64,000 bases of DNA from Ensifer sp. IC3342 (GTDB lineage Bacteria; Pseudomonadota; Alphaproteobacteria; Rhizobiales; Rhizobiaceae). Position numbers and translations under genes: made by a program. The stretch spans positions 744,001-808,000 of the forward strand of contig NZ_JADYVE010000001.1 of NCBI RefSeq assembly GCF_020193655.1, in the 5' to 3' direction. Below are positions 1-64,000 of the stretch, piece by piece (positions within the stretch are counted from its first letter, which is position 1; each line of letters starts with the position of its first letter). The notes under the pieces are model-generated. The model made no database searches and was not told the DNA's origin. It saw only the letters and a program-made list of their open reading frames with translations.

Positions 1-349
1 CGTAATCGCCGCCCGTAAGGCTGGATAGGCCCGCAGCCGCCTCATCCATGAGATTGAAGCCGACTCCTTGCCCTACCCCGAGCGCCGCAGCATTTGCTCT
101 GCCGGTCGGGGTATTCGGATTCGCCTCGCTCCGCAGATCCTCCATCTGCCCGGTCTTCGGGTTGTAGGCCATGCCTTCCGGAGGCTGGCCATAGGGGAGG
201 TTGGCGATTTCATCCGGCATCTCTGCCTGCGGTGCAGACGGCTGCGCACTGCCGAGGTGCTGCTGAAGAGCCTGAAAGGCGCCTTCGGCATTCTCTCCGC
301 TCACCCGATATGTCTTCCCATCAGGGCCGGTGATCTTGAATGTTGGCAT
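1..349 (-). CDS. Prophage virion/ejection-type protein, N-terminal part (runs off left edge)
   Basis: The gene starts with ATG at 349 and stays open to the left edge, giving at least 116 residues that begin MPTFKITGPDGKTYRV. Short N-termini of this type (a small domain over 'GPDGK.YRV') are familiar from large ejection or internal virion proteins of podoviruses. The start overlaps the stop of the tail lysozyme gene (TGATG), so the two are probably translationally coupled. The stretch after residue 40 is rich in Pro, Gln and Ala. The C-terminal function cannot be seen here. Calling it an ejection protein is an inference from position (last visible late gene) and the N-terminal look. Confidence 0.6.
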   Translation of the reverse strand, partial: MPTFKITGPDGKTYRVSGENAEGAFQALQQHLGSAQPSAPQAEMPDEIANLPYGQPPEGMAYNPKTGQMEDLRSEANPNTPTGRANAAALGVGQGVGFNLMDEAAAGLSSLTGGDY

Positions 350-2343
350 CACTCTTCCTCGATCGTGTAGCCGCCGATGGTTTTCGCCTTCTTGCCGGCG
401 CCTGGCTTGTAGAAATCGCCGCCTCGCAGGCTGTCGGCGCGCTGGCGGTTGAATTCCAGACGACGTTTCGCCATTTCCGTTGCTCGGTCCAGGATCTGGT
501 TGCGGACATTCACCGGCAGGTTGGACGAGCCTTGGAGATCAAGCAGGATTTTGCGCTCGCCCTCCGTCGGGTTGCCGCCGAAGATGCTCTTCAGTGAGGT
601 GAGGGCCTGGCCGATGACCGCATTATCGAAGTTCGTCGTGGCTTCCGAGCTTTCCGGGGACGAAATGAAGTCTGGGACCATCCAGTCAGGAAGGTTGTTG
701 CCGATCGTTGCACGCGTTCCGGCGAACCAGCCGGAATTGGCGTTATCCGAGAGCCCTTTCGCGGTCTCGAGAGCGGCAATGGCGTTCTCGTTGGCCGCCA
801 CCATCTCGTCAGCCTCAAGAATGGCCTTCTTGTCGGTGGCCGTCAGGGCCTGAGCATCCTCGCGCGGCATCTTGCCGGTGAGAACGAACGTCTGATAACG
901 CGGGTCTTTCGGATCAAGCCCGATCTCCTGCGCCGCAGCCTTGCGCGCTTCCACCTCATTCCCGACGTTGATCGTTTGGCCTGCACCGCCAACGGCATCG
1001 ATCTTGCCGCCGCGCGAGCGCTGATAGACGCGCTGATCCGTGTCAGGAATGCCGAGCGCCTTGCGCTCTTCTGGCGACAGCGTCTGATATTCCGGCGTCT
1101 TCAGGTTTTCGACTTCCTGCCGCGTCTTGGCCAGACCCAGCTGATAGGCAGGATCATTGCGCTTCAGATCAGCCTCATACTGCTGCCGCTGCAGCCAAGT
1201 CTGCTGTTCGCGCTGCGCTTCCGCTGCCTGCACCTGCTGCTGATAGAGCGTTTGCAGCACGGCGCGCTGTTCGTCCGACAGCCACGGATTGCTGAGAGCC
1301 TGCAGGAGCGTCATCTGATCCGTGCCTTGCGACGCCAGCGGCATCGGCTGGGCTTGTGCGACCTTCTGCGGCTGGGGAAGCTGTGCGGGTTGCTGCGTGC
1401 TGGCAGGAACCACGGGCTGACTTGCAGCAACAGGGTCATAGTTCGGCGCGCTAACCATAGGGTCAACGTTGTGGGAGGCGGCCTTCGGCTGCGGCGACGT
1501 CGTGGCTAGCTCGCCAGCCGCCCCAGGCATGCCGATCGACGGGTCAAGGCTGGCGACCTGTTGCGGTTCCTTCTGGCCCCGGAATTTCGGCAGGAAGGCG
1601 TTTGCATAGCCAAGACGGTTTGCGGCCTCACCGCCGGGGCGATTCCAGCCAGCAAACTGCCATGCGCGGTTCATCAGTTGCTGCGCTTCCTCGACGTTCT
1701 TGGCGTTGTTCAATGCCCTGATGAGGTTCGGGTCTTCCTGAAGGAGAAATTCGGCCTGTGTCTGCGGAGAGCCATTGCCTTGCTCGCCCTTCGATGCCGC
1801 GTATTTCTGCAGGTTTGCCAGTCGAGGGCCGCGCCAGGACATGATCCCGCCTGCAGTTCCGGCCTGCCCGCTCTCGCTGGGATCGCTCCACGTCCGGTTG
1901 GCATTCTTCGGCGAGAACCGACTTTCCGCCTGTCCGGTCGCAGCAACGGCGGCGAGACCAAACGGGTTGGTGATGGTGTTGTCCACCGTATCCATGAAGC
2001 CGGAATAGACATCATTGCCGGTCATTCTCACGTCGGCGGCAGATGCCGGCTTCATGCTCGCAGAAAGCATGCTCGATGCGTTGACGTTCGGGGCTTGGCC
2101 GGTGACGCTGTTCACGATGCCCTGGAACGCGCTGTTGGCGCTGTCCCTGCCGGTTTTCTCAGCTTTGTCCGCCCTGCGGTTCATGACGCCAGCCACGATC
2201 CCAGAGCCGAGCGCGTTCAGGCCCTCACCGATGTTCCGCGGAGCTGCAGAAGCCCCCATGATGGCCATTGCGAGGTCACGCTTGCGCCTAATGGACTCGG
2301 GCGTTTCGCCAGTGTCGCCGCCGAAGAGGAATGAATAGGCCAT
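349..2343 (-). CDS. Phage tail lysozyme-domain / internal virion protein
   Basis: This 664-residue late protein probably enters the cell envelope during DNA ejection. Residues about 120-255 carry a block resembling the phage tail lysozyme family: AAVAATGQAESRFSP with a candidate catalytic Glu, then the GTAGGIMSWRGPRLANL segment, then a helical 'QLMNRAWQFAGWNRPGG' part. The middle (about 270-400) is a Pro/Gln-rich linker followed by a Gln- and charge-rich predicted coiled coil. The C-terminus is helical and ends in an acidic EEE. It overlaps both neighbours by one base (TGATG). The enzymatic role is inferred from the family; the exact catalytic residues are not proven. Confidence 0.7.
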   Translation of the reverse strand: MAYSFLFGGDTGETPESIRRKRDLAMAIMGASAAPRNIGEGLNALGSGIVAGVMNRRADKAEKTGRDSANSAFQGIVNSVTGQAPNVNASSMLSASMKPASAADVRMTGNDVYSGFMDTVDNTITNPFGLAAVAATGQAESRFSPKNANRTWSDPSESGQAGTAGGIMSWRGPRLANLQKYAASKGEQGNGSPQTQAEFLLQEDPNLIRALNNAKNVEEAQQLMNRAWQFAGWNRPGGEAANRLGYANAFLPKFRGQKEPQQVASLDPSIGMPGAAGELATTSPQPKAASHNVDPMVSAPNYDPVAASQPVVPASTQQPAQLPQPQKVAQAQPMPLASQGTDQMTLLQALSNPWLSDEQRAVLQTLYQQQVQAAEAQREQQTWLQRQQYEADLKRNDPAYQLGLAKTRQEVENLKTPEYQTLSPEERKALGIPDTDQRVYQRSRGGKIDAVGGAGQTINVGNEVEARKAAAQEIGLDPKDPRYQTFVLTGKMPREDAQALTATDKKAILEADEMVAANENAIAALETAKGLSDNANSGWFAGTRATIGNNLPDWMVPDFISSPESSEATTNFDNAVIGQALTSLKSIFGGNPTEGERKILLDLQGSSNLPVNVRNQILDRATEMAKRRLEFNRQRADSLRGGDFYKPGAGKKAKTIGGYTIEEE

Positions 2344-2594
2344 CAGTAAAGACCTCCATTGCGGTTGCCGCTGAAGAAATTGGCCAAGCCGGTCGTCATT
2401 GACGGCTGTGCGCTACCCGGAGCGGTCGGAAACGCGGCGTTGCGGTTGGCGAGGTTTGCAGCCATACCAGCGCCGAGCATGCCCATGCCGCCGCCGATCG
2501 TCTGAGGCAGGGGCTGTCCCATGATCTGTGCCTGGAGCCGCTTTGCCAGTTCCTCGCGCGTGGGCTTCGCGCTGTAGCCGGTGTATCCGATCAT
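2343..2594 (-). CDS. Small phage structural-region protein, function unknown
   Basis: This 83-residue protein begins MIGYTGYSAKPTREELAKRL and has a Gly/Met/Ala-rich centre (GGGMGMLGAGMAANLANRN). The hydrophobic glycine-rich stretch could insert in a membrane or pack in a helix bundle, as many podovirus ejection proteins do. It overlaps the upstream gene by ATGA and the downstream gene by TGATG, so it belongs to the tightly coupled late operon. I recognise no family. Confidence 0.6.
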   Translation of the reverse strand: MIGYTGYSAKPTREELAKRLQAQIMGQPLPQTIGGGMGMLGAGMAANLANRNAAFPTAPGSAQPSMTTGLANFFSGNRNGGLY

Positions 2595-4027
2595 TTGCGC
2601 CTCCCGGCATTGAAGAGAGCGCCATAGTTGACGCGTCGGAGGCCGTCAGAGCCCTTTACGACGGCGTCGGGGCGGACCTTCTCCACTTCCTGCGCCATCA
2701 CACCGATGCGCTTCGGAGCGTTCTTGCCCTCGCCCTTGTAGCGATACTCGTAGAGGCCACCGACCTTCTTGATGTCCTTCTTCGCCCGCTTGTCCGAGAG
2801 GCTGGCGAGTTGGCCACCGAAGCCGAGCAGGCCGCCAAACATGCTTTGCATGTTGGCCTGCTGGGCGTTGTAAGCGCCCATCTTGTTCGCGTAGTCCTGC
2901 TGGACAAGGCCGGCATAGTCGACGGTGGGCATCGGGTTACTCTGCGTCGACACGAACTGCGGACTGTTGACCTGAGCCCCCGACATTAGGCCGATGATTT
3001 CGTTGATCGGCTGGTTTCGCTGCGCGTACTGCTCATTGAGATATTGCGCCCGCGCCTGGTTTTGCAGGTTGAACTTCGCCTGCTGGGCGTTGAAGTTCTG
3101 ATCTGCTAGTGCGTTATTGGCAGCCGTTGCCGTATTCTGGTTCTGGTATGTCTGTTGGAGGGCATCGTTGCCGAACTGCGCGCTTGCGAGGCCCTGGCTG
3201 TATTTCTGCTGCTGGGCCGCGTTGTTCGCCTGCTGCTGCGCTTGGTTCTGCGAAAACTGCTGCTGCTGGGCCGAATTCTGGAAGGTCGCGGCCTGATTGG
3301 CGAGGCCTGCGAGGCGCGACTGCTCCTGACCAGCGCTGAGAATGGCGCCGAGGCGCGCATCTGTGGACGAGCGGTTCGCCTCGTCAATCGCCCGGTTATA
3401 GGCTTCAGATCCCGGCTGCAGGCCTTGATTGACCAGCCGCATTTCAAGCGCCGCGCGGTCGCGCTCGATCTGCGGGTTGAGCCGGTTCATTAGCGCATCT
3501 TCAACCCTCTGCCGGTCGGCACTGAAATCAGTCTCGTAGCTGCGGGTAATGTCCCCGGCGTTGGCGATCGAGTTCTGGATATTGCCGAAGTTACCGAGGC
3601 TCGTTTGCAGGTTCGGGCCGCCCTGGAATTGCTTATACTGCGGAAGGCCTATTTTCGAGGCATCGCCCGCAACGGGGGCCTTGGACATATCCATAGGCTT
3701 GCCGAGCAGGTCATTCAGCTTACCGGACTGGCTGTTGGCCAGCGTCGCCATATTCAATTCGGCGGCGTCGGTCTGGTTCTTGATCGCCTGCTGCTCAGGG
3801 GAGAGCGTCTGCGTCGCCGTCGGCACCTGCAGGTCGTAGACCTTGCCGCTAAGCGGGTCCGTCCACTTCTGCGTCGTGTAGGTGTAGGTCAGCGAGCCAT
3901 CGGGCGTCTTCTGGTTGACGTTGCCCATGACGTTGTTGGCAACGGCAGTCCCGATGTTCGTCGCGGTTTGCGCGGAAGCCGTCTCCTGCGGGTCTGGCGA
4001 TTTCGGAGCGTCACCATAAAAGCCCAT
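2591..4027 (-). CDS. Gln-rich tail/virion protein with C-terminal peptidase S74-type chaperone domain
   Basis: The protein has 478 residues. The N-terminal third is soluble and helical. Residues about 240-350 are strongly Gln/Asn/Ala-rich with repeated QQQ and NAQQ runs, a probable fibrous or coiled-coil rod. The last 68 residues fit the intramolecular chaperone (S74) family: SDKRAKKDI at about 411, then GVMAQEVEKVRPDAV and a V-Y-L tail (VNYGALF). In that family the domain drives trimerisation and then cuts itself off just before the conserved Ser. The position among late genes suggests a tail fibre, spike or ejection-tube component. Which of these it is cannot be decided from sequence alone. 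Confidence 0.7.
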   Translation of the reverse strand: MGFYGDAPKSPDPQETASAQTATNIGTAVANNVMGNVNQKTPDGSLTYTYTTQKWTDPLSGKVYDLQVPTATQTLSPEQQAIKNQTDAAELNMATLANSQSGKLNDLLGKPMDMSKAPVAGDASKIGLPQYKQFQGGPNLQTSLGNFGNIQNSIANAGDITRSYETDFSADRQRVEDALMNRLNPQIERDRAALEMRLVNQGLQPGSEAYNRAIDEANRSSTDARLGAILSAGQEQSRLAGLANQAATFQNSAQQQQFSQNQAQQQANNAAQQQKYSQGLASAQFGNDALQQTYQNQNTATAANNALADQNFNAQQAKFNLQNQARAQYLNEQYAQRNQPINEIIGLMSGAQVNSPQFVSTQSNPMPTVDYAGLVQQDYANKMGAYNAQQANMQSMFGGLLGFGGQLASLSDKRAKKDIKKVGGLYEYRYKGEGKNAPKRIGVMAQEVEKVRPDAVVKGSDGLRRVNYGALFNAGRRK

Positions 4028-4030
4028 ATT

Positions 4031-4492
4031 TCAATCCTTTATCCAGTCTTCTACGGTCTCTCGCGAGCCGGCATGGCAAAGTTCAAAGAAATCTTCCGTG
4101 GTGGCCTTGGCGTGGTCGTAGCCGCCGACGATACCGGCAACAGCGGTCACTATCGATCCGACCGCCTCGCGCATCACGAAACCGAATTGCCGCTTCAGCG
4201 CGTCCCGAGAGGAGCGCCACTCATCGCTCAGCTGCCATTGCACGATGACGCTGTTGATCAGCGGCGCGAGAACGGAGACATGGCGAATGAAAAACGGATT
4301 CGCCGGCAGGACGGTGAGCGTGCGGACCAGCAGCCAGCATACGTTGCGTTGCCGGTTCTCGTCCTCGTCGACAATGTCGTCAGCCAGTCGCGCAACCTCG
4401 GCTATCTCACCGAGGAAGGCAGCGGCAGCCTCATCGCCGCGTGTCCAACGCAAAAGCGCAGCGCGTACCTTCTCTTGATCGGTTGGCAGCAT
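4031..4492 (-). CDS. Conserved phage helical protein, function unknown
   Basis: This 153-residue protein is all-helical in appearance, with an acidic N-terminal half (GEIAEVARLADDIVDEDENR) and a hydrophobic middle (LTVLPANPFFIRHVSVLAPLINSVIVQW). Proteins with the same 'EIA-LADDIVD ... NPFF' layout recur in podovirus late operons, but I know no assigned function. Its start overlaps the stop of the gene at 4492-6108 by one base (TGATG), and its stop lies three bases before the start of the next gene. It is part of the head-tail operon. Confidence 0.65.
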   Translation of the reverse strand: MLPTDQEKVRAALLRWTRGDEAAAAFLGEIAEVARLADDIVDEDENRQRNVCWLLVRTLTVLPANPFFIRHVSVLAPLINSVIVQWQLSDEWRSSRDALKRQFGFVMREAVGSIVTAVAGIVGGYDHAKATTEDFFELCHAGSRETVEDWIKD

Positions 4493-6108
4493 CAGGCGCT
4501 TGGCTCCCCGACAGAGACCTGCATGGTCGCCAGGTCGACTTCGAGATCCAGCTTGAAATCACCGCCCGAGGTGATGACGCAGCCGACGGCGAGCATGTCG
4601 CCGGTGGCGCGGACGTTCTGGCGGAAGTCATAGCGCTGCAACTCCGACACGCCGTCCCAGATTGCCACGTCCCAAAGGCCAACATCCCACTCGGATGACG
4701 AGGCGTCGCCTTCGGTCACGGCGTTGAAGACGGGTGTCGATCGATCATAGTCGGCGCGCGCGAACAGCCTCACCTTCGGTCGGGACTTGCCCCGGAAATA
4801 CATATGCGCAAGCGCCGCGTTTGCGCGCTGCCCGAACTGGCCTGCCGGCGTGAACTGCGAAAGGTAGGCTGCCGAGAACGTCAGGCCGTCGTCTGTTCCC
4901 GTCGTGTCCCCCTGCCACACACAGCCGTCGAGAGATCCGAAGAAGAGCCCACCCTGCAGCGTTTCGTAGCAAAGCGCTTTCCAGTTGGTCACCGTCGACC
5001 ATTTGCCGGTGAGAACGTTCAGTACGAACGTCGTATCTGTGACGACGGTGTTTTCCGGAAAGGCCACAAAGACGAGGTTCTGCTCCGGCCACTGCTTCAT
5101 GGTCCAGCCAGTGCCGGTGGCGTTAGCGGCCTTCTTCCAGTCATCCTCGATCGGACGAGATACGGAAACCAGCGACAGCGCCTGTCGGTCACGCTGGAAG
5201 ACCTGCGACATCGGTGTGAGGCCGTCCGTGGTCGCAATGAGAATGTCGCCACCTGCCCTGATCCAGGCGTTCTTCCCGAGCGGCTTGCCGATCTGATAGA
5301 CGCCCTTGAGTGCGAAGGACGAGGCGCTCGACGGATCATCGCCGGCATAGACGGCAATTTCGCCCTCGGTCGACACGAAGACGCACATATCGTTGAGGCC
5401 ATCGCCGCTTTCGAGCGACCACGAGAAGCCAGTGAGAAGTGCCCCACCTCTCTTCATGACGCCGCCGAGCGGGAACACCGATGCCGCACCACCGACCGCA
5501 TTCACGGCGAGATAATAGGCGTCCAGCGTGCCGTTCTTCAGGAAGAATTCCCGGTTCTTGAACAACCAGCCGTAATTCAACTGCGGCATGGTCGTGCCGT
5601 CACTGAACGTGATGGCCGGCGATGTCGTCCAGCTGGTGCCGTTGTAAAGCTGCCGGTCATTGGCGCCGTTCAGACAGACGAGCCAGGACGTGCCCGCATT
5701 GGTATGCTGGAAGGCGCACCAGTCGCCGCCGCTCATGCCGCTGACATCGGCCGCGGTGGTGGTCGGAGGCGCAACAGGAGCCGTCATGTTGTAAATGGCG
5801 GTTTGCGTCGCCATGAACATCTTTTCGGTCGAGCCGTACTTGTACTTGAACGCGCTCTTGATATCGCCGCCGTCCGCTGCCAGCCCCTTCTTTTGCGATC
5901 CGCCACGGATTTTGCAGCCCATCAGCGTCGGCAGGAAGTTCCGCAGCACCGTCGCCGAGCCCGGTTGCTGCGACGCCATGTCTGCAGTCGTGACAAGGCC
6001 GCCTTTCGGGGCAGGAAACGTCACCGGCTGCGATGTCTGCTGCCGGCCGATGGACACCGCCCCGCGATTGGACTGCGCTATCCGGCCTGCCTTTGGCTTC
6101 ATTCTCAT
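4492..6108 (-). CDS. Tail / packaged-DNA stabilisation protein (P22 gp10-like, tentative)
   Basis: The protein has 538 residues. A basic N-terminus (MRMKPKAGRIAQSNRG) is followed by a long beta-rich body with repeated W/G/D motifs such as 'GWLFKNREFFLKNGTLDAYYL' and 'LVFVAFPENTVVTDTTFVLNV', which suggests a beta-propeller-like fold. In P22-type phages the tail needle-hub protein gp10 sits at this place, after portal, coat and adaptor genes. It overlaps the upstream adaptor-like gene by ATGA (6105-6108). The gp10 assignment is inferred from fold impression and gene order; it could instead be another tail tube or knob protein. Confidence 0.6.
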   Translation of the reverse strand: MRMKPKAGRIAQSNRGAVSIGRQQTSQPVTFPAPKGGLVTTADMASQQPGSATVLRNFLPTLMGCKIRGGSQKKGLAADGGDIKSAFKYKYGSTEKMFMATQTAIYNMTAPVAPPTTTAADVSGMSGGDWCAFQHTNAGTSWLVCLNGANDRQLYNGTSWTTSPAITFSDGTTMPQLNYGWLFKNREFFLKNGTLDAYYLAVNAVGGAASVFPLGGVMKRGGALLTGFSWSLESGDGLNDMCVFVSTEGEIAVYAGDDPSSASSFALKGVYQIGKPLGKNAWIRAGGDILIATTDGLTPMSQVFQRDRQALSLVSVSRPIEDDWKKAANATGTGWTMKQWPEQNLVFVAFPENTVVTDTTFVLNVLTGKWSTVTNWKALCYETLQGGLFFGSLDGCVWQGDTTGTDDGLTFSAAYLSQFTPAGQFGQRANAALAHMYFRGKSRPKVRLFARADYDRSTPVFNAVTEGDASSSEWDVGLWDVAIWDGVSELQRYDFRQNVRATGDMLAVGCVITSGGDFKLDLEVDLATMQVSVGEPSA

Positions 6109-6707
6109 GCGGCGCCCCTGTCGGCGTTGATCTCCTGCTCAAGGTCGGCTTCGAACTCGGCAAGGTTGTCCTCGAAAGGCAGTCCCTTCTGCCGCTTCCA
6201 ACGCCAGATGATGTTTTTCACCAAGAGCCGCTCGGGAAAGAGCGTGGTGTCGTCATCGGCGGTCAATGTCGCCTGCGGTCCACCGGGATCGGTGAGAACC
6301 CAGTTTTTCGACAGGTAGTCGATGACCGCGCCAACGGCTGCAGAGGCGGGCGAAAACAGGATCTGCGCGCCCTTGATGAAGAAATAGGCCGTGGTCGACG
6401 GAATGCCGACGATGACCGCCCATTGGCCGGAGTTGGTCACCGAGCGAACGAAGGTTCCATCAGATTTGCGAACCGATCCACCGGGCGTCATGCGCTGAAA
6501 GTCGCTCGGCAGGTTCTCGGGCGATGCCGTGGCCGTGTGCTGCGCAAGCATGCGCTGCCAATCGGCACGGCGCGCAATCTCGTCTCCGGCTTCCTGTGCG
6601 AGCGCAAGCATGGTCTGCGCGTTCGGGTCGCTGGAGCCATAGACGCTTTCGAACTGGTCGAGCGAAACGACGTCGCAGACCTCGTTGATGGCGGAAAGCA
6701 GCGTCAT
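6105..6707 (-). CDS. Head-tail adaptor / tail completion protein (tentative)
   Basis: This 200-residue protein has an N-terminal helical region (LLSAINEVCDVVSLDQFESVYGSSDPNAQTMLALAQEAGDEIARRADW). The pattern is typical of podovirus gp11/adaptor-type proteins that bind the portal ring. A beta-rich middle and a basic helical C-terminus (WRWKRQKGLPFEDNLAEFEADLEQEINADRG) follow. It overlaps both neighbours by ATGA. The role follows from family resemblance and gene order; no catalytic motif is expected or seen. Confidence 0.6.
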   Translation of the reverse strand: MTLLSAINEVCDVVSLDQFESVYGSSDPNAQTMLALAQEAGDEIARRADWQRMLAQHTATASPENLPSDFQRMTPGGSVRKSDGTFVRSVTNSGQWAVIVGIPSTTAYFFIKGAQILFSPASAAVGAVIDYLSKNWVLTDPGGPQATLTADDDTTLFPERLLVKNIIWRWKRQKGLPFEDNLAEFEADLEQEINADRGAA

Positions 6708-7303
6708 GGCGTGACACCTCCGACGACGACTTGCGCGTTGCCCCAGCGGGCGCGCTCATCCTGAATTTTGAGACCGGATATCGCGAGCATCATCAGCTGT
6801 TGCGCCGCCGTGGCGCCGTCGACGTCCTTTGCCCAGATCGCGATTTCATTGACCAGGGCGTAGAGATAGGCATCAGGCGCCTTCGCCAGCAGCCAGTTGG
6901 TCGGGTTCGACGGCGTCAGGGGCGGAACCTTGGCGTAATAGGTGATCGTGAGATCCTGATTGGAAACGGGCCGAACCCTGATCGTGTCGCCGACAATGGC
7001 GTAACCGGCCGGCGTGCCGCTCCGATCCATGTAGCTCGACGTCAACTGCTGCAGCGAGACGGCGCGAATGGGGATGCCGGATGCGTTCTTGACTTCTCTC
7101 GCCTCAAGGAAGTCGGCCGGAAGCGTGCCTTCCCCGTCAATCAGCGCGATTTCGTCGGTCACTTCCATGCCGGCATCCCGCAGCGCGCGGTTCAGCTTGA
7201 GCTCTGCCAGACCGAGGAAACGCGGATACAGATGCGCGATGTTCTCGCGTCCCGAATATTCGCTGGCGTCCACCAGAAGGGACGCATAGTCCGAAATGGT
7301 CAA
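6704..7303 (-). CDS. Phage adaptor protein (SU10/P22 adaptor-like)
   Basis: The 199-residue protein starts TISDYASLLVDASEYSGREN and continues with RFLGLAELKLNRALRD, then 'GTLPADFLEAREV' and a C-terminal helical block. This order resembles phage head-tail adaptor proteins that assemble as a ring under the portal. The start is a TTG at 7303 that overlaps the stop of the preceding small gene by four bases (TTGA). A strong AGGAGG lies nine bases upstream, which supports this non-ATG start. The family call is from pattern recognition. Confidence 0.65.
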   Translation of the reverse strand: MTISDYASLLVDASEYSGRENIAHLYPRFLGLAELKLNRALRDAGMEVTDEIALIDGEGTLPADFLEAREVKNASGIPIRAVSLQQLTSSYMDRSGTPAGYAIVGDTIRVRPVSNQDLTITYYAKVPPLTPSNPTNWLLAKAPDAYLYALVNEIAIWAKDVDGATAAQQLMMLAISGLKIQDERARWGNAQVVVGGVTP

Positions 7304-7473
7304 AGCGGCACCCTCCTCGCTCTTTCTGCCTGGTCAAACAGTCTCGACTGGTCGATGAGCCGCGTGATGCGGTCATTTGCTTCACGGTGGGCCTCAGGAT
7401 CGAGGTCCGCAGACGGCCGCGTGCTCTCGATCGCGCGCACCTGATCTCTGATGCGGTCGTTCTCGACGCTCAT
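7300..7473 (-). CDS. Small charged phage protein (57 aa)
   Basis: An ATG at 7473 opens a 57-codon frame, MSVENDRIRDQVRAIESTRP to ...ERARRVPL. It is highly charged and probably one long helix. Its 3' end contains the AGGAGG ribosome binding site of the next gene, and its stop overlaps that gene's TTG start, so it fits the coupled operon exactly. It starts three bases after a cluster of stops that ends the gene on the right. No family is recognised; position suggests a minor head-completion or assembly factor. Confidence 0.55.
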   Translation of the reverse strand: MSVENDRIRDQVRAIESTRPSADLDPEAHREANDRITRLIDQSRLFDQAERARRVPL

Positions 7474-7793
7474 AGGTGGCCTTCTTTCGTCCGCCAGGCG
7501 CGATTGTCGCTGTTGTTGAGGAAACGCTTCACGAACTGATCGTCGCCCTCGCTATGGGCCTGCACGAGGCCTGAATCATGGGCGACGTTGAGCGGGATCG
7601 AGGCGACGCGATGCCAATCGCCCTTCCAGGCGCGCTCGGCGCTGTTCCTGACCGCCTGGTTCTCGCTGATGAGGTTGTCGACGGGGTAGTCGACGCGGAA
7701 AACGTCTTTCTCCCCGTCGAACAGATGCCAGACCGATCGGCCCGTCACCATGTCGTGATCGTAGAGCGTCCACGCTCCATCACGAATGATCAT
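7470..7793 (-). CDS. Conserved phage protein, function unknown (107 aa)
   Basis: The protein starts MIIRDGAWTLYDHDMVTGRSVWHLFDGEKDVFRVDYPVD and is rich in aromatic and acidic residues, so it is a small soluble alpha/beta protein. Proteins with this 'GAWTLYDHDMVTGRSVW' start are common beside coat genes in podoviral prophages, but I know no function. It overlaps its left neighbour by four bases and its right neighbour by ATGA (7790-7793). Confidence 0.6.
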   Translation of the reverse strand: MIIRDGAWTLYDHDMVTGRSVWHLFDGEKDVFRVDYPVDNLISENQAVRNSAERAWKGDWHRVASIPLNVAHDSGLVQAHSEGDDQFVKRFLNNSDNRAWRTKEGHL

Positions 7794-7990
7794 TTGGAAT
7801 CGCCCGGGAGCGGATCATTCCGCTTTGCCTTGCCTTCCTCGATGAGCTGCTTCGCGAAATCGAGGGGAAGGTCGATCTCGCCGCCCTTCGGCAGGCGATT
7901 GCCTTCCTCGTCCCAGACATCACGCGTCAGCTTGACGGGGATCAGCTTCTTGTCCTTCGCGGCATCCGCCGGCTTGTTCTGCTCGGTCAT
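7790..7990 (-). CDS. Small conserved phage protein (66 aa)
   Basis: This acidic/basic mixed protein begins MTEQNKPADAAKDKKLIPVKLTRDVWDEEGNRL. The 'VKLTRDVWDEEGNRLPKGGEIDLP' segment resembles short beta-barrel-like head decoration or completion proteins encoded downstream of coat genes. It has 66 residues and no transmembrane segment. It lies 78 bases downstream of the coat gene and overlaps the next gene by ATGA. The role is inferred only from place. Confidence 0.55.
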   Translation of the reverse strand: MTEQNKPADAAKDKKLIPVKLTRDVWDEEGNRLPKGGEIDLPLDFAKQLIEEGKAKRNDPLPGDSK

Positions 7991-8068
7991 TTCCGTTTGC
8001 TCCTGAAATGGAAAAGGCGAGCAGAAGCCCGCCCTTTCCAGATGATGACGATGATGGTGACGACGCGA

Positions 8069-9061
8069 TTAGCTCGCGGCAGTCAGGCCGAAGAGGTCGG
8101 CGGCAACGCCGAGGCCCTTCTCATTGTGGACCTTGAGGGTTCCCTCGCCGATGATCACGCCCTTGTCGGCGTCGCCGGTTTTCGCGACGTCCTTGTCTTC
8201 CTGGATCTTACGGAGCCAGAGGAAGGACAGCATGTCCGGGTCGATGAAGAAGGCATTGCGCGCTTGATCGGCGCCCGTCGCCTGCACTCGGTTCGGGTGG
8301 ATCATCACCGTGCCGAACGGACCTTCGTAGTAGTCCGCCGTAGCAACGATGGTGTTGCGTTCGCCGCCCTTGGAAACGGCATAGCGGAACGGGGCAACGT
8401 TGCTGTCGGACATGAAGGTGACGAACACGCTCTTGACGTACGGCGAGGCAGAGACGTGACGGAAGTTCGCCCCGCTCTGGTATCCCTGCTGCATGACGCT
8501 ATCCAAGATGGCCTTGGTAAACGCACGCTGCGTGCCGTTGGTTGGTGCGACCGTGAGGCCGGTCGGAGTGTCGAAACCACCGTTGGCGCCGCCGGCACCG
8601 CGGGACACGTTCGTTTCGATCCAGGTGTTCAGAGAGCCGAACTCGCGAGTGGCGCCGCCAACGGAAGCGTTGGTATCGACGATGGCGAATTCGACGTCCT
8701 TGCGGATCTCGACGCCCTTCTTCAGCTTCTGGTACTTGCGTTTCTGCACGTTGCCGGCCTCGGAAACGACTTCCTGCGTGGCCGAGATGATCCAGTCCTT
8801 GCGCAGAATCTGGGTGTAGTTGCCCAGGCGCTCGGGCGGGGTGATGGCGCCGAAGGTGTATTCGTCACCTTCAGTCTTGATGTTCGCTCCCGGAGCGGCG
8901 AGTTCGTCCGTCTCCCATTCGGGATGTACGGAAACGCACTTGCCCTTTTCGATCAGCGAGTAGATCGGGGTATCTTCCGGCGTGATGCGCGACACCACGT
9001 CGGACAGTTCTTCACGATTTCCAACCGCCTGGTTGGTTGTGAAGGTGTTGGTTACAGCCAT
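8069..9061 (-). CDS. Major coat (capsid) protein
   Basis: This 330-residue protein begins MAVTNTFTTNQAVGNREELS and continues 'DVVSRITPEDTPIYSLIEKGK'. That start is typical of the SU10/DUF5309-type major head proteins with an HK97-like fold. Later blocks include 'TQEVVSEAGNVQKRKYQKLKKGVEIRKDVEFAIV' (spine-helix-like) and 'VIIHPNR'-type strands near the end. It follows the scaffold gene directly, the normal order in P22-like and SU10-like phages, and has an AAGGA ribosome binding site seven bases before ATG. Confidence 0.8.
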   Translation of the reverse strand: MAVTNTFTTNQAVGNREELSDVVSRITPEDTPIYSLIEKGKCVSVHPEWETDELAAPGANIKTEGDEYTFGAITPPERLGNYTQILRKDWIISATQEVVSEAGNVQKRKYQKLKKGVEIRKDVEFAIVDTNASVGGATREFGSLNTWIETNVSRGAGGANGGFDTPTGLTVAPTNGTQRAFTKAILDSVMQQGYQSGANFRHVSASPYVKSVFVTFMSDSNVAPFRYAVSKGGERNTIVATADYYEGPFGTVMIHPNRVQATGADQARNAFFIDPDMLSFLWLRKIQEDKDVAKTGDADKGVIIGEGTLKVHNEKGLGVAADLFGLTAAS

Positions 9062-9085
9062 GTTTCTGGTCCTTCGAAGATGGGG

Positions 9086-10054
9086 TTACTCGAAGTCGAT
9101 CGCCATTGCGTCTTTGATCGACCCGGTTCGGGACAACCTCTTCATCGCTTCCTGATTTTTCCGGGCTGTCGGGTTCACCGGCCCGTTCGGCTTGGCCTTG
9201 ACGGCTGCCGGCGGGGCGTTGGCCACCTTCTTCAGAGCCTTGTTCCTCGCCTGCTCAGCTTGGAGCCCGAGCATGGCGTAGTGCATGACCTTGAAATAGC
9301 GGTGGTCGGTGAAACCCTGCATCTCCTCGGGCGTGAAGCCGAGATCCTGACCGACCGCGAAAGCGTCGGCGAAGAACTTTTCTCGGGCCTCGTCCTTCGA
9401 GAGATGCGGGAAGGCTTCGAGCAGCTTGGCATTTTCGGCCGCAAGAGTTTCCTCCGACGCGGTCTGGCTGAGTTCGCTTGCGACCTTTTGCGGCTCATTG
9501 CCCAGGTTGATCACCTGATGCACACGAGCCAGGGCCGCATCGTAAACCGCCTTCCTCCGGGTGTATTCGGCGGGATTTTGGATCGCCAACGAATAGTCCG
9601 GTTCTGCCGGTAGCTGTTCGACCAGGAATTGCGCGATAGCGTTCGCCGTGTTGGCGACGCGGGTTGTCATGGCCTCAAGAGATCCGCGCTTGTTGCCGAG
9701 CTCCTGAGTTTTGTGGCGGTAGTCGCGATCCCGCATGTACCCAAGCTTCAGTTCCTCAAGCGGAACCTGCTCGCCACCTTTCAGGGTGATGATCGTGTCC
9801 TGGGCTTCGTTGGTCTCCGCACCCTCTTCGGATTCGGCTGACTCGTCGCCCTGGTTGGCGGGGTCGTCGGTCTCTTGGCCCTCATCTTCGGTGGCCTCAC
9901 CCGTCGCATTCGTCGACTGCTGCTCTTCCTCTTCCTGCTCGTTGGCCTCGTTGGGCTCGGCAAAGTCGAGGTTCACCGCGTCGTCGATGGTGAGTGCGGG
10001 TCGACCGCTATCACTCTCCCCCACGAAAGGGGAGTTGGTGGCTGCGTCTGTCAT
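9086..10054 (-). CDS. Scaffold protein
   Basis: The 322-residue protein has a very acidic, Glu-rich low-complexity region at residues about 30-85 (EPNEANEQEEEEQQ and similar). A helical region follows with 'GEQVPLEELKLGYMRDRDYRHKTQELGNKR', then long coiled-coil helices and a basic C-terminus (PAAVKAKPNGPVNPTARKN). Acidic helical proteins with a basic C-terminal coat-binding end, encoded between portal and coat, are scaffolds in tailed phages. The assignment rests on composition and position. Confidence 0.75.
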   Translation of the reverse strand: MTDAATNSPFVGESDSGRPALTIDDAVNLDFAEPNEANEQEEEEQQSTNATGEATEDEGQETDDPANQGDESAESEEGAETNEAQDTIITLKGGEQVPLEELKLGYMRDRDYRHKTQELGNKRGSLEAMTTRVANTANAIAQFLVEQLPAEPDYSLAIQNPAEYTRRKAVYDAALARVHQVINLGNEPQKVASELSQTASEETLAAENAKLLEAFPHLSKDEAREKFFADAFAVGQDLGFTPEEMQGFTDHRYFKVMHYAMLGLQAEQARNKALKKVANAPPAAVKAKPNGPVNPTARKNQEAMKRLSRTGSIKDAMAIDFE

Positions 10055-10086
10055 GTCTGGCTTGCCTTTAAGGTTTCGCGCCGGCC

Positions 10087-10326
10087 CTATGCCGGGGCTC
10101 CCTTCCCGTCAGCATTGGCTTGTCCCTCAGCGAGGAACTTGAGCTTGCTGCGGAAATTCCGGATAGCCCGCACTTCGGCCGCAAAGGCGGCGCGGGCGTC
10201 ATGATCTGTATTCTTAGCGTTGACGCAGCCGTTGACGGCCGCCGTTTCGAGTTCGTCCATCAGGAGATGAAACAAGGGCATATCGAGCAGCACGCGGGCG
10301 GCTGCGGTCTTGTCTTCCTGCCTCAT
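10087..10326 (-). CDS. Small phage protein between portal and scaffold (79 aa)
   Basis: The protein starts MRQEDKTAAARVLLDMPLFHLLMDELETAAVNGCVNAK. It looks like three short helices and ends in a flexible basic tail. The start overlaps the portal stop by ATGA (10323-10326), so it is coupled to portal translation. Homologous-looking small genes occur at this place in rhizobial podoviruses, but I know no role. Confidence 0.6.
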   Translation of the reverse strand: MRQEDKTAAARVLLDMPLFHLLMDELETAAVNGCVNAKNTDHDARAAFAAEVRAIRNFRSKLKFLAEGQANADGKGAPA

Positions 10327-12383
10327 CCCGGCTCGCCCCCAAGGCGCGTTTCAGAGACCGGATCGCGCGACAGCAGCTGCATTGCGCTGGTCTGCCGCTT
10401 CAGCAGGATCTCCTGCTCGATCTGGTAGCGCTTCAGCGCCATTTCCTCTTTGATGCGCAGGGTCTCTAGCTGCGCCTCGGACTGCATCTTTTCACGCTCG
10501 AGCTGAGCGTCCAGTTGGGCCTTCTGCACATCGGCTTGCGCCTTCGCCTGGATCTTCTGCATCTCAGGATCGGGCTTGTTCACCGCGGCCTGCTGCATCT
10601 GCTGGATCTGCTCCGGCGTTGGCTTGGTGAAATACAGGTCCGGGGTTCTCAAACCGGCGGCCTCGACACCGCGCGAGACCGAATTCCAGATGTTGTCGAC
10701 TGTCACGAACGGGTTGTTGATCGGGCCATAGGCTGCAAGAAGCTTCTCCTGCTGCGCTCCGACGACCTGCATCATCATCATGTCGCGCTCGCGCGTGCCG
10801 GCGCCGAGGCCAGTGTTGACGGTCGCGTCCATCTCAGCGTTCCACTGGCGCGGGTCAAACGTCACCCACTGATTGCGCAGGCGCACCGTGCGGGGTTTGT
10901 CCTGATGTTTGATAACCAGCCGCAGAAGGCCCTGAAACACGCGCTTGAGGCCCTGTGCGAACGTGCGGACCATCAACTCGGTCTGACCGATGCCGGCCTG
11001 CTCGATCATCGCCGAGGCCTTGGCGGTCATGTTCTGCAGCGCATCCGGCGCCATGCCGCTCGACGCGTCGGAGATGCCCGTCCGGTCGGTTGCTTCCTGG
11101 TCCATATAGGCCAGCATGCCGAATGACTGCTGGGCAACGAACGGAACGGTATTGTAGCCGACGGCAGTGCGAACATCGGTCCCCTGCCCGACCCTAATCG
11201 GTTGCCCGAACTTCGGATTGAGCACGCTCTCGGGGTTCTGGATGACGCCTTCCTGCACGATCGGCTGCTGGTTGTTCTGCCAGTACAGGTTATCCAGCGT
11301 CTGTCGCATCAGAACCGTCTTGACGCGCTGGATCTCGGCCATGTCGTCGGTAACGGAATTGCCTTCGCGCTGATGCGGCCGGCGCTCGACGATCAGATCG
11401 GCAAAGGGAACCTCGTCGGTCTCCTCATCATCGAGGAGATTGGCTTCTGCCAGACCGCCGGCAAAGCACATGCGGCGCAATTCGGCGATGCCATCATCGT
11501 CGACATCGATCTTCACATAGAGCTCGTAGTAATCGACCTCCTGCAGCGCCTTCACGATGGCGTCGTTGCCGTCGAAGACCTCACGCCGACGGGTATCCTG
11601 CTCGGTCTCCTCTTCCTTGTCGGAATCCGCCGCGGCAAAGCTGTCGACCTTGTCACGGTCATAGCCCATTGCGACCAGATCGGAGCGGCGCAGGCGTGTC
11701 TTGAGGCCCGTGATCGGACTGTCATCTATCGAGATGGCGTCCGGGTGGATGAGGAATTCCTCGAGCGGGACTGCGGCGAGTTTCGTGCAGCCATATTCGG
11801 ACACACGGCGGATCTTCACATTGTAGAGCGTGACCGGCATAGCGCCTTGCGGCGTGTCGATCTGCTCCTGATAGGACTCCTGCTCAAGCACCTGCACGTC
11901 ATCGTCGGCGACGAGCTGAACCAGCGCCTGCTCGTCGAGCCCGGTATGGGTCGAAACCTGGACCTTGCGCTTCTTGTCGTACCACCAGCGAATGACGCCG
12001 TTGCGCAGCTTCAACGCGTCGTGCGCGGCATCCTGGACCGCGTCGTACCCGTTGCTCTCGGGAAACACGACGAAGTTAACATAGTCTGTCGCCTGTTCGG
12101 CGCTCGCCTCGTCGCCATCATTTACCGGTTGGTATTCGACGACCTTGTCATTGCCGAGGATCGTCCGAATAAGCGACGGCAGAACCTTCTTGATGGCCGA
12201 CCGGACATCGCGGGAAACGACCTTCGACCGGTTCGGATCGGCCGGCGTGTCTTTCATCACACCGTCGTAGTATTCCATCGCCTTGATGCGATCGACGGAA
12301 AGCTCGTCACGGTAACTCTCGCAGTCCTTGACGAGCTGCGAGACCTGGGCAGCAACCTGCTCTTTCGACATCGCAGCCATCAA
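10323..12383 (-). CDS. Portal protein (P22-like)
   Basis: The 686-residue protein forms the dodecameric DNA gate of the capsid in this family. It starts with 'VSQLVKDCESYRDELSVDRIKAMEYYDG' and then 'SKVVSRDVRSAIKKVLPSLIRTILGNDKVVEY', the usual N-terminal helices of large podovirus portals. The centre holds 'IVERRPHQREGNSVTDDMAEIQRVKTVLMRQTLDNLYWQNN'. The last 120 residues are a Gln/Lys/Glu-rich coiled coil, comparable to the P22 portal barrel. Length and gene order (terminase, portal, scaffold, coat) fit. The start overlaps the terminase stop by four bases. Confidence 0.85.
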   Translation of the reverse strand: MMAAMSKEQVAAQVSQLVKDCESYRDELSVDRIKAMEYYDGVMKDTPADPNRSKVVSRDVRSAIKKVLPSLIRTILGNDKVVEYQPVNDGDEASAEQATDYVNFVVFPESNGYDAVQDAAHDALKLRNGVIRWWYDKKRKVQVSTHTGLDEQALVQLVADDDVQVLEQESYQEQIDTPQGAMPVTLYNVKIRRVSEYGCTKLAAVPLEEFLIHPDAISIDDSPITGLKTRLRRSDLVAMGYDRDKVDSFAAADSDKEEETEQDTRRREVFDGNDAIVKALQEVDYYELYVKIDVDDDGIAELRRMCFAGGLAEANLLDDEETDEVPFADLIVERRPHQREGNSVTDDMAEIQRVKTVLMRQTLDNLYWQNNQQPIVQEGVIQNPESVLNPKFGQPIRVGQGTDVRTAVGYNTVPFVAQQSFGMLAYMDQEATDRTGISDASSGMAPDALQNMTAKASAMIEQAGIGQTELMVRTFAQGLKRVFQGLLRLVIKHQDKPRTVRLRNQWVTFDPRQWNAEMDATVNTGLGAGTRERDMMMMQVVGAQQEKLLAAYGPINNPFVTVDNIWNSVSRGVEAAGLRTPDLYFTKPTPEQIQQMQQAAVNKPDPEMQKIQAKAQADVQKAQLDAQLEREKMQSEAQLETLRIKEEMALKRYQIEQEILLKRQTSAMQLLSRDPVSETRLGGEPG

Positions 12384-13747
12384 ACAACCTTTCGATCAGT
12401 GAATTTCCATGCCGCGGCATCGGCCTTGACCTTGGCAAACCGCTTCATCATCAGCGCGTATCGAGAGGCGGAAATCACGTCGTCCCGCTCTTTCACGACC
12501 TTGCCGTCTTTCCGGTGGTAGAGCCGGAATTCTTCGAACCATTCACCGCAGGTCGAAAAGACTTTCCATCGCCCCGTCTGCATGCGCTGGAGCATGTCCG
12601 ACAGACCGGCTTCAACGCCGTTGGTGCCGTCATCGAACGTGGCGCGCTCTGGCAGCATGTTGAGGCCTTGCGCCCGATACTGCGTTGCCAATTGCTCGCC
12701 TGATCCCTTGTCGTGCTGCAAGCCATCGTGAGGCCATGACCACGGCAGCCAGGCGCCCCAAGGCTTCAAAGCAGCCGCATGGATGATCGGCGTTGCTTCC
12801 CGCTCGCGATAAACCTTCGTGACATAGAACACGTCGGCGTCGCGGTCCCAGGCACAGCCGGCAGCCCCGAAGGGGTGATCCCAACCGAAATCAAGCCCGC
12901 CGATCTGCACCCAATGCTTCGGGATCTCGAAGGGATCGACTTTGATTGACTCCTCGGCGACCGGAAAAATGCGACCGGAGCCGAGCGACGGTATGCCCTT
13001 GGTGCGCGCCTCGCGTTCATGCGCCGGATAGGCCGATATGATCTTCTCGCGCTCCTCCGGCGAGTAGTGTTCCGCGTCGTCGATCGTCATTGTCACGACC
13101 GTGCGGTATTTCGCGCCGGGATCATCGCCAGGCATGATGAAGCGAGCAACAACCGTGCTCATGCCCTTCAGCGGCGTGAACGTGACGGCGATCGAGCCTT
13201 GCGTCGCGTTTGTGCGCGTTATGCCCTCAAGATAGACGTCCTCGGGAGGCTCTTCGTCGAACCAGACGTAGTCAACGGTGTTCGCCTGCCACTTGCCGCG
13301 ACCCTGCTCATATGCCTTGAAGAGCAACGTCGACAGTCCACCCGAGACATGGCGAACCGTGACGCTATCGAGCGTGCCAGACACGCCAGCGCGGCGCGTG
13401 GTGTCAGCAATTGCGGCCTTCGGAATATAGCCAGTACCCCAATCCTCTTCGCTGAGAGGTGGCCCCACCATGAGGCGCTGAACACCGTCGCGAGTAAGTT
13501 CGTACGATTCCGAGCCGGCCAGCATCGTGATAGCCCGATTCCACCGTCGCCCATGCCACCATTCCGGATATTGCCCGGTGAGGTGCATGGCTGCCTCGGC
13601 CGCGCCTGATAGCGTCTTGCCGAGCTGGTTTCCCGCCATAAACAGGCGTTCTCGGAATGCTGCTCCCGCCTTGTGAAACTCGACCTGCTTTGCGTACGGT
13701 CGGTAGAACTTCAGCAGGTTAGTGCGCTGTCGGCGCTCTATCTCCAT
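12380..13747 (-). CDS. Terminase large subunit
   Basis: This ATPase/nuclease packages phage DNA into the procapsid. Visible motifs: Walker A MAGNQLGKT, a Walker B-like stretch VDYVWFDEEPPEDVY, then the nuclease part with GGLDFGWDHPFGAAGCAWD and a C-terminal acidic DDVISASRYALMMKRF. It most resembles the P22/Sf6 gp2 type. The frame is open up to an ATG at 13831, but that would overlap the small-subunit gene by 113 bases. I prefer ATG at 13747 (MEIERRQRTNLLKFYRPY), which has a GGAA about six bases upstream. The true start remains uncertain. Confidence 0.88.
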   Translation of the reverse strand: MEIERRQRTNLLKFYRPYAKQVEFHKAGAAFRERLFMAGNQLGKTLSGAAEAAMHLTGQYPEWWHGRRWNRAITMLAGSESYELTRDGVQRLMVGPPLSEEDWGTGYIPKAAIADTTRRAGVSGTLDSVTVRHVSGGLSTLLFKAYEQGRGKWQANTVDYVWFDEEPPEDVYLEGITRTNATQGSIAVTFTPLKGMSTVVARFIMPGDDPGAKYRTVVTMTIDDAEHYSPEEREKIISAYPAHEREARTKGIPSLGSGRIFPVAEESIKVDPFEIPKHWVQIGGLDFGWDHPFGAAGCAWDRDADVFYVTKVYREREATPIIHAAALKPWGAWLPWSWPHDGLQHDKGSGEQLATQYRAQGLNMLPERATFDDGTNGVEAGLSDMLQRMQTGRWKVFSTCGEWFEEFRLYHRKDGKVVKERDDVISASRYALMMKRFAKVKADAAAWKFTDRKVV

Positions 13748-14096
13748 CGCTATTTCCATCCTCTCCATGAGCAGAGAGGAAAGGTTGGATGGTGGCGTCG
13801 AGCTTGCGGATGCGGTCGAGAAGCTGCTCATCAGTCATCTCGCCAATCTGGTTGATGTTGACATTCAGGTCCTTCGGCATCAGCGAGGCAACCACCTTTA
13901 GGAAGTCCTGCGGGCGCTTTTCGATCACCTGCTGGATCGCAGCAGCGCCGCGGCTCTCCCACGCAGCCAGCATGTCCTCAAGGAAGAGTTCTCCCAACTT
14001 GGAGCGCGCGCCCTTGGGCCGACCGCCAAATCCGCTATTGCCCGGTAAGAAGCGGCCCGTCTTTTCGTCCTTTTCAGGCTTTTTGTCGTCGGTCAT
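13719..14096 (-). CDS. Terminase small subunit-like DNA-binding protein
   Basis: The 125-residue protein begins MTDDKKPEKDEKTGRFLPGNSG and has the 'GRFLPGNSGFGGRPKGARSKL' segment often found at the start of phage DUF5681/terminase small subunit proteins. Helices follow (LEDMLAAWESRGAAAIQQVIEKRPQDFLKVVASLM). Position immediately before the large subunit supports recognition of phage DNA for packaging. No crisp helix-turn-helix is visible, so the function is inferred from order and the N-terminal motif. Confidence 0.6.
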   Translation of the reverse strand: MTDDKKPEKDEKTGRFLPGNSGFGGRPKGARSKLGELFLEDMLAAWESRGAAAIQQVIEKRPQDFLKVVASLMPKDLNVNINQIGEMTDEQLLDRIRKLDATIQPFLSAHGEDGNSDGDRAPTAH

Positions 14097-14199
14097 TGTT
14101 CAACCTTGCCTTCGTCGCCGTCTTGCCTTTGGCGAGTGACTTGGCGAAACTCTCGTGGCGCGTGTGTTTCAGCGCCGGCATACCTTAGGGGAGTAGCAG

Positions 14200-14385
14200 A
14201 TGGCCTACATTGACCAGATCATCATGGTTTGCGCGGGTTTCTGGATGACGGCGGCAGGCTTTGGCTACGTTCAGACGAACATCCAGAATCCGTGGCTCGT
14301 TCAACTCACAAGGCACTTTCGATGGATGGGGCCGCTGCTGATCGTTATCGCCATTGTCCTAGTGTTTGCCTCCCCTGTCGCATAG
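14200..14385 (+). CDS. Small two-helix membrane protein in prophage cassette (holin-like? unproven)
   Basis: This 61-residue protein has two hydrophobic segments (about 7-24 and 42-59) with a short loop containing TRHFRW between them. A GGGGAG ribosome binding site precedes ATG at 14200. It is transcribed divergently from the terminase operon and opens the plus-strand cassette. Its size and two membrane helices would allow a small holin, but no endolysin gene is next to it and I recognise no holin family. A superinfection-exclusion or other moron role is equally possible. Confidence 0.5.
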   Translation: MAYIDQIIMVCAGFWMTAAGFGYVQTNIQNPWLVQLTRHFRWMGPLLIVIAIVLVFASPVA

Positions 14386-14541
14386 GCAACGCTCGCTTTG
14401 CTCGCTTGGGCGATGTTGTCGGTCTGCCCATGGAGACAAATACATCGCTTTTTTAGGCTGTTACTGCACAAATGGCCCACTCGACTCTTGCGACTAAGCA
14501 TTGCATGCTATGTCTCAGGGCAACGCGCAGGGGTAGGTAAC

Positions 14542-14919
14542 ATGAAGCGTTTTTGGCTGGCATTTGCTGGTATGTCAGTTTTGTTTTTCGGCAGCGCTGA
14601 GGCAGCAAATCTAGTATTGGAGTGTAAAGCTGAGTTGACCGACGGGACTAAGGTTTTCAGGTTTAAGAGACGCTATGAAATTAACATTGAAGCAATGAGG
14701 TATTCAACATTTGACAACTTTGGTGCCGGTTGGGAAAGACGCTCCGACAACGACTACTTAGATTATGCTGACAGCAGCCGAATACAGCTCGTCGACAATG
14801 AATATGCTATACATTATTTAGACCGAAAAACTGGGTCGATGTACTCAAAAGAGCGCGATACCGGAAAAATAAGGCGTGGTTTCTGCGAAAAGGCCGAACC
14901 GCTCAAGAACAAATTCTGA
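14542..14919 (+). CDS. Secreted protein of unknown function, AT-rich moron gene
   Basis: The 125-residue product has a clear Sec signal peptide: MKRFWLAFAGMSVLFFGSAEA, with cleavage likely after AEA. The mature part is a small beta-rich protein (LVLECKAELTDGTKVFRFKRRYEIN) with two Cys that could form a disulphide in the periplasm. The start at 14542 follows an AGGGGTAGG sequence; an open frame further upstream lacks a signal. Base composition is visibly more AT-rich than neighbouring genes, with many AAA/ATT codons, which suggests recent transfer. I recognise no family. A lysogenic-conversion role is inference. Confidence 0.55.
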   Translation: MKRFWLAFAGMSVLFFGSAEAANLVLECKAELTDGTKVFRFKRRYEINIEAMRYSTFDNFGAGWERRSDNDYLDYADSSRIQLVDNEYAIHYLDRKTGSMYSKERDTGKIRRGFCEKAEPLKNKF

Positions 14920-15032
14920 TCCTTCGGCATAGTGGCCCTGGAGTTGACCACCCTACCGCATAGACGTCAGTCAATGGGTGACCGCTCTTGCCTTTGCTCG
15001 CGTCACATATGCGTGCATCTCAGGGAGATCTG

Positions 15033-15326
15033 ATGAGCAGGAAGAAATACCGGGCCAGTCCCAAACTCAGAGCCGAGACCGGGCGAAAGAAAGCCAAAAT
15101 CGAGAGGATCAAAGAGCTTATCAGGCGCATCGAATTGCTGATGTCGCGATCGACAGGGACGCGCTACTTCACTTACAAGCTCAAACGTCATCAGGCACAG
15201 TTAGCGATCAAAGCCATCAGACGTTCCATGCGCGGCAAGCCGAAGGGGGGCGGCAAAACACCTTACGTCGTCAATGCGAAAGGCGTGCAAGGTGGCGCGC
15301 CAGGCCTCGTTCAACAGAACCGATGA
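15033..15326 (+). CDS. Small basic protein, prophage cassette
   Basis: This 97-residue protein starts MSRKKYRASPKLRAETGRKK and is very rich in Lys and Arg throughout, with one helical stretch (IERIKELIRRIELLMSRSTG) and a flexible GKPKGGGK tail. The start has AGGGAG nine bases upstream. The composition suggests nucleic-acid binding, but no fold is recognised. It is the third plus-strand gene of the cassette. Confidence 0.5.
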   Translation: MSRKKYRASPKLRAETGRKKAKIERIKELIRRIELLMSRSTGTRYFTYKLKRHQAQLAIKAIRRSMRGKPKGGGKTPYVVNAKGVQGGAPGLVQQNR

Positions 15327-15704
15327 TAGAAGCGGGACATCTGCGTTTTCCACTAGCACTACCGGGCAATTTGTGACCATCTTGCGACCCGATATCACCA
15401 GCTTGGGCGGCCATCCGTTTTCACGGCGGCACGAAATCTTGTTTGCTGCAGGGTTCCAACCTGCGATCCGCATCAGCAACTGAGATTTGAGTTTGAACGT
15501 GTTCGAGATAGAGGCCCGAAGATTTGAGCTGATCAGGGGCAGCATGTTCACAGGGCGCAATCGTGGAGCCTGGTTCTAGGTCCGCCTCATGTCGGGAACG
15601 CTACACAATCTCCTCAAACAAATGCCCCGTCACCGACAGGGCTTTCCTGACTCGACGGCCTCTTCAACTAGGCGCAATCTCTGGTCGATACTGGGGAGGC
15701 GCTC
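15327..15704. other. Gap inside prophage cassette with no supported gene
   Basis: The 378 bases hold only short open frames without convincing ribosome binding sites, on both strands. A plus-strand frame ending at 15483 and a minus-strand frame ending at 15201 overlap each other and the basic-protein gene, and both look like chance frames. The stretch may be a decayed gene. I saw no strong terminator or repeat in it. Confidence 0.4.
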
Positions 15705-16214
15705 ATGATAAAGTTGACGAGAAAAAGCGGAAATTCATTCGAGCTTGACGGTACGACGGTTCTGCGCATCAGGGAAACCAGGCGTCCCTTGGACCACGAC
15801 CTCGGCAATACTCTAATTAATGCGAGCCAAGACTTTCTCGTGATGGAGGAAGCATCTGAGGTCGCCGAGTCGGTAGAGACCGAACTGACAACGCTTCACT
15901 TGTTTACCCAGCCCTATGGGGCTCCCGTTTGGGTCGACGCTAAATCGGCTAAGGGCCCGATGCCAACTGTTCCAAAGCATCGAAAAGACGGGATCAACTC
16001 TGCACTGGATGTGGGCGGCAAGCGTCAATATGTCCGTGAAACCCACACAGAGGTCAGAGACATTATTCAAGCCGCTCACGGTGAGGTGCAACCACTTCCG
16101 GACGACACGTTTTGGACTCAATCGGTGGAAGCCATTGAGGAGTTCCTAGGGGGCGTCGAGGACTGGGATTCCGATCGAGGCGTAGAACATCCGGCTCCCC
16201 CCGAAGGATCCTGA
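15705..16214 (+). CDS. Prophage cassette protein with FlbD-like N-terminus (tentative), function unknown
   Basis: The 169-residue protein begins MIKLTRKSGNSFELDGTTV and includes 'LINASQDFLVMEEASEVAESV'. This layout (IKLTR.sG..F.L, then a strand with an N/D-rich turn, then a V.E..EVAE.V helix) is reminiscent of the short FlbD fold; the similarity is my impression only. Residues 60-110 are a Pro/Lys-rich linker and the C-terminus is acidic (GGVEDWDSDRGVEHPAPPEGS). GGGGAGG lies six bases before ATG. It is followed after one base by the next gene, so the two form a pair. Confidence 0.5.
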   Translation: MIKLTRKSGNSFELDGTTVLRIRETRRPLDHDLGNTLINASQDFLVMEEASEVAESVETELTTLHLFTQPYGAPVWVDAKSAKGPMPTVPKHRKDGINSALDVGGKRQYVRETHTEVRDIIQAAHGEVQPLPDDTFWTQSVEAIEEFLGGVEDWDSDRGVEHPAPPEGS

Positions 16215-16215
16215 T

Positions 16216-16797
16216 TTGAACAAAGACCGAATTTGGCGGGGAATGCGTAGCAGAGGCCCCACTGCGGCGACTCCATCAGTAACTGAGTACGTGCAGTCCC
16301 CGCCACCAGAGTATTGGACGGGCATGGGAATGAGGACTACTGATCGCGCAAAGTTTTTGGAGGAACTCCGGCGGACCTTTGAAGGTGAACTCGACACGAG
16401 GGCCATGTCCCGAGCGCTGGTAAATGAGTATGATCGCCGGCAGATCGAGGAGGATTTGCAGCGACAATTCGAAGAACGTGGCATCGAACTCTACTTCGGG
16501 CGCGAAGGTCGGCACGGTTACCAAGACGGCCAATTCTACAAGCAACTTGGCGAACTGCTCGCTATGGCTATGGGCGCAAACGTCCATACCATGATTGCGC
16601 CACTGGCACCTGTCGTTTGTCCAATTTATTGTCAGCTGAAGAAAGACGGGAAACTCTCTAGCGAAGGTTTCCAACTCGCGGTCTCAGTCGCCGACGCGTT
16701 GATCGCCGCGAGGATGCAGATGCCCGTTCCTGTCGCACAAATCGCCGTTTATGTGGCGAAGAATCACGTTCTCGATTCTTACTGCCGGTGCGAATAA
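16216..16797 (+). CDS. Prophage cassette protein of unknown function, probable partner of the gene before it
   Basis: The frame starts with TTG at 16216, directly behind the stop of the preceding gene, and encodes 193 residues. The N-terminal half is charged and helical (AKFLEELRRTFEGELDTRAMSR...RQIEEDLQRQFEERGIELYF). The C-terminal half is hydrophobic (LGELLAMAMGANVHTMIAPLAPVVCPIYCQL and LAVSVADALIAARMQMPVPVAQIAVYVA) and has four Cys, two of them in a terminal CRC. I recognise no family. The close spacing suggests a two-gene unit. A terminator-like hairpin follows at once. Confidence 0.5.
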   Translation: MNKDRIWRGMRSRGPTAATPSVTEYVQSPPPEYWTGMGMRTTDRAKFLEELRRTFEGELDTRAMSRALVNEYDRRQIEEDLQRQFEERGIELYFGREGRHGYQDGQFYKQLGELLAMAMGANVHTMIAPLAPVVCPIYCQLKKDGKLSSEGFQLAVSVADALIAARMQMPVPVAQIAVYVAKNHVLDSYCRCE

Positions 16798-16800
16798 AAC

Positions 16801-16826
16801 AGCCGGTGTCGTGGCAAACACCGGCT
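16801..16826. terminator. Hairpin between convergent prophage genes
   Basis: A perfect nine-base-pair stem, AGCCGGTGT with ACACCGGCT, encloses an eight-base loop. It lies four bases after the stop of the plus-strand cassette and before the end of the minus-strand early operon. There is no good T-run on the plus side; on the minus side a short GTTTTATT follows. It probably works as a bidirectional terminator. Confidence 0.6.
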
Positions 16827-16896
16827 ACAATTCCAACGTTGACGAATTCATACAGGTGTTCGGCGTCGAAAGTCAATCCGTTTCGGATCCGAAACG

Positions 16897-17349
16897 TTAT
16901 TTGTACCCAAAGCATTTCGCGCAGGCCACCAGATCCTGCTCCAGCACCGGCGGGACATCGCGCGAGCTGATCCCAAACTTCAGCCCGATCTCCTTCGCTG
17001 TGAGCCCCAGCGCGCAATAGGAGGTCAGCCGTGCCGAGACCAGCATTCCCAGAACGGCCGTCGCCTTCTTGAGTTCGTCCATTGCTTCCAGCCGCTTCTC
17101 GGGAACGCCCTTCCATTCGCCGCCGCTGTTTCCGCCAAGATCCGGTGACGACGCCGAAGCCATGCCGGCCTGTTCCCACAGCCGAGCGTAGTGTGTGCCG
17201 GCGTGGTAGAGGTACATTCCCGGGCCGCCTCGCCCGTATCGCCATTCAAACGTGCCTGGCAGAGCGCGAACGCTCTGCTTAGTGGTCCGATTGGATGACA
17301 GACGCACTGAGACTTTACTGACCTTCGTACCGTCGAAGCCGGGCTTCAT
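16897..17349 (-). CDS. Putative helix-turn-helix protein at the end of the early operon
   Basis: The 150-residue product begins MKPGFDGTKVSKVSVRLSSN. The C-terminal part reads as a helix-turn-helix of the sigma-like type: 'LTAKEIGLKFGISSRDVPPVLEQDLVACAKCFGYK'. The layout (a 'HAGTHYARLWEQAG' block, a spacer, then a helical bundle with the HTH) recalls DUF6456-like regulators common in rhizobial prophages. It ends the early minus-strand operon, and its start lies 30 bases from the preceding stop. A role in early/late control is inference. The frame is open further upstream but without a better start. Confidence 0.5.
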   Translation of the reverse strand: MKPGFDGTKVSKVSVRLSSNRTTKQSVRALPGTFEWRYGRGGPGMYLYHAGTHYARLWEQAGMASASSPDLGGNSGGEWKGVPEKRLEAMDELKKATAVLGMLVSARLTSYCALGLTAKEIGLKFGISSRDVPPVLEQDLVACAKCFGYK

Positions 17350-17378
17350 CGAATTCCTCTTCGCTGCGGATGTCTGCT

Positions 17379-17807
17379 TCAAATCTTGAAATCCTTCAGT
17401 CTGTCCATGACCGCGGTTCGCGCCGGCCGAGGCCGTGCATTGCCTTTGCTGTTCGTCCTGTTCGGATAAGGCGACGGGAGCCCCATCTTCAACTCTCGGC
17501 AAGTAAAGCCCTTGGTTCGGAGTGTAGCGACCTGTGTTCGGCACTCGTGCTCGTCCAGACGCTCCTTGAAGAGTTCCGACCTTCCATTCTCAATCCGGTT
17601 GATCCGCCAATTGAGGAAAGGCATATCGGGGATGCGGTAGAACTCGTAGGAGACGATGACCGGCTTGGGTTTGAACCTCAGCCTGATCTCGGGTGAAGTC
17701 TTTTGAAGCTCCGTTTGCTTCTCCAGGCGCTCCACGTTGTCTTTGCCGAGGAGGTTTGCCATCCATCGGCGCTGCGTCGCTTCGTCTGCTTCCTCCAAAT
17801 GGCTCAT
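17379..17807 (-). CDS. Prophage early protein, function unknown (142 aa)
   Basis: The protein begins MSHLEEADEATQRRWMANLL and continues with charged helices, a central hydrophobic/aromatic block (PVIVSYEFYRIPDMPFLNWRINRIENG) and a basic C-terminus. GAGGTGAGGA lies immediately before ATG. No motif is recognised. It follows the helicase gene with a 73-base gap, in the replication operon. Confidence 0.5.
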   Translation of the reverse strand: MSHLEEADEATQRRWMANLLGKDNVERLEKQTELQKTSPEIRLRFKPKPVIVSYEFYRIPDMPFLNWRINRIENGRSELFKERLDEHECRTQVATLRTKGFTCRELKMGLPSPYPNRTNSKGNARPRPARTAVMDRLKDFKI

Positions 17808-17880
17808 TCCTCACCTCGACCAGAATGCACCATGCGACTTGCTCCTATTGCAGATGACGGAGAACACCTGATCGAGTCCA

Positions 17881-19419
17881 TCACATTGCCCTTACGCCTC
17901 GAACGGCGTCCTTCGACCTCGGTGACCTATAGCCCTCGATCTCGGGCAGGTACTCCAGGGCCGTCTCACCTTTCTTTCCAGACCAAGAGAAACGAGCCTT
18001 CTTCACCAGAACTACCGTTTCGTTGAGGCTTGGGTCAGGCACGTCAATGACCACCCCGTGGTCCGGCTTGTTGTACCAGGCCGCGCTTCCCTCAATGTCG
18101 TAGAGCGTGGGCGTTCTCGCTTCGCCGCCCTTGCCAACGTCCTTCGTTGGATGCGCAACGACAATCGCTAAAACATGATGCCGCAACGCAAATCGCCGTA
18201 TCTGTCGCAGCGCGCGGTTGACGTACTGCGTTTCGCTCTCACTTTTCGGCCGGGAATGCTCGACTTCGTTCCAAGGGTCGATGACCAGAACCTTTATGCC
18301 GTGCCTTATGACGGCATCCGAAGCCCTCTCCAGAAGCCACTCAAGCGTCATGTCTTCATCCATTTCACCCGTAGGGTCAGCATCGATGAAAACGAAATGA
18401 TCTTGGATGAACCGATCGGCCCGCGAGACCGTTTCCCGGTTCCAATTCGCTGCCGATACACCAGACGCCGCAAGCCGAAGTTTGAACCTCAGCGCCGGCA
18501 CAGTCGGAATTTCAAACGACGCGACGGCTATGGTGAATCCATGATTTCGCGCCAAGTTGACGCACATGTTCATGGTCCACGTCGATTTTCCATGCCCTGG
18601 GATACCTGTAACGACCAGCAGCTCGCCAAGCCAAAGGCGCAGGTACCCGTCAAGCTCCGGCCATCCTGTCGAATAGGTGCGAGGCTCATCAACTTCCGGA
18701 TAGTCGGAGAGCTGGTAAACCCCCTTCACAGGGTAAGCCTTCGCATCCATCAGAACCCGAACGACCTCGTCTGGGCCACACTTCGTCCGGACGTCGTTCA
18801 GGTCCTTGCATCCATCCGGGTATGTGACGAACGAGCAACGCGCAGCGCCTAAGCGCCTCAGCAGCTCTGCCCTCAGCCGCTGGCCAGGGGGATCGTTGTC
18901 GACCGCCAGGATAAACCGCTGAATTCTCTTTAGCCTGTCCCGGTTGTTGAAACAGAATTGGAACTTGCCGCTCGCATCGTCATCAGGGTTGCTGTCATCC
19001 AAGTGCTCTGGATCTTCCCCTTCACGAACAGGCAGAGCGCCGTCTGGAACGCTGACGGTCGTATGAAAACCGCAGTCGATCGCCGTCAAGGCATCGATTT
19101 CGCCCTCGGTGATGATGAGCGCCTTTGTCCCGGCCTCCAGCGCAGGATCATCCATGCAGTCGGCATTCCAGAACGTTTTCCGGCCGCCGACTCGCTGCCA
19201 GAACTTCTTGCCGGGTGCGCGGTATTTCTCGCCGACCGCCTTTCCACCATCAATGAACGGGAAGACGATGACATTACCATTCATGGCCGGCAAGATAGCG
19301 GTGGCGCCGTCGGGCTGCTGTTGGGCGCTACCCGTATAAACTCCTAAATGTTCGGCGACGGCCGGATCGATCATTCGATTTCGAAATGCCTGAATCCCCG
19401 AAGGGCCGAGTTGGTTCAT
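17881..19419 (-). CDS. Phage replicative helicase with TOPRIM primase domain
   Basis: The 512-residue protein has a TOPRIM domain with ALIITEGEIDALTAIDCG (Glu about 100) and FILAVDNDPPGQ (D-x-D about 185-187). A RecA/DnaB-type helicase domain follows: Walker A GIPGHGKSTW, Walker B IKVLVIDPWNE and 'VVAHPTKD'. This is a T7 gp4-like primase-helicase without its zinc domain. The zinc domain is encoded by the overlapping gene upstream in another frame. ATG at 19419 has GGAGG eleven bases upstream inside that gene, so independent coupled initiation is possible. It should unwind phage DNA at the fork and prime the lagging strand together with the zinc protein. Confidence 0.8.
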   Translation of the reverse strand: MNQLGPSGIQAFRNRMIDPAVAEHLGVYTGSAQQQPDGATAILPAMNGNVIVFPFIDGGKAVGEKYRAPGKKFWQRVGGRKTFWNADCMDDPALEAGTKALIITEGEIDALTAIDCGFHTTVSVPDGALPVREGEDPEHLDDSNPDDDASGKFQFCFNNRDRLKRIQRFILAVDNDPPGQRLRAELLRRLGAARCSFVTYPDGCKDLNDVRTKCGPDEVVRVLMDAKAYPVKGVYQLSDYPEVDEPRTYSTGWPELDGYLRLWLGELLVVTGIPGHGKSTWTMNMCVNLARNHGFTIAVASFEIPTVPALRFKLRLAASGVSAANWNRETVSRADRFIQDHFVFIDADPTGEMDEDMTLEWLLERASDAVIRHGIKVLVIDPWNEVEHSRPKSESETQYVNRALRQIRRFALRHHVLAIVVAHPTKDVGKGGEARTPTLYDIEGSAAWYNKPDHGVVIDVPDPSLNETVVLVKKARFSWSGKKGETALEYLPEIEGYRSPRSKDAVRGVRAM

Positions 19420-19618
19420 CGTAGAAGTCGCCTCCGTGGAAGCCGCAATGGTGGCAATTGAACTGGACGCCCTTAGCGTCTATCCGAACCGACAAGCATG
19501 GTTCCCGCTTGTTCTTCCGCGTCGGAGAGCATTTAGGGCAGGTTGATTTCTGATTTCCGCCAGCAATGCGCCTAAGCCGGATTCCATGTGCGGAAAGGAT
19601 GGATTCGGCCGTTTTCAT
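19328..19618 (-). CDS. Primase zinc-binding domain protein
   Basis: The 96-residue product begins MKTAESILSAHGIRLRRIAG and has a zinc ribbon: STCPKCSP at about 28 and FNCHHCGFHGG at about 54, i.e. CxxC...CxxC as in T7-type primases. It overlaps the TOPRIM-helicase gene by 92 bases in a different frame, and its start overlaps the DUF1376 gene stop by ATGA (19615-19618). In many related phages this zinc domain is the N-terminus of one long protein. Here it is either a separate subunit or the result of a frameshift. Confidence 0.65.
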   Translation of the reverse strand: MKTAESILSAHGIRLRRIAGGNQKSTCPKCSPTRKNKREPCLSVRIDAKGVQFNCHHCGFHGGDFYDEPTRPFGDSGISKSNDRSGRRRTFRSLYG

Positions 19619-20409
19619 ATCCTGGGATCGGAGCGCCGCCGCGCTTCGCCTCCCATCGCTCTTGCAGCCTGCGCAGCGTTGATGCGCTCGACCGCGTCCC
19701 GTTCTTTTTTCGCCAAGGCGCCGCTGACAGCCGTAAACCACCGGCTGCCTTTCTCGCCGGCCCACTCGTCCAACGCCCACAGTTCCGCCTCGACGGAGAT
19801 ATGGGGAAACGCCTTCTTCCAGTTCGCCAGATCCCTGGCCAAAAGCCTGATTGTCTTGGCTTCGAAAGCGTATTCGGCGGCGTTGGCGGCATCATCATCG
19901 TTAGATGATGATATTATTTCTATTCTCTTCCCTTCCCTTCCCTTCCCTTCGGGGCTTGTAACAGTCTTTGTCACCGGCTCTGTTACAGAAGGAGTTACAG
20001 CGTCTGTCACAGAGTCTGTCACTGACGAAGAACGACCTTCTGCTAACGCCTGCCGAGCCGCACTCGTGCGGGTTTTGTTTTTCCTAAGCTTCGCTGCTCC
20101 GTCCGTCGCAATGTCTGTTACAGCACTGTGCCAGATCCGCCCGTCGCGACGCTCCCAGCCGCGGAGTATCTCTTCTTTGAGGTTCTCCCATTCCTGGGGG
20201 GACGCCATGGCGGCATCGGCGAGAACGTCATCGTCGTCCTCGATGCTTCCAGCCGGCACCTCGTGCCACGCCCGCATCCAAAGGTTGATCATGTAGAACG
20301 CCAGCTCTGGCTTGCGCTTACACCGAAGCCATGCCTTTGACTTCCGAAGCCGCTCGATCTGCAGAGGCATGTACGGCAAGCACCGCACGTCTGTTGCTTC
20401 ATCTGACAT
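19615..20409 (-). CDS. DUF1376-family phage replication-region protein
   Basis: The 264-residue protein starts MSDEATDVRCLPYMPLQIER and has the DUF1376-like block 'RLRKSKAWLRCKRKPELAFYMINLWMRAWHEVPAGSIEDDDDVLADAA', a winged-helix-like domain common in phage replication operons. A striking VTDSVTDAVTPSVTEPVTKT repeat (about residues 126-147) and a Lys/Glu/Ser-rich linker follow, then a helical C-terminus with an ALDEWAGEKGSRWF motif. A frame upstream of 20409 is open, but the domain starts here. A role in replication initiation is inferred from family and operon. Confidence 0.65.
   Translation of the reverse strand: MSDEATDVRCLPYMPLQIERLRKSKAWLRCKRKPELAFYMINLWMRAWHEVPAGSIEDDDDVLADAAMASPQEWENLKEEILRGWERRDGRIWHSAVTDIATDGAAKLRKNKTRTSAARQALAEGRSSSVTDSVTDAVTPSVTEPVTKTVTSPEGKGREGKRIEIISSSNDDDAANAAEYAFEAKTIRLLARDLANWKKAFPHISVEAELWALDEWAGEKGSRWFTAVSGALAKKERDAVERINAAQAARAMGGEARRRSDPRI
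19927..19950. repeat. CTTCC pentanucleotide tract inside the DUF1376-type gene
   Basis: Nearly five tandem CTTCC units lie in the coding sequence of the linker region. Pentanucleotide tracts are prone to slipped-strand changes, and a gain or loss of one unit would shift the frame. It is intact here. Confidence 0.7.
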
Positions 20410-20632
20410 CAGCGGCCCTCGTCCGGAGGACAGGGAAGAGCGCGACGTTCCCACCAGTGGTTGGTCTCGCTGGCAGCTTATGGTCGTCATCAAGGTAGAC
20501 GTTTAGAAACGCGACCCAAGCATCGGCCGCGATCCTGCCATCCAGAAAATCGCCCGTCTGGTCGGCTTTCAATTTCGCTAGGCGGTATTCTTCCCAAGCC
20601 GCCACCTGTTGTTCTTCGAGCGGTGACATCAT
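20399..20632 (-). CDS. Small prophage early protein (77 aa)
   Basis: The protein begins MMSPLEEQQVAAWEEYRLAKLKADQTGDFLDGRIAADAWVAFLNVYL, an amphipathic helical protein. It overlaps the excisionase-like gene by ATGA (20629-20632) and runs 11 bases into the next gene. I recognise no family. It is the second gene of the early operon. Confidence 0.5.
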   Translation of the reverse strand: MMSPLEEQQVAAWEEYRLAKLKADQTGDFLDGRIAADAWVAFLNVYLDDDHKLPARPTTGGNVALFPVLRTRAADVR

Positions 20633-20817
20633 GCCGCCGGCTCCAGGAAAAAGCTCAAGAGTTTGGATCGCTCGGCGACCCAGCGACCGCCAACCTTCTT
20701 CGCTGGAAGTTCGCCGTTATCAAGCATGTAGAATGTTGCGCGAGTCGATCTGCCTATGATTTTCGCAATCGCCTCGGCCCCCCAGATAAGCTCAAGGCCG
20801 TTTTCAATTTCGCTCAA
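20629..20817 (-). CDS. Excisionase/AlpA-like small DNA-binding protein
   Basis: The 62-residue product has a winged helix-turn-helix of the excisionase type: 'WGAEAIAKIIGRSTRATFYMLDNGELPAKKVGGRWVAERSKLLSFF'. The start is TTG at 20817 with AAAGGAG eight bases upstream. It is the first gene of the minus-strand early operon and faces the plus-strand repressor/integrase unit. This family either directs excision or regulates early transcription; here both are possible. Confidence 0.65.
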   Translation of the reverse strand: MSEIENGLELIWGAEAIAKIIGRSTRATFYMLDNGELPAKKVGGRWVAERSKLLSFFLEPAA

Positions 20818-20852
20818 TTCGTTGTCTCCTTTCGCATAATTTGTTAATCATA

Positions 20853-20885
20853 CGGAATCGCTACATCTTGACGATAGCGACTCCG
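20853..20885. promoter_or_regulatory. Inverted repeat in the divergent early/lysogeny control region
   Basis: CGGAATCGCTA and TAGCGACTCCG form an 11-base inverted repeat with one mismatch around an 11-base spacer. It lies in the 129-base gap between the excisionase-like gene and the ribbon-helix-helix gene. A TTGACG sequence lies inside the spacer. It is the best operator candidate for the phage regulator. No promoter could be fixed with certainty. Confidence 0.45.
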
Positions 20886-20946
20886 TAGTATTGATGCAAG
20901 CAGGAAAGTATCGCAACTCGCTACTATCCAACGAGGGAGACGTTCG

Positions 20947-21591
20947 ATGGCACGCGAAAAATATCCAAGTGATAAGCAGGATCAGTTTATGGTGCGCCTG
21001 CCGGAGGGAATGCGTGACAGGATTAAAAAAGGTGCAGAGCGCAGCGGGCGCTCAATGAACGCCGAGATTGTCGCGGCACTGGAGACATACTATCCGCCAG
21101 AGCCTTCGATTTATGAAGTTTTAGACCGCGTCCACAACGCGATCGAACTTGCGCAGAACGCTCAGTTGACCCCGTATAGGAAGGAATTGATTGAAGCACT
21201 CGACCAGTTCTCGGAGCAAATATCGAACGGGATGGAACTAGATCAGTTCCAGCAGCCTCTTATAGGTCCTGAATATCAATCAGCCGGCAGGTTTATTGAC
21301 CGCTACCGAAGATGGGAGCGCGCGAAAAAGTATGGGGTGGAAACCGAAGACTTTGCACGCGAATTAGAGCGCGGGATGTTTTCGCGGCTTCCTGGAGATC
21401 GGGTTCTCCTATTCATCAAGTGGTTTAATGAAGGACGCGACGAGGAAGTCTTGAAAAATCTTCGCCTATCGGAAACCAAATTCGTCGATAAGCATGCAGT
21501 CCTAGAGATTTTGCGCAACCATTTCGAGCGCTTCTATCGTGAGAATTGGGGAGACCCAAATGACCCTCCGCCCTGGGATGAAGAGTTTTAA
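20947..21591 (+). CDS. Arc-type ribbon-helix-helix regulator with C-terminal extension
   Basis: The 214-residue protein starts MAREKYPSDKQDQFMVRLPE and continues 'GMRDRIKKGAERSGRSMNAEIVAALETYY', a clear Arc-like ribbon-helix-helix domain (residues about 12-50). The strand QFMVRL is expected to contact DNA. The rest is helical, charged and without a known domain, ending in PPPWDEEF. GAGGGAGA precedes ATG. It sits two bases before the integrase and faces the early operon across an inverted repeat. No CI-type repressor is visible in the window, so this is the candidate lysogeny repressor. Confidence 0.7.
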   Translation: MAREKYPSDKQDQFMVRLPEGMRDRIKKGAERSGRSMNAEIVAALETYYPPEPSIYEVLDRVHNAIELAQNAQLTPYRKELIEALDQFSEQISNGMELDQFQQPLIGPEYQSAGRFIDRYRRWERAKKYGVETEDFARELERGMFSRLPGDRVLLFIKWFNEGRDEEVLKNLRLSETKFVDKHAVLEILRNHFERFYRENWGDPNDPPPWDEEF

Positions 21592-21593
21592 AA

Positions 21594-22799
21594 ATGTCCG
21601 TCCGCAAGCGCACCTGGACCACGCCCAAGGGCGTAGAGCAATCCGCTTGGGTGGTTGATTACGTCGACACCAAAGGCAAGCGTCGGCTGAAGACATTCGC
21701 GAAGAAAAAAGATGCCGACGCATTCGCCGCTACGGCCACTGTCGAGGTCAGGGAAGGTGTCCATGTCGCGGACAGTGACACCGTCACCATCGAGGAGGCC
21801 GGCAAGTTCTGGCTCAAATCTGGCGATGCGGCGGGGCTAGAGCGCACGACCATGGATCAGCGCCGGCAGCACCTGAATCTACACATCGTTCCCCTCGCCG
21901 GCGCCGTTAAGCTGACAAAGGTCACCGCGCCTTGGGTGCGCTCTTTTCAGGATGATTTGCGGGAGAAAGGCCGATCGGCCGCGATGGTGAAGCGCATCAC
22001 GGTCAGCCTCGGAAGCATCCTCGCAGATGCCCAGGGGCGCGGCCTTGTGGTGCGCAATGCGGTGCATGAGCTATCCAAGGCGCGATCGGGCACGAAAGCC
22101 TCAGAGAAGCGCGCCAAGGCGAAACTGAGGGTCGGACGGGACATTCCGACCAATGCAGAGATCCGGGCAATCCTCGACGCTGCTACAGGCCGATATCGCC
22201 CGCTCTTGGTGACCATGATCTTCACTGGCATCCGGGCCAGCGAGGCGCGCGGACTGCGGTGGGAAGATGTCGACCTGAAGCAAGCCATTCTGCACGTCAG
22301 GCAGCGAGCGGACCGCTATGGCGATGTCGGAATGCCAAAGTCCGAAGCAGGGCAGCGAACCGTTCCCCTGCCCCCGATTGCCGTCAACACACTGAAGGAA
22401 TGGAAGCTGGCTTGCCCCAAGAGCGAGGCCGGGCTCGTCTTCCCGAACACGGCCGGGAATATCGAGAACCATCAGAACATGCTCAAGCGCGGTCTATGGC
22501 CGATACTGATCGCCGCGGGCGTCACCACCACTACCGACGAATTGGACAAGGAAGAAAAGCCAACCCTCGCGGCGAAATACTCGGGCTTCCATGCCCTGCG
22601 GCACTGGTATGCGTCCTGGTGCATCAACAGGAAGGCGGACGGCGGTTTGGAACTGACGGCTAAGGCCGTTCAGGCACGCATGGGCCACAGCTCCATTCAG
22701 GTCACGTTCGACACCTATGGGCACTTGTTTCCGGCTATCGACGAAGGCGCGGAAATGGCTGCCGCGGAACGCGCGCTGTTCGCGATCGACGCGACATAG
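21594..22799 (+). CDS. int: Tyrosine-type site-specific integrase
   Basis: The 401-residue recombinase inserts the phage at a tRNA-Gln gene. An N-terminal arm-binding region precedes a SAM-like core-binding domain (about 65-155). The catalytic domain shows FTGIRASEARGLRWEDV with the first Arg, HALRHWYASW with the His-x-x-Arg pair, and MGHSSIQVTFDTYGHLF with His and the nucleophilic Tyr. All key residues are present, so it should be active. It starts two bases after the regulator gene stop, suggesting coupled translation, and ends 49 bases before the attachment site. Confidence 0.9.
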   Translation: MSVRKRTWTTPKGVEQSAWVVDYVDTKGKRRLKTFAKKKDADAFAATATVEVREGVHVADSDTVTIEEAGKFWLKSGDAAGLERTTMDQRRQHLNLHIVPLAGAVKLTKVTAPWVRSFQDDLREKGRSAAMVKRITVSLGSILADAQGRGLVVRNAVHELSKARSGTKASEKRAKAKLRVGRDIPTNAEIRAILDAATGRYRPLLVTMIFTGIRASEARGLRWEDVDLKQAILHVRQRADRYGDVGMPKSEAGQRTVPLPPIAVNTLKEWKLACPKSEAGLVFPNTAGNIENHQNMLKRGLWPILIAAGVTTTTDELDKEEKPTLAAKYSGFHALRHWYASWCINRKADGGLELTAKAVQARMGHSSIQVTFDTYGHLFPAIDEGAEMAAAERALFAIDAT

Positions 22800-22847
22800 A
22801 CGCGACATGGAGGAAAAAAGCCGTTTTATTTCAACGGCGATTGAAAC

Positions 22848-22892
22848 ACTCTGACTCCGTTAGTCCTGGTTCGAATCCAGGTTCCCCAGCCA
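22848..22892 (+). other. Right attachment site: 3' half of tRNA-Gln(CTG)
   Basis: The sequence from ACTCTGACTCCG through the T-arm CCTGGTTCGAATCCAGG to TTCCCCAGCCA is the 3' part of a tRNA-Gln with CTG anticodon. It includes the anticodon loop CTCTGAC, the 3' anticodon stem, the T-arm, the acceptor strand, discriminator G and CCA. The bases before it do not complete a D-arm or 5' acceptor, so it is a fragment. This is the usual footprint of integration into a tRNA gene. The intact tRNA should lie at the other prophage end, left of this window. Confidence 0.85.
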
Positions 22893-22960
22893 ATCCCAGA
22901 CCAGTATTCGGCGATAATCTGCAACTCACAACGCAGCTTTTGCTATTGGGAACGCCCCCG

Positions 22961-23326
22961 CTATTCCGCCGACCGATATTGCAGCGTAAACACATTCCCG
23001 GCGATCTCGTCGGCGAGTGCCTTCGAAAACTCCAGCGGCATGCAGCCTTGCAGCGCCTCGGTCGCCGCCGCCACGAAGGCTTTACGTTGTGTTTCGTCTC
23101 CGGTGACGCGGATCGCGGTCGGTTGCGGTGGACCCATCAGCGTTCCGTTGCCCTTGAATCCGAACTTCAAGGTGACGAAGGAATCCTTGATGCCCGACGG
23201 CGGGGTCCAGCATTTGCCGAGGGCGTTGCCGACATCCTCGATGGTCTGCAGGGGCTCCGCCCACGACGGACCCGTTGCGGTGACGAGGAATAAGCCCGCC
23301 AGACCCCACAGTGCAACGACTCTCAT
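22961..23326 (-). CDS. Secreted conserved rhizobial protein (TonB-C-like fold, tentative)
   Basis: The 121-residue product has a signal peptide (MRVVALWGLAGLFLVTATGPSWA). The mature part contains 'VGNALGKCWTPPSGIKDSFVTLKFGFKGNGTLMGPPQPTAI' and 'AFVAAATEALQGCMPLEFS', with two Cys likely paired in the periplasm. The W-x-P / strand / 'ATEAL..C.P' layout resembles TonB C-terminal-like periplasmic domains. It is the first host gene after the attachment site. No function can be assigned. Confidence 0.65.
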   Translation of the reverse strand: MRVVALWGLAGLFLVTATGPSWAEPLQTIEDVGNALGKCWTPPSGIKDSFVTLKFGFKGNGTLMGPPQPTAIRVTGDETQRKAFVAAATEALQGCMPLEFSKALADEIAGNVFTLQYRSAE

Positions 23327-23434
23327 TGCGATCTCAACCCCACTTCGAACGAACCGATAATCCAGCCCGCTGAAGATTGCGTATAACAGCGCCCTGAGGC
23401 AAGCCGTCCAGCATCTTCCACAAGAGCCGAATGT

Positions 23435-24577
23435 CTACAGTAATCCGCGTTTCGCAAGATTGCGCATCAGCGCGGTCGTGCCAAACGTCCATGGCGGGCA
23501 TTCGGTCGCAAGCCGTACCGTATTGACGAGGCTGCCGAGCGCTGGACTTGAAATCGTCACGACATCGCCAAGCTTGTGGGTAAAGCCCTGCCCTGGCTCG
23601 TCGCGGTCCTCGACAGGCGCGAACAGCGTGCCCATGAACAGCATCAGCCCGTCCGGATATTGATGATGCGGGCCGATGGTCTGGGCGACGAGATCGAGCG
23701 GGTCGCGGCTGATCTCGCGCATCGTGCTCGCACCGTCGAGACGGAAGCCGTCGGATCCTTCGATCAGCAGGTCGAGATCAGCATTGCGCACGTCATCGAT
23801 CGAATAGGTCTCGTCGAAAAGCCGGATGAATGGCCCGATCGCGCAGGAGGCGTTGTTGTCCTTGGCCTTGCCGAGAAGCAGCGCGGAGCGCCCCTCGACA
23901 TCGCGCAGATTGACATCGTTGCCGAGTGTGGCGCCTTTGACGCGGCCATCGCTCGCGACAGCGAGCACGATTTCCGGCTCTGGGTTGTTCCAGCGCGAAA
24001 CGGGATGGAGCCCGACTGGCGCGCCCCAGCCGACCGACGACAGCGGTTGAGCCTTGGTGAAGACCTCCGCGTCGGGACCGATGCCGACCTCGAGATATTG
24101 CGACCAGACCCCCTCTTCGATGAGGGCCGCCTTGACGCGGGCCGATTCGGGCGAGCCCGCCTTCAGGTTCCTAAGGCTGTTGCCGATGATCGCCGTGACG
24201 CGTTCGCGAATTGCTTCGGCCCTGGCGGCGTCGCCCGCCGCGCGCTCTTCGATGACGCGCTCGATCATCGAACGAGCGAAGGTCACCCCGCAGGCCTTGA
24301 TCGCCTGGAGATCGCAGGGCGCGAGTAGATGCAGTTGTCCCGCCTCGCCCGCTTCCAACCGTCCCATGACGGCGGCGAGTGGCGCAAGCGTTTCACCAGA
24401 AGCGGAGCGGGCATGGGCTACGGGATCATCGAGATCGAGAAGATCGCGCATCGTCGGCACCGCCTTCGACGTGATATCGACGAGTTGCCCTTCCCTGAGG
24501 GTCACAAGGCTTGGTCCCTCAACGTCCGGACGCCAAACCCGCCCGACGAAGGTTCCCGATTGATATGCAGCAGTCAT
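23435..24577 (-). CDS. Fumarylacetoacetate hydrolase-family protein
   Basis: The 380-residue cytosolic protein belongs to the FAH/2-oxohept-3-ene-dioate hydratase superfamily, which acts on beta-diketo acids with a divalent metal. Visible parts: KACGVTFARSMIE, the metal-site pattern around 'PEIVLAVASDGRVKGATLGNDVNLRDVEG', and 'VGWGAPVGLHPVSRWNNPEPE'. The C-terminus has 'LGDVVTISSPALGSLVNTV'. The start is ATG at 24577 with GGGAGGAGC just upstream; an upstream extension of the frame lacks such a site. The substrate cannot be named; aromatic or sugar-acid catabolism is typical. Confidence 0.75.
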   Translation of the reverse strand: MTAAYQSGTFVGRVWRPDVEGPSLVTLREGQLVDITSKAVPTMRDLLDLDDPVAHARSASGETLAPLAAVMGRLEAGEAGQLHLLAPCDLQAIKACGVTFARSMIERVIEERAAGDAARAEAIRERVTAIIGNSLRNLKAGSPESARVKAALIEEGVWSQYLEVGIGPDAEVFTKAQPLSSVGWGAPVGLHPVSRWNNPEPEIVLAVASDGRVKGATLGNDVNLRDVEGRSALLLGKAKDNNASCAIGPFIRLFDETYSIDDVRNADLDLLIEGSDGFRLDGASTMREISRDPLDLVAQTIGPHHQYPDGLMLFMGTLFAPVEDRDEPGQGFTHKLGDVVTISSPALGSLVNTVRLATECPPWTFGTTALMRNLAKRGLL

Positions 24578-24694
24578 TTGCTCCTCCCGATGCATGCAGC
24601 GTTTTCGCGGCATTCAAGCGAGCTTTTTTGCAGTTACAATACGTATCTGTAAAGCACCTTTGCGCGGCAAATTGTAGCTCGCGCTGCCTACAAC

Positions 24695-24719
24695 GGAACC
24701 TAGCAAGATCTGGAACGTT
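24695..24719 (+). promoter_or_regulatory. RpoE2/EcfG-type promoter, GGAAC-N16-CGTT
   Basis: GGAAC at 24695-24699 and CGTT at 24716-24719 are separated by 16 bases, an exact match to the general-stress ECF sigma promoter of rhizobia. It reads towards the proline-rich membrane protein gene with a leader of roughly 150 bases (less if translation starts at 24820). It lies inside the 302-base gap 24578-24879, which otherwise shows nothing clear. Confidence 0.75.
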
Positions 24720-24879
24720 TAATATTTCACCGTGGCTCTCATCGGCCGCGGCGAGGTCGCGACTATACTTGCGATAGAACGGAGTCCCTCCTTAAGTCAT
24801 TGCTGATTTAGGGAGCCCTATGACGGCATTTGCTTTGCTTCGCCGGCAAGGGATGATGTCCAGAAAGGATGTGAATGCG

Positions 24880-25245
24880 ATGAATCAGCATGAAGAACTG
24901 AAGGACAAGCCGCTCATCGATCCCGTGACGGGCCAACCGACGACCCGGGACCCGGGGATGCGCGGCAATTTGTCGGGCCGCAGCCGTTGGCCCCTGCTGA
25001 TCATTCTGCTCGCGGGACTGGTTCTGGCGCTGATCGCCTGGCTGCCCGCAGAATTGACCAGGGACACGGAAGAGGCGACACCGCCACCGGCAACCTCGGA
25101 CCAGTCGACGACAACGCCGCCATCGACCGATCAGCCGGCCACACCTCCGGCCGGACAAGCGACGCCCGGCGCGCCGGAGACCCCGGCTACGCCACCGGCA
25201 AGCCCGGCACCACAACCGCAGACCACGCCGGCACCAGCGCAATAA
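24880..25245 (+). CDS. Single-pass membrane protein with Pro/Thr-rich tail
   Basis: From ATG at 24880 the product has 121 residues: MNQHEELKDKPLIDPVTGQP, a short basic stretch (RGNLSGRSRW), one transmembrane helix (PLLIILLAGLVLALIAWLP) and an extended periplasmic tail made almost only of Thr, Pro, Ala and Gln. An earlier ATG at 24820 with AGGGAG upstream is also possible and would add 20 residues. The upstream RpoE2-type promoter suggests stress control. The tail may span or contact the cell wall; this is inference, and no family function is known. Confidence 0.6.
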   Translation: MNQHEELKDKPLIDPVTGQPTTRDPGMRGNLSGRSRWPLLIILLAGLVLALIAWLPAELTRDTEEATPPPATSDQSTTTPPSTDQPATPPAGQATPGAPETPATPPASPAPQPQTTPAPAQ

Positions 25246-25248
25246 GCC

Positions 25249-25353
25249 CTACAGCGCCGCGCGTCCTATCGGACTGCAAAGGACGCTGTAGCACTTGAAT
25301 TGCTGCATGTTTCTATCCTTAAATCAGTTACGATTTAAGGAAACATGCAGCAG
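25249..25353. repeat. Palindromic intergenic repeat, long copy
   Basis: This copy starts CTACAGCGCCGCGCGTCC, closes the first palindrome with GGACGCTGTAG and continues with a second stem formed by CTGCATGTTT and GAAACATGCAG. Shorter relatives occur at ten other places in the window. It resembles the rhizobial intergenic mosaic/palindromic repeat families. Confidence 0.7.
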
Positions 25354-25420
25354 CCAAGGGCTATCACAGACGGGGAGAACCAGTCCTCCCCGTTTTGGTT
25401 ATCGAAGCGAAGATATTGAT

Positions 25421-25480
25421 TACAGCGCCGCGCGTCCTAACAAACGCCAGAGAAAACGCTGTAGCACGTTAAATTGCTGC
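25421..25480. repeat. Palindromic intergenic repeat
   Basis: A partial copy of the same element: TACAGCGCCGCGCGTCCTAA at the left and AAACGCTGTAGCACGTTAAA at the right. It lies directly before the mgtC-like gene, and the second stem is missing. Confidence 0.65.
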
Positions 25481-25487
25481 GCTGCTC

Positions 25488-26042
<555 letters not shown>

Positions 26043-26102
26043 CGCATCGGCCCGAAAATTGGACCCGATTTTCGGAAAGCACGATGCGTGGATTCAAACA
26101 GT

Positions 26103-26143
26103 TTACAGCGACCTTTGTGCGTCCTAAAGGACGCTCGGCGCTA
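26103..26143. repeat. Palindromic intergenic repeat, degenerate copy
   Basis: TTACAGCGACCTTTGTGCGT is followed by a CCTAAAGG turn and ACGCTCGGCGCT, a shortened and diverged copy of the family. A separate CGCATCGGCCCGAAAATTGG / ATTTTCGG palindrome lies just to the left (26042-26090). Confidence 0.55.
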
Positions 26144-26274
26144 TAATGCATATTTCGTGAAAGCGTAGTCGATGCGCGTCTGATAGGCGCGGCGCCGTAG
26201 ATCATCTCATTGCCTATTGATAGTGGAGTGATGCAACTCTGTGAAAGGCCTTGCACGCCTTTTCTGGTATTGCG

Positions 26275-26544
26275 CTACCGGCCGGGAAACGCAGACGGAA
26301 CTTCCGGATCGGAATGACCGTGAATGGGTGCTGAGCCAGCGCGCGGATTCCTCCGGGTGGCCGGCCCTCTCTGTCGATGTGCCTGCAGCATGGCGACCGC
26401 CCGGCGGGCATCTTCGGGCGTTCGGAATACCTGGCCGTCCAGCGGCCACACACTGTATTTGACAGCGACAAAGCGCAATTGTCCGTTGTCAGGTATCAGT
26501 GCGCCGACCGCCTCGCCGGCGAATTCTACCGTCTGCTTACTCAT
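26275..26544 (-). CDS. Small conserved hypothetical protein
   Basis: The 89-residue product starts MSKQTVEFAGEAVGALIPDN and has a compact N-terminal beta domain (GQLRFVAVKYSVWPLDGQVF), then a helix (TPEDARRAVAMLQAHRQ) and a basic disordered tail. GGGGAGGGAG precedes ATG at 26544, which decides this start over a longer upstream frame. No family is recognised. It stands alone between the mgtC-like gene and the FAD dehydrogenase. Confidence 0.55.
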   Translation of the reverse strand: MSKQTVEFAGEAVGALIPDNGQLRFVAVKYSVWPLDGQVFRTPEDARRAVAMLQAHRQRGPATRRNPRAGSAPIHGHSDPEVPSAFPGR

Positions 26545-26893
26545 AGGCGTGAAACTCCCTCCCCGCGGCTCGCGGAGCGACGGGCTATTTTCGCCGGACA
26601 GGCGCCAGCGAACCGAACCCTCGCCTTCAGCCACCGGCGAAACACCTGAGCGGCCGTTTGGTTCCACGCGGGGACGACAAAAACGGCAGCACGATGCCGC
26701 CATCGGCAAGGAAAATCATCGTCCAGATCGCGGCCAGGAGGCGAACGAGCTAAACCGCACCCGATTGAGGGATAAAAACATGCAGCAATTCAAAGTGCTA
26801 CAGCGTCTCTTTACGCGTCTGATAAGACACGCGCCGTAGACTTGAAACCGCACAATTCCGGACGGAAAACCGGCGCGCCTTCCTGTAATTGCT
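26545..26893. other. Intergenic stretch with one palindromic repeat
   Basis: The 349 bases contain a repeat copy (26777-26839) and no gene I can support. Open frames here lack ribosome binding sites and extend from neighbouring genes in shadow frames. Confidence 0.5.
26777..26839. repeat. Palindromic intergenic repeat
   Basis: This copy is in the opposite orientation to the one at 25249: AACATGCAGCAATTCAAAGT, then GCTACAGCGTCTCTTTACGC and a closing ACACGCGCCGTAG. It lies 55 bases past the end of the FAD dehydrogenase gene and may act as part of its 3' boundary. Confidence 0.65.
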
Positions 26894-28147
26894 CTAGGCG
26901 AGGAATCGCTCGGGCCGATAGGGGGCGATGTCGATCACGGTCTTTTCGCCGGTCATGGCCTCGGCCAGCGCCCGGCCGGTAACCGGGCCGAGCGTCATGC
27001 CGTGATGCGCATGGCCGAAGGCGAACCACAGGCCCTCGTGCCGCGGTGCCTTGCCTATGATCGGCATCATATCAGGCGTGCAGGGCCGGGCCCCCATCCA
27101 TGGCTCCTCGTCGCGCCGTTCGGCCAGCGGGAAGAACTCGCGCGCAACCCTCTCGGCCCGGGTCAACTGCACCGGCGTTTTCGGCGCGTCCCGCAGTGCG
27201 AATTCCGCGCCTGTCGTCAAGCGGATCCCGCGCAGCATCGGCGCCAGGAAGTAGCCCCTTTCGGCGTCGAGCACCCAGTTGTTAAGCGTTGCCCCCTCCT
27301 GGACGCCATAGTGCATGTGGTAACCGCGCTTGACCGCGAGCGGAAAATGATAGCCGAGCTTGCGGGTCACCGTATCGGCCCAGGGACCGAGCGCCACCAC
27401 CACCTCGCGGGTCTCGAGCGGACCTTCCGGCGTCGCGACCCGCCAGCCGGCGCCCTCCAGAATGTGCTCCAATGTCGCAGCGTCGCCCGAGGCGAGCCGG
27501 CCGCCGAGCGATTGGAAATAGGTAAGATAGGCCTTGTTGAGGCTGTGCGGATCGCGGATCGACCATGGGTCGGTCCAGCGCAACCCGCCAGCGAGCTCGA
27601 CGCGGATGGATGGTTCGATGGTCCTGAGCTCGCTCGTCGAAAGCTTCTGGTGGTTGACGCCAAAACCGGCGGAGAGCTTTTCCGCGTCCTTGTAGGCGGC
27701 GTCGCGCTCCTTTTCCGTGCGAAACACCTTCATCCAACCATCCTTCCGGATAAGGTCCCCGGCACCGGAAGCCTCGATCAGGTCCTTGTGCTCCGCGATC
27801 GAGTTTTCGATCAGCGGCGCATAGAGGTGCGCGATCCTCTGGTGCTGGGTGAAGCCGGAGTGCCACCAATAGCGCGCCAGAAAAGGCACCAGCCCTGGCA
27901 GTGCACGAAAATGATAGCTGGCGTCGATGGTGTTGTTCAGCGCGTAGCGGAACAGCGCACCGAAATCATGGGGAAAGCCGTAGGGAAAGACACCTTCGCG
28001 CTGGATAAGGCCGGCATTGCCGTAAGACGTCTCCTCGCCCGGGCCGCGCCGATCGAGAAGCACCACCGATTTCCCGCGTCGCGCCAGGTGGATGGCGGCG
28101 GAAATGCCGACGATGCCGGCGCCCAGAACCACTACGTCAGTCTTCAT
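26894..28147 (-). CDS. FAD-dependent D-amino-acid dehydrogenase-like oxidoreductase
   Basis: The 417-residue protein starts MKTDVVVLGAGIVGISAAIH with the Rossmann GxGxxG for FAD. It continues 'ARRGKSVVLLDRRGPGEETSYGNAGLI', the signature of the DadA/DAO family, and ends 'GLWFAFGHAHHGMTLGPVTGRALAEAMTG', which closes the flavin pocket. DadA-type enzymes oxidise D-amino acids to 2-oxo acids and pass electrons to the respiratory chain. No alanine racemase gene lies beside it, so the substrate (D-Ala, another D-amino acid or an N-methyl amino acid) is open. It stands as a single gene. Confidence 0.75.
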   Translation of the reverse strand: MKTDVVVLGAGIVGISAAIHLARRGKSVVLLDRRGPGEETSYGNAGLIQREGVFPYGFPHDFGALFRYALNNTIDASYHFRALPGLVPFLARYWWHSGFTQHQRIAHLYAPLIENSIAEHKDLIEASGAGDLIRKDGWMKVFRTEKERDAAYKDAEKLSAGFGVNHQKLSTSELRTIEPSIRVELAGGLRWTDPWSIRDPHSLNKAYLTYFQSLGGRLASGDAATLEHILEGAGWRVATPEGPLETREVVVALGPWADTVTRKLGYHFPLAVKRGYHMHYGVQEGATLNNWVLDAERGYFLAPMLRGIRLTTGAEFALRDAPKTPVQLTRAERVAREFFPLAERRDEEPWMGARPCTPDMMPIIGKAPRHEGLWFAFGHAHHGMTLGPVTGRALAEAMTGEKTVIDIAPYRPERFLA

Positions 28148-28218
28148 AGGCCACTGCCCCGCTTACTCGCTCACATACCCGCCGCAGGCGCCAGAGGCTA
28201 GCTGCAGCAGTCGCGCCG

Positions 28219-28719
28219 TTACTTCTTCAACTTGCTCATGATCTGCTCCAGGGAACCGAGGAGCACGGCCGAGACGACAAAGGCCAGATGCATAATCGTC
28301 GCCCACATCAGCTTCTCGCTCGTGAACTGCTGGGCATTGAGAAAAATCTGCAGCAGATGGATCGACGAGATCGCCACGATGGAGGAGGCGACCTTGATCT
28401 TCAGGCTGCCGGAATCAAGCTTGCCCAGGAAAGAGACCTCGCCCTCACCCTCGTCGAAGCGGCTGACGAAATTTTCGTATCCGGAAATCATCACCATGAC
28501 GATCAGGCTTGCGACGAGTGCGGCGTCGATCAACCCGAGCATAGCAAGGATCATCTGGGCATCGTCGTAGACGAAGACTAGGCCCGCAACCTTCAGGAAC
28601 TTATAGATGAAGGAAACGCCGTAGAGAGCAAGCGCTGCAACCAGCCCGAGATAGAAGAGGACCAGTAGCCATCGGCTCGAAAGGATGATGCGCTCGACGA
28701 TGAGTTCCAGGGACTTCAT
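28219..28719 (-). CDS. UPF0114 (YqhA-like) membrane protein
   Basis: The 166-residue inner-membrane protein begins MKSLELIVERIILSSRWLLV, the typical UPF0114 start, and has three or four helices: 'LLVLFYLGLVAALALYGVSFI', 'MILAMLGLIDAALVASLIVMVMISGYENFV' and 'LMWATIMHLAFVVSAVLLGSL'. The segment FLGKLDSGSLKIKVASSIVAISSIHLLQIFL is also conserved in the family. The function is unknown. ATG at 28719 has AGGAAC some 11 bases upstream; the longer frame to 28851 has no signal. The gene lies alone, 71 bases from the FAD dehydrogenase. Confidence 0.75.
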   Translation of the reverse strand: MKSLELIVERIILSSRWLLVLFYLGLVAALALYGVSFIYKFLKVAGLVFVYDDAQMILAMLGLIDAALVASLIVMVMISGYENFVSRFDEGEGEVSFLGKLDSGSLKIKVASSIVAISSIHLLQIFLNAQQFTSEKLMWATIMHLAFVVSAVLLGSLEQIMSKLKK

Positions 28720-28811
28720 GAGTTTGTTCTGTTCCTGACCAGTGGCGGGTACCCGCATGAATAGCCAAGCGCATTGGCCAGAGCAAGGGAACTGAACACG
28801 GCTTGCAACGG

Positions 28812-28842
28812 AAAGGGGCGAAGCATCACGCTTCGCCCCTTT
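28812..28842. terminator. Bidirectional terminator hairpin
   Basis: AAAGGGGCGAAGC pairs fully with GCTTCGCCCCTTT around a five-base ATCAC loop. T-rich sequence follows on the plus side. On the minus side it stands 31 bases after the DUF1328 gene and is its likely terminator. Confidence 0.75.
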
Positions 28843-28872
28843 TTCGTTCATAGGCCCAAGGACCTGTCGTTA

Positions 28873-29037
28873 TCAGGTCTTGCGCATGAGTCCGGCAATA
28901 AGAGAAATCACCAAGAATACGAGGAACAGGAAGAACAAGACCTGCGCAATGCCTGCCGAAGCTCCAGCAATACCACCAAAGCCGAGAATGCCGGCTATGA
29001 TGGCAACGATCAGAAAGACGAGAGCATAGTAGAGCAT
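28873..29037 (-). CDS. DUF1328-family small membrane protein
   Basis: A 54-residue frame: [20 protein letters not shown] then [20 protein letters not shown] and a terminal [12 protein letters not shown]-like end. It has two transmembrane helices joined by a Gly/Ala loop, the standard DUF1328 (YtjA-like) architecture and length. CGGAGA lies seven bases before ATG. An exact RpoE2-type promoter sits about 27 bases upstream of the start, so it is likely induced in general stress. Its molecular role is unknown. A hairpin terminator follows. Confidence 0.85.
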
Positions 29038-29070
29038 AGATATCTCCGATGTCTGCGTTGGTGAAATTTT

Positions 29071-29096
29071 AACGCGCGGCTCGTCGCCTTTGTTCC
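29071..29096 (-). promoter_or_regulatory. RpoE2/EcfG-type promoter, GGAAC-N17-CGTT
   Basis: On the minus strand GGAAC (29096-29092) and CGTT (29074-29071) are 17 bases apart. The predicted transcript starts near 29064 and leaves about 27 bases of leader before the DUF1328 gene. It forms a divergent pair with the promoter at 29213. Confidence 0.8.
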
Positions 29097-29212
29097 GAGC
29101 TCCGAATTGCTCACGCCGAGACCCGAAAAATCCTTTGAGACCAAAGAAAACCTTTCGTTAACCAAGAAACGGGAAACGAGCCAGGATCGGCACGCGGGGA
29201 CAAAATTCGCCA

Positions 29213-29237
29213 GGAACCTTCGATAGGGCTTGGCGTT
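29213..29237 (+). promoter_or_regulatory. RpoE2/EcfG-type promoter, GGAAC-N16-CGTT
   Basis: GGAAC (29213-29217) and CGTT (29234-29237) are 16 bases apart. The start of transcription would be near 29244, some 24 bases before the small gene at 29268. This placement supports that gene as real. Confidence 0.75.
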
Positions 29238-29267
29238 GTTCCGGTAACGAACGCTCTTGGGAACGCG

Positions 29268-29459
29268 ATGAAGATTCCGTCTCGACATATATGGAAATCG
29301 GTAACGGAGGTCGCCCGGCACAACGCAGCCGTGCGCAGCCATAATCTGCATATTGGCAGGACGATACGCGATCTTCACATCCACACGGAAGAGAAGCGCA
29401 ATAAACGCCTCCAGGCTCTTCTCGACGCTCTGGAAAAAGCCGAACGCGATACCCACTGA
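29268..29459 (+). CDS. Small helical stress-associated protein (63 aa)
   Basis: The product MKIPSRHIWKSVTEVARHNA... ends with a charged helix (EEKRNKRLQALLDALEKAERD) and is rich in His and Arg. The ribosome binding site is weak (GGGAACG). A minus-strand frame of similar length crosses the same region but has no promoter or binding site. The RpoE2-type promoter placed 31 bases upstream favours the plus-strand reading. No family is recognised. Confidence 0.55.
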   Translation: MKIPSRHIWKSVTEVARHNAAVRSHNLHIGRTIRDLHIHTEEKRNKRLQALLDALEKAERDTH

Positions 29460-29522
29460 TGACGGGCGATGCCCGTCATCGCCGGGTGCACGTGCGTCGC
29501 TCAGACACGTTTCGCCAGCCCG

Positions 29523-29720
29523 TCAATGGCGCGATGCCCATTCGTCGATCTGGCGCTCCGCCTCTTCCTTGGCAATTCCGTAGCGCGCCTGAATGCGCCC
29601 GGCGAGTTCCTTCCTATTGCCGTTGATAATGTCGAGATCGTCGTTGGTGAGCTTTCCCCACTGCACCTGGGCCTTGCCCTTGAATTCGGTCCACCGGCCT
29701 TCGATGATGTCCCAGTTCAT
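29523..29720 (-). CDS. CsbD-family stress protein
   Basis: The 65-residue product MNWDIIEGRWTEFKGKAQVQ... with 'WGKLTNDDLDIINGNRKELAGRIQARYGIAKEEAERQIDEWASRH' is a textbook CsbD-like protein in both sequence and length. These small, hydrophilic, helical proteins are general-stress markers with no known biochemical activity. It lies 33 bases downstream of the gene at 29754-30074 on the same strand, so it is probably transcribed from the RpoE2-type promoter at 30126-30101. Confidence 0.85.
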   Translation of the reverse strand: MNWDIIEGRWTEFKGKAQVQWGKLTNDDLDIINGNRKELAGRIQARYGIAKEEAERQIDEWASRH

Positions 29721-29753
29721 GGTTACGCTCCCTTCAATCTTTGATACGGAAAG

Positions 29754-30074
29754 TCACTCATCGGCGGACAGCGTATGGATGCCGCCCGCAACCGCATAAG
29801 GCTCTTCATCGGGCGTAACGGTCACTTCAAGCTTCCCCGCGGCTGTGATCGCCCATTCGATCACCGCACTTTCGACGATGAGCGCAGGATCGACCTCGGC
29901 GCACTTGCCGTATGCCGTCTTGAAAACCTTACCGACCTCCTCCATCGCGGGAGGAAGCAAGGCTTGGCATTCCTCCACGGTTTCGAAGGCTATCACCGGC
30001 GATGGCACCTCCCGGCACGCTGTCGCATTCTGCATGCAACCGACGAGAACCATGATGGCGGCAACATGTTCCAT
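29754..30074 (-). CDS. Conserved rhizobial stress-region protein (106 aa), function unknown
   Basis: The product begins MEHVAAIMVLVGCMQNATAC, a hydrophobic N-terminus that may be a signal or lipoprotein-like segment with several Cys. It continues 'REVPSPVIAFETVEECQALLPPAMEEVGKVFKTAYGKCAEVD' and a beta-rich end. ATG at 30074 has GGAG seven bases upstream. A longer frame to 30128 would run through the promoter and is rejected. Leader length from the RpoE2-type promoter is about 20 bases. It is probably co-transcribed with csbD. Confidence 0.7.
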   Translation of the reverse strand: MEHVAAIMVLVGCMQNATACREVPSPVIAFETVEECQALLPPAMEEVGKVFKTAYGKCAEVDPALIVESAVIEWAITAAGKLEVTVTPDEEPYAVAGGIHTLSADE

Positions 30075-30100
30075 TTCCGCGCTCCTTTGACACGCAGAAC

Positions 30101-30126
30101 AACGGCGGAAGCCCATAGCGGGTTCC
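30101..30126 (-). promoter_or_regulatory. RpoE2/EcfG-type promoter, GGAAC-N17-CGTT
   Basis: On the minus strand GGAAC (30126-30122) and CGTT (30104-30101) are 17 bases apart. Transcription would start near 30094, about 20 bases before the gene at 30074, and continue into csbD. It is divergent to the promoter at 30208. Confidence 0.8.
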
Positions 30127-30207
30127 ATGGCTGGGCAATCGCCTTCCCTCGTCCGGCATCAGTCTTGAGTGCAGAGCAACCATCACGCGCGTTAGCGGTT
30201 CATCAGC

Positions 30208-30233
30208 GGAACAAAAAGGCGGCAATCTGCGTT
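30208..30233 (+). promoter_or_regulatory. RpoE2/EcfG-type promoter, GGAAC-N17-CGTT
   Basis: GGAAC (30208-30212) and CGTT (30230-30233) are 17 bases apart. It points to a 33-codon gene at 30287 and possibly further to the lipoprotein gene at 30473. Confidence 0.75.
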
Positions 30234-30286
30234 TGCGCAACAACTAACGAGCGTCGTAGCAGCAGCGATATTTTTAGGAGATACGA

Positions 30287-30388
30287 ATGAGAGGGCCGAC
30301 AGTGATTGGTGCGACCAGCCCCAAGACAGCCAAAGCGCTCGGCAATCGCCGGCATCCCGACAGGTTGGGACGAGAGCCCTTTTCATAA
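30287..30388 (+). CDS. Very small protein (33 aa) under a stress-type promoter
   Basis: ATG at 30287 has TAGGAG seven bases upstream and opens 33 codons: MRGPTVIGATSPKTAKALGN, then a basic end with RRHPDRLGREPFS. The RpoE2-type promoter would give a leader of about 45 bases. The product is small, basic and hydrophilic. No family is recognised. The promoter and strong ribosome binding site together are the only evidence; there is no conservation data. Confidence 0.5.
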   Translation: MRGPTVIGATSPKTAKALGNRRHPDRLGREPFS

Positions 30389-30472
30389 TAACAACGGTCG
30401 CTGTGTCTGGTCACATGACACGGCTTGCTTCATTCCGCAGTTCAGCAACCAAACCTCGGATAGGAACGCATC

Positions 30473-30721
30473 ATGAAGAAGATTCTTCTCGTCGCCAGCC
30501 TGATCCTTCCCCTTGCAGCCTGCACGGCAACGGAAAGGGGCGCCGGAATCGGTGCCGCATCGGGCGCGATCATCGGTGGGGCAGCCACTGGAAACGTTCG
30601 CGGAGCAGCCGTTGGCGCCGGCATCGGTGGTGTAGCCGGTGCCCTTATCGGCCGTGCGAACGAGCCCGGCTATTGCTACTATCGCGACCAATACGGCCGC
30701 CGCTACACCGCGCGTTGCTGA
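30473..30721 (+). CDS. Glycine-zipper outer-membrane lipoprotein
   Basis: The 82-residue protein has a lipoprotein signal MKKILLVASLILPLAACTAT with lipobox LAAC, so Cys17 is lipidated. Two glycine-zipper helices follow (GAGIGAASGAIIGGAATGNV and GAAVGAGIGGVAGALIGRA), then a Tyr/Arg-rich end (YCYYRDQYGRRYTARC). Small OsmB/YMGG-like proteins with this build are usual in alphaproteobacteria and often respond to osmotic or general stress. The gene lies 84 bases behind the 33-codon gene and may share its promoter. Confidence 0.8.
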   Translation: MKKILLVASLILPLAACTATERGAGIGAASGAIIGGAATGNVRGAAVGAGIGGVAGALIGRANEPGYCYYRDQYGRRYTARC

Positions 30722-30781
30722 TCGGGATAGGCCAGCGCAAAACTCGGCCGGCTACCGCATGATTCCTTAAATCGGAATCGC

Positions 30782-30839
30782 AGCAACGCAGAGGGCTACA
30801 GCGACCCTTGCGCGTCCGATTGGACGCGCGGCGGTGGCT
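30782..30839. repeat. Palindromic intergenic repeat
   Basis: Core CTACAGCGACCCTTGCGCGT, turn CCGATTGG, then ACGCGCGGCGGTG. This copy fills most of the gap between the lipoprotein gene and nepR and may also serve as a 3' boundary for both converging genes. Confidence 0.65.
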
Positions 30840-30927
30840 AATAATGCCGCCGGGTTGGCACGCACGCTCCCTGCGAGCTCGCGCCTATCTGACGTTCCCG
30901 TCCGAGGTCCCCAATCGAACGACGGCA

Positions 30928-31110
30928 TCAGCGCCGTGACTGCGCGCTCTCGGCTGCGTCAAGTCGCTCGAGCAAATCAATAAACTGCCGCGGAATCGGT
31001 TCGTTTTCCAAGGCTTGGTAAAGCGCCTTCAATTTCGATGCGATCTGTGCACTCGGATCGGTCATCGAGGCAGCGCCCGGTGCCTTGCGTCGTCCGGTAG
31101 GCCCGTTCAT
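30928..31110 (-). CDS. nepR: NepR-type anti-sigma factor (probable RsiA2)
   Basis: The 60-residue product ends with the NepR core: IASKLKALYQALENEPIPRQ then FIDLLERLDAAESAQ. NepR binds the general-stress ECF sigma factor RpoE2 (EcfG) and releases it when phosphorylated PhyR binds NepR instead. ATG at 31110 (MNGPTGRRKAPG) has GGAAGCGGAA upstream; the longer frame from 31167 is less likely. It is divergent to phyR. No sigma factor gene is adjacent, so this is probably the second pair of the genome (RsiA2/RsiB2 in S. meliloti naming, from memory). Confidence 0.8.
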   Translation of the reverse strand: MNGPTGRRKAPGAASMTDPSAQIASKLKALYQALENEPIPRQFIDLLERLDAAESAQSRR

Positions 31111-31283
31111 TTTCCGCTTCCGCGCACCGAAGGCCTTATCCCCCCATTCCGGCCATTCCTGTCCCATATGCCCGTCATTTGTTTACTCTAGGCTTTCCAT
31201 TATCCGAAAGACGTGCTCAAAACATTGACGTATCCTGCTGCACGCCCATTGTCCGCAAGACCGGGACCATACCGGCACAATAG

Positions 31284-31299
31284 TTTAGGAAAACCTAAA
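31284..31299 (+). promoter_or_regulatory. Inverted repeat over the phyR ribosome binding site
   Basis: TTTAGG and CCTAAA flank AAAA, and the last A is the first base of the phyR ATG. The AGGA of the ribosome binding site lies in the left arm and loop. A hairpin here could mask translation, though with six A/T-rich base pairs it would be weak. Confidence 0.4.
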
Positions 31300-32099
31300 T
31301 GTCACTTTCCACCAGGATTGCGCCACATCTTCCCTATCTGCGGCGTTATGCTCGCGCCGTCACGGGCTCGCAAGCCGCCGGCGACGCTTATGTTGCCGCC
31401 GTTCTCGAGGCGCTGATCGAGGACGTCAGCCTCTTCCCGACCGCCTCCAACGACCGCATCGCTCTCTACAAGCTTTTCTGCTCCCTGTTCGAAAGGCTGG
31501 ACATCGATCGCACGCAGTTGACGTCGCCCTTCGCCTGGGAGCGCAACGCCGCGGCCAATCTGTCGCTGATCGCACCTGCGCCGCGCCAGGCATTCCTTCT
31601 CATCGCCGTTGAAGGCTTTTCCACGAGCGAGGCGGCCGAGATCATGAACCTAGACCCCGGCGGCGCCTTCGCCACGCTTCTCGCCGAGGCTTCGCAGGAG
31701 ATCTCGCGTCAGGTGGCGACGGAGGTCATGATTATCGAAGATGAGCCGCTGATCGCCATCGATATCGAGGACATGGTGACAAGCCTCGGACATCGCGTTA
31801 CCGGAATCGCTCGAACCTATCGCGAGGCGCTCGAACTCTATCGGACGACATCGCCGAAAATGGTTCTTGCCGATATCCAGCTCGCCGACGGCAGTTCGGG
31901 TATAGACGCCGTCAACGATATCCTGGCTGAAACCACCGTACCGGTTATCTTCATTACGGCCTTCCCCGAGCGGCTCCTGACAGGCAAGAAGCCGGAGCCG
32001 GCTTTCCTGGTAACGAAGCCCTTCAATCCGGAAATGGTGAAGGCGCTGATCAGCCAGGCCCTGTTCTTCGACGAACAGGCGCGCACCGGGCGCCCCTAA
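31299..32099 (+). CDS. phyR: PhyR general-stress response regulator (probable RsiB2)
   Basis: The 266-residue protein joins an N-terminal ECF sigma-like domain (about 1-130: 'RYARAVTGSQAAGDAYVAAVLEALI' and 'APRQAFLLIAVEGFSTSEAAEIMNLDPG') to a C-terminal receiver. The receiver shows MIIEDEPLIAIDIEDMV (acidic pocket), VLADIQLADG with the phospho-Asp, VIFITAFPE with the Thr and LVTKPFNPE with the Lys. Once phosphorylated by HWE/HisKA2 kinases, the sigma-like domain sequesters NepR and frees RpoE2. It is divergent to nepR. No histidine kinase of that class is in the window. Confidence 0.88.
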   Translation: MSLSTRIAPHLPYLRRYARAVTGSQAAGDAYVAAVLEALIEDVSLFPTASNDRIALYKLFCSLFERLDIDRTQLTSPFAWERNAAANLSLIAPAPRQAFLLIAVEGFSTSEAAEIMNLDPGGAFATLLAEASQEISRQVATEVMIIEDEPLIAIDIEDMVTSLGHRVTGIARTYREALELYRTTSPKMVLADIQLADGSSGIDAVNDILAETTVPVIFITAFPERLLTGKKPEPAFLVTKPFNPEMVKALISQALFFDEQARTGRP

Positions 32100-32120
32100 A
32101 CTCGCGGCCCGTACCCAATG

Positions 32121-33254
32121 TCAGTCCGGTAACTGCCGGTCCACAGGCGGCTCGCGCACCTCCTCGAAAATGGTCATGGCGATAAGTGACAGGGGTAGCG
32201 CCAGAATCGCCCCGACGGCACCCCACATCCAGGTCCAGAAAATGATCGCGATGAAGATCAGAAATGGGTTGATCGCGAAGCGGTGCCCCAGGACGGCCGG
32301 AACGACGAGATTTTCCATGAGCAGATGCACGACGAAGAAGGCGACCGCGGGCGCAATCCCCAGAAGCAGCGCGTCATGCATCATCAATCCGCCGACGAGC
32401 AGCGACAGCGTCATGATGGTCACGCCCAGGTAGGGAATGAAGCTCGACACGAAGGCAAACAGCCCCCACAACGGTGCCATGGTCAGTCCTCCGACAAGTG
32501 CGATCACCATCGTCGTCAAGCCGAGCGCCAGATAGATGAGGCTCGCCGTCGAAAAATACTGGGCGAGTGCATCCTCTGTGGCGTTCATGATCCGAATCGC
32601 GTTCAAGCGATGCTCCCTGCTGGCAAAGGCAAGGATTATTGTGCTGCGCAGCTGAAGGCGGCCGAGAAGGAAAAGGACAAGGGCGGCCAGAAAAATCAGT
32701 GTCTGGACCAGTGCCGGTGTCAAGCCTGCTGCAACAGCTCCAAGCATGGGGCCGGCGTTCTTCACGAGGGCATCGGCAAGTGAGTTCGGGTCGGCGTTGC
32801 GTATCAGTGCCATCCTCAACCAGGTGAACCGCTCGATGAAGGGCAATATCCGCTCCATGACGCCCTCGGTCAGCCGGGGCGCCTGGCGCGCCACTTCGGT
32901 AATCGGACCAAGAAGTGCATTCACCAGCGATGACAGCCCGAGCACGAAAAGAAGCGCCAGCAAAAGGCCGCCGAAAATCGGCGGCAGGCCGAATCTCTCC
33001 AATTCGTCGGCCGCCCTGCCAAGCACGATGCCAACGATAATCGCCAGCGTAATCGGCATCAGGATCGATTCCATGGAGTAGACGGTCGCCGAGCAGGCGA
33101 TGACAAAGAGGCCGACCGTGCTTAGCGCGACCAACAGCTCAAGGCCGTTGCGCTCTCGGACGGCGCCTGCCGGCGAATCGGCCAAGGCGATTTCATTGTC
33201 CACGCTGCTGCGCTTTCGTTTGCGGTCGCTCGTGATGTGCCTCGCTGTTTCCAT
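32121..33254 (-). CDS. AI-2E-family (PerM-like) membrane transporter
   Basis: The 377-residue inner-membrane protein has about eight helices in the family layout: 'LELLVALSTVGLFVIACSATVYSMESILMPITLAIIVGIVLG', a 'LPPIFGGLLLALLFVLGLSSLV' block, the soluble middle domain, and 'GLTMAPLWGLFAFVSSFIPYLGVTIM' with the conserved PYLG. The C-terminus ends in 'MWGAVGAILALPLSLIAMTIFEE'. Relatives export or leak small molecules (autoinducer-2, indole, ions); the substrate is unknown. ATG at 33254 has AAGGA upstream. It is probably driven by the stress promoter at 33601-33577 through the small gene in front. Confidence 0.8.
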   Translation of the reverse strand: METARHITSDRKRKRSSVDNEIALADSPAGAVRERNGLELLVALSTVGLFVIACSATVYSMESILMPITLAIIVGIVLGRAADELERFGLPPIFGGLLLALLFVLGLSSLVNALLGPITEVARQAPRLTEGVMERILPFIERFTWLRMALIRNADPNSLADALVKNAGPMLGAVAAGLTPALVQTLIFLAALVLFLLGRLQLRSTIILAFASREHRLNAIRIMNATEDALAQYFSTASLIYLALGLTTMVIALVGGLTMAPLWGLFAFVSSFIPYLGVTIMTLSLLVGGLMMHDALLLGIAPAVAFFVVHLLMENLVVPAVLGHRFAINPFLIFIAIIFWTWMWGAVGAILALPLSLIAMTIFEEVREPPVDRQLPD

Positions 33255-33373
33255 CGGCGTCCTTCTTCTTCTGGACCGGTTCGCAGCGTCGGCCATGCCG
33301 TCGATCAAACCGCAGATCCGGAACAATGCGCCCCTGCCCGCACCCCGCATCCGCCTTTCACTCAGAGCGTCCC

Positions 33374-33544
33374 TCAGTGTTGTCCGGGTGGGAATATGTG
33401 GAGCGTCAGGGAGAGCAGGCCCAACCCCAGAACGATCATCAGCAGTGTGCGCGCCACTTCATCCGTTGTCTGCGGGATGAGGCCGAAACCGATCACGATC
33501 CCCGCGAGCACCAGCACGAAAAAGCGTGGCAGCCAGTAGAGCAT
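33374..33544 (-). CDS. Small membrane protein (56 aa) under a stress-type promoter
   Basis: The frame starts with ATG at 33544 (MLYWLPRFFVLVLAGIVIGF) and has two hydrophobic helices separated by QTTDEVAR, then a polar end FPPGQH. It resembles DUF1328-like small proteins in size and layout without matching them closely. AAGGA lies nine bases before ATG. An exact RpoE2-type promoter stands about 26 bases upstream. The AI-2E-family gene follows after 119 bases. Confidence 0.65.
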   Translation of the reverse strand: MLYWLPRFFVLVLAGIVIGFGLIPQTTDEVARTLLMIVLGLGLLSLTLHIFPPGQH

Positions 33545-33576
33545 TGGTCATTCCTTCCATTACGGAACGACCGATA

Positions 33577-33601
33577 AACGTCCGAACGAGTGCTTGGTTC
33601 C
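33577..33601 (-). promoter_or_regulatory. RpoE2/EcfG-type promoter, GGAAC-N16-CGTT
   Basis: On the minus strand GGAAC (33601-33597) and CGTT (33580-33577) are 16 bases apart. Transcription would begin near 33570 and cover the 56-residue membrane protein and perhaps the AI-2E-family gene. This is in the 315-base gap 33545-33859, which also holds a repeat copy and the ridA terminator. Confidence 0.8.
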
Positions 33602-33641
33602 TACTGCATGTTTTGCCAGATCGCAGTCGCTACCAAGAATA

Positions 33642-33697
33642 AAAACATGCAGAAATTCAAAGTGCTACGGCGTCCTTTTGTGCGTCTGATCACAGCA
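33642..33697. repeat. Palindromic intergenic repeat
   Basis: AAACATGCAGAAATTCAAAG then TGCTACGGCGTCCTTTTGTG and a shortened end CTGATCACAGCA. It matches the first half of the copy at 26777. Confidence 0.6.
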
Positions 33698-33804
33698 CCC
33701 GACAGCAGTGTACTCTTGCCTCGTCGATTGCGGTACGGCAGGGGCTCCTCCTTCATTCTCATTCCCGTGCTGCCACAGAGATGAGGGCGAGCCCGAAACA
33801 AAAA

Positions 33805-33831
33805 CGCCGCCGTGCACAGGGCACGACGGCG
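33805..33831 (-). terminator. ridA-family gene terminator
   Basis: CGCCGCCGTGC and GCACGACGGCG form an 11-position stem with one mismatch around five bases; on the minus strand it is followed by a T-rich run (TTTTTGTTT). It lies 29 bases after the RidA-family gene. Confidence 0.75.
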
Positions 33832-33859
33832 CGCTTCGATCTATCAAAAAAAGAAGGAC

Positions 33860-34204
33860 TTACGCGGCAGCGGTGACAATGACTTCGACGAGGTATTCCG
33901 GCGTTGCGAGCTTGGCTTCGCCAGTCGCACGGGCGGGCGTGTGGCCCTGCGGCACCCAGGCGTCCCAGACGGAATTCATCTTGGCGAAATCGGCCATGTC
34001 CGCGAGCCAGATCGTTGCCGACAGGATGCGCGTCTTGTCCGTGCCTGCGAGAGCGAGAAGACGATCGACTTCGGCGAGCGCCTGCTTCGTCTGGGTGACG
34101 ACGTCGTCACCGGCATTGCCGACCTGGCCGGCCAGATAAACCGTGTTGTTGTAGACCACGGCCTGGCTCATCCGCGGGCCGGTTTCAAAGCGCTTGATTT
34201 CCAT
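33860..34204 (-). CDS. RidA-family (YjgF/Rid) protein
   Basis: The 114-residue protein MEIKRFETGPRMSQAVVYNN... with 'TVYLAGQVGNAGDDVVTQTKQALAEVDRLLALAGTDKTRILSATIWLADMADFAKMN' is a Rid-family trimer. These remove reactive enamine/imine intermediates from amino-acid catabolism. The end 'GHTPARATGEAKLATPEYLVEVIVTAAA' has the family's Arg and Glu at the active site. ATG at 34204 has AGGAT about eight bases upstream. It is a single gene next to the dpp operon; a link to peptide-derived amino acids is possible but only inference. Confidence 0.8.
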   Translation of the reverse strand: MEIKRFETGPRMSQAVVYNNTVYLAGQVGNAGDDVVTQTKQALAEVDRLLALAGTDKTRILSATIWLADMADFAKMNSVWDAWVPQGHTPARATGEAKLATPEYLVEVIVTAAA

Positions 34205-34382
34205 TGTCATCATCCTGAAGTTTGGGCCGGACGTTTTCCGTCCGACTGATAGCGCCCGCCGCCGGAAGGCGAGTGGAGATGGCGGCGGAGAAGCTCTACA
34301 CCAAAGGGAAATCGGGGCCAAGGAGCGGCCGCCCGTCCCGGCAGGCCGCAAACCTCGGGCCGAAAGCCGATTGGACGTGCCC

Positions 34383-34446
34383 TGCTGCATGTTCCCTTAC
34401 AGCGCCGCGCGCCTTCGCGCGTTTGATGAGACGCGCGGCGCTGTAG
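34383..34446. repeat. Palindromic intergenic repeat, near-perfect palindrome
   Basis: TTACAGCGCCGCGCGCCTTC at one side and GAGACGCGCGGCGCTGTAGA at the other make a long stem. It lies right after the end of the dpp operon. Confidence 0.65.
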
Positions 34447-34465
34447 AGTGACAGGGCAGGATATC

Positions 34466-35290
34466 TTAAGCGGCTTTCCGTGCGAGGCGCGCCTTGATGC
34501 TGGCAACGTCTGCGCGCGGCGTGGCGGCAAACAGGGTCTTGGTATAGCTGTGCTTGGGATCCGCAAAGACCTCGTCACGGCTGCCATATTCCACTGCCTC
34601 GCCGTAATACATCACCATAACGTCGTCGGCGATGTAGCGTACCACCGAGAGATCATGACTGATGAAGACATAGGTCAGGTGGAACTCGTCCTGCAGATCC
34701 GCGAGCAGGTTAAGGACCTGCGCCTGAACCGATAGATCGAGCGCGGAGACAGGCTCATCCAACACGAGGAGGCTGGGATTGAGCATCAAGGCGCGCGCAA
34801 TGGCGATGCGTTGACGCTGGCCGCCCGAGAACATGTGCGGATAGCGATTGTAGTGTTTCTCGTCGAGACCCACCTTCTTCAGTATCGTCATGGCGCGGTC
34901 GCGCCGTTCGTCGGCCGGTGCCTTGGTGTTGATGACCAGCGGCTCCGCCAGGATATCGCCGATCTTCTGCCGCGGGTTGAGCGAACCATAAGGATTCTGG
35001 AACACGATCTGCACCTTGCGGCGCATTTCCGATGTCAGGCCGTCCCTGGCGATGTCAACCTTCTTTCCATCGATCAGCAACTCGCCCGAGGTCGCGGGGT
35101 CGATCAGCGTGATGATGCGACCAAGCGTCGACTTGCCGCAGCCGCTTTCGCCAACGATCGCCAGCGTCTTTCCCTCGTCAACGGTGAAGCTTACGCCCTT
35201 CAGTGCATGAACCGTACGCGCCTTGCGGAACAGGTTGCCGGGAATGTGATAGTCGCGCACCAGGTCGCGGGCTTCGAGAACATGGGTCAT
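34466..35290 (-). CDS. dppF: Dipeptide/oligopeptide ABC transporter ATPase DppF
   Basis: The 274-residue ATPase has Walker A GESGCGKSTL, signature MFSGGQRQRIAIARAL, Walker B LLVLDEPVSALD and the H-loop YVFISHDLSVVRYI. It starts 'LVRDYHIPGNLFRKARTVHALKGVSFTV', usual for the F subunit. It overlaps dppD by ATGA (35287-35290). With DppD it powers uptake of peptides bound by DppA through DppBC. It is the last gene of the operon. Confidence 0.88.
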   Translation of the reverse strand: MTHVLEARDLVRDYHIPGNLFRKARTVHALKGVSFTVDEGKTLAIVGESGCGKSTLGRIITLIDPATSGELLIDGKKVDIARDGLTSEMRRKVQIVFQNPYGSLNPRQKIGDILAEPLVINTKAPADERRDRAMTILKKVGLDEKHYNRYPHMFSGGQRQRIAIARALMLNPSLLVLDEPVSALDLSVQAQVLNLLADLQDEFHLTYVFISHDLSVVRYIADDVMVMYYGEAVEYGSRDEVFADPKHSYTKTLFAATPRADVASIKARLARKAA

Positions 35291-36141
35291 CGAGTGGCTC
35301 CCTCCAGCATCTGCTGGTCGTTGAAGAGTTCGGAGATCGTCGGCAGGCGGTCGCCCGTCGCGTTCTCCGGCAGGGCAGCAAGGAGCGCGCGCGTGTAGTT
35401 GCTCTTCGGCGATTCGAACAGCGACAGCACATCCGCCTCCTCGATCTTGCGGCCCTTGTATTGAACGATGACGCGATCCGCCGTTTCCGCGACCACGCCC
35501 ATATTATGGGTAATCATGATGAGGCCCATGCGGTATTCCTGCTGCAGTCTCATCAGAAGATCGAGGATCTGCTTCTGGATCGTCACGTCCAGCGCGGTGG
35601 TCGGCTCATCCGCGATGAGGAGCTTCGGATTGCAGGCAAGGGCAATCGCAATCATGACGCGCTGGCACTGCCCACCCGACATCTGATGCGGGAAATGGCC
35701 AAGACGCTCGGCCGGATCGGGAATGCCGACGGCTTCGAAGAGTTCGATCGCGCGCTTGCGTCGCGCCTTACGGTCAAGCCCCATATGAATGCGCAGCACT
35801 TCCTCGATCTGGAAGCCGACCGTGAAGCACGGGTTGAGGCTGGCGATCGGCTCCTGGAAGATCATGGCGATGTCCTTGCCGACAATCTTGCGACGGTCGG
35901 CCGCGGACATCTTCAGAAGGTCCCGCCCATTGAAGGCAAGCTTGTCCGCCGTCACCTTCGCAGTCCAAGGCAGAAGCCCCATCGCGGCAAGCATCGACAC
36001 GGATTTGCCTGAGCCCGATTCCCCGACGATTGCCAGGACCTCGCCCTCGTGCACCTTGAGCGAAACGCCGTCGACGGCCCGGAACGGCCCGGTGGACGTC
36101 TGGAATTCAACGACGAGATTTTCAATTTCGAGAAGCGCCAT
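35287..36141 (-). CDS. dppD: Dipeptide/oligopeptide ABC transporter ATPase DppD
   Basis: The 284-residue ATPase shows Walker [11 protein letters not shown], the D-subunit block '[26 protein letters not shown]', signature [18 protein letters not shown], Walker [13 protein letters not shown] and H-loop [15 protein letters not shown]-terminal oligopeptide-specific segment ([32 protein letters not shown]) follows. Walker A has Ser-Val instead of Ser-Thr after Lys, which is common in DppD. It lies one base behind dppC. Confidence 0.88.
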
Positions 36142-36142
36142 G

Positions 36143-37051
36143 TCAGGACCTCTTCAGCTTGGGGTCGAGAGCATCACGCAGGCCATCGCCCATGAGATTG
36201 ATTGCAAGAACGGTTGCGAGAATCGCAAGACCGGGAAGCGTCACAACCCACCAGGCACGCAGAATGAATTCGCGAGCTTCGGCCAGCATCGTTCCCCATT
36301 CCGGCGTCGGCGGCTGCGCACCCATGCCGAGAAAGCCGAGTGCCGCCGCGTCGAGGATCGCGCTCGAAAAGGAGAGCGTCGCCTGAACGATGAGCGGCGC
36401 CATGCAGTTCGGCAGGATGGTCTTGAACATCAGTCTCAGGTGGCCCGCACCGGCGACCTTTGCCGCTACGACGTAGTCCCGGGTCTTCTCCGTCATCACG
36501 GCGGCTCTGGTCAGCCGGACGAAATGCGGCTGGAACACCAGCGCGATCGCGATCATCGCATTGGTAAGACCGGGACCAAGCACGGCGACCAGAACCAGCG
36601 CCAGCAGCAGCGACGGAAACGCCAGAATGATATCCATGATCCGCATGATGACAGTATCGACCCATCCGCGGAAATAGCCGGCAATGACACCGATGAGGAT
36701 GCCGCCGATCAGCGACAATGTGGTCACGATAACGCCGACGAACAGCGAGAAACGCGTGCCGTAGATCAGGCGGGAGAGCATGTCACGGCCGACAGCGTCG
36801 GTGCCGAGAAGGAATTCCACGCGACCGCCTTCCTGCCAGAACGGCGGAAGCAGAACCGCTTCACGGAACTGAATGGTCGGGTCATGGGGCGCGACGAGCG
36901 GAGCGCAAACGGCGAGCACCACCAGGAACAGGAAGAAGAACAGTCCGATGACGGCGCCGCGGTTCTCCGAAAAATAATACCAGAATTCGGCGAGCCTCGC
37001 CCGGCGGGACGGATCGGTCGATATGGGGCTTGTTGCGGTAACTTCGGTCAT
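36143..37051 (-). CDS. dppC: Dipeptide ABC transporter permease DppC
   Basis: The 302-residue inner-membrane protein has an N-terminal helix (AVIGLFFFLFLVVLAVCAPLVAPHDP), typical of the C subunit, and five more in the permease core. The EAA loop reads 'VAAKVAGAGHLRLMFKTILPNCMAPLIVQA'. GAGGAGG lies just before ATG at 37051. It pairs with DppB, 10 bases upstream. Confidence 0.88.
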   Translation of the reverse strand: MTEVTATSPISTDPSRRARLAEFWYYFSENRGAVIGLFFFLFLVVLAVCAPLVAPHDPTIQFREAVLLPPFWQEGGRVEFLLGTDAVGRDMLSRLIYGTRFSLFVGVIVTTLSLIGGILIGVIAGYFRGWVDTVIMRIMDIILAFPSLLLALVLVAVLGPGLTNAMIAIALVFQPHFVRLTRAAVMTEKTRDYVVAAKVAGAGHLRLMFKTILPNCMAPLIVQATLSFSSAILDAAALGFLGMGAQPPTPEWGTMLAEAREFILRAWWVVTLPGLAILATVLAINLMGDGLRDALDPKLKRS

Positions 37052-37061
37052 ATCGCCCTCC

Positions 37062-38066
37062 TCAATGCCGGATACGAGGGTTGATCAGCCCGTAGAGCAA
37101 GTCCACGGCGAGATTTACCAGCATGATGACGCCGGCGATGATCAGGAGTCCGCCCTGGATGACGGCATAGTCGCGGCGGAAAACCGAATCGACCATCCAT
37201 TTGCCGATGCCCGGCCAGGAGAAGATCGTCTCCGTCAGGATGGCGCCGGCCAGCATCACACCAATCTGGAGACCAATCGTGGTCACGACAGGAATCATGG
37301 CGTTGCGCAGGGCGTGAATGCCCACCACGCGGAAGGTGGAAAGCCCTTTGGCGCGGGCCGTGCGCACATAGTCCTCGGACAGAACTTCGAGCATCGCCGA
37401 ACGGGTCTGCCGTGCGATGACGGCAAGCGGAATGGTGCCGAGCACGATCGTCGGCAGGACGAGATGACTGAACGCGGACTGGAACGCCCCCTCCTGCCCC
37501 GACAACAGGGAATCGATCAGCATGAAGCCGGTGACCGACGGAAAGAAGAACATCAGCGAGATACGTCCGGACACCGGCGTCCACTGCAACATGCCGGAGA
37601 CGACGATGATCAAAAGCAGGCCCCACCAGAAAATCGGCATCGAGAAGCCGACGAGTGCTGTGCCCATGATGATCTGGTCGAAGATGGAGCCGCGCTTGAT
37701 CGCCGCAATGACACCCGCGGGGATGCCGACGACGACGGCGAAAATGATGGCGCAGAGCGAGAGTTCGACCGTCGCCGGGAAGAGCTCCAGGAATTGATCG
37801 ATCACGGGCTTCTTGGTGACGATCGACAGTCCGAAATCACCGTGAAGAACGCCCCAGAGATAGTCCAGGTACTGAACGACGATCGGGCGATCGAAGCCCA
37901 ATTGGTGTGAAATTTCGGCGTGGCGCTCCGGCGACATCACCCGTTCGCCGGAAAGCAGCGCTACAGGGTCACCGGGAAGCAGGCGGATGAAGGAGAAGGC
38001 GATGATGGAAACCCCGATGAAAGTCGGGATCAGCACCGCCAAGCGCCCCAGAAGAAATCGAAACAT
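37062..38066 (-). CDS. dppB: Dipeptide ABC transporter permease DppB
   Basis: The 334-residue permease begins MFRFLLGRLAVLIPTFIGVS and has the B-subunit hallmarks 'FIRLLPGDPVALLSGERVMSPE', a large periplasmic loop, then the core helices with the EAA loop 'VRTARAKGLSTFRVVGIHALRNAMIPVV'. ATG at 38066 has GAGG seven bases upstream; a TTG six bases earlier is less likely. It is separated from dppA by a hairpin that may lower its expression. Confidence 0.88.
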   Translation of the reverse strand: MFRFLLGRLAVLIPTFIGVSIIAFSFIRLLPGDPVALLSGERVMSPERHAEISHQLGFDRPIVVQYLDYLWGVLHGDFGLSIVTKKPVIDQFLELFPATVELSLCAIIFAVVVGIPAGVIAAIKRGSIFDQIIMGTALVGFSMPIFWWGLLLIIVVSGMLQWTPVSGRISLMFFFPSVTGFMLIDSLLSGQEGAFQSAFSHLVLPTIVLGTIPLAVIARQTRSAMLEVLSEDYVRTARAKGLSTFRVVGIHALRNAMIPVVTTIGLQIGVMLAGAILTETIFSWPGIGKWMVDSVFRRDYAVIQGGLLIIAGVIMLVNLAVDLLYGLINPRIRH

Positions 38067-38124
38067 AGTCAAACCTCATGCCGTCGTCGCCGCGAAGTGG
38101 TTGAGCGGCAGCACTGGCAAAAAG

Positions 38125-38161
38125 GAAGAGGGGCGCTCGCCCAACGGCAAACGCCCCCTTC
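38125..38161 (-). terminator. Hairpin between dppA and dppB
   Basis: AAGAGGGGCG and CGCCCCCTT pair with one bulge; on the minus strand a T-rich CCTTTTTGCC follows. It lies 17 bases after the dppA stop. Such an intercistronic terminator allows more binding protein than permease. Confidence 0.65.
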
Positions 38162-38177
38162 GGGTCAGTCGGTAAGA

Positions 38178-39773
38178 TTACTCTACAATGTCAACGCCGT
38201 CGAAAGCAAAGTCGCCGAGCGGGCTCTGCACGAAGCCTTCGACGTTCTTGCGCATCGGGACGATGGAGAGCGAGTGGTCGAGCGTTGCCCACGGCGCTTC
38301 CTTCTTGAAGACGGCCTGAGCCTGCTGGTAGAGCTTGGTGCGCTCTGCAACGTCAGTCGCCTCCTTGGCCTTGGTCACCAGATCCTCGAACTCCTGGTTG
38401 CACCACTGAGCGCGGTTGTTGCCGCCAACGGCGTCGCAACCAAGCAGCGTGTCGAGGAAGTTGTCCGGGTCACCATTGTCACCCGTCCAGCCGAGGATTA
38501 CCGCACCGTCGCGGTCCTTTGCCTTGGACTTCTCGAGATATTCGGCCCATTCATAGGAGACGATCTCGACCTTGACGCCGATCTTGGCGAAATCGGCCTG
38601 GATCAATTCGGCGGCGCGACGTGCGTTCAGCATGTACGGCCGGGCAACCGGCATCGCCCAGACCTTCATGGACAGATCCTTGACGCCGGCATCCTCGAGC
38701 ATCTTCTTGGCGACTTCCGGCTCGTAGGTGTCGTCCGCGATGGTGTCGTCATAGGACCACATCGTCGGCGGGATCGGGTTCGACGCCGGGGTTGCCTGGC
38801 CCTGGAAGACGGTGTCGACGATCGCCTGCTTGTTGATCGCCTTGTTCAGCGCCCTGCGGACTTCAACCTTGTCGAAGGGAGCCTGCGTCGTATTGTAGGC
38901 GAGATAGGCGACGTTCAGACCGGCCTGCTCCATCACCTTGAGGTTGGGATCCGCCTTCATGGCTTCGACGTCGGCTGCGTTCGGATAGGGCATCAGGTGG
39001 CATTCGCCGGCCTGCAGCTTCTGGTAACGGACGGCAGCGTCGGTGGTGATCGAGAAGACCAGATCGTCGATCTTCTGCTTTCCGCCCCAATAGTCCGGAT
39101 GGGCCTTGTAACGAATGACCGCGTCCTGCTGATAGCCGACGAAGGCAAACGGACCGGTGCCGAGCGGCATCTGGTTGAGCTGGTTCATCTTGCCGTCGGC
39201 CTGCAGCTTATCGGCATATTCCTTCGACATGATCGATGCGAAGGGCATGGCAAGGTTGGCGAGGAACGGTGCTTCCTTGCGCTTCAGCTTGATCTTCACC
39301 GTCATGTCGTCGACCTTCTCGATCGACTCGAGCACATCCGGCAGCCCCATGCCGGCGAAGTATTCCCAGGAACCGCCAGTCACGTAGCCATGCCACGGAT
39401 GGTCGGACTTCCACTGACGCTCGAGCGAGAAGACCACGTCGTCGGCGTTAAGTTCACGGGTCGGCGTAAAGAATTCGGTCGTCTGGAACTTGACACCCGG
39501 ACGCAGCTTGAAGGTGTATTCGAGGCCATCGTCAGAAATCGTCCAGCTTTCAGCAAGCCCCGGTTCGGTCTCCGTCGTGCCCTTTTTGAATTCGAGAAGG
39601 CGGCTGTAAACGGTGTGCGCGGCAGCGTCGAACGTCGTGCCGGCCGTGTAGAGGCCGGGGTCAAAACCTTCCGGCGAACCTTCAGAGCAGTAGACGAACG
39701 TCTTCGACCAAGCCGAGCCGGCCATCAGCGTGGCAAGCGCCGTCGCTGCGAAAAGAGTAGTGAGCTTTTTCAT
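38178..39773 (-). CDS. dppA: Periplasmic dipeptide-binding protein DppA
   Basis: The 531-residue protein has a signal peptide (MKKLTTLFAATALATLMAGSAWS) and the SBP-5 family start 'KTFVYCSEGSPEGFDPGLYTAGTTFDAAAHTVYSRLLEF'. The typical 'PLGTGPFAFVGYQQDAVIRYKAHPDYWGG' block and 'AQAVFKKEAPWATLDHSLSIVPM' end are present. It captures di-/tripeptides (in relatives also haem or 5-aminolevulinate) for DppBCDF. First gene of the operon; a GGGAAG precedes ATG. Confidence 0.9.
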   Translation of the reverse strand: MKKLTTLFAATALATLMAGSAWSKTFVYCSEGSPEGFDPGLYTAGTTFDAAAHTVYSRLLEFKKGTTETEPGLAESWTISDDGLEYTFKLRPGVKFQTTEFFTPTRELNADDVVFSLERQWKSDHPWHGYVTGGSWEYFAGMGLPDVLESIEKVDDMTVKIKLKRKEAPFLANLAMPFASIMSKEYADKLQADGKMNQLNQMPLGTGPFAFVGYQQDAVIRYKAHPDYWGGKQKIDDLVFSITTDAAVRYQKLQAGECHLMPYPNAADVEAMKADPNLKVMEQAGLNVAYLAYNTTQAPFDKVEVRRALNKAINKQAIVDTVFQGQATPASNPIPPTMWSYDDTIADDTYEPEVAKKMLEDAGVKDLSMKVWAMPVARPYMLNARRAAELIQADFAKIGVKVEIVSYEWAEYLEKSKAKDRDGAVILGWTGDNGDPDNFLDTLLGCDAVGGNNRAQWCNQEFEDLVTKAKEATDVAERTKLYQQAQAVFKKEAPWATLDHSLSIVPMRKNVEGFVQSPLGDFAFDGVDIVE

Positions 39774-40314
39774 GAGCTTGCTTCCCAGATTTGTTTTTTG
39801 TTCTCGTATTTGCCTGACGCGGAATGACGTTTACACCCGGTCAAGGGCGGATGGAACGACATTTGGCGTCGCAATGCAATAAGTCACTGCAGAAATTTGT
39901 CTATGCGAAAAATTCTTCCTTAAGTAGAGCTTGCGCGCGTATCCACGATTTTCGGAGGCGACCTCGATGCACCGCCATCTTTAACGGCGCGTTTACGTCT
40001 GCATAAAGGAATTGACAGCAATTTCCGCGCGGCGCGCCAGAAGGACGCACCGCAGCGAGAGCGATCCCGCACTACAGCGCCGCGTCTAACCAGACACGCA
40101 AAGGTCGCTGACGCAATAAGCGCTCAGCGGTGCCGCGCGGTCACCCCAAAATAGTGCGGTAGAAATGCTGCTCCTGTCGTGCAATAGAATGCACACGCAT
40201 TTCGGGGGGAAACATTCGGCATGGGTTTAGAGGATTTGGCCGGCGACTTGGAGCTAGTGTCCATGTCAGCCTGGCCGACAAGCTGCCGCGCGGCCATGGG
40301 GAGATAGCCGGGGC
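39774..40314. other. Long intergenic region between dppA and the LuxR-type gene
   Basis: The 541 bases must contain the dppA promoter (no clear sigma-70 match found). They also contain a repeat copy (40072-40114) and a GTGCA-ATAGAA-TGCAC dyad at 40179-40194. A minus-strand frame across 40141-40581 is mostly antisense to the LuxR-type gene and is not supported. Confidence 0.5.
40072..40114. repeat. Palindromic intergenic repeat, short copy
   Basis: CTACAGCGCCGCGTCTAACC, then AGACACGCAAAGGTCGCTGA. One base missing in the GCGCGTC arm relative to other copies. Confidence 0.6.
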
Positions 40315-41028
40315 GTGGCGGTCTTGCAGAAAAATCACAGGCGGTACGACCTTCACGAGGAGCTGGAGAAGGCTCTCAACCGAGTGGATTTCTTCCGCAT
40401 TTTCCACACATTGGCGCTGCGTTTCGGTTTTGGGCATTTCGGCATCCTGCAACTCGGCAACGAGAATGACGCCTGCATGCTTTCCACTCGCCTGGTCCTC
40501 CACGACCTCCCCTCCGGCCTCGCCGAGGAATACGACAAGCGTCACCGTTTTGGTGACTCCGTCGTCTACAGGGCCTTGCATGCCTCGAATATCTCGTCGG
40601 TATGGCGCGCGGATGATTCGACGCTAGGATCAGGTCAGAACCTCCTTTCCCAACTCGGTTTCGAGCTGTTGCTTTGCGTGCCGGTCAGCGCGGCAACGAC
40701 GGGAGTGCGTTATGCCGTGCTCTTCCTCGGCGATGGCGAGGACATCGAACAGGCCGCGCATTACGAGCTATGCTACAGCGCTGCATCGGCCTTCGACTAT
40801 TTCTATCGGGCGACGCTCGCCAACAAGGCTGGCATGGGCCTGACGCCGAGGGAAACCGAAATACTCAAGTGGATCTCGCACGGAAAGACGGCCAGCGAGA
40901 TCGCCCTGATCGTCTCAGTCTCCGAACACACCGTGAATTCACATACCGCAACGATCCTCAAGAAGCTCGATGTGGTCAACCGGACGCAGATGGTCGCGAA
41001 AGCGATACGAGAACAGATTATCCAATGA
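40315..41028 (+). CDS. LuxR-family transcription regulator
   Basis: The 237-residue protein starts with GTG at 40315. Its N-terminal domain (about 20-160) resembles the autoinducer-binding domain ('FRIFHTLALRFGFGHFGILQLG', 'SQLGFELLLCVPVSAATTGVRYAVLFLGDG') but does not clearly carry the full set of acyl-homoserine-lactone contact residues. The C-terminal GerE helix-turn-helix is clear: GLTPRETEILKWISHGKTAS then EIALIVSVSEHTVNSHTATI. No luxI gene is near, so it is a solo. A receiver-domain gene follows after 81 bases. Confidence 0.8.
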   Translation: MAVLQKNHRRYDLHEELEKALNRVDFFRIFHTLALRFGFGHFGILQLGNENDACMLSTRLVLHDLPSGLAEEYDKRHRFGDSVVYRALHASNISSVWRADDSTLGSGQNLLSQLGFELLLCVPVSAATTGVRYAVLFLGDGEDIEQAAHYELCYSAASAFDYFYRATLANKAGMGLTPRETEILKWISHGKTASEIALIVSVSEHTVNSHTATILKKLDVVNRTQMVAKAIREQIIQ

Positions 41029-41109
41029 AGTTGCCGGTGCGGCCGGCAGAGCCACCCGAGCGGCATGCTTCCCGCATGGGCCGCCGATCAATCAGGGATG
41101 TGAACGGTC

Positions 41110-41499
41110 ATGACACGGAAAGCCCACATCTTGCTAGTTGACGACAACCCAGCGGAAAACCTGATCCTCAGCGCACTGATCAGGAAAGTGGACAGCATCG
41201 ACATAGAACTGCACTATTGCCGGACCATGGACAGCGCGATCGCGTTTCTTCTTTCCGGCAAACCCGTCTCGATGATTCTGCTGGACAATCTCGTGCATCC
41301 TCGCGGTGATTTTCGCGAGACCGTTCCCGCACTGAGGCATCAAGGCTTCATTGGCCCGATCGGTGTCATATCGTCGTCGCCGGGCGACCCCTATTTCCAG
41401 AGCCTGGAGGAATACGGTGCCGATTTTCGCATCGAAAAATCGGAAATCGATCCGACGGCGATCGAATTCATTCTAAGGGAATATTTGCCGGAGGAGTAA
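41110..41499 (+). CDS. Single-domain response-regulator receiver protein
   Basis: The 129-residue protein MTRKAHILLVDDNPAENLIL has the acidic pair (DD), a phospho-Asp candidate in ILLDNLVHP, the Ser/Thr switch position in GVISSSPGD and a Lys in FRIEKSE. There is no output domain, as in CheY- or DivK-like proteins. It differs from usual CheY in the D-N-L-V context. It probably works with a kinase encoded elsewhere; co-transcription with the LuxR-type gene is possible. Confidence 0.7.
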   Translation: MTRKAHILLVDDNPAENLILSALIRKVDSIDIELHYCRTMDSAIAFLLSGKPVSMILLDNLVHPRGDFRETVPALRHQGFIGPIGVISSSPGDPYFQSLEEYGADFRIEKSEIDPTAIEFILREYLPEE

Positions 41500-41539
41500 G
41501 GGCGGCCGGTACAGTACGGCCGCCGTGAGGGGCGGGAAA

Positions 41540-42004
41540 TCAAGCCGCCGAAGTGCGCACCTGTGCCGTTTCGTCGAGGCCCAGAAGGAAGTTGATCTGT
41601 GGCCGGGCCTTGACCAGGTCGTCGATCGAATAGCCCTGAAGCACTTCGAAGAAGGCATTCAACGCCTTGCGCAGCGCCGCGTTGAGGCCGCAGCTGTCCA
41701 CCAGCGGGCAGTCGATCTCACCAGCTTCGAAGCATTCCGCCATGGCAAAGCTGTCTTCGGTAACCTTCACGACGTCGAAGAGGCTGATTTCCGACGCCGG
41801 CTTTGGCAGTCGTACGCCGCCATTGCGACCGCGGACGGTTTCCACCAGGCCCGCCTTGGTCAGCGGCTGCAAAATCTTGAACAGGAACAACTCGGAGACG
41901 CCATAGGCCTTGGCGATCTCAGGGATGCGGCTGAGCTTCTCGCCGTTCGCTGCACAGTACATCAGCATGCGAACCGCGTAGTTCGTTTGCTTCGTCAGAC
42001 GCAT
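41540..42004 (-). CDS. rirA: Rhizobial iron regulator RirA
   Basis: The 154-residue Rrf2-family regulator represses iron-uptake genes when iron is plentiful. It has the winged helix (MRLTKQTNYAVRMLMYCAAN to GLVETVRGRNGGVRL) and the cluster Cys91, Cys99 and Cys105 (ECFEAGEIDCPLVDSCG), which hold an iron-sulphur cluster in this family. The C-terminus DLVKARPQINFLLGLDET is typical of RirA. CGGAG precedes ATG. It is divergent to a ferric-iron binding protein gene, and an ICE-like palindrome covers its -35. Confidence 0.9.
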   Translation of the reverse strand: MRLTKQTNYAVRMLMYCAANGEKLSRIPEIAKAYGVSELFLFKILQPLTKAGLVETVRGRNGGVRLPKPASEISLFDVVKVTEDSFAMAECFEAGEIDCPLVDSCGLNAALRKALNAFFEVLQGYSIDDLVKARPQINFLLGLDETAQVRTSAA

Positions 42005-42039
42005 AATTCACTCCGGAATCGAGAAATTCATCTTTTCAT

Positions 42040-42075
42040 CATATAGGACGGATCGCAGTTTGGAACAATTCCAAA
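42040..42075 (-). promoter_or_regulatory. rirA promoter with Irr-type ICE palindrome
   Basis: On the minus strand TTGTTC (42068-42063) and TATATG (42045-42040) are 17 bases apart. TTTGGAA-CAA-TTCCAAA (42059-42075) is a perfect palindrome with the 7-3-7 geometry of the ICE box bound by Irr in rhizobia (consensus TTTAGAA-N3-TTCTAAA) and overlaps the -35. Confidence 0.7.
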
Positions 42076-42183
42076 AAACGGCAAAAAATCACTTCTGATT
42101 GACGGCGACCTTTTCGCTGTTGACTGTCCGTGCGCGCGGCGTCAAAAGATGACCGATTTTGTTAAGTTACACGCAAAACGAAA

Positions 42184-43242
42184 ATGGAGGGCACCATGCG
42201 CATGTCAACGACGTCGATGATCGGGGCACTGTCGATAACCGCGACGCTGTTTGCTTCGGCGGCACCGGTTCGGGCGGATGGCGAGGTCAACATCTATTCC
42301 TATCGCCAGCCGGATCTGATCCAGCCTCTGCTGGATGCCTTCACCAAGGAGACCGGTATCACCACGAACGTGCTCTTCCTTGACAAGGGTCTCGTCGAGC
42401 GCATTCAGGCGGAAGGCGCAAACTCCCCTGCCGACGTCATTCTCACCGTCGATATCAGCCGCCTCACCGAAGCGAAGGACGCCGGCGTCACGCAGCCGGT
42501 CGCCAACGAGACGATCAGCAAGGATATTCCGGCGCATTTCCGCGATCCTGACGGCAACTGGTTCGGCCTGACCACGCGCGGTCGCGTCGTCTACGCCTCG
42601 AAGGAGCGCGTGGCCGAGAACGACATCACCTATGAAGAGCTCGCCGATCCGAAGTGGAAGGGCAAGATCTGCACACGCGACGGCCAGCACTCCTACAATA
42701 TCGGTCTGTTCGCCTCGATGGTTGCCCATCATGGCGAAGCCGAAACGGAGAAGTGGCTGACTGGTCTCAGGAACAACCTCGCCAAGAAGCCCGACGGCGG
42801 CGACCGTGACCAGGCGAAGGCCATTCTTGCCGGCGAATGCGACCTCGCCCTCGGCAACACCTATTACGTCGGCCTCATGATGACCAACGAAAGGGAGCCC
42901 GAGCAGAAGGAATGGGCGGCGGCCATCAAGGTCCTGTTCCCGAACAGCAAGGACCGCGGCACCCACGTCAACATCTCCGGCATGGCGCTCGCAAAGAACG
43001 CGCCGAACAAGGACAACGCCATCAAGCTGATGGAGTTCTTGTCCGCAGGTGAAGCGCAGAAGATCTACGCCGAGCAGGTCTTCGAATACCCGGTTCTTCC
43101 GGGCGCCGAGCCTTCCGAAATCGTCAAGTCCTTCGGCACGATCAAGCCGGATACGCTGCCGCTTGCCGACATCGCGGCCAACCGCAAGAAAGCATCGGAA
43201 CTGGTCGACAAGGTCGGTTATAACGACGGTCCGCAGGATTGA
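42184..43242 (+). CDS. Ferric-iron ABC transporter periplasmic binding protein (FbpA/AfuA-like)
   Basis: The 352-residue protein has a signal peptide (ALSITATLFASAAPVRA) and the FbpA-type start 'GEVNIYSYRQPDLIQPLLDAFTKETGI'. Family blocks include 'LTTRGRVVYASKERV' with Arg/Tyr ligands, 'GECDLALGNTYYVGLMMTN' with the Tyr-Tyr pair that binds Fe3+, and 'GTHVNISGMALAKNAPNKDNA'. Start choice: ATG at 42184 (GGAGGGCACC follows it and precedes MRMSTTS at 42196), so ATG at 42196 may be the real start. It is divergent to rirA. No permease or ATPase is adjacent; a matching permease lies at 53173. Confidence 0.85.
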   Translation: MEGTMRMSTTSMIGALSITATLFASAAPVRADGEVNIYSYRQPDLIQPLLDAFTKETGITTNVLFLDKGLVERIQAEGANSPADVILTVDISRLTEAKDAGVTQPVANETISKDIPAHFRDPDGNWFGLTTRGRVVYASKERVAENDITYEELADPKWKGKICTRDGQHSYNIGLFASMVAHHGEAETEKWLTGLRNNLAKKPDGGDRDQAKAILAGECDLALGNTYYVGLMMTNEREPEQKEWAAAIKVLFPNSKDRGTHVNISGMALAKNAPNKDNAIKLMEFLSAGEAQKIYAEQVFEYPVLPGAEPSEIVKSFGTIKPDTLPLADIAANRKKASELVDKVGYNDGPQD

Positions 43243-43252
43243 GCGGAGCAAC

Positions 43253-43300
43253 CTACTGCGCCGCGCGTCCTACCGGACGCGCAAGGAATCATACAGTGAC
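43253..43300. repeat. Palindromic intergenic repeat
   Basis: CTACTGCGCCGCGCGTCCTA, then CCGGACGCGCAAGGAATCAT and CAGTGACGG. It lies between the iron-binding protein gene and its terminator. Confidence 0.6.
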
Positions 43301-43309
43301 GGTGAAAAC

Positions 43310-43340
43310 AGCGGGCCCGAAAGCCCGCTGTTTTTGTTTG
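43310..43340 (+). terminator. Rho-independent terminator after the iron-binding protein gene
   Basis: AGCGGGC and GCCCGCT make a seven-base-pair stem around a six-base loop, followed by GTTTTTGTTT. It is convergent to the M48 protease gene. Confidence 0.85.
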
Positions 43341-43345
43341 CACGA

Positions 43346-44407
43346 CTATCGCGGCTGCGCCCGCAGTTCGGCTGCGTTATCCAGGATCGCCTTACGCCGC
43401 TCGGGCGTGCCGGGATGCGTCGAGAATATGCTGGTCTCGGAGTGATCCTCGAGCTTCGTCTCGATAAGTTGGAAGAAGCGCGCAATCGCCGTCGGATCGC
43501 GGCCGGCCTTCAACATCAGCTCAACCGAATGCCGGTCGGCTTCTGCCTCTGCGGAGCGCGAGTAGGAAAGCGACAAGAGGCCGCCGCCCTGGACGAGCAC
43601 GTCCTCGGCACCGGAGCCGATGTCGCCGGCGATCAGCATGATGAGCGCGGCAACGCCGGCGGCTCGATAGATCTGCCGGAGACTGTGCTTCAGCTCGACA
43701 TGTCCTATTTCATGGGCGAGCACGCCCACGATCATCTCCATATCGTTGCCGGCCAGTTCGACCAGTTCATCGGTCAGGATCAGGGTGCCATCCGGCAATG
43801 CAAAGGCGTTGGGACCGATCGCGCCGCCCTTGCGGAAGTTGAGCGTGTAGTATTCTTCCCCTTCGGCGGAGAGCGTCGCGATGGCCCGGAAGCCCTCGAG
43901 AATCCTACTGCGCCGTCCCTCGTCAAGCTCGGAGTCGCCGAGCACCGTCCGATCCAGGGCTTCGAGGGTGCTCGCCGACATGACCCGCGGGACGACGGGT
44001 GGTGTCACAGCAACGGCGACTTCGACGAGGGCGGGCAAGGCGAAGCGATAGATCAACGCGCCCAGGAGGATGGCAGCCGCGACAAAGGCGATGAGGCGCG
44101 GATGAAAGCGCTCCATCCGGTGGATGATCCCTTCCCTGCCTCGGCCCTTTCGCGCCAGGAACCGGTCGATCGCGTCGTTGTCGCTTGTCTCGAAAAGCGA
44201 TCCGTCGGGGAAGCTGATCCGACGCGGGACAGCGCCGACCCGCGGCGAAATCTCAACGGCCGAGAGCTTGCCGCTGCTGAGTTCAGCGCCTGCACCGTCG
44301 TGTACCGTCAGGCGCTCTCCAGCCTCGGCGAGGCGCGAACGCACCGAGCGGCTCGAACCGGCCGGATGCCACTCGCCACGCGCAATTGCCGGATTGTCAG
44401 AAGCCAA
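43346..44407 (-). CDS. M48-family membrane metalloprotease
   Basis: The 353-residue protein has a soluble N-terminal domain (1-95), a transmembrane helix (LIAFVAAAILLGALIYRFAL) and a protease domain. The zinc motif is LAHEIGHVELKH (HEXXH) with the third ligand Glu in SRSAEAEADRHSVELM. The end FSTHPGTPERRKAILD is a usual Zn-peptidase tail. M48 proteins with an N-terminal DUF7092-like domain are common in rhizobia and act on envelope proteins. It overlaps the DUF898 gene by 11 bases, so the two are coupled. Confidence 0.82.
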   Translation of the reverse strand: MASDNPAIARGEWHPAGSSRSVRSRLAEAGERLTVHDGAGAELSSGKLSAVEISPRVGAVPRRISFPDGSLFETSDNDAIDRFLARKGRGREGIIHRMERFHPRLIAFVAAAILLGALIYRFALPALVEVAVAVTPPVVPRVMSASTLEALDRTVLGDSELDEGRRSRILEGFRAIATLSAEGEEYYTLNFRKGGAIGPNAFALPDGTLILTDELVELAGNDMEMIVGVLAHEIGHVELKHSLRQIYRAAGVAALIMLIAGDIGSGAEDVLVQGGGLLSLSYSRSAEAEADRHSVELMLKAGRDPTAIARFFQLIETKLEDHSETSIFSTHPGTPERRKAILDNAAELRAQPR

Positions 44408-45521
44408 AATCGAAGCCTTCTATGTCCATGAACTCCGCCCCGACCGCAGACCCCTCCTGCTCGATCGCCGAGAAGATCTCCCCGACTTCGCCCTCGAAAC
44501 GGACCGCCGTGTGCTCATTGACGTAGGTCGCCATGCGAACGGCAGCCCATGGCCGCATCAACCCGAGGGTGACCAGCGTGACGACGAAGTTCGACACCGC
44601 AATCCAAGTATAACGGAACCGCGAGAGATCGCTCATTAAACGATGCTTGCCGTCGAAGGTCGTGGCGGACCAGGCAACATTGCGCACCCCGGCACGGTAG
44701 AAGAGCGCCGAGGTCCCGAAGATGGCGAGCATCAAAACATAGCTGAGCACCGTCAGCCCCCCAATCGAGGCCTGAAGCTCGTCCGAAATCGCCTCGGGGT
44801 CGTCGATCAACGGCGCCATTGCGGTAATGTTGATGGCGACGATGACGCCGATGATCAACAATCCCAGGAGTATCATCGCCGCCGATGACAGCCAAGTCTT
44901 GTACATCGCACCTAGCGATGGATCGGTTGCGAAAGCCTTTCGCCCGTAGCGGAGGTTGTTGCCGATGTAGCGATAGGACCAGCGACTGGCCAGCGGCGCA
45001 AGGATGCCGAGCGTCAGCGCAGCAAGCACCGGGCCGACGATGAATGCCACGAACGCCCCACCGGTCCGCCCGACAAAGTCGAAGCGCACGTTGCGGTAGC
45101 TCGTGACCCGGGCGCTGAAACGCAAGCCCCGGGTGAGGAGCCATGGCACAAAGAGGAAGAACAGCAAACCGAGCACGCCGCCGGCGAGCGGCATGACGGT
45201 CAGCACGACGTTGTAGAAGATCAGATAGGCGAACACGATCAAGCGACCGATGAGGATCTGGCCGCCCTTGGCGTGATACTCGAAGCCGCGGCCGAGCAGG
45301 ACGGTGTTGCCGTAGAAGTAGCGGTTGCGGCGAACCTTCGCCCAGGCCGAATAAATGCCGAGCGTGACGATCGTCAGCAGGATGTTGACGATCCAGATCC
45401 CGAAATATTCGCTGGCGCTGCCGGCAAAGGACAAGCGCTTAAAATCGCCTGCGGGCGAGCGCCCGAAATTGTTACGACGATCAAGATACGCCGGCATCGT
45501 TGGTGGCTCGCTCACAGCCAT
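44397..45521 (-). CDS. DUF898 (YjgN-like) membrane protein
   Basis: The 374-residue protein has about seven membrane helices and the family's repeated motif: 'RLSFAGSASEYFGIWIVNILLTIVTLGIYSAWAKVRRNRYFYGNT' near the start, and a related 'GKHRLMSDLSRFRYTWIAVSNFVVTLVTLGLMRPWAAVRMATYVNEHT' near the end. The 'GIYSAWAKVRRNRY' block is a DUF898 hallmark. The function is unknown. It is the first gene of a pair with the M48 protease, which may use it as partner or substrate. Confidence 0.82.
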   Translation of the reverse strand: MAVSEPPTMPAYLDRRNNFGRSPAGDFKRLSFAGSASEYFGIWIVNILLTIVTLGIYSAWAKVRRNRYFYGNTVLLGRGFEYHAKGGQILIGRLIVFAYLIFYNVVLTVMPLAGGVLGLLFFLFVPWLLTRGLRFSARVTSYRNVRFDFVGRTGGAFVAFIVGPVLAALTLGILAPLASRWSYRYIGNNLRYGRKAFATDPSLGAMYKTWLSSAAMILLGLLIIGVIVAINITAMAPLIDDPEAISDELQASIGGLTVLSYVLMLAIFGTSALFYRAGVRNVAWSATTFDGKHRLMSDLSRFRYTWIAVSNFVVTLVTLGLMRPWAAVRMATYVNEHTAVRFEGEVGEIFSAIEQEGSAVGAEFMDIEGFDFGF

Positions 45522-45699
45522 GACCTTCCCCCTCGCTTCAGGTTCGAAACGCTGGGCAAAGATGCTGCCTAGCGCGACCGAAATGCATCGATGCGGAAAC
45601 GGCTCACCATCCCCCGATAGTTTCCGAGCCGCGAATCTCCGACCAATGCGGTGACGTCCGGCAAGTTAGTTGTACCGCTACACCCGATGCAACAAAAAA

Positions 45700-45719
45700 G
45701 GGCCTCCCGAAGGAGGCCC
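45700..45719 (-). terminator. mmsA terminator
   Basis: GGGCCTCC and GGAGGCCC are a perfect eight-base-pair stem with a CGAA tetraloop; on the minus strand a TTTTTT run follows. It lies 24 bases after the mmsA stop. Confidence 0.88.
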
Positions 45720-45742
45720 AGACGGGAGGACCGTTACGTTCC

Positions 45743-47239
45743 TCACTTCATCGTCGGGATGGAAAACTCGGCGCCATCCTTGATGCCGGACGGCCAACGG
45801 GAGGTGATGGTCTTCGTCTTGGTCCAGAACTTGAACGAGTCCGTCCCATGCTGGTTGAGATCGCCGAAGGAAGAGGACTTCCAGCCACCGAAGGAGTGGT
45901 AGGCGAGCGGAACCGGGATCGGCACATTGACGCCAACCATGCCGATGTTGATGCGGGAGGCGAAGTCGCGCGCCGCATCGCCGTCGCGGGTGTAGATCGC
46001 GACGCCGTTGCCATATTCGTGCTTCATCGGCAGGGACAGCGCTTCCTCGTAGTTTTTCGCACGCACGACCGAGAGAACCGGCCCGAAAATCTCCGTCTTA
46101 TAGATGTCCATGTCCGGGGTCACGTGGTCGAACAGGCAGCCGCCGATGAAATGGCCGTTTTCATAGCCCTGTAGTTTGAAGTCGCGGCCATCGACGACGA
46201 GCTCCGCGCCCTGCTCGATGCCGCTGTCGATCAGGCTCCTGATGCGCTGCTCGGCTTCCTTGGTGACGACCGGGCCCATATCGGCCTTCTCGTCGGTATA
46301 GGGACCGATGCGCAGGCTCTCGACCATCGGCACCAGCTTATCGATCAGCCGGTTTGCGGTTTCCTCGCCTACCGGGACGGCAACCGAAATCGCCATGCAG
46401 CGCTCGCCGGCGGAGCCGTAGCCGGCACCGATCAGCGCATTGGCGGCCTGGTCGAGATCGGCATCCGGCATGATGACCATGTGGTTTTTGGCGCCGCCGA
46501 AGCACTGGGCGCGCTTACCGTTCATCGCCGCGGTGCCGTAGACATAGCGGGCGATCGGCGTCGAACCGACGAAGGAAACGGCAGAAATATCCGGGTGCGT
46601 CAGAATAGCGTCGACCGCGCCCTTGTCGCCATTGACCACGTTGAGCACACCGGCAGGCAGACCGGCCTCCATCATCAGTTCGGCGAGCCGGATCGGCACA
46701 GACGGGTCACGTTCCGACGGCTTCAGGATGAAGGCGTTGCCGCAGGCGATCGCCGGGGCAAACATCCACATCGGGATCATGGCCGGGAAGTTGAACGGGG
46801 TAATGCCGGCACCGATGCCGACGGCCTGGCGGATCGAGTACATGTCGATGCCCGGGCCGGCGCCCTCGGTGAACTCGCTCTTCTGGAGGTGGGGTACGCC
46901 GATGACGAATTCGCAAACCTCAAGCCCACGAACAATGTCGCCCTTGGCATCTTCGATCGTCTTGCCATGCTCGCGGGAGAGCGTCTCGGCCAGCTCGGTC
47001 ATGTTCTCGTTGAGGAGCTGGACGAACTTCATGAAAACGCGAGCCCGGCGCTGCGGATTGGTGGCAGCCCACTTCGGCTGTGCCACCTTCGCGCTTTCGA
47101 CCGCTGCGGCGAGCTCCGCGTCGCTTGCAAGCGCCACGGTCCCCTGAACTTCACCGGTCGCAGGGTTGAAGATGTTGCTGGTGCGGCCGCTTTTGCCGGC
47201 AACGCGCTCACCGTTGATGAAATGTCCGATTTCGTACAT
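45743..47239 (-). CDS. mmsA: Methylmalonate-semialdehyde dehydrogenase (acylating)
   Basis: The 498-residue NAD-dependent enzyme converts methylmalonate semialdehyde (valine) or malonate semialdehyde (inositol, beta-alanine) with CoA to propionyl- or acetyl-CoA. The start MYEIGHFINGERVAGKSGRT, the 'ITPFNFPAMIPMWMFAPAIACGNAFILKPSERDPS' block and the catalytic Cys in GSAGERCMAIS are typical. ATG at 47239 has AGGAGGAGC upstream. It is divergent to a LysR-type regulator that probably controls it. Rhizobial IolA belongs to the same family; I cannot separate the two by sequence. Confidence 0.88.
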   Translation of the reverse strand: MYEIGHFINGERVAGKSGRTSNIFNPATGEVQGTVALASDAELAAAVESAKVAQPKWAATNPQRRARVFMKFVQLLNENMTELAETLSREHGKTIEDAKGDIVRGLEVCEFVIGVPHLQKSEFTEGAGPGIDMYSIRQAVGIGAGITPFNFPAMIPMWMFAPAIACGNAFILKPSERDPSVPIRLAELMMEAGLPAGVLNVVNGDKGAVDAILTHPDISAVSFVGSTPIARYVYGTAAMNGKRAQCFGGAKNHMVIMPDADLDQAANALIGAGYGSAGERCMAISVAVPVGEETANRLIDKLVPMVESLRIGPYTDEKADMGPVVTKEAEQRIRSLIDSGIEQGAELVVDGRDFKLQGYENGHFIGGCLFDHVTPDMDIYKTEIFGPVLSVVRAKNYEEALSLPMKHEYGNGVAIYTRDGDAARDFASRINIGMVGVNVPIPVPLAYHSFGGWKSSSFGDLNQHGTDSFKFWTKTKTITSRWPSGIKDGAEFSIPTMK

Positions 47240-47353
47240 TGGATGCTCCTCCTGACCTTGATTGTGCCTCCATGATCGCACTACGATTTCAACAATTCAA
47301 TTTCCGATATTCAGGAACCGTTGTGCAAAAATTAAAGCCCATGGAGCTGCAGC

Positions 47354-48235
47354 ATGGACTGGGACGATGTCAGAGTGTTTCTCGCGGTGGCGCGAACGGG
47401 GCAAATTCTCGCCGCCTCGAAGAGGCTCGGCATCAATCACGCCACCCTCAGCCGCCGGGTCACGGCGCTTGAGGAAACACTGAAAACGAGGCTTCTCGTC
47501 CGGCGTCCGAACGGCTGCGAGTTGACCGCCGAGGGAGAAGTCTTCCTTGCCGCCGCCGAACGCATGGAAACCGAAATGCTCGCGGCGCAATCGCAGATCG
47601 GCCGGATCGACACGGCGATCGCCGGCACGGTGCGGATCGGCGCACCGGACGGCTTCGGCGTCTCCTTCCTGGCGCCGCGCCTCGGGCGGCTTACGGCGCG
47701 CCATCCGGAACTCAAGCTGCAACTCGTTCCGGTTCCGCGTTCCTTCTCACTGTCACAGCGCGAAGCGGATATCGCGATCACCATCGAGCGCCCGGAACAG
47801 GGACGTCTCGTTTCGTCCAAGCTAACCGATTATACACTGGGGCTTTACGCATCGGCAGATTATCTTGCCCACTATGGCACGCCTCGAACGATCGACGATC
47901 TCAAGGACCATCGCCGGATCGGCTACGTCGAGGACCTGATCTTCACGCCCTCGCTCAATTTTTCCGCCGAAATCATGCGTAGCTGGGATGCTTCCTTCGA
48001 GATTTCCAGCGCCACGGGACAGACGGAAGCCGTCCGCTCAAGCGCCGGGATCGGCATTCTACACAACTACATTGCCCGCCAGGTTCCCGAGCTCAAACGC
48101 ATCCTGCCGGATACGACCATCCGGCGCGCCTATTGGACGACTTATCACGAGAGCGCGCGCGATCTGGTGCGCGTGCGCACCGTCGTTTCCTTTCTGCAGG
48201 AACTGGTGGCGGCGGAGCATCAGATCTTCGTGTGA
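47354..48235 (+). CDS. LysR-type transcription regulator
   Basis: The 293-residue protein has the N-terminal winged helix (MDWDDVRVFLAVARTGQILA, then ASKRLGINHATLSRRVTALEETLKTRLLVRRPNGCELT) and a periplasmic-binding-like effector domain. It is divergent to mmsA with a 114-base gap that should hold the shared operator. I saw no decisive T-N11-A site. Likely ligand: an intermediate of valine or inositol breakdown, by context only. Confidence 0.85.
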   Translation: MDWDDVRVFLAVARTGQILAASKRLGINHATLSRRVTALEETLKTRLLVRRPNGCELTAEGEVFLAAAERMETEMLAAQSQIGRIDTAIAGTVRIGAPDGFGVSFLAPRLGRLTARHPELKLQLVPVPRSFSLSQREADIAITIERPEQGRLVSSKLTDYTLGLYASADYLAHYGTPRTIDDLKDHRRIGYVEDLIFTPSLNFSAEIMRSWDASFEISSATGQTEAVRSSAGIGILHNYIARQVPELKRILPDTTIRRAYWTTYHESARDLVRVRTVVSFLQELVAAEHQIFV

Positions 48236-48359
48236 GTGTGTGGGGGGAAGGGATCGTAAGATAAAAAACCGCCGGGCCGGAAAACCAAATGGGATCGGTA
48301 CCGCCTGGTCATGTGACTGCCGCTTTCACCAGCGCGCCTCGAAACGAGGTAAAGAGGTC

Positions 48360-48632
48360 TCAGCGAGCACGGTCCTGGTGCGATATTTCGCCATCAGACG
48401 GCGTGGCTAAAGAGCGCCCCTCGTTTAAATCCAGCTCGAAGAATCGATTTTTCGTCAATCCGTATGCCCAACCAGCCCAGACAAAAAGCATGGACACGAC
48501 AAGCCATTCGGGTGGCTCAAACAAATAGGCAAAAAGCGCTAAACCCGAACCGACGACAGTGGTAAACGCGATCCCTGGCCCCCAAAGAGCGAAGACGCGC
48601 TCATTCTGTGTTTCGTCGGCCACGTCATTCAA
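48360..48632 (-). CDS. Small membrane protein, function unknown
   Basis: About 90 residues with two hydrophobic helices (GIAFTTVVGSGLALFAYLF and WLVVSMLFVWAGWAYGLT) and a polar C-terminus. The frame opens at TTG 48653; TTG at 48632 has GGAG some six bases upstream and is preferred. The start is uncertain since all candidates are non-ATG. It lies between the LysR gene and tRNA-His. Confidence 0.45.
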   Translation of the reverse strand: MNDVADETQNERVFALWGPGIAFTTVVGSGLALFAYLFEPPEWLVVSMLFVWAGWAYGLTKNRFFELDLNEGRSLATPSDGEISHQDRAR

Positions 48633-48704
48633 CAAATTCTCCGTGCACCGCAATCACAACGGGCAGGTTCGCACGAAGGCTACAATCGAATTATTGAAAA
48701 GAAA

Positions 48705-48781
48705 TGGTACGGTTGGGTGGTCTCGAACCACCGACCTCAGGTGCCACAAACCTGCGCTCTAACCAACTGAGCTACAACCGC
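48705..48781 (-). tRNA. tRNA-His (GTG)
   Basis: The minus strand folds as a full tRNA: acceptor GCGGTTG with CAACCGT, D-arm GCTCAGTTGGTTAGAGC, anticodon stem CAGGT/ACCTG with loop TTGTGGC (anticodon GTG), T-arm GGTGGTTCGAGACCACC, and an encoded CCA. The discriminator base is A and the base before G1 is T, so no G-1 is encoded, as is known for tRNA-His of alphaproteobacteria. Confidence 0.95.
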
Positions 48782-48868
48782 ACTCGGGATGCGACATGTG
48801 TCGCTTGGCGGCTCACATACGGGCACTGCCGCTGATTTGCAAGCCTTAACTTGTGATTATCCTGCAAA

Positions 48869-48898
48869 AAGACCGGATGGCAAGCCACCCGGTCTTTC
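48869..48898 (-). terminator. Phasin gene terminator
   Basis: AAAGACCGG and CCGGTCTTT form a nine-base-pair stem; the minus strand continues into TTTTTGC. It is the first strong terminator downstream of the phasin gene, beyond a repeat copy. Confidence 0.7.
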
Positions 48899-48920
48899 TG
48901 ATGATGTGAGGCGCTGTGAG

Positions 48921-48980
48921 CTACAGTGCCGCGCGTCCTTTGAGACGCGCAATGGTCGCTGTAGCACTTCAAGTCGCTGC
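48921..48980. repeat. Palindromic intergenic repeat
   Basis: CTACAGTGCCGCGCGTCCTT, turn, GAGACGCGCAATGGTCGCTG and TAGCACTTCAAGTCGCTGC: a nearly full copy in the phasin 3' region. Confidence 0.68.
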
Positions 48981-49029
48981 CCGATTTTGCCCCCAATCGA
49001 TTCCGATTGAGGAATCTTGCAGTAGCCGA

Positions 49030-49479
49030 TCAGGCCCTCTTGAAGTTCGACATTGCCTTTTCGGCGGCGTCCTTGCCCGGCTTGGCAACGTTTTCGGCGA
49101 CCTTCTTCGTCGCTTCCTGCATGGTCTTCGCCTGCTCGACGGCAAGCTCGGCCTGCTTGCGGATGAAAGTGGTCTGGAGTTCGACTAGTTCCGAAAGCGA
49201 CTTCACGCCGAGCAGCGATTCCATGTGCGAAAGGGAATTCTCGGCATTGGTGCGGAGCGCATCGATGGCCTTGAGACCGAGTTCGACAGTGCCGGTCTGA
49301 GCGTTTTCAAGCGTCGCTTCCACGGTCTTCGTCGCTTCTTCGGCAGCGGTCTTCATCTTGGCATAAGCTTCCTTCGACTGCGCGGCGCCCTTTTCGGCGA
49401 ACTCGCGGAGGCTGTCGGCAACCTTGGCCGGATCGAAGGAGGAAAGGGAAAATGCATCGTCGGTCTTCTTGGTAGCCAT
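49030..49479 (-). CDS. phaP: Phasin (PHB granule-associated protein)
   Basis: The 149-residue protein is almost all amphipathic helix: 'DPAKVADSLREFAEKGAAQSKEAYAKMKTAAEEATKTVEATLENAQTG' and 'VELQTTFIRKQAELAVEQAKTMQEATKKVAENV' are phasin-family blocks. Phasins coat polyhydroxybutyrate granules in the cytoplasm. AAGGAGCG precedes ATG. A -35/-10 pair and two tandem TTGTGCAT palindromes upstream suggest control by the PHB-sensing repressor PhaR (AniA). Confidence 0.88.
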   Translation of the reverse strand: MATKKTDDAFSLSSFDPAKVADSLREFAEKGAAQSKEAYAKMKTAAEEATKTVEATLENAQTGTVELGLKAIDALRTNAENSLSHMESLLGVKSLSELVELQTTFIRKQAELAVEQAKTMQEATKKVAENVAKPGKDAAEKAMSNFKRA

Positions 49480-49534
49480 GGTAAGCGCTCCTTGGTGTGG
49501 CCCTCTTCAGAGGCGCCAGTTGATCGATGCCCAT

Positions 49535-49583
49535 CCTATAATCGATTCTGTTGTGCATTGCAACAAAATTGTGCATCGCACAA
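49535..49583 (-). promoter_or_regulatory. Phasin promoter with two tandem operator-like palindromes
   Basis: On the minus strand TTGCAA (49563-49558) and TATAGG (49540-49535) are 17 bases apart. TTGTGCATTGCAACAA (49551-49566) and TTGTGCATCGCACAA (49569-49583) are adjacent dyads; the first covers the -35. The TGC/GCA layout fits PhaR-type sites, which is an inference. Confidence 0.6.
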
Positions 49584-49662
49584 ATCCGGCCTATTAACCT
49601 TGCGCGGCAAAAGGCGTTGCCGATGCCGCGCCCTTGCTGGACCCTCGCAGATGGGCCGGGTA

Positions 49663-49678
49663 TTAATAGACTGTTAAC
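49663..49678 (+). promoter_or_regulatory. CtrA box upstream of cbrA
   Basis: TTAA-TAGACTG-TTAAC is an exact match to the alphaproteobacterial CtrA consensus TTAA-N7-TTAAC. It ends 29 bases before the cbrA ATG. Confidence 0.7.
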
Positions 49679-49707
49679 GCGCAAGCGATCCGTCAATAGG
49701 CCTGCCC

Positions 49708-52700
49708 ATGCCCGAGAGACAGTATCCCTTTATCGACATTGCCGTGCATGCACGGGTGCGCGATCATTTCGCCAAGGGCGATGCGTCTGTCCTGTTTTCG
49801 AGGGATCTCGGCCGCGTATTGTGGGCCAACGACCAGGGCGCGAGCCTGTTCGGCATCGCATCCGTCTACGATTTCATCGATGCCGCTCTCGATCCGAACG
49901 ATCTCTCGCTTCGCCAGTTGCGTACGGCGGCAACGCAGCTCTCGGCCGTCGGCGACCGGCGGCAGTTGCTGGTTCGGATATCCTCCGGCTTCCGGCGCTT
50001 GCCCCTGAATGCGTCCGTGGAACTGATCCGCATCCGCCCGGGCGAAGACGCGGTGCTCTTCACCACCCCCCATAACGGGAAGGCACTGACGACCGAGGAG
50101 CGGGCAGCACGCATGATCGCAGGGCTCGACGGGCCGGATACGCATATGGCCGTGCTCGACGGCGACGGCGCGATCCTTGCGCAGTCTTCCGGTTTCGATG
50201 ATTTGGGTCTGTCGGAGGACGTTCGCCGCACACTCGTCTCGGATGTCACGCGCGACAGAGATCGGCTGATCAAGCGCCCGGTTTTGACCAGGAAAGGCGA
50301 ACTGCCCGCCGCAATCGGCACGGTATCCGACCACCCGGCCCTGCACCTCTTGTTCGCGGTGGAAGCCGTCCTTGAGGATCTCGATTCCGAAGCGGCATCG
50401 GAAGGAGCAGACGATCAGCCTTCGTCGACGGAAAGTGTCGGCCAACCCGGCGCCGACGACCAGTCGGCGATGAAGGAGCAGCCTCGCGCGGAAATCCTGG
50501 ACACGGTGTCATCGCCGGCGGATGCGGAGCAGGATGCGACCGACGGTGCGGGCCCGGACGATCAGGGAGAATTGGCACTCGAGCCCGACGAAACGACATC
50601 GGCGGCCGCGGAGTCTGCCAATCCCGATGAGCCTGCCGCAGCAACCGAGCCAGCGGCGAGCGCCGCAAAGCCAAGCGGTGCCGGCGAGACTGATGCTTCC
50701 GGTTTTGCATTCGCGCCCGGCGGTCGTGCCGTCCGCTTCGTATGGAAAATTGATGCGGAGGGGCGTTTCAGCGAGATCTCGGAGGAGTTTGCCTCGGCCG
50801 TCGGCCCCAAGGCTGCCGATGTGATCGGCGAGACATTTACCAACCTCGCGCAGCGCTATGATCTCGACCCCGACAATCGGATCGGCGAACTCCTGCGCCG
50901 ACGCGACACCTGGTCGGGCAAGACGATTCTTTGGCCGGTCGAGGGAACCAGCCTAAAGGTGCCCGTCGACCTCGCCGCCCTTCCCACCTATTCGCGGTCC
51001 CGAGAATTCGACGGCTTTCGCGGCTTTGGGATCGTCCGGGTCGCAGACGCGGTCGTCGACGAAAAAGCCAGCGGAATGGAGCTCGGCCGCTCCGCCGACC
51101 CTCGGTCAGGTCCGGTTGCCCAGCCCGCGGAGGGGAAGGACGAGACCACTGCTCAAGGAGAGCGGACGGAACCCGGAGCAGAAACTGGTTCCGACGTCGC
51201 GGCCGACGCCGAGCCGCCCGGTCGCAATGGGGAATGGGTGGATTTTGACGCCGCGGCAACGGAGCCGGCCGAGCCGGAGGATCCTTTCCGCGGCGAGCGG
51301 TCGGCACTGCGCGTTACCGAGACATCCGAGCGCGCATCGTCCGACAAGATCGTGGAGCTCGATCAGCGTAGGCCAGGGACCGCCGGGACGCTGACGCGAG
51401 GCGAACAAGCCGCCTTCCGCGAAATTGCGAGACAACTTGGCGAACATTTCGGCGCCAGTGGGGAGAACAAGGACATTGACGAGCGCTCCGAAACCGCGCT
51501 GACAAAGGAGACGCCCTCGAGCGCCGTATCCGACGTCGAAGAGCCAGACGAAACGAAAGCGACCGTTGAGCAGGAGGCGCCTGCAGCCGACGATGGAGCT
51601 CTTCCTGCTTCGCGCCTGGCCGTCGGTATGAGCAGCGAGATCCTCGACCGCCTCCCTGTCGGTCTTCTCGTCCATTACGGCGATGAGTTGCTGCATGCCA
51701 ATCCGGAATTCCTGCGCCTGACGGGGTATCGCGACCTTGAGAGTTTCTCGCGGGAAGGCGGCCTTGCCGCGCTCTTCGCCCACGGCGACGACATCGTCGA
51801 CGAGCAGCCGGACGGAACGATGACGCTGATCCGCCAGAACGGCCAGCTTGCATCGGTAAACGCGCATCTTCATTCGATCCGGTGGGAGGGGAAAAGCGCA
51901 CTCATGCTTGCGCTCGCCCCAGCAAGCGGGAACGACGGCGCACAAGCGGCACGTGACGGCGATGGAATGGCGGGCGAAGCAAGCCGCCTGCGGATGGAAA
52001 TCGACGAACTTCGCTCCATTCTCGAGACGGCAACCGACGGCGTTGTCATCCTCGGGCAGGAAGGCGATGTGCGGACGATGAATGGCTCGGCAAGCGCACT
52101 CTTCAACTACGACGAAGACGAGATCCGCGGGAAGCCCTTCGCCGCACTCTTCGCACATGAGAGCCAGAAAGCGGTGCTCGACTATCTGCAGGGTCTCTCC
52201 GGCCATGGCGTCGCGAGCGTGCTCAACGACGGCCGCGAAGTGATCGGCCGCGAGGCGAACGGAGGCTTCATCCCGTTGTTCATGACCATCGGGAGGCTTT
52301 CTTCGTCCAACGGCTACTGTGCCGTCATCCGCGACATCACGCAGTGGAAGCGCACCGAGGAGGAACTGCGCAATGCGAAGCGCGCCGCGGAAACGGCCAA
52401 CGCGCACAAGACGGAGTTCCTGGCGAGGGTGAGCCACGAGATCCGCACGCCGCTGAACGCCATCATCGGTTTTTCCGACATGATGGCGAGCGAGCATTTC
52501 GGCCCGGCCGGCCATCCCCGTTACATCGAATATGCCGGGGATATCGGCCGCTCCGGCAGGCACGTCCTCGACATTGTTAACGATCTGCTCGACATCTCGA
52601 AAATCGAGGCTGGCGAGATGGACCTCGATTTCAGCGCCGTCGATATCAACGATGCTGTTTCCGAGGCGGTGTCGCTGGTGCAGCCACAGGCCAACAGCCA

Positions 52701-53106
52701 GCGCGTGATCATCCGCACCTCGTTATCGGGATCCGTTCCGACGGTCGTCGCCGACGGCCGATCCATCAAGCAGATTGCGCTCAATATTCTGGCCAACGCC
52801 ATCCGCTTCACCCCCTCCGGCGGCCAGATCGTCGTTTCGACATCCTACGAGGCGAACGGAAGCGTCATCCTGCGGATCCGCGACACCGGGATCGGCATGA
52901 CGCGCAGCGAGCTCGACCAGGCGATGAAACCCTTCCGTCAGGTAACCACCGGCGGGCGCAAGCGCGGCGACGGTACCGGCCTCGGCCTGCCGCTGACCAA
53001 GGCAATGACCGAGGCGAACCGCGCGCAGTTCTCGATCAATTCCACGCCGAACGAAGGCACGCTCGTCGAAATTTCCTTCCCATCGCAACGCGTCTTGGCG
53101 AACTGA
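49708..53106 (+). CDS. cbrA: Cell-cycle sensor histidine kinase CbrA (PdhS family)
   Basis: The 1132-residue kinase has a long N-terminal sensor part: a PAS-like domain (about 10-120), an acidic Ala/Glu/Pro-rich low-complexity linker (about 230-330), a second PAS-like part (about 340-450), another acidic linker and two PAS domains (about 640-890). The HisKA domain reads FLARVSHEIRTPLNAIIGFS with the phospho-His. The HATPase has NILANAIRFTP, RDTGIGM and GDGTGLGLPLTK. No transmembrane helix is visible, so it is cytosolic. In S. meliloti CbrA controls DivK and CtrA and is needed for symbiosis. Assignment rests on domain order and neighbours. Confidence 0.85.
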   Translation: MPERQYPFIDIAVHARVRDHFAKGDASVLFSRDLGRVLWANDQGASLFGIASVYDFIDAALDPNDLSLRQLRTAATQLSAVGDRRQLLVRISSGFRRLPLNASVELIRIRPGEDAVLFTTPHNGKALTTEERAARMIAGLDGPDTHMAVLDGDGAILAQSSGFDDLGLSEDVRRTLVSDVTRDRDRLIKRPVLTRKGELPAAIGTVSDHPALHLLFAVEAVLEDLDSEAASEGADDQPSSTESVGQPGADDQSAMKEQPRAEILDTVSSPADAEQDATDGAGPDDQGELALEPDETTSAAAESANPDEPAAATEPAASAAKPSGAGETDASGFAFAPGGRAVRFVWKIDAEGRFSEISEEFASAVGPKAADVIGETFTNLAQRYDLDPDNRIGELLRRRDTWSGKTILWPVEGTSLKVPVDLAALPTYSRSREFDGFRGFGIVRVADAVVDEKASGMELGRSADPRSGPVAQPAEGKDETTAQGERTEPGAETGSDVAADAEPPGRNGEWVDFDAAATEPAEPEDPFRGERSALRVTETSERASSDKIVELDQRRPGTAGTLTRGEQAAFREIARQLGEHFGASGENKDIDERSETALTKETPSSAVSDVEEPDETKATVEQEAPAADDGALPASRLAVGMSSEILDRLPVGLLVHYGDELLHANPEFLRLTGYRDLESFSREGGLAALFAHGDDIVDEQPDGTMTLIRQNGQLASVNAHLHSIRWEGKSALMLALAPASGNDGAQAARDGDGMAGEASRLRMEIDELRSILETATDGVVILGQEGDVRTMNGSASALFNYDEDEIRGKPFAALFAHESQKAVLDYLQGLSGHGVASVLNDGREVIGREANGGFIPLFMTIGRLSSSNGYCAVIRDITQWKRTEEELRNAKRAAETANAHKTEFLARVSHEIRTPLNAIIGFSDMMASEHFGPAGHPRYIEYAGDIGRSGRHVLDIVNDLLDISKIEAGEMDLDFSAVDINDAVSEAVSLVQPQANSQRVIIRTSLSGSVPTVVADGRSIKQIALNILANAIRFTPSGGQIVVSTSYEANGSVILRIRDTGIGMTRSELDQAMKPFRQVTTGGRKRGDGTGLGLPLTKAMTEANRAQFSINSTPNEGTLVEISFPSQRVLAN

Positions 53107-53172
53107 GCACGAATGCTGTAAGGAAATGTTGACCCGCGGGAACCAGTTTGCCGGTTCCGGCCAGTTGTCACG

Positions 53173-54882
53173 TTGCCGCTTCGTCTCGGAACCGATCGTT
53201 TGCAGTCGATATCCAAAAGCCTCAGAAGACGCTATGCCCGTACCGGAACCGGCCTCGCTCATCCGTTGCTCACGATCTGGGCTATGCTCGCCTCGGCGAT
53301 CGTGCTGATGCCGATGCTCGCGATTGGCTGGCTCGCGGCTTCCGGCGGCAGCGCCGATTGGCCACATCTTATCGAGAACGTCATCCCGCGAGCGACCGGG
53401 CGAACGCTGCTGCTCGTCGGGCTCACGGGTGCGGCAACAGCTTTTATCGGCATCCTGACTGCATGGCTGGTGGCGAGTTGCGAATTTCCGCTGCGCCGTT
53501 TCCTTTCTGCCGCGCTCGTGCTGCCGCTTGCGATACCCGCCTATCTCGCGGCCTATGCCTTCGGCGAACTTCTCACCTTCACCGGTCCAGTCCAGGGGCT
53601 GATCCGGCTTATCTTCGGATTCCAGACGAGCCGGGACTACTGGTTCCCGGACGTGCGTTCGCTCGGCGGCGCAGTACTCGTGTTGAGCTCGGTGCTCTAT
53701 CCTTATATCTACCTCGCCTGCCGCTCGATGTTCCTGATGCAGGGGCGCGCGGCCGCAGACGTGGCGCGCACACTCGGCGCCGGCCCGCTCAAGGTGTTCT
53801 TCCGGATCCAGATCCCGATGGCGCGGCCCGCGATCATGATCGGCCTGACGCTTGTCGCCATGGAAACGCTGAACGACATCGGAGCGGTCGAGTTCCTGGG
53901 CGTCCAGACCCTGACCTTCTCGATCTTCGATACCTGGCTTAACCGCGGCAGCCTGGCCGGCGCGGCACAGATCGCCTGCATCATGCTGCTCTTCGTCGTC
54001 GCCCTGATGATGGTCGAGCGCGCCGCCCGCCGCAGGCAGCGCTTCTCCAGCCAGAAGACAACGGCCGCCGTCCACGATCTTGCCAGGCTTACGCTGTCGG
54101 GCTGGAAAAAATGGGCGGCAACGATCGCCTGCCTGTTACCGGTGCTCTCCGGCTTCGCCGTTCCCTTCTTTATTCTCGGCAATTACGCACTGAAACGCCT
54201 GGATCAGTTTCTGGCGCCGCGCCTCCTGAATGCGCTCCTGCACAGCATTCTGGTTTCCGGCCTGACTGCGCTCGTCGCCGTGCTTCTCGGATTTGTGCTT
54301 GCCTATGCCGCCCGCACCGGGCGTTCGCGCACCACGGAAGCAGCCGGCCGATTGGCCTCCTTCGGCTATGGTGTGCCCGGTACGGTTCTCGCGATCGGCG
54401 TGCTCTTTCCGCTGGCAGCACTCGACAACGCCGTCGATGCGCAGATGAGAGATACGTTCGGAGTTTCGACCGGCCTCATGATGAGCGGCACCGGCTTTGC
54501 CATCGTCTACGCCTGCACCGTCCGCTTCCTGACGATGGCAGAAGGCACGCTCGAAGCCGGTTTCCAGAAACTGTCGCCGCATCTCGACATGGCAGCACGC
54601 GCGCTCGGACGCACGAGCGGCCAGACGCTGCGAACGGTATTGCTGCCGATGATGCGGCCGGCCGTGCTAACGGCCGCGCTTCTCGTTTTCATTGAGACGA
54701 TGAAGGAACTCTCGGCAACCATCATGCTGAGACCCTTCAACTTCAACACGCTTGCCACCTTGGTCTACGAGGATGCCTCGCGCGCCAAGGTCGAAGACGC
54801 CTCTGTCGCCGCGATGATCATCGTCATCGCCGGCATGATCCCGGTGATCCTGGTGTCGAGGTCGCTGGAACGCCGTCCCTGA
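53173..54882 (+). CDS. Iron(III)-type ABC transporter permease (FbpB/SfuB-like)
   Basis: The 569-residue protein is a duplicated permease with about 12 helices and two EAA loops: 'DVARTLGAGPLKVFFRIQIPMARPAIMIG' and 'MAARALGRTSGQTLRTVLLPMMRPAVLTA'. This fused two-domain form is typical of ferric-iron importers that work with FbpA and FbpC. The start is TTG at 53173; a better ATG is not available before the first helix. No ATPase or binding protein gene is adjacent. The binding protein at 42184 is a plausible partner. Confidence 0.8.
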   Translation: MPLRLGTDRLQSISKSLRRRYARTGTGLAHPLLTIWAMLASAIVLMPMLAIGWLAASGGSADWPHLIENVIPRATGRTLLLVGLTGAATAFIGILTAWLVASCEFPLRRFLSAALVLPLAIPAYLAAYAFGELLTFTGPVQGLIRLIFGFQTSRDYWFPDVRSLGGAVLVLSSVLYPYIYLACRSMFLMQGRAAADVARTLGAGPLKVFFRIQIPMARPAIMIGLTLVAMETLNDIGAVEFLGVQTLTFSIFDTWLNRGSLAGAAQIACIMLLFVVALMMVERAARRRQRFSSQKTTAAVHDLARLTLSGWKKWAATIACLLPVLSGFAVPFFILGNYALKRLDQFLAPRLLNALLHSILVSGLTALVAVLLGFVLAYAARTGRSRTTEAAGRLASFGYGVPGTVLAIGVLFPLAALDNAVDAQMRDTFGVSTGLMMSGTGFAIVYACTVRFLTMAEGTLEAGFQKLSPHLDMAARALGRTSGQTLRTVLLPMMRPAVLTAALLVFIETMKELSATIMLRPFNFNTLATLVYEDASRAKVEDASVAAMIIVIAGMIPVILVSRSLERRP

Positions 54883-55224
54883 CGGTCATAGCTGAAGGCG
54901 GCCGCGCAAACAAAAAAAGAGGCAGCCGAAAAGCCGCCTCTGAAGTCAATGCTAACCAACAAATGCTCGAGAAAAGGTGACATCATGTCTGCGGCAACAT
55001 CGCTGCTGCGGCACCGGCCCCTGACTGGTCGGCCTCAAGTTGGTCCGACCATGCACCCCCAAATGTAAACAAGATCTTACTTTTTGACCCAACAATCTTA
55101 AGCAACCGCGCGCAACTCCGACGGTTTGGTTAATTCACGGGACGCCAACTGGTTAACGCGCGACGGCGGCTTGGAACAGCAAGGACGGCGGGATAGCAAG
55201 GAAGCCGCCATCCCGCTCAAATCA
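54883..55224. other. Intergenic region after the permease gene
   Basis: Besides the terminator at 54918-54941, the 342 bases contain no supported gene. AT-rich stretches around 55070-55130 include GTTAATTC and GGTTAACGCG, which resemble CtrA half-sites but not a full box. Confidence 0.45.
54918..54941 (-). terminator. Terminator for the acetoacetyl-CoA synthetase gene
   Basis: AGAGGCAGC and GCCGCCTCT pair with one mismatch; the minus strand then has a run of seven T. The stem is on the far side of a 280-base gap from acsA and close to the permease end, so it may serve both convergent genes. Confidence 0.7.
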
Positions 55225-57177
<1,953 letters not shown>

Positions 57178-57351
57178 GCTCTCCTCCACTCCTCTGCGTG
57201 TTTCTATACCATGCTGCAACGCAAAATAAACAGCATGCGGTCAGCTTCAACATCGCGATGACGACATTTCCATGCCAGTCGCATTTGCTTTATCCAAGCC
57301 GAAGGCCTATCCAGACGGCTCGACCCGAGAGGCAACGGCAATCCGACCGAA

Positions 57352-59187
57352 ATGACGAGACAAATCCTGCAAATATTGAGCAGTTCCGGCCTCTGGTCAC
57401 GGATCGGCCGCCGCCACCTCGTCTGGTCCGCCGCGATCGGCGTCGGCCTCGCCATCGCCTATAACGCTGCGCTGCCGCTGGTCGTTTCGACCACCGATGC
57501 CCGCGCGACGATGGAACGGATGCTCGATGCCTGGTCAGGCGGCAAAAGCAGGATTGGCGGCGAACCCGAAGTCCGGTTCTGGCCGGAGCCTGAACTGATT
57601 CTGCCCTCGGCAACGATCGAGTCGAACGAGACAAACCCGCGCCCGCTGGCACATATCGGCCGCATCACTGCGTCCTTCAGCTTGCTGGCAGCACTTCGCG
57701 GCGAGCAGGCGCTCGATGATGTCCGCTTCGTCGACCCCGTCGTCACTATCGAGCGTGCCGCCGACGGAAGCGTCAACTGGAAACGGCCGCACTGGCTGAG
57801 CCTTACCGAAAAGACGACCGAGGAGGATACACCCTTCGGCGACATAACGATCGAAAACGGGCGGCTTCGGATCCTCGACCGAACGGCCAACGGTGGCCTG
57901 GACATCGACATTCCGGCCATTTCCGGAACCGTCAAATGGCCGTCCTTTGCCGAGCGCATCAGCGCCCAGCTTTCGACGACCATTGGTGGCGAGGCGATTG
58001 ACTGGGCGTTGATCTGCGACCAACCGCTGGCCCTCTTTGCCGGCGGCAATGCCTCGCTCAGGACGTCGCTGACCTCTACCCCGTTGACCTTCTCCTTCGA
58101 AGGCATCGGTAATCTTTCAATGTATCCCTTTGCCTCCGGCCATCTGCAGGCATCCGCCCCTTCTCTGTCAGCGCTTCTTGCCTGGTATCGAGGCGGCTCG
58201 TCGCGGCTGCTTCCTGCCGGTGCCTTCAGCATCGATGCCATGGTTGCGACCGGCGAAAACACGCTCAAGCTCGATGAACTGCAACTTGCTGTGGGTGGCG
58301 CAACCGCTACTGGCGTCCTGGACGTCGCGTTTCCCGCCGGCGACACGCCGCGTATCGAAGGAACGCTCGCCTTCGACAGCATCGATCTAAACGGCCTCAG
58401 CCTCCCGACTTTGACGCCCGCGGGCGCCAGCGACCCTGCCAGCGACCCTGAATGGCGGATGGCGGAAAACTTGACCGGCGGCTGGCGCGCAGATGTGCGG
58501 CTTTCTTCGCAGGAAGTGTTCGTCGGTCCGCTGCATCTTACAGACGTAGCGGCCGGTGTCATGATCAACGGCAACCGGGCATCACTCGATATCGGCGACA
58601 GTACCTACGCAGACGGCATTCTCAGCGGCCGCTTGATGCTCTCGGACAAGGGGCTGGAACATGGCGGCCGGCTGCAGGTGAGCCTGAAGGACGCCGACTT
58701 TGCAGCTGTACTCAACAGTTTCGGCTTGAAAGGCCCGACGCCAAGCGGCCGGGGCACGCTCAATCTCGATCTTGCGACGGACCGTGCCGTCTGGGCGACC
58801 AGCGCCGCCGATCTTTCGGGGAGCCTCACCTTTTCGCTGGCCAATGGCAGTCTCGCCGGATTCGATGCGAACGCCTTCATCGACCTCATCCGGAGAGGAG
58901 AATTCTTCTCTCTCTCGCAGGCGAGTGCCGGGGTGTACGACTTCCAGGCGGCCGAGATCGACGCCCGCTTCGGCGGCGGCGTGGCGCGGCTCAACCGAGC
59001 GAATTTTGCCGGGCCGTCGGGCAGCATGTCGGTTACCGGCGTCATTCCTTATCGGACGGGCAGCCTCGCGCTTGCCGGAATGCTCGAAAACACGGAGACG
59101 ATCAAACAACCGCTGCGTTTCTTCGTCGGCGGGTCCTGGCCGAATGCGGTCATCTCGCCTCTCTCTGTCCTCGTCGAGCCGCAATAG
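57352..59187 (+). CDS. AsmA-family envelope protein
   Basis: The 611-residue protein has an N-terminal signal anchor (LVWSAAIGVGLAIAYNAALPLVV) and a long beta-rich periplasmic body of the AsmA/TamB type. Family blocks include 'KSRIGGEPEVRFWPEPELILPSATIES' near the start and 'GLKGPTPSGRGTLNLDLATDRAVWATSAADLSGSLTFSLANGSLAGFD' in the C-terminal third. AsmA-like proteins shuttle lipids between membranes or affect outer-membrane assembly. The gene is divergent to acsA2. Confidence 0.82.
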   Translation: MTRQILQILSSSGLWSRIGRRHLVWSAAIGVGLAIAYNAALPLVVSTTDARATMERMLDAWSGGKSRIGGEPEVRFWPEPELILPSATIESNETNPRPLAHIGRITASFSLLAALRGEQALDDVRFVDPVVTIERAADGSVNWKRPHWLSLTEKTTEEDTPFGDITIENGRLRILDRTANGGLDIDIPAISGTVKWPSFAERISAQLSTTIGGEAIDWALICDQPLALFAGGNASLRTSLTSTPLTFSFEGIGNLSMYPFASGHLQASAPSLSALLAWYRGGSSRLLPAGAFSIDAMVATGENTLKLDELQLAVGGATATGVLDVAFPAGDTPRIEGTLAFDSIDLNGLSLPTLTPAGASDPASDPEWRMAENLTGGWRADVRLSSQEVFVGPLHLTDVAAGVMINGNRASLDIGDSTYADGILSGRLMLSDKGLEHGGRLQVSLKDADFAAVLNSFGLKGPTPSGRGTLNLDLATDRAVWATSAADLSGSLTFSLANGSLAGFDANAFIDLIRRGEFFSLSQASAGVYDFQAAEIDARFGGGVARLNRANFAGPSGSMSVTGVIPYRTGSLALAGMLENTETIKQPLRFFVGGSWPNAVISPLSVLVEPQ

Positions 59188-59209
59188 GGGCCTGCGGCGC
59201 CGTGGGAAG

Positions 59210-60031
59210 TCAGCCTATCGCGGCAAAGGCAGCGCGCTCGTCCCTCTCGCGCTGCAGTTCCCGACGCTTCGTCACGATCGAAGCAACGAGCACGCCGAAC
59301 GCGACGACGCCGATCAGGATCGTGCAGATCGCGTTGATTTCCGGCGTAACGCCGAGGCGCACCTGACTGTAGATCTTCATCGGCAAGGTGGTGGCGCCAG
59401 GTCCCGTCGTGAAGCTCGAAATCACCAGATCGTCGAGCGACAAGGTGAAGGCAAGCACCCAGCCGGAAAAGACCGCTGGCGCAATCACCGGCAGCGTGAT
59501 CGCGAAGAACGTTCTGACCGGCGTCGCGCCGAGATCGAGCGCGGCCTCCTCGATCGACTGGTCGAAGCTCAAGAGACGCGACTGAACCACAACGGCGACG
59601 AAGCACATGGTGAAGGTGATGTGGGCGAGCGTGATCGTCCAGAACCCGCGGTCGAGCCCAACGGCGACGAAGAGCAGCAACAGTGACAGGCCGGTGATCA
59701 CCTCAGGCATCACGAGCGGCGCGTAGACCATGCCGGAGAACAGCACCCGGCCGCGAAAGCGCGTGTAGCGCACGAGCGCGAGCGCCGCCAGCGTTCCAAG
59801 CACCGTCGCGCAGGTCGCCGACAGAAGCGCGACGCGAATGGTGACCCAGGCGGCATCAAGCAGGCTCTGATTGTGCCAAAGCTGGGCGTACCATCGTGTC
59901 GAAAAGCCGGCCCAGACGGTCACGAGTTTCGACTCGTTGAACGAGAAAATCACCAGGAGCACGATCGGCAGGTAAAGGAAGCCGAAGCCGAGGATGACGG
60001 AGACGATGTTGAAGCGAGACCATTTTGCCAT
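59210..60031 (-). CDS. potI: Putrescine ABC transporter permease PotI
   Basis: The 273-residue permease has six helices and the EAA loop 'EEAALDLGATPVRTFFAITLPVIAPAVFSG'. The start MAKWSRFNIVSVILGFGFLY and the 'FNESKLVTVWAGFSTRWYAQLW' block are typical of PotI/PotC subunits. It follows potH by three bases, completing the potGHI operon. Confidence 0.88.
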   Translation of the reverse strand: MAKWSRFNIVSVILGFGFLYLPIVLLVIFSFNESKLVTVWAGFSTRWYAQLWHNQSLLDAAWVTIRVALLSATCATVLGTLAALALVRYTRFRGRVLFSGMVYAPLVMPEVITGLSLLLLFVAVGLDRGFWTITLAHITFTMCFVAVVVQSRLLSFDQSIEEAALDLGATPVRTFFAITLPVIAPAVFSGWVLAFTLSLDDLVISSFTTGPGATTLPMKIYSQVRLGVTPEINAICTILIGVVAFGVLVASIVTKRRELQRERDERAAFAAIG

Positions 60032-60034
60032 CGC

Positions 60035-60946
60035 CTACCTCCCCTCGCTATCGGCTTTCGCCTGCACATTCTGGAAATAGACGATCGGAAGCACCAGGAT
60101 GAGCAGGAGGATCGTGGCCACCGCCGAGGAGACGGGCCAGTCGCGGTTGGAATTGAATTCGTTCCACAGCGTCTTGCCGATCATGAGGGTTTCCGATCCG
60201 CCGAGCAGGTCCGGGATGACGAACTCCCCAACCGCCGGAATGAAGACCAGCAGGCAGCCGGCCACGACGCCCGCGAGCGATAGCGGAAACGTCACCCGCC
60301 AGAAGGCGGTGATCGGCGTGCAACCGAGGTCCTGAGCCGCCTCCGTCAGCGTATGATCCATCTTCTCGAGTGCCGAATAGATCGGCAGCACCATAAAGGG
60401 GAGATAGGAATAGACGATGCCGATGTAGATCGCCCAGTTGGTGTTGAGGATTATGAGCGGCTGATCGATGACGCCGATGGTTATCAGGAACTGATTGAGC
60501 AGACCTTCCGGTTTGAGGATCGCGATCCAGGCGTAGACACGGATCAGGAAGCTCGTCCAGAAGGGCAGGATCACCAGCATCAACAGTGTCGGGCGGATGG
60601 AACGCGGCGCCTGCGCCATTCCGTAGGCGATCGGATAGCCGATCAAGAACGTCAGGAAAGTGGAGACGGCCGCGATGATGAGGCTCGAAACATAGGCGTT
60701 GAAATAGAGCACGTCCTCGGTCAGCCAGACATAGTTGTCGACGGAAAACTCGCGCATTCCCTCGAGGATGCCCGAAAGGCCGCCGGCCAGATCGAAGACC
60801 GGCGTATAGGGCGGCATGGCAATCACCGTCTGCGAAAGCGAGATGCGGAAGACGATGAAAAAGGGAATGAGAAAGAAGAAGAGCAGCCAGGCATAGGGAA
60901 CGATGATGACCAGGCGGCTGGCGATAGCCGACGCAATTCTTGCCAT
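60035..60946 (-). CDS. potH: Putrescine ABC transporter permease PotH
   Basis: The 303-residue permease has six helices. Family blocks: 'WLLFFFLIPFFIVFRISLSQ', 'LPFWTSFLIRVYAWIAILKPEGLLNQFL' and the EAA loop 'TEAAQDLGCTPITAFWRVTFPLSLAGVV'. It forms the membrane channel with PotI. Four bases lie between it and potG. Confidence 0.88.
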   Translation of the reverse strand: MARIASAIASRLVIIVPYAWLLFFFLIPFFIVFRISLSQTVIAMPPYTPVFDLAGGLSGILEGMREFSVDNYVWLTEDVLYFNAYVSSLIIAAVSTFLTFLIGYPIAYGMAQAPRSIRPTLLMLVILPFWTSFLIRVYAWIAILKPEGLLNQFLITIGVIDQPLIILNTNWAIYIGIVYSYLPFMVLPIYSALEKMDHTLTEAAQDLGCTPITAFWRVTFPLSLAGVVAGCLLVFIPAVGEFVIPDLLGGSETLMIGKTLWNEFNSNRDWPVSSAVATILLLILVLPIVYFQNVQAKADSEGR

Positions 60947-60950
60947 GACT

Positions 60951-62096
60951 TCAATCCTTCAACACCACGCCAGCGTCTTCGCCGAACGAGACCCACACTT
61001 GCTGGTCATAGCCAAGCGGATCCTCGACGGCGCGCACGGCATTCAACGACGATGCCTTGACGACCTTGCCGTCCTTCAGACGAATGTGGAAGACGGTCAT
61101 GTCGCCCAGATAGCCGATGTCCCAGATCTCGCCTTCGGCTGCGTTGAGCGGCGCGTGTTGAGGCGCCTGCCGGGTGACCCGGATCTTTTCCGGCCGAATG
61201 GCAACGGCAGCCCTGGCTCCCGTCGAAAGCTTCTGCGACGAGGCCATCCGGATCGGAACGCCACCCGCCGTCTCGACGCGGACGCGGCCGTCTTCCGCAG
61301 TGGCGACCGTGCCGTCGAAAATGTTGACGTCGCCGATGAAGTCCGCGACGAAGCGCGAATTCGGCGCCTCGTAGATTTCCGCCGGCGTCGCCACCTGAAT
61401 GACCTTGCCGTAGCTCATGACGGCGATGCGGTCGGCCATGGTCATGGCCTCTTCCTGGTCATGGGTGACAATGACGAAGGTCAGGCCCAACTGCTGCTGC
61501 AGGTCCATCAACTCGAACTGGGTTTCCTCGCGCAGCTTCTTGTCGAGTGCGCCAAGCGGCTCGTCGAGCAACAGTACCTTGGGGCGCTTGGCGAGCGAGC
61601 GGGCGAGCGCCACGCGCTGGCGCTGGCCGCCCGAAAGCTGATGCGGCTTGCGCTTGGCGAATTTCTCGAGCTTGACGAGCTTCAGCATCTGCGCGACGCG
61701 CTCGGCAATATCCGCCTTCGGCATGCCGTCCTGCTTCAGCCCGAAGGCAATGTTGCTCTCGACGGTCATGTGCGGAAACAGCGCATAGGACTGGAACATC
61801 ATGTTGACGGGTCGCCGATACGGCGGAATGCCCGCGAGATTCTGGCCGTCGAGAATGATCTCCCCCGATGTCGGCTGCTCGAAACCGGCAAGCATGCGCA
61901 GCAAGGTCGACTTTCCGCAGCCCGAGGCCCCCAGAAGGGCGAAGAACTCGCGGGTGTAGATGTTCAACGAAAGTTCGTCGACGGCGGTGAAGTCTCCGAA
62001 CTTCTTGGTTACGTTCTTGAAGGAAATGAATGGTTTGGAGGCCGGATCCGCCCATGGGGCGAAGGACCGCCGGATACTGCCGAGAGACTTCATCAT
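60951..62096 (-). CDS. potG: Putrescine ABC transporter ATPase PotG
   Basis: The 381-residue ATPase shows Walker A GASGCGKSTLLRMLAG, signature LSGGQRQRVALARSLA, Walker B LLLDEPLGALDKKL and H-loop FVIVTHDQEEAMTM. A C-terminal TOBE-type domain (from about 300) ends 'YLGDMTVFHIRLKDGKVVKASSLNAV'. It energises putrescine import through PotHI. It is the first gene of potGHI and is separated from potF by 259 bases. Confidence 0.88.
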   Translation of the reverse strand: MMKSLGSIRRSFAPWADPASKPFISFKNVTKKFGDFTAVDELSLNIYTREFFALLGASGCGKSTLLRMLAGFEQPTSGEIILDGQNLAGIPPYRRPVNMMFQSYALFPHMTVESNIAFGLKQDGMPKADIAERVAQMLKLVKLEKFAKRKPHQLSGGQRQRVALARSLAKRPKVLLLDEPLGALDKKLREETQFELMDLQQQLGLTFVIVTHDQEEAMTMADRIAVMSYGKVIQVATPAEIYEAPNSRFVADFIGDVNIFDGTVATAEDGRVRVETAGGVPIRMASSQKLSTGARAAVAIRPEKIRVTRQAPQHAPLNAAEGEIWDIGYLGDMTVFHIRLKDGKVVKASSLNAVRAVEDPLGYDQQVWVSFGEDAGVVLKD

Positions 62097-62140
62097 CTAT
62101 CCCCGAATGACACAGCCGATGGACGCGCACCGCCCTGATT

Positions 62141-62238
62141 CTACACGCCGCGCGTCTTATCAGACGCGCAAAGGACGCTGTAGCACTTTGGATTGCTGCA
62201 TGTTTAAATCGGATACGATTTGAGGAAACATGCAGTAG
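62141..62238. repeat. Palindromic intergenic repeat, long copy
   Basis: This copy is close to the one at 25249: CTACACGCCGCGCGTCTTAT, GACGCGCAAAGGACGCTGTA, then the second stem CTGCATGTTT ... GAAACATGCAG. It lies between potF and potG. Confidence 0.72.
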
Positions 62239-62315
62239 CGCCCCTTTCAATCTTACGCCGAGCAGGAGACGGGTTAAAACAACGACACGTTTTTCCTCGC
62301 CGCCCGCTCCAAAAA

Positions 62316-62344
62316 AATTGCCCGGATCTTGGAGCCGGGCAATT
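62316..62344 (-). terminator. potF terminator
   Basis: AATTGCCCGG and CCGGGCAATT are a perfect ten-base-pair stem around nine bases; on the minus strand seven T follow. It lies 12 bases after the potF stop, so potF is mostly transcribed apart from potGHI. Confidence 0.88.
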
Positions 62345-62355
62345 CATTTCCGCTC

Positions 62356-63450
62356 TTACTGGCCAGTGACGACCTTGGTCCAAAGCCGGGTCAACGCCCG
62401 TTGCTCCTTGGGCTCGAACGGCGTGACGGTGAACAGCTTCTGCATCACCTCGTCTGACGGATAGATAGCCGTGTCTTCCAAGACTTCCTTGTCCAGGAAC
62501 TGCTGCGAGGCCTTGTTGCCATTGGCGTAGAAGACATAGTTCGAGGCCTTGGCAATGACCTCCGGTTTCATCAAGTAGTTGATGAACTCATGCGCTTCGG
62601 CGACATGCGGCGCGTCGGCGGGAATCGCCAGCATGTCGAACCACATCTGCGCGCCTTGCGAGGGAATCGAATAATCGACCGTCACACCGGCTTTCGCCTC
62701 GGCAGCACGGTCCCGCGCCTGGAAGATATCGCCGGAGAAGCCGACGGCGAGGCAGATGTCGCCGTTTGCGAGCGCATTGATGTATTCGGAGGAATGGAAC
62801 TTGCGCACATAGGGGCGGATGCTCGTCAGCAACTCGGCGGCCTTTTCAAGATCGGCCGCCTCGTGGCTGTCGGGATTGATGCCCAGATAGGCAAGCGCGG
62901 AAGGAACGATGTCGGTCGGGGAGTCGAGGAGATGGATGCCGCAATCCTTGAACTTCGCGGCCAATTCGGGGTTGAAAATGACGTCCCAGTTCGGCTTCGC
63001 GTCGGTGCCCAGGATCTCCTTCATCTTGTCGACATTGTAGCCGATGCCGGTCGTGCCCCACATGTAGTCGACGGCATATTCGTTGCCGGGATCGTACTGC
63101 GCCGTACGCTCCATGATGACGTTCCACATGTTCGGCAGGTTCGGGAGCTTCGACTTGTCAAGCTTCTGGAAGACGCCGGCCGCAATCTGGCGCTGCAGGA
63201 AATACGCCGTCGGCACAACGACGTCATAGCCGGAGCCGCCGGCCAGCAATTTTGTCTCCAGAATTTCGTTGGAATCGAAGACGTCGTAGACCACCTTGAT
63301 ACCGGTCTCTTTGGTAAAGTCCTCGAGAATGCTGCTGTCGATATAATCCGACCAGTTATAAACGTTGACGACCCGCTCCTGCGCGGATGCGAGCATGGCC
63401 GATCCCGCGAGCGTCGCGGCCGCCAGTGTTGCGATTATGATTTTGGACAT
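62356..63450 (-). CDS. potF: Periplasmic putrescine-binding protein PotF
   Basis: The 364-residue protein has a signal peptide (MSKIIIATLAAATLAGSAMLASA) and the PotF/PotD start 'ERVVNVYNWSDYIDSSILEDFTKETGI'. Ligand-site blocks are present: 'YAVDYMWGTTGIGYNVDKM' and 'INALANGDICLAVGFSGDIFQA'. It binds putrescine or a related polyamine and delivers it to PotHI. ATG at 63450 has GAGGGAAC upstream; the longer frame to 63558 runs into non-coding sequence. Confidence 0.88.
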   Translation of the reverse strand: MSKIIIATLAAATLAGSAMLASAQERVVNVYNWSDYIDSSILEDFTKETGIKVVYDVFDSNEILETKLLAGGSGYDVVVPTAYFLQRQIAAGVFQKLDKSKLPNLPNMWNVIMERTAQYDPGNEYAVDYMWGTTGIGYNVDKMKEILGTDAKPNWDVIFNPELAAKFKDCGIHLLDSPTDIVPSALAYLGINPDSHEAADLEKAAELLTSIRPYVRKFHSSEYINALANGDICLAVGFSGDIFQARDRAAEAKAGVTVDYSIPSQGAQMWFDMLAIPADAPHVAEAHEFINYLMKPEVIAKASNYVFYANGNKASQQFLDKEVLEDTAIYPSDEVMQKLFTVTPFEPKEQRALTRLWTKVVTGQ

Positions 63451-63789
63451 AAGTTCCCTCATTATTATCGGTTCTCGACAAGAGCCGCTGACCCCTGCGG
63501 TCCAGCGCAATCCGATCGGCCCGGAGCCGAGGTTAGGCATCTTTCTCGCTAACCTCAAGCGCTTTCGCTCGGGTTTCAGGCACGATCCCCGTGTCTAGTG
63601 CATTTTGGCAAGCGCAAGCAAAAACGGGCACTTATGACATGGAGCTCGGCGCTCCTGTATCAATTGGAAACAGCCACCCTTGTTAACCATGGTGCAAACA
63701 TGCCGGCTCACGAGCCGCGTTTACGATTGATTAACCTTAGCGGAAGTGTCAGTTTGCTGGCGGTTGTGTATCAGCGTCCGGACCACGTC
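63451..63789. other. Divergent intergenic region potF / desaturase-like gene
   Basis: The 339 bases include TTGTTAACC (63681) and GATTAACC (63729), which look like CtrA half-sites without the N7 spacing. No gene or strong terminator is seen. Confidence 0.4.
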
Positions 63790-64000
63790 ATGAGCGAGCG
63801 AAACCGCAGGATCGACCCGAGGGAACTGAAGCGCCTCTCGGTTCTGCAGCCGAGAAAATCACTAACGGCAATCGCCACGGACTGGGCCATCATCGCGGCA
63901 GCGATCGCCGTGAGCGAATACGTCGGCAATATCCTCGTCTACGTGATCGCCATCGCCGTGATCGCTGGACGAATGCACGCCTTCGGCTGCATGGTGCACG
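63790..64000 (+). CDS. Fatty-acid-desaturase-like membrane protein, N-terminal part (runs off right edge)
   Basis: ATG at 63790 opens a frame that stays open to the right edge, at least 70 residues: MSERNRRIDPRELKRLSVLQ, a hydrophobic stretch (WAIIAAAIAVSEYVGNILVY then VIAIAVIAGRMHAFGCMVH). The 'GRMHAFGCMVH' end is the first His-box region of membrane fatty acid desaturase-type enzymes, after one or two helices. The substrate cannot be told from this part. Confidence 0.6.
   Translation, partial: MSERNRRIDPRELKRLSVLQPRKSLTAIATDWAIIAAAIAVSEYVGNILVYVIAIAVIAGRMHAFGCMVH

Follow-up and report, generated by a model that had tools for sequence, protein, structure and literature searches.

Predicted EcfG-type promoters and a divergent NepR-like gene at an ecfG-less phyR/nepR locus of Ensifer

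The RpoE2 regulon was reportedly described by Sauviac in 2007. In Sinorhizobium meliloti, this regulon with its RsiA1/RsiB1 and RsiA2 (SMc04884)/RsiB2 (SMc00794) proteins offers the same promoter type, the same kind of paralogue pair and the same genus as the locus described in this study, and in S. meliloti 4H41, locus L016 shares most neighbouring genes and carries five of the motifs. How the general stress response of Alphaproteobacteria is shut down is little known, according to the available part of PMC4814048. In Sphingomonas melonis, NepR2, a NepR-like protein under EcfG control, is reported to bind PhyR and to exert negative feedback (excerpts of PMC6599016), while the NepR homologue META2p0735 of Methylobacterium extorquens carries an EcfG-type promoter and has been proposed to compete for PhyR (excerpts of PMC4814048).

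We analysed a 64-kb stretch of the Ensifer sp. IC3342 genome (hereafter the window) in which six predicted promoters, P1 to P6, and their target genes surround phyR and nepR. The features are listed below; promoter counts per locus are drawn from 80 PhyR loci, the best 80 of 441.

24695..24719, + strand: P1, predicted EcfG/RpoE2-type promoter, spacer 16; site at 40/40 loci with a target-gene match
24880..25245, + strand: protein of 121 aa, membrane-spanning stretch plus tail rich in Pro and Thr; Pfam search at E 0.1 gave no family
28873..29037, − strand: DUF1328 membrane protein, 54 aa, SMc00796 type (PF07043, 58.2 bits)
29071..29096, − strand: P2, predicted EcfG-type promoter for DUF1328, spacer 17; site in 70/73 loci
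29213..29237, + strand: P3, predicted EcfG-type promoter for the NepR-like gene, spacer 16; site in 42/42 loci
29268..29459, + strand: 63-aa divergent NepR-like protein (profile homology), putative stress-induced PhyR antagonist
29523..29720, − strand: CsbD-like protein, 65 aa (PF05532, 62.6 bits)
29754..30074, − strand: s105, 106-aa protein; all 26 aligned members keep four cysteines
30101..30126, − strand: P4, predicted EcfG-type promoter for s105 and probably also csbD, spacer 17; site in 50/51 loci
30208..30233, + strand: P5, predicted EcfG-type promoter, spacer 17; the glycine-zipper gene has the site in 42/48 loci
30287..30388, + strand: 33-aa leader ORF; 33 aa in 3/4 near relatives, 59 aa in the fourth
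30473..30721, + strand: glycine-zipper lipoprotein, 82 aa (PF13488, 37.4 bits)
30928..31167, − strand: nepR, rsiA2 type (PF18557, 47.6 bits against a cut-off of 25.7)
31299..32099, + strand: phyR, rsiB2 type (PF22029, PF22233, PF00072; receiver D192 and K240)
32121..33254, − strand: AI-2E family transporter (PF01594)
33374..33544, − strand: membrane protein of 56 aa with weak resemblance to DUF1328 (E 6.5e-5 with the NCBIfam model PRK13682, under its cut-off)
33577..33601, − strand: P6, predicted EcfG-type promoter, spacer 16; site at 58/59 matches of the 56-aa query

Scanning both strands for GGAAC-N16/17-CGTT recovered all six sites that a first-pass annotation had listed, with the 5′ ends and strands it gave, and bore out its description of them: each lies between genes and points at a gene start (according to a simple gene caller, with one missed gene, 24880–25245, entered by hand), four form two divergent pairs, and the six share 9 kb with phyR and nepR. 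The window contains eight exact matches; 100 dinucleotide shuffles averaged 1.17 with a highest count of 6, none reaching eight. The two matches absent from the earlier list, at 21226–21250 (−) and 53872–53896 (−), both overlap predicted genes. Enrichment over chance in a genome-wide scan, which that annotation had called for, was found locally but not overall. Where 0.17 matches are expected in 8.9 kb there are six, and random placement of the 151 genomic matches put six in an 8.9-kb stretch in 2 of 20,000 trials, whereas across the whole genome (7.42 Mb) the bare motif is not enriched over the reversed pattern (151 versus 164 matches). Thus, context and conservation bear the argument. Within 1.2 Mb of the same contig, 15 of 29 matches are intergenic and 12 of these 15 lie at most 300 nt upstream of a same-strand start, six of the 12 being those of the island; six control patterns gave 12–48 matches each over the same 1.2 Mb, 1–6 of them intergenic and none in the island. 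The motif ends 27–34 nt before the start codon of four targets, 161 nt before that of the 24880 gene and 240 nt before that of the glycine-zipper gene; for P5 the distance would be about 54 nt if the 33-aa ORF at 30287 is its first target. As a conserved leader protein that ORF is a weak candidate, its length being the same in only three of the four near relatives examined.

The boxes stand 16–17 nt apart before a start and are conserved at orthologous genes, as expected of EcfG/RpoE2 (ECF15) promoters. Motif-to-start spacing is near-constant at orthologous genes in the 80 PhyR loci (best 80 of 441), and among 28 Sinorhizobium/Ensifer sequences the boxes remain invariant inside an otherwise variable intergenic region, with 15 of 18 motif columns of the divergent pair P2/P3 invariant versus 14 of 212 other columns. 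The rsiB1 / rsiA1–rpoE2 locus of the same genome also has two divergent motifs between its genes. Because of this position, spacing and conservation, together with the motifs at rsiB1 / rsiA1–rpoE2, the six sites very probably serve a general-stress-response island as EcfG/RpoE2 promoters, in agreement with the identity first assigned to them. P5 is absent from the near relatives L002 and L006. The P6 count of 58 includes 18 matches, in EcfG-bearing loci, that show the exact DUF1328 motif distances and are probably DUF1328 proteins; without these, the count is 40/41. Automatic motif-to-gene assignment paired 486 of the 520 motifs with an ORF; in the window it tied P2 and P6 to ORFs behind the DUF1328 and 56-aa genes.

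The targets had been described as mostly small proteins, which holds for DUF1328, CsbD and the membrane proteins; one 'very small protein' among them is NepR-like, a resemblance that had been missed. Assignment of the DUF1328 protein to the SMc00796 type draws on a table row in PMC6637203, and the 24880 gene is possibly, at a guess from gene order, the equivalent of SMc00800. The CsbD-like gene is probably co-transcribed with its upstream neighbour across a 33-nt gap; a motif lies upstream of csbD in 28 of 44 loci with a match and in 8 of the 23 sigma-less ones (best 80 of 441 PhyR loci), and excerpts of PMC7083833 give Sphingopyxis csbD expression as 0.01 in an ecfG2 mutant and 0.00 in a double mutant. 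No Pfam or NCBIfam family matched s105, and its model (mean pLDDT 74) drew 113 PDB matches at E up to 10, the best at 1.1 and none at 0.001. Transcription from P6 may continue through the 56-aa gene into that of the AI-2E transporter. Seven RNA-family matches in 20000–38000, all under their gathering scores, were taken for repeats or chance.

Profile comparison identifies the 63-aa protein as a diverged homologue of NepR, and the analogy of Sphingomonas NepR2 makes it a probable antagonist of PhyR that stress would induce. Aligned with hhalign, its family (18 aligned members of 35) matched NepR (26 sequences of 99 matches) at 95.9%, E 5.4e-9 and a score of 48.1, a value reached by 0 of 200 column shuffles of the profile (best 18.6), while the reversed profile scored 11.1 and 12 other island families 6.5–16.8. 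Searched against the PDB at E up to 10, the profile matched only two NepR chains (E 0.1 and 0.15), and in 199 genomes of the order it found itself and ten further places, all ten on PF18557 NepR genes. The I, L, L, Y, F, LL, L, D and E positions are shared with NepR, gap-free in the Rhizobium member L042. The gene diverges most at third codon positions, and its S. meliloti orthologue lies at L016:8758–8949. Of the best 80 of 441 PhyR loci, 42 of the 47 without a sigma gene carry it, but none of the 33 with one. Taken alone, the window's protein had no Pfam or NCBIfam match and did not reach the PF18557 cut-off; its match to the NepR profile was weak (E 0.0054 in an 18-sequence set), and it was not among the genomic matches of the NepR profile at E up to 1. 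PF18557 matches 5 of the 18 members (best E 0.045) and Spore_III_AB, which is surely unrelated, matches 3 of 18 (best E 0.0021). In S. melonis NepR, replacement of L32 and Y36 is reported to weaken the protein (excerpts of PMC6599016); at the positions paired with these in our own alignment the window's protein has I33 and H37, and other members variously keep L or M and Y or have H, Q or E for the Tyr. The AlphaFold model is one low-confidence helix (pTM 0.32). Among the matches listed, judged by titles and abstract openings, we found no article on this gene or on effector genes clustered around phyR.

The phyR product combines sigma-like domains with a receiver bearing the phosphoacceptor Asp, and D192 and K240 are present in 82/82 aligned sequences; nepR falls under the cut-off of the NCBIfam NepR model (19 of 100 bits). 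The first-pass annotation had described the six promoters as lying around this pair. The pair lies inside the island but not in its predicted regulon: no EcfG-type promoter was found upstream of this phyR or nepR. No ecfG adjoins them, the rpoE2 of the genome being on C38. Among the best 80 of 441 PhyR loci, 47 have no EcfG in the fetched stretch, RsiB2-type Sinorhizobium loci included; the strict motif occurs at nepR in 0/47 and at phyR in 2/47 of these, whereas a strict or relaxed motif precedes phyR in 31 of 33 EcfG-bearing loci. The EcfG label changes only 3–4 times on the PhyR tree, so that the promoter contrast between locus types represents few events rather than dozens. The lack of the motif at nepR fits the report that S. 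meliloti rsiA2 is not rpoE2-dependent (excerpts of PMC3616915). Clustering of regulator and targets, at first thought unusual, proved common at PhyR loci of Rhizobiaceae, Phyllobacteriaceae, Devosiaceae and Stappiaceae, and 16 loci outside the order likewise show targets around PhyR. Near PhyR, motif density is 0.348 and 0.301 per kb in two locus groups, compared with 0.014–0.046 per kb for five control patterns.

We regard it as quite likely that the locus is, as a whole, a general-stress-response effector island with NepR-like feedback. RpoE2 (EcfG), encoded elsewhere in the genome, would transcribe the six promoters, yielding small envelope or protective proteins (DUF1328, DUF1328-like, CsbD, the glycine-zipper lipoprotein, the Pro-rich membrane protein and s105) and perhaps also the AI-2E transporter. 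Having no EcfG promoters, the phyR2/nepR2 pair would set a threshold rather than be amplified, and the 63-aa protein, once the response is on, would most probably bind PhyR (or RpoE2) and damp it. The data here give sequence, conservation, homology and the lack of a motif at phyR2 and nepR2; we infer that the promoters depend on RpoE2, how the genes are grouped into operons, what each product does, and both the threshold role and the feedback. We count against this explanation that deletion of rpoE2 in E. aridi is reported to have left phenotypes unchanged (excerpts of PMC8877191).

A functionless chance cluster of motifs, for which the genomic total (151 against 164 reversed) might speak, is rejected as vanishingly improbable by the random placements (2/20,000) and the conserved box columns and spacing. 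It is also very unlikely that the NepR resemblance is not homology and the 63-aa protein an unrelated helical effector. Weak or missing NepR scores for the window's protein alone, and the better single Pfam E-value that an unrelated family attains in other members, would suit this reading, but the NepR-matching residue positions (gap-free in L042), the profile E of 5.4e-9, the far lower scores of shuffles, reversed profile and 12 other families, and profile matches elsewhere only on NepR argue for homology. More credible, though we still consider it unlikely, is a stress regulon whose 63-aa product acts as a true anti-sigma factor on RpoE2, or on another EcfG paralogue of this genome, and not as a PhyR antagonist: S. 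meliloti RsiA1 and RsiA2 bind RpoE2 as well as PhyR proteins (excerpts of PMC4814048), and the genome holds a further EcfG-like gene at C60:256949, yet EcfG-linked NepR paralogues elsewhere bound PhyR, with EcfG binding not demonstrated there in the available parts of PMC6599016 and PMC4814048.

A different question concerns the cause of the clustering, and its answer is compatible with the effector island. The phyR2/nepR2 pair may simply have inherited its place among RpoE2 targets from an ancestral locus that also contained ecfG, with co-location having no present role. EcfG-bearing loci unite ecfG, nepR and phyR with several of the same effector families, and the motif is absent upstream of both phyR2 and nepR2; against this, gene order varies by lineage, yet certain families turn up near PhyR repeatedly, even beyond the order, a hint that proximity is selected for. 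We judge the case for descent to be evenly balanced. Building on the effector island with feedback, we tentatively suggest, with slightly more doubt than belief, that a third, RpoE2-induced NepR-type protein in Sinorhizobium and related Rhizobium competes for PhyR and shuts the response off, and that it accompanies only the PhyR2/NepR2 pair that has no sigma gene and no autoregulation; an amplified activator locus (rsiB1 / rsiA1–rpoE2) would then stand opposite a constant-threshold island of effectors plus brake.

The conserved NepR-like gene behind a stress-type promoter offers, in the genus of S. meliloti, a single gene that can be deleted and assayed. In many species the island also links the DUF1328, s105, DUF3309 and glycine-zipper lipoprotein families to a single likely regulator, and RpoE2-inducing stress is thus a condition under which to look for what they do. 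In the available parts of the S. meliloti RpoE2 regulon literature, we encountered neither the island as a unit nor a NepR-like third gene. The canonical phyR–nepR–ecfG locus resembles this one in its divergent PhyR/NepR and in nearby effector genes with EcfG motifs, but differs in that ecfG is absent here and neither phyR nor nepR has an EcfG motif. M. extorquens META2p0735, like the 63-aa gene, is a NepR homologue behind an EcfG-type promoter, and no effector island was encountered in the available parts of its literature. S. melonis Fr1 NepR2 shares with the 63-aa protein a NepR-like sequence encoded by an (apparently, here) EcfG-controlled gene, negative feedback being reported there and proposed for the 63-aa protein; S. 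melonis nepR2 (#1448) is numbered beside ecfG (#1447), whereas the 63-aa gene lies beside a PhyR/NepR pair without EcfG.

An exact motif scan combined with gene prediction recovered all six GGAAC-N16/17-CGTT sites (P1–P6) that the first-pass annotation had claimed for the island at 24695-33601, each intergenic and facing a gene start, while two further exact matches in the window, 21226(-) and 53872(-), both overlap predicted genes. The source is a Sinorhizobium/Ensifer species with a 7.42-Mb genome, whose closest named PhyR loci among the best 80 of 441 relatives are those of Ensifer sp. IC4062, MPMI2T and S. terangae (96–97% identity). The features discussed are:

21594-22799, tyrosine-type integrase gene near the island, judged by eye from its translation
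24880-25245 (+), Pro-rich membrane protein
29268-29459 (+), 63-aa gene, divergent NepR-like
29754-30074 (-), s105, four-cysteine protein
30287-30388, 33-aa leader ORF about 54 nt after P5
30473-30721 (+), glycine-zipper lipoprotein gene
33374-33544 (-), 56-aa gene faced by P6, ahead of an AI-2E transporter gene

Promoter type, regulon and PhyR/NepR pair are already known; the literature matches listed, in the parts available, describe neither the island as a unit nor the 63-aa gene, and the regulon lists of PMC3616915 may well include some targets. The proposed genome-wide scan gave a divided answer: the bare motif is not enriched (151 matches versus 164 for the reversed pattern), whereas the local cluster is, with six sites against 0.17 expected per 8.9 kb, a count reached in such a stretch in 2 of 20,000 random placements of the 151 matches. 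The 1.2 Mb of contig examined contains 29 matches; 12 of them lie between genes, a short way upstream of a gene on the same strand, and the island supplies 6 of those 12.

Conservation was assessed in the neighbourhoods of the 80 best PhyR relatives out of 441 confirmed, in which window genes were located first by translated search (E ≤ 0.05) and the strict motif was sought afterwards 20–400 nt upstream, denominators being the loci with a match of that gene. It precedes the 63-aa gene in 42/42 loci, the Pro-rich protein in 40/40, s105 in 50/51, DUF1328 in 70/73, the glycine-zipper gene in 42/48 and CsbD in 28/44; for the AI-2E transporter (35/53), many instances are the motif of the preceding 56-aa gene. 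When the stretch between DUF1328 and the 63-aa gene was compared in 28 Sinorhizobium/Ensifer sequences including the window, 15 of 18 motif columns showed no variation, versus 14 of the 212 other columns, although neither motif nor column counts are independent because the species sampled are related.

The clustering of regulator and targets, thought unusual in the annotation, turned out to be common, with excess motifs near PhyR in both groups of these 80 loci (motifs per kb: 0.348 in one group of 42 and 0.301 in the remaining 38, versus 0.014–0.046 for five control patterns) and outside the order. There, 16 loci chosen by strength of their PhyR-domain match (39 other genomes of 115 have one) held 34 motifs in 294 kb, versus 6, 3 and 3 for three control patterns, with DUF1328 matched in 5/16, CsbD in 3/16 and DUF3309 in 3/16; at one of them, L179, no PhyR protein match was found. 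Across 82 sources (the 80 loci, the window and contig C38 of the same genome), automatic assignment found an ORF for 486 of 520 motifs, but it is rough: for P2 and P6 of the window it skipped the adjacent gene and took the next ORF. With names from Pfam (the DUF883 match lying slightly under cut-off), the families most frequently found behind the motif were DUF1328 (59 of 82 sources), s105 (50), the Pro-rich protein (36), the 63-aa family and AI-2E transporter (35 each), PhyR/EcfG (33), glycine-zipper (31), DUF883-like (30), CsbD (27), PRC-barrel (20) and DUF3309 (13). Gene order varied among lineages in the eight loci viewed. Cysteines 13, 20, 36 and 58 of s105 are invariant in the 26 of 50 members aligned; searches placed the protein in no known family, and none of its fold matches was convincing. 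The slot of the 33-aa ORF is taken by DUF3309 in Rhizobium giardinii.

Taken singly, the window 63-aa protein scores weakly against NepR: a Pfam scan found no family, and a NepR-profile search of its own genome did not include it among the listed matches. Among family members scanned with Pfam, the best single E-value belongs to an unrelated family. Profile against profile, the 63-aa family matches NepR at 95.9% (E 5.4e-9, score 48.1), versus 18.6 for the best of 200 column shuffles, 11.1 for the reversed profile and 6.5–16.8 for 12 other island families. In the 18 of 35 members aligned, the residues N-L-H-I-G-x-T and, after them, L, LL, L and E do not vary, and they correspond to the NepR core (26 of 99 NepR matches aligned). 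The only PDB matches at E ≤ 10 were the NepR chains 5uxx_B (E 0.1) and 4qic_B (E 0.15), and in 199 genomes of the order the profile hit its own family and ten places, all ten on PF18557 NepR genes. Divergence by codon position (third 0.259 versus 0.061 and 0.021, window plus six near relatives) has a pattern as in a real gene.

By type, the window PhyR was assigned to RsiB2 (SMc00794) and its NepR to RsiA2 (SMc04884) of S. meliloti (names from PMC3616915), on the basis of neighbourhood, a table row of PMC6637203 giving the DUF1328 neighbour as SMc00796, and of the second PhyR of the genome. The latter (C38:140931-141713, 70% identical) adjoins nepR-ecfG, with two divergent motifs between and a third past the far end of PhyR; in 80 kb around it (E ≤ 0.05) the window query genes gave no matches except for nepR, phyR and OppF-like ABC transporters. 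Among the 80 loci, EcfG lies within the fetched stretch in 33 and not in 47. A motif precedes phyR in 31/33 EcfG-bearing loci (28 strict, 3 relaxed) but in 2/47 of the others (L049, a short contig, and L053), where nepR has a strict motif in 0/47 and a relaxed match in one; conversely, the 63-aa gene occurs in 42/47 and 0/33. This contrast represents few evolutionary events, since the EcfG label requires 3–4 changes on the PhyR tree. The missing motif agrees with rsiA2, whose product is translated according to ribosome profiling (PMC10117765), being reported as not rpoE2-dependent in S. meliloti (PMC3616915); phyR and nepR therefore sit in the island yet, by this evidence, outside its regulon.

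The glycine-zipper gene and phyR are separated by 30721-31299, where a simple scan found no plus-strand terminator-like site; transcripts starting at P5 could therefore read on, antisense to nepR, and enter phyR. For SMc00794, an rpoE2-dependent signal is reported on the 5' side that was uncorrelated with the coding region (PMC3616915). Only one tRNA, tRNA-His at 48705, was found in the window. Two families of intergenic repeats occur in the island (26772-26823 and 33639-33690, 88% alike; 26104-26140 and 30797-30833, 84% alike), and they may be rhizobial intergenic repeats such as RIME. Elsewhere on C27, the contig on which the window covers 744001-808000, a partial NepR match (736300-736368, profile end only, E 0.008), with strict motifs nearby at 735164 and 736391, is possibly a decayed nepR. 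On contig C60 of the same genome, a second motif-rich stretch (250506-269747, 8 strict motifs in 19 kb) surrounds an EcfG-like gene (256949+) with a NepR-like ORF on the opposite strand (257431-), resembling the rpoE5 region of PMC6180224.

In the simplest reading, each step of which is inferred for the present organism, RpoE2 freed by stress would drive synthesis of effectors together with a NepR-like brake, which would occupy PhyR and so allow NepR to recapture RpoE2. The affinity of the window protein may differ, because I33 and H37 replace the equivalents of S. melonis NepR L32 and Y36, replacement of either of which weakened that protein (PMC6599016). In S. melonis, EcfG-controlled NepR2 is NepR-like, binds PhyR and lowers the stress response (PMC6599016), and a similar case is described in M. 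extorquens (PMC4814048); the likeness is that of a NepR-like protein, there under EcfG control and here encoded behind an RpoE2-type motif.
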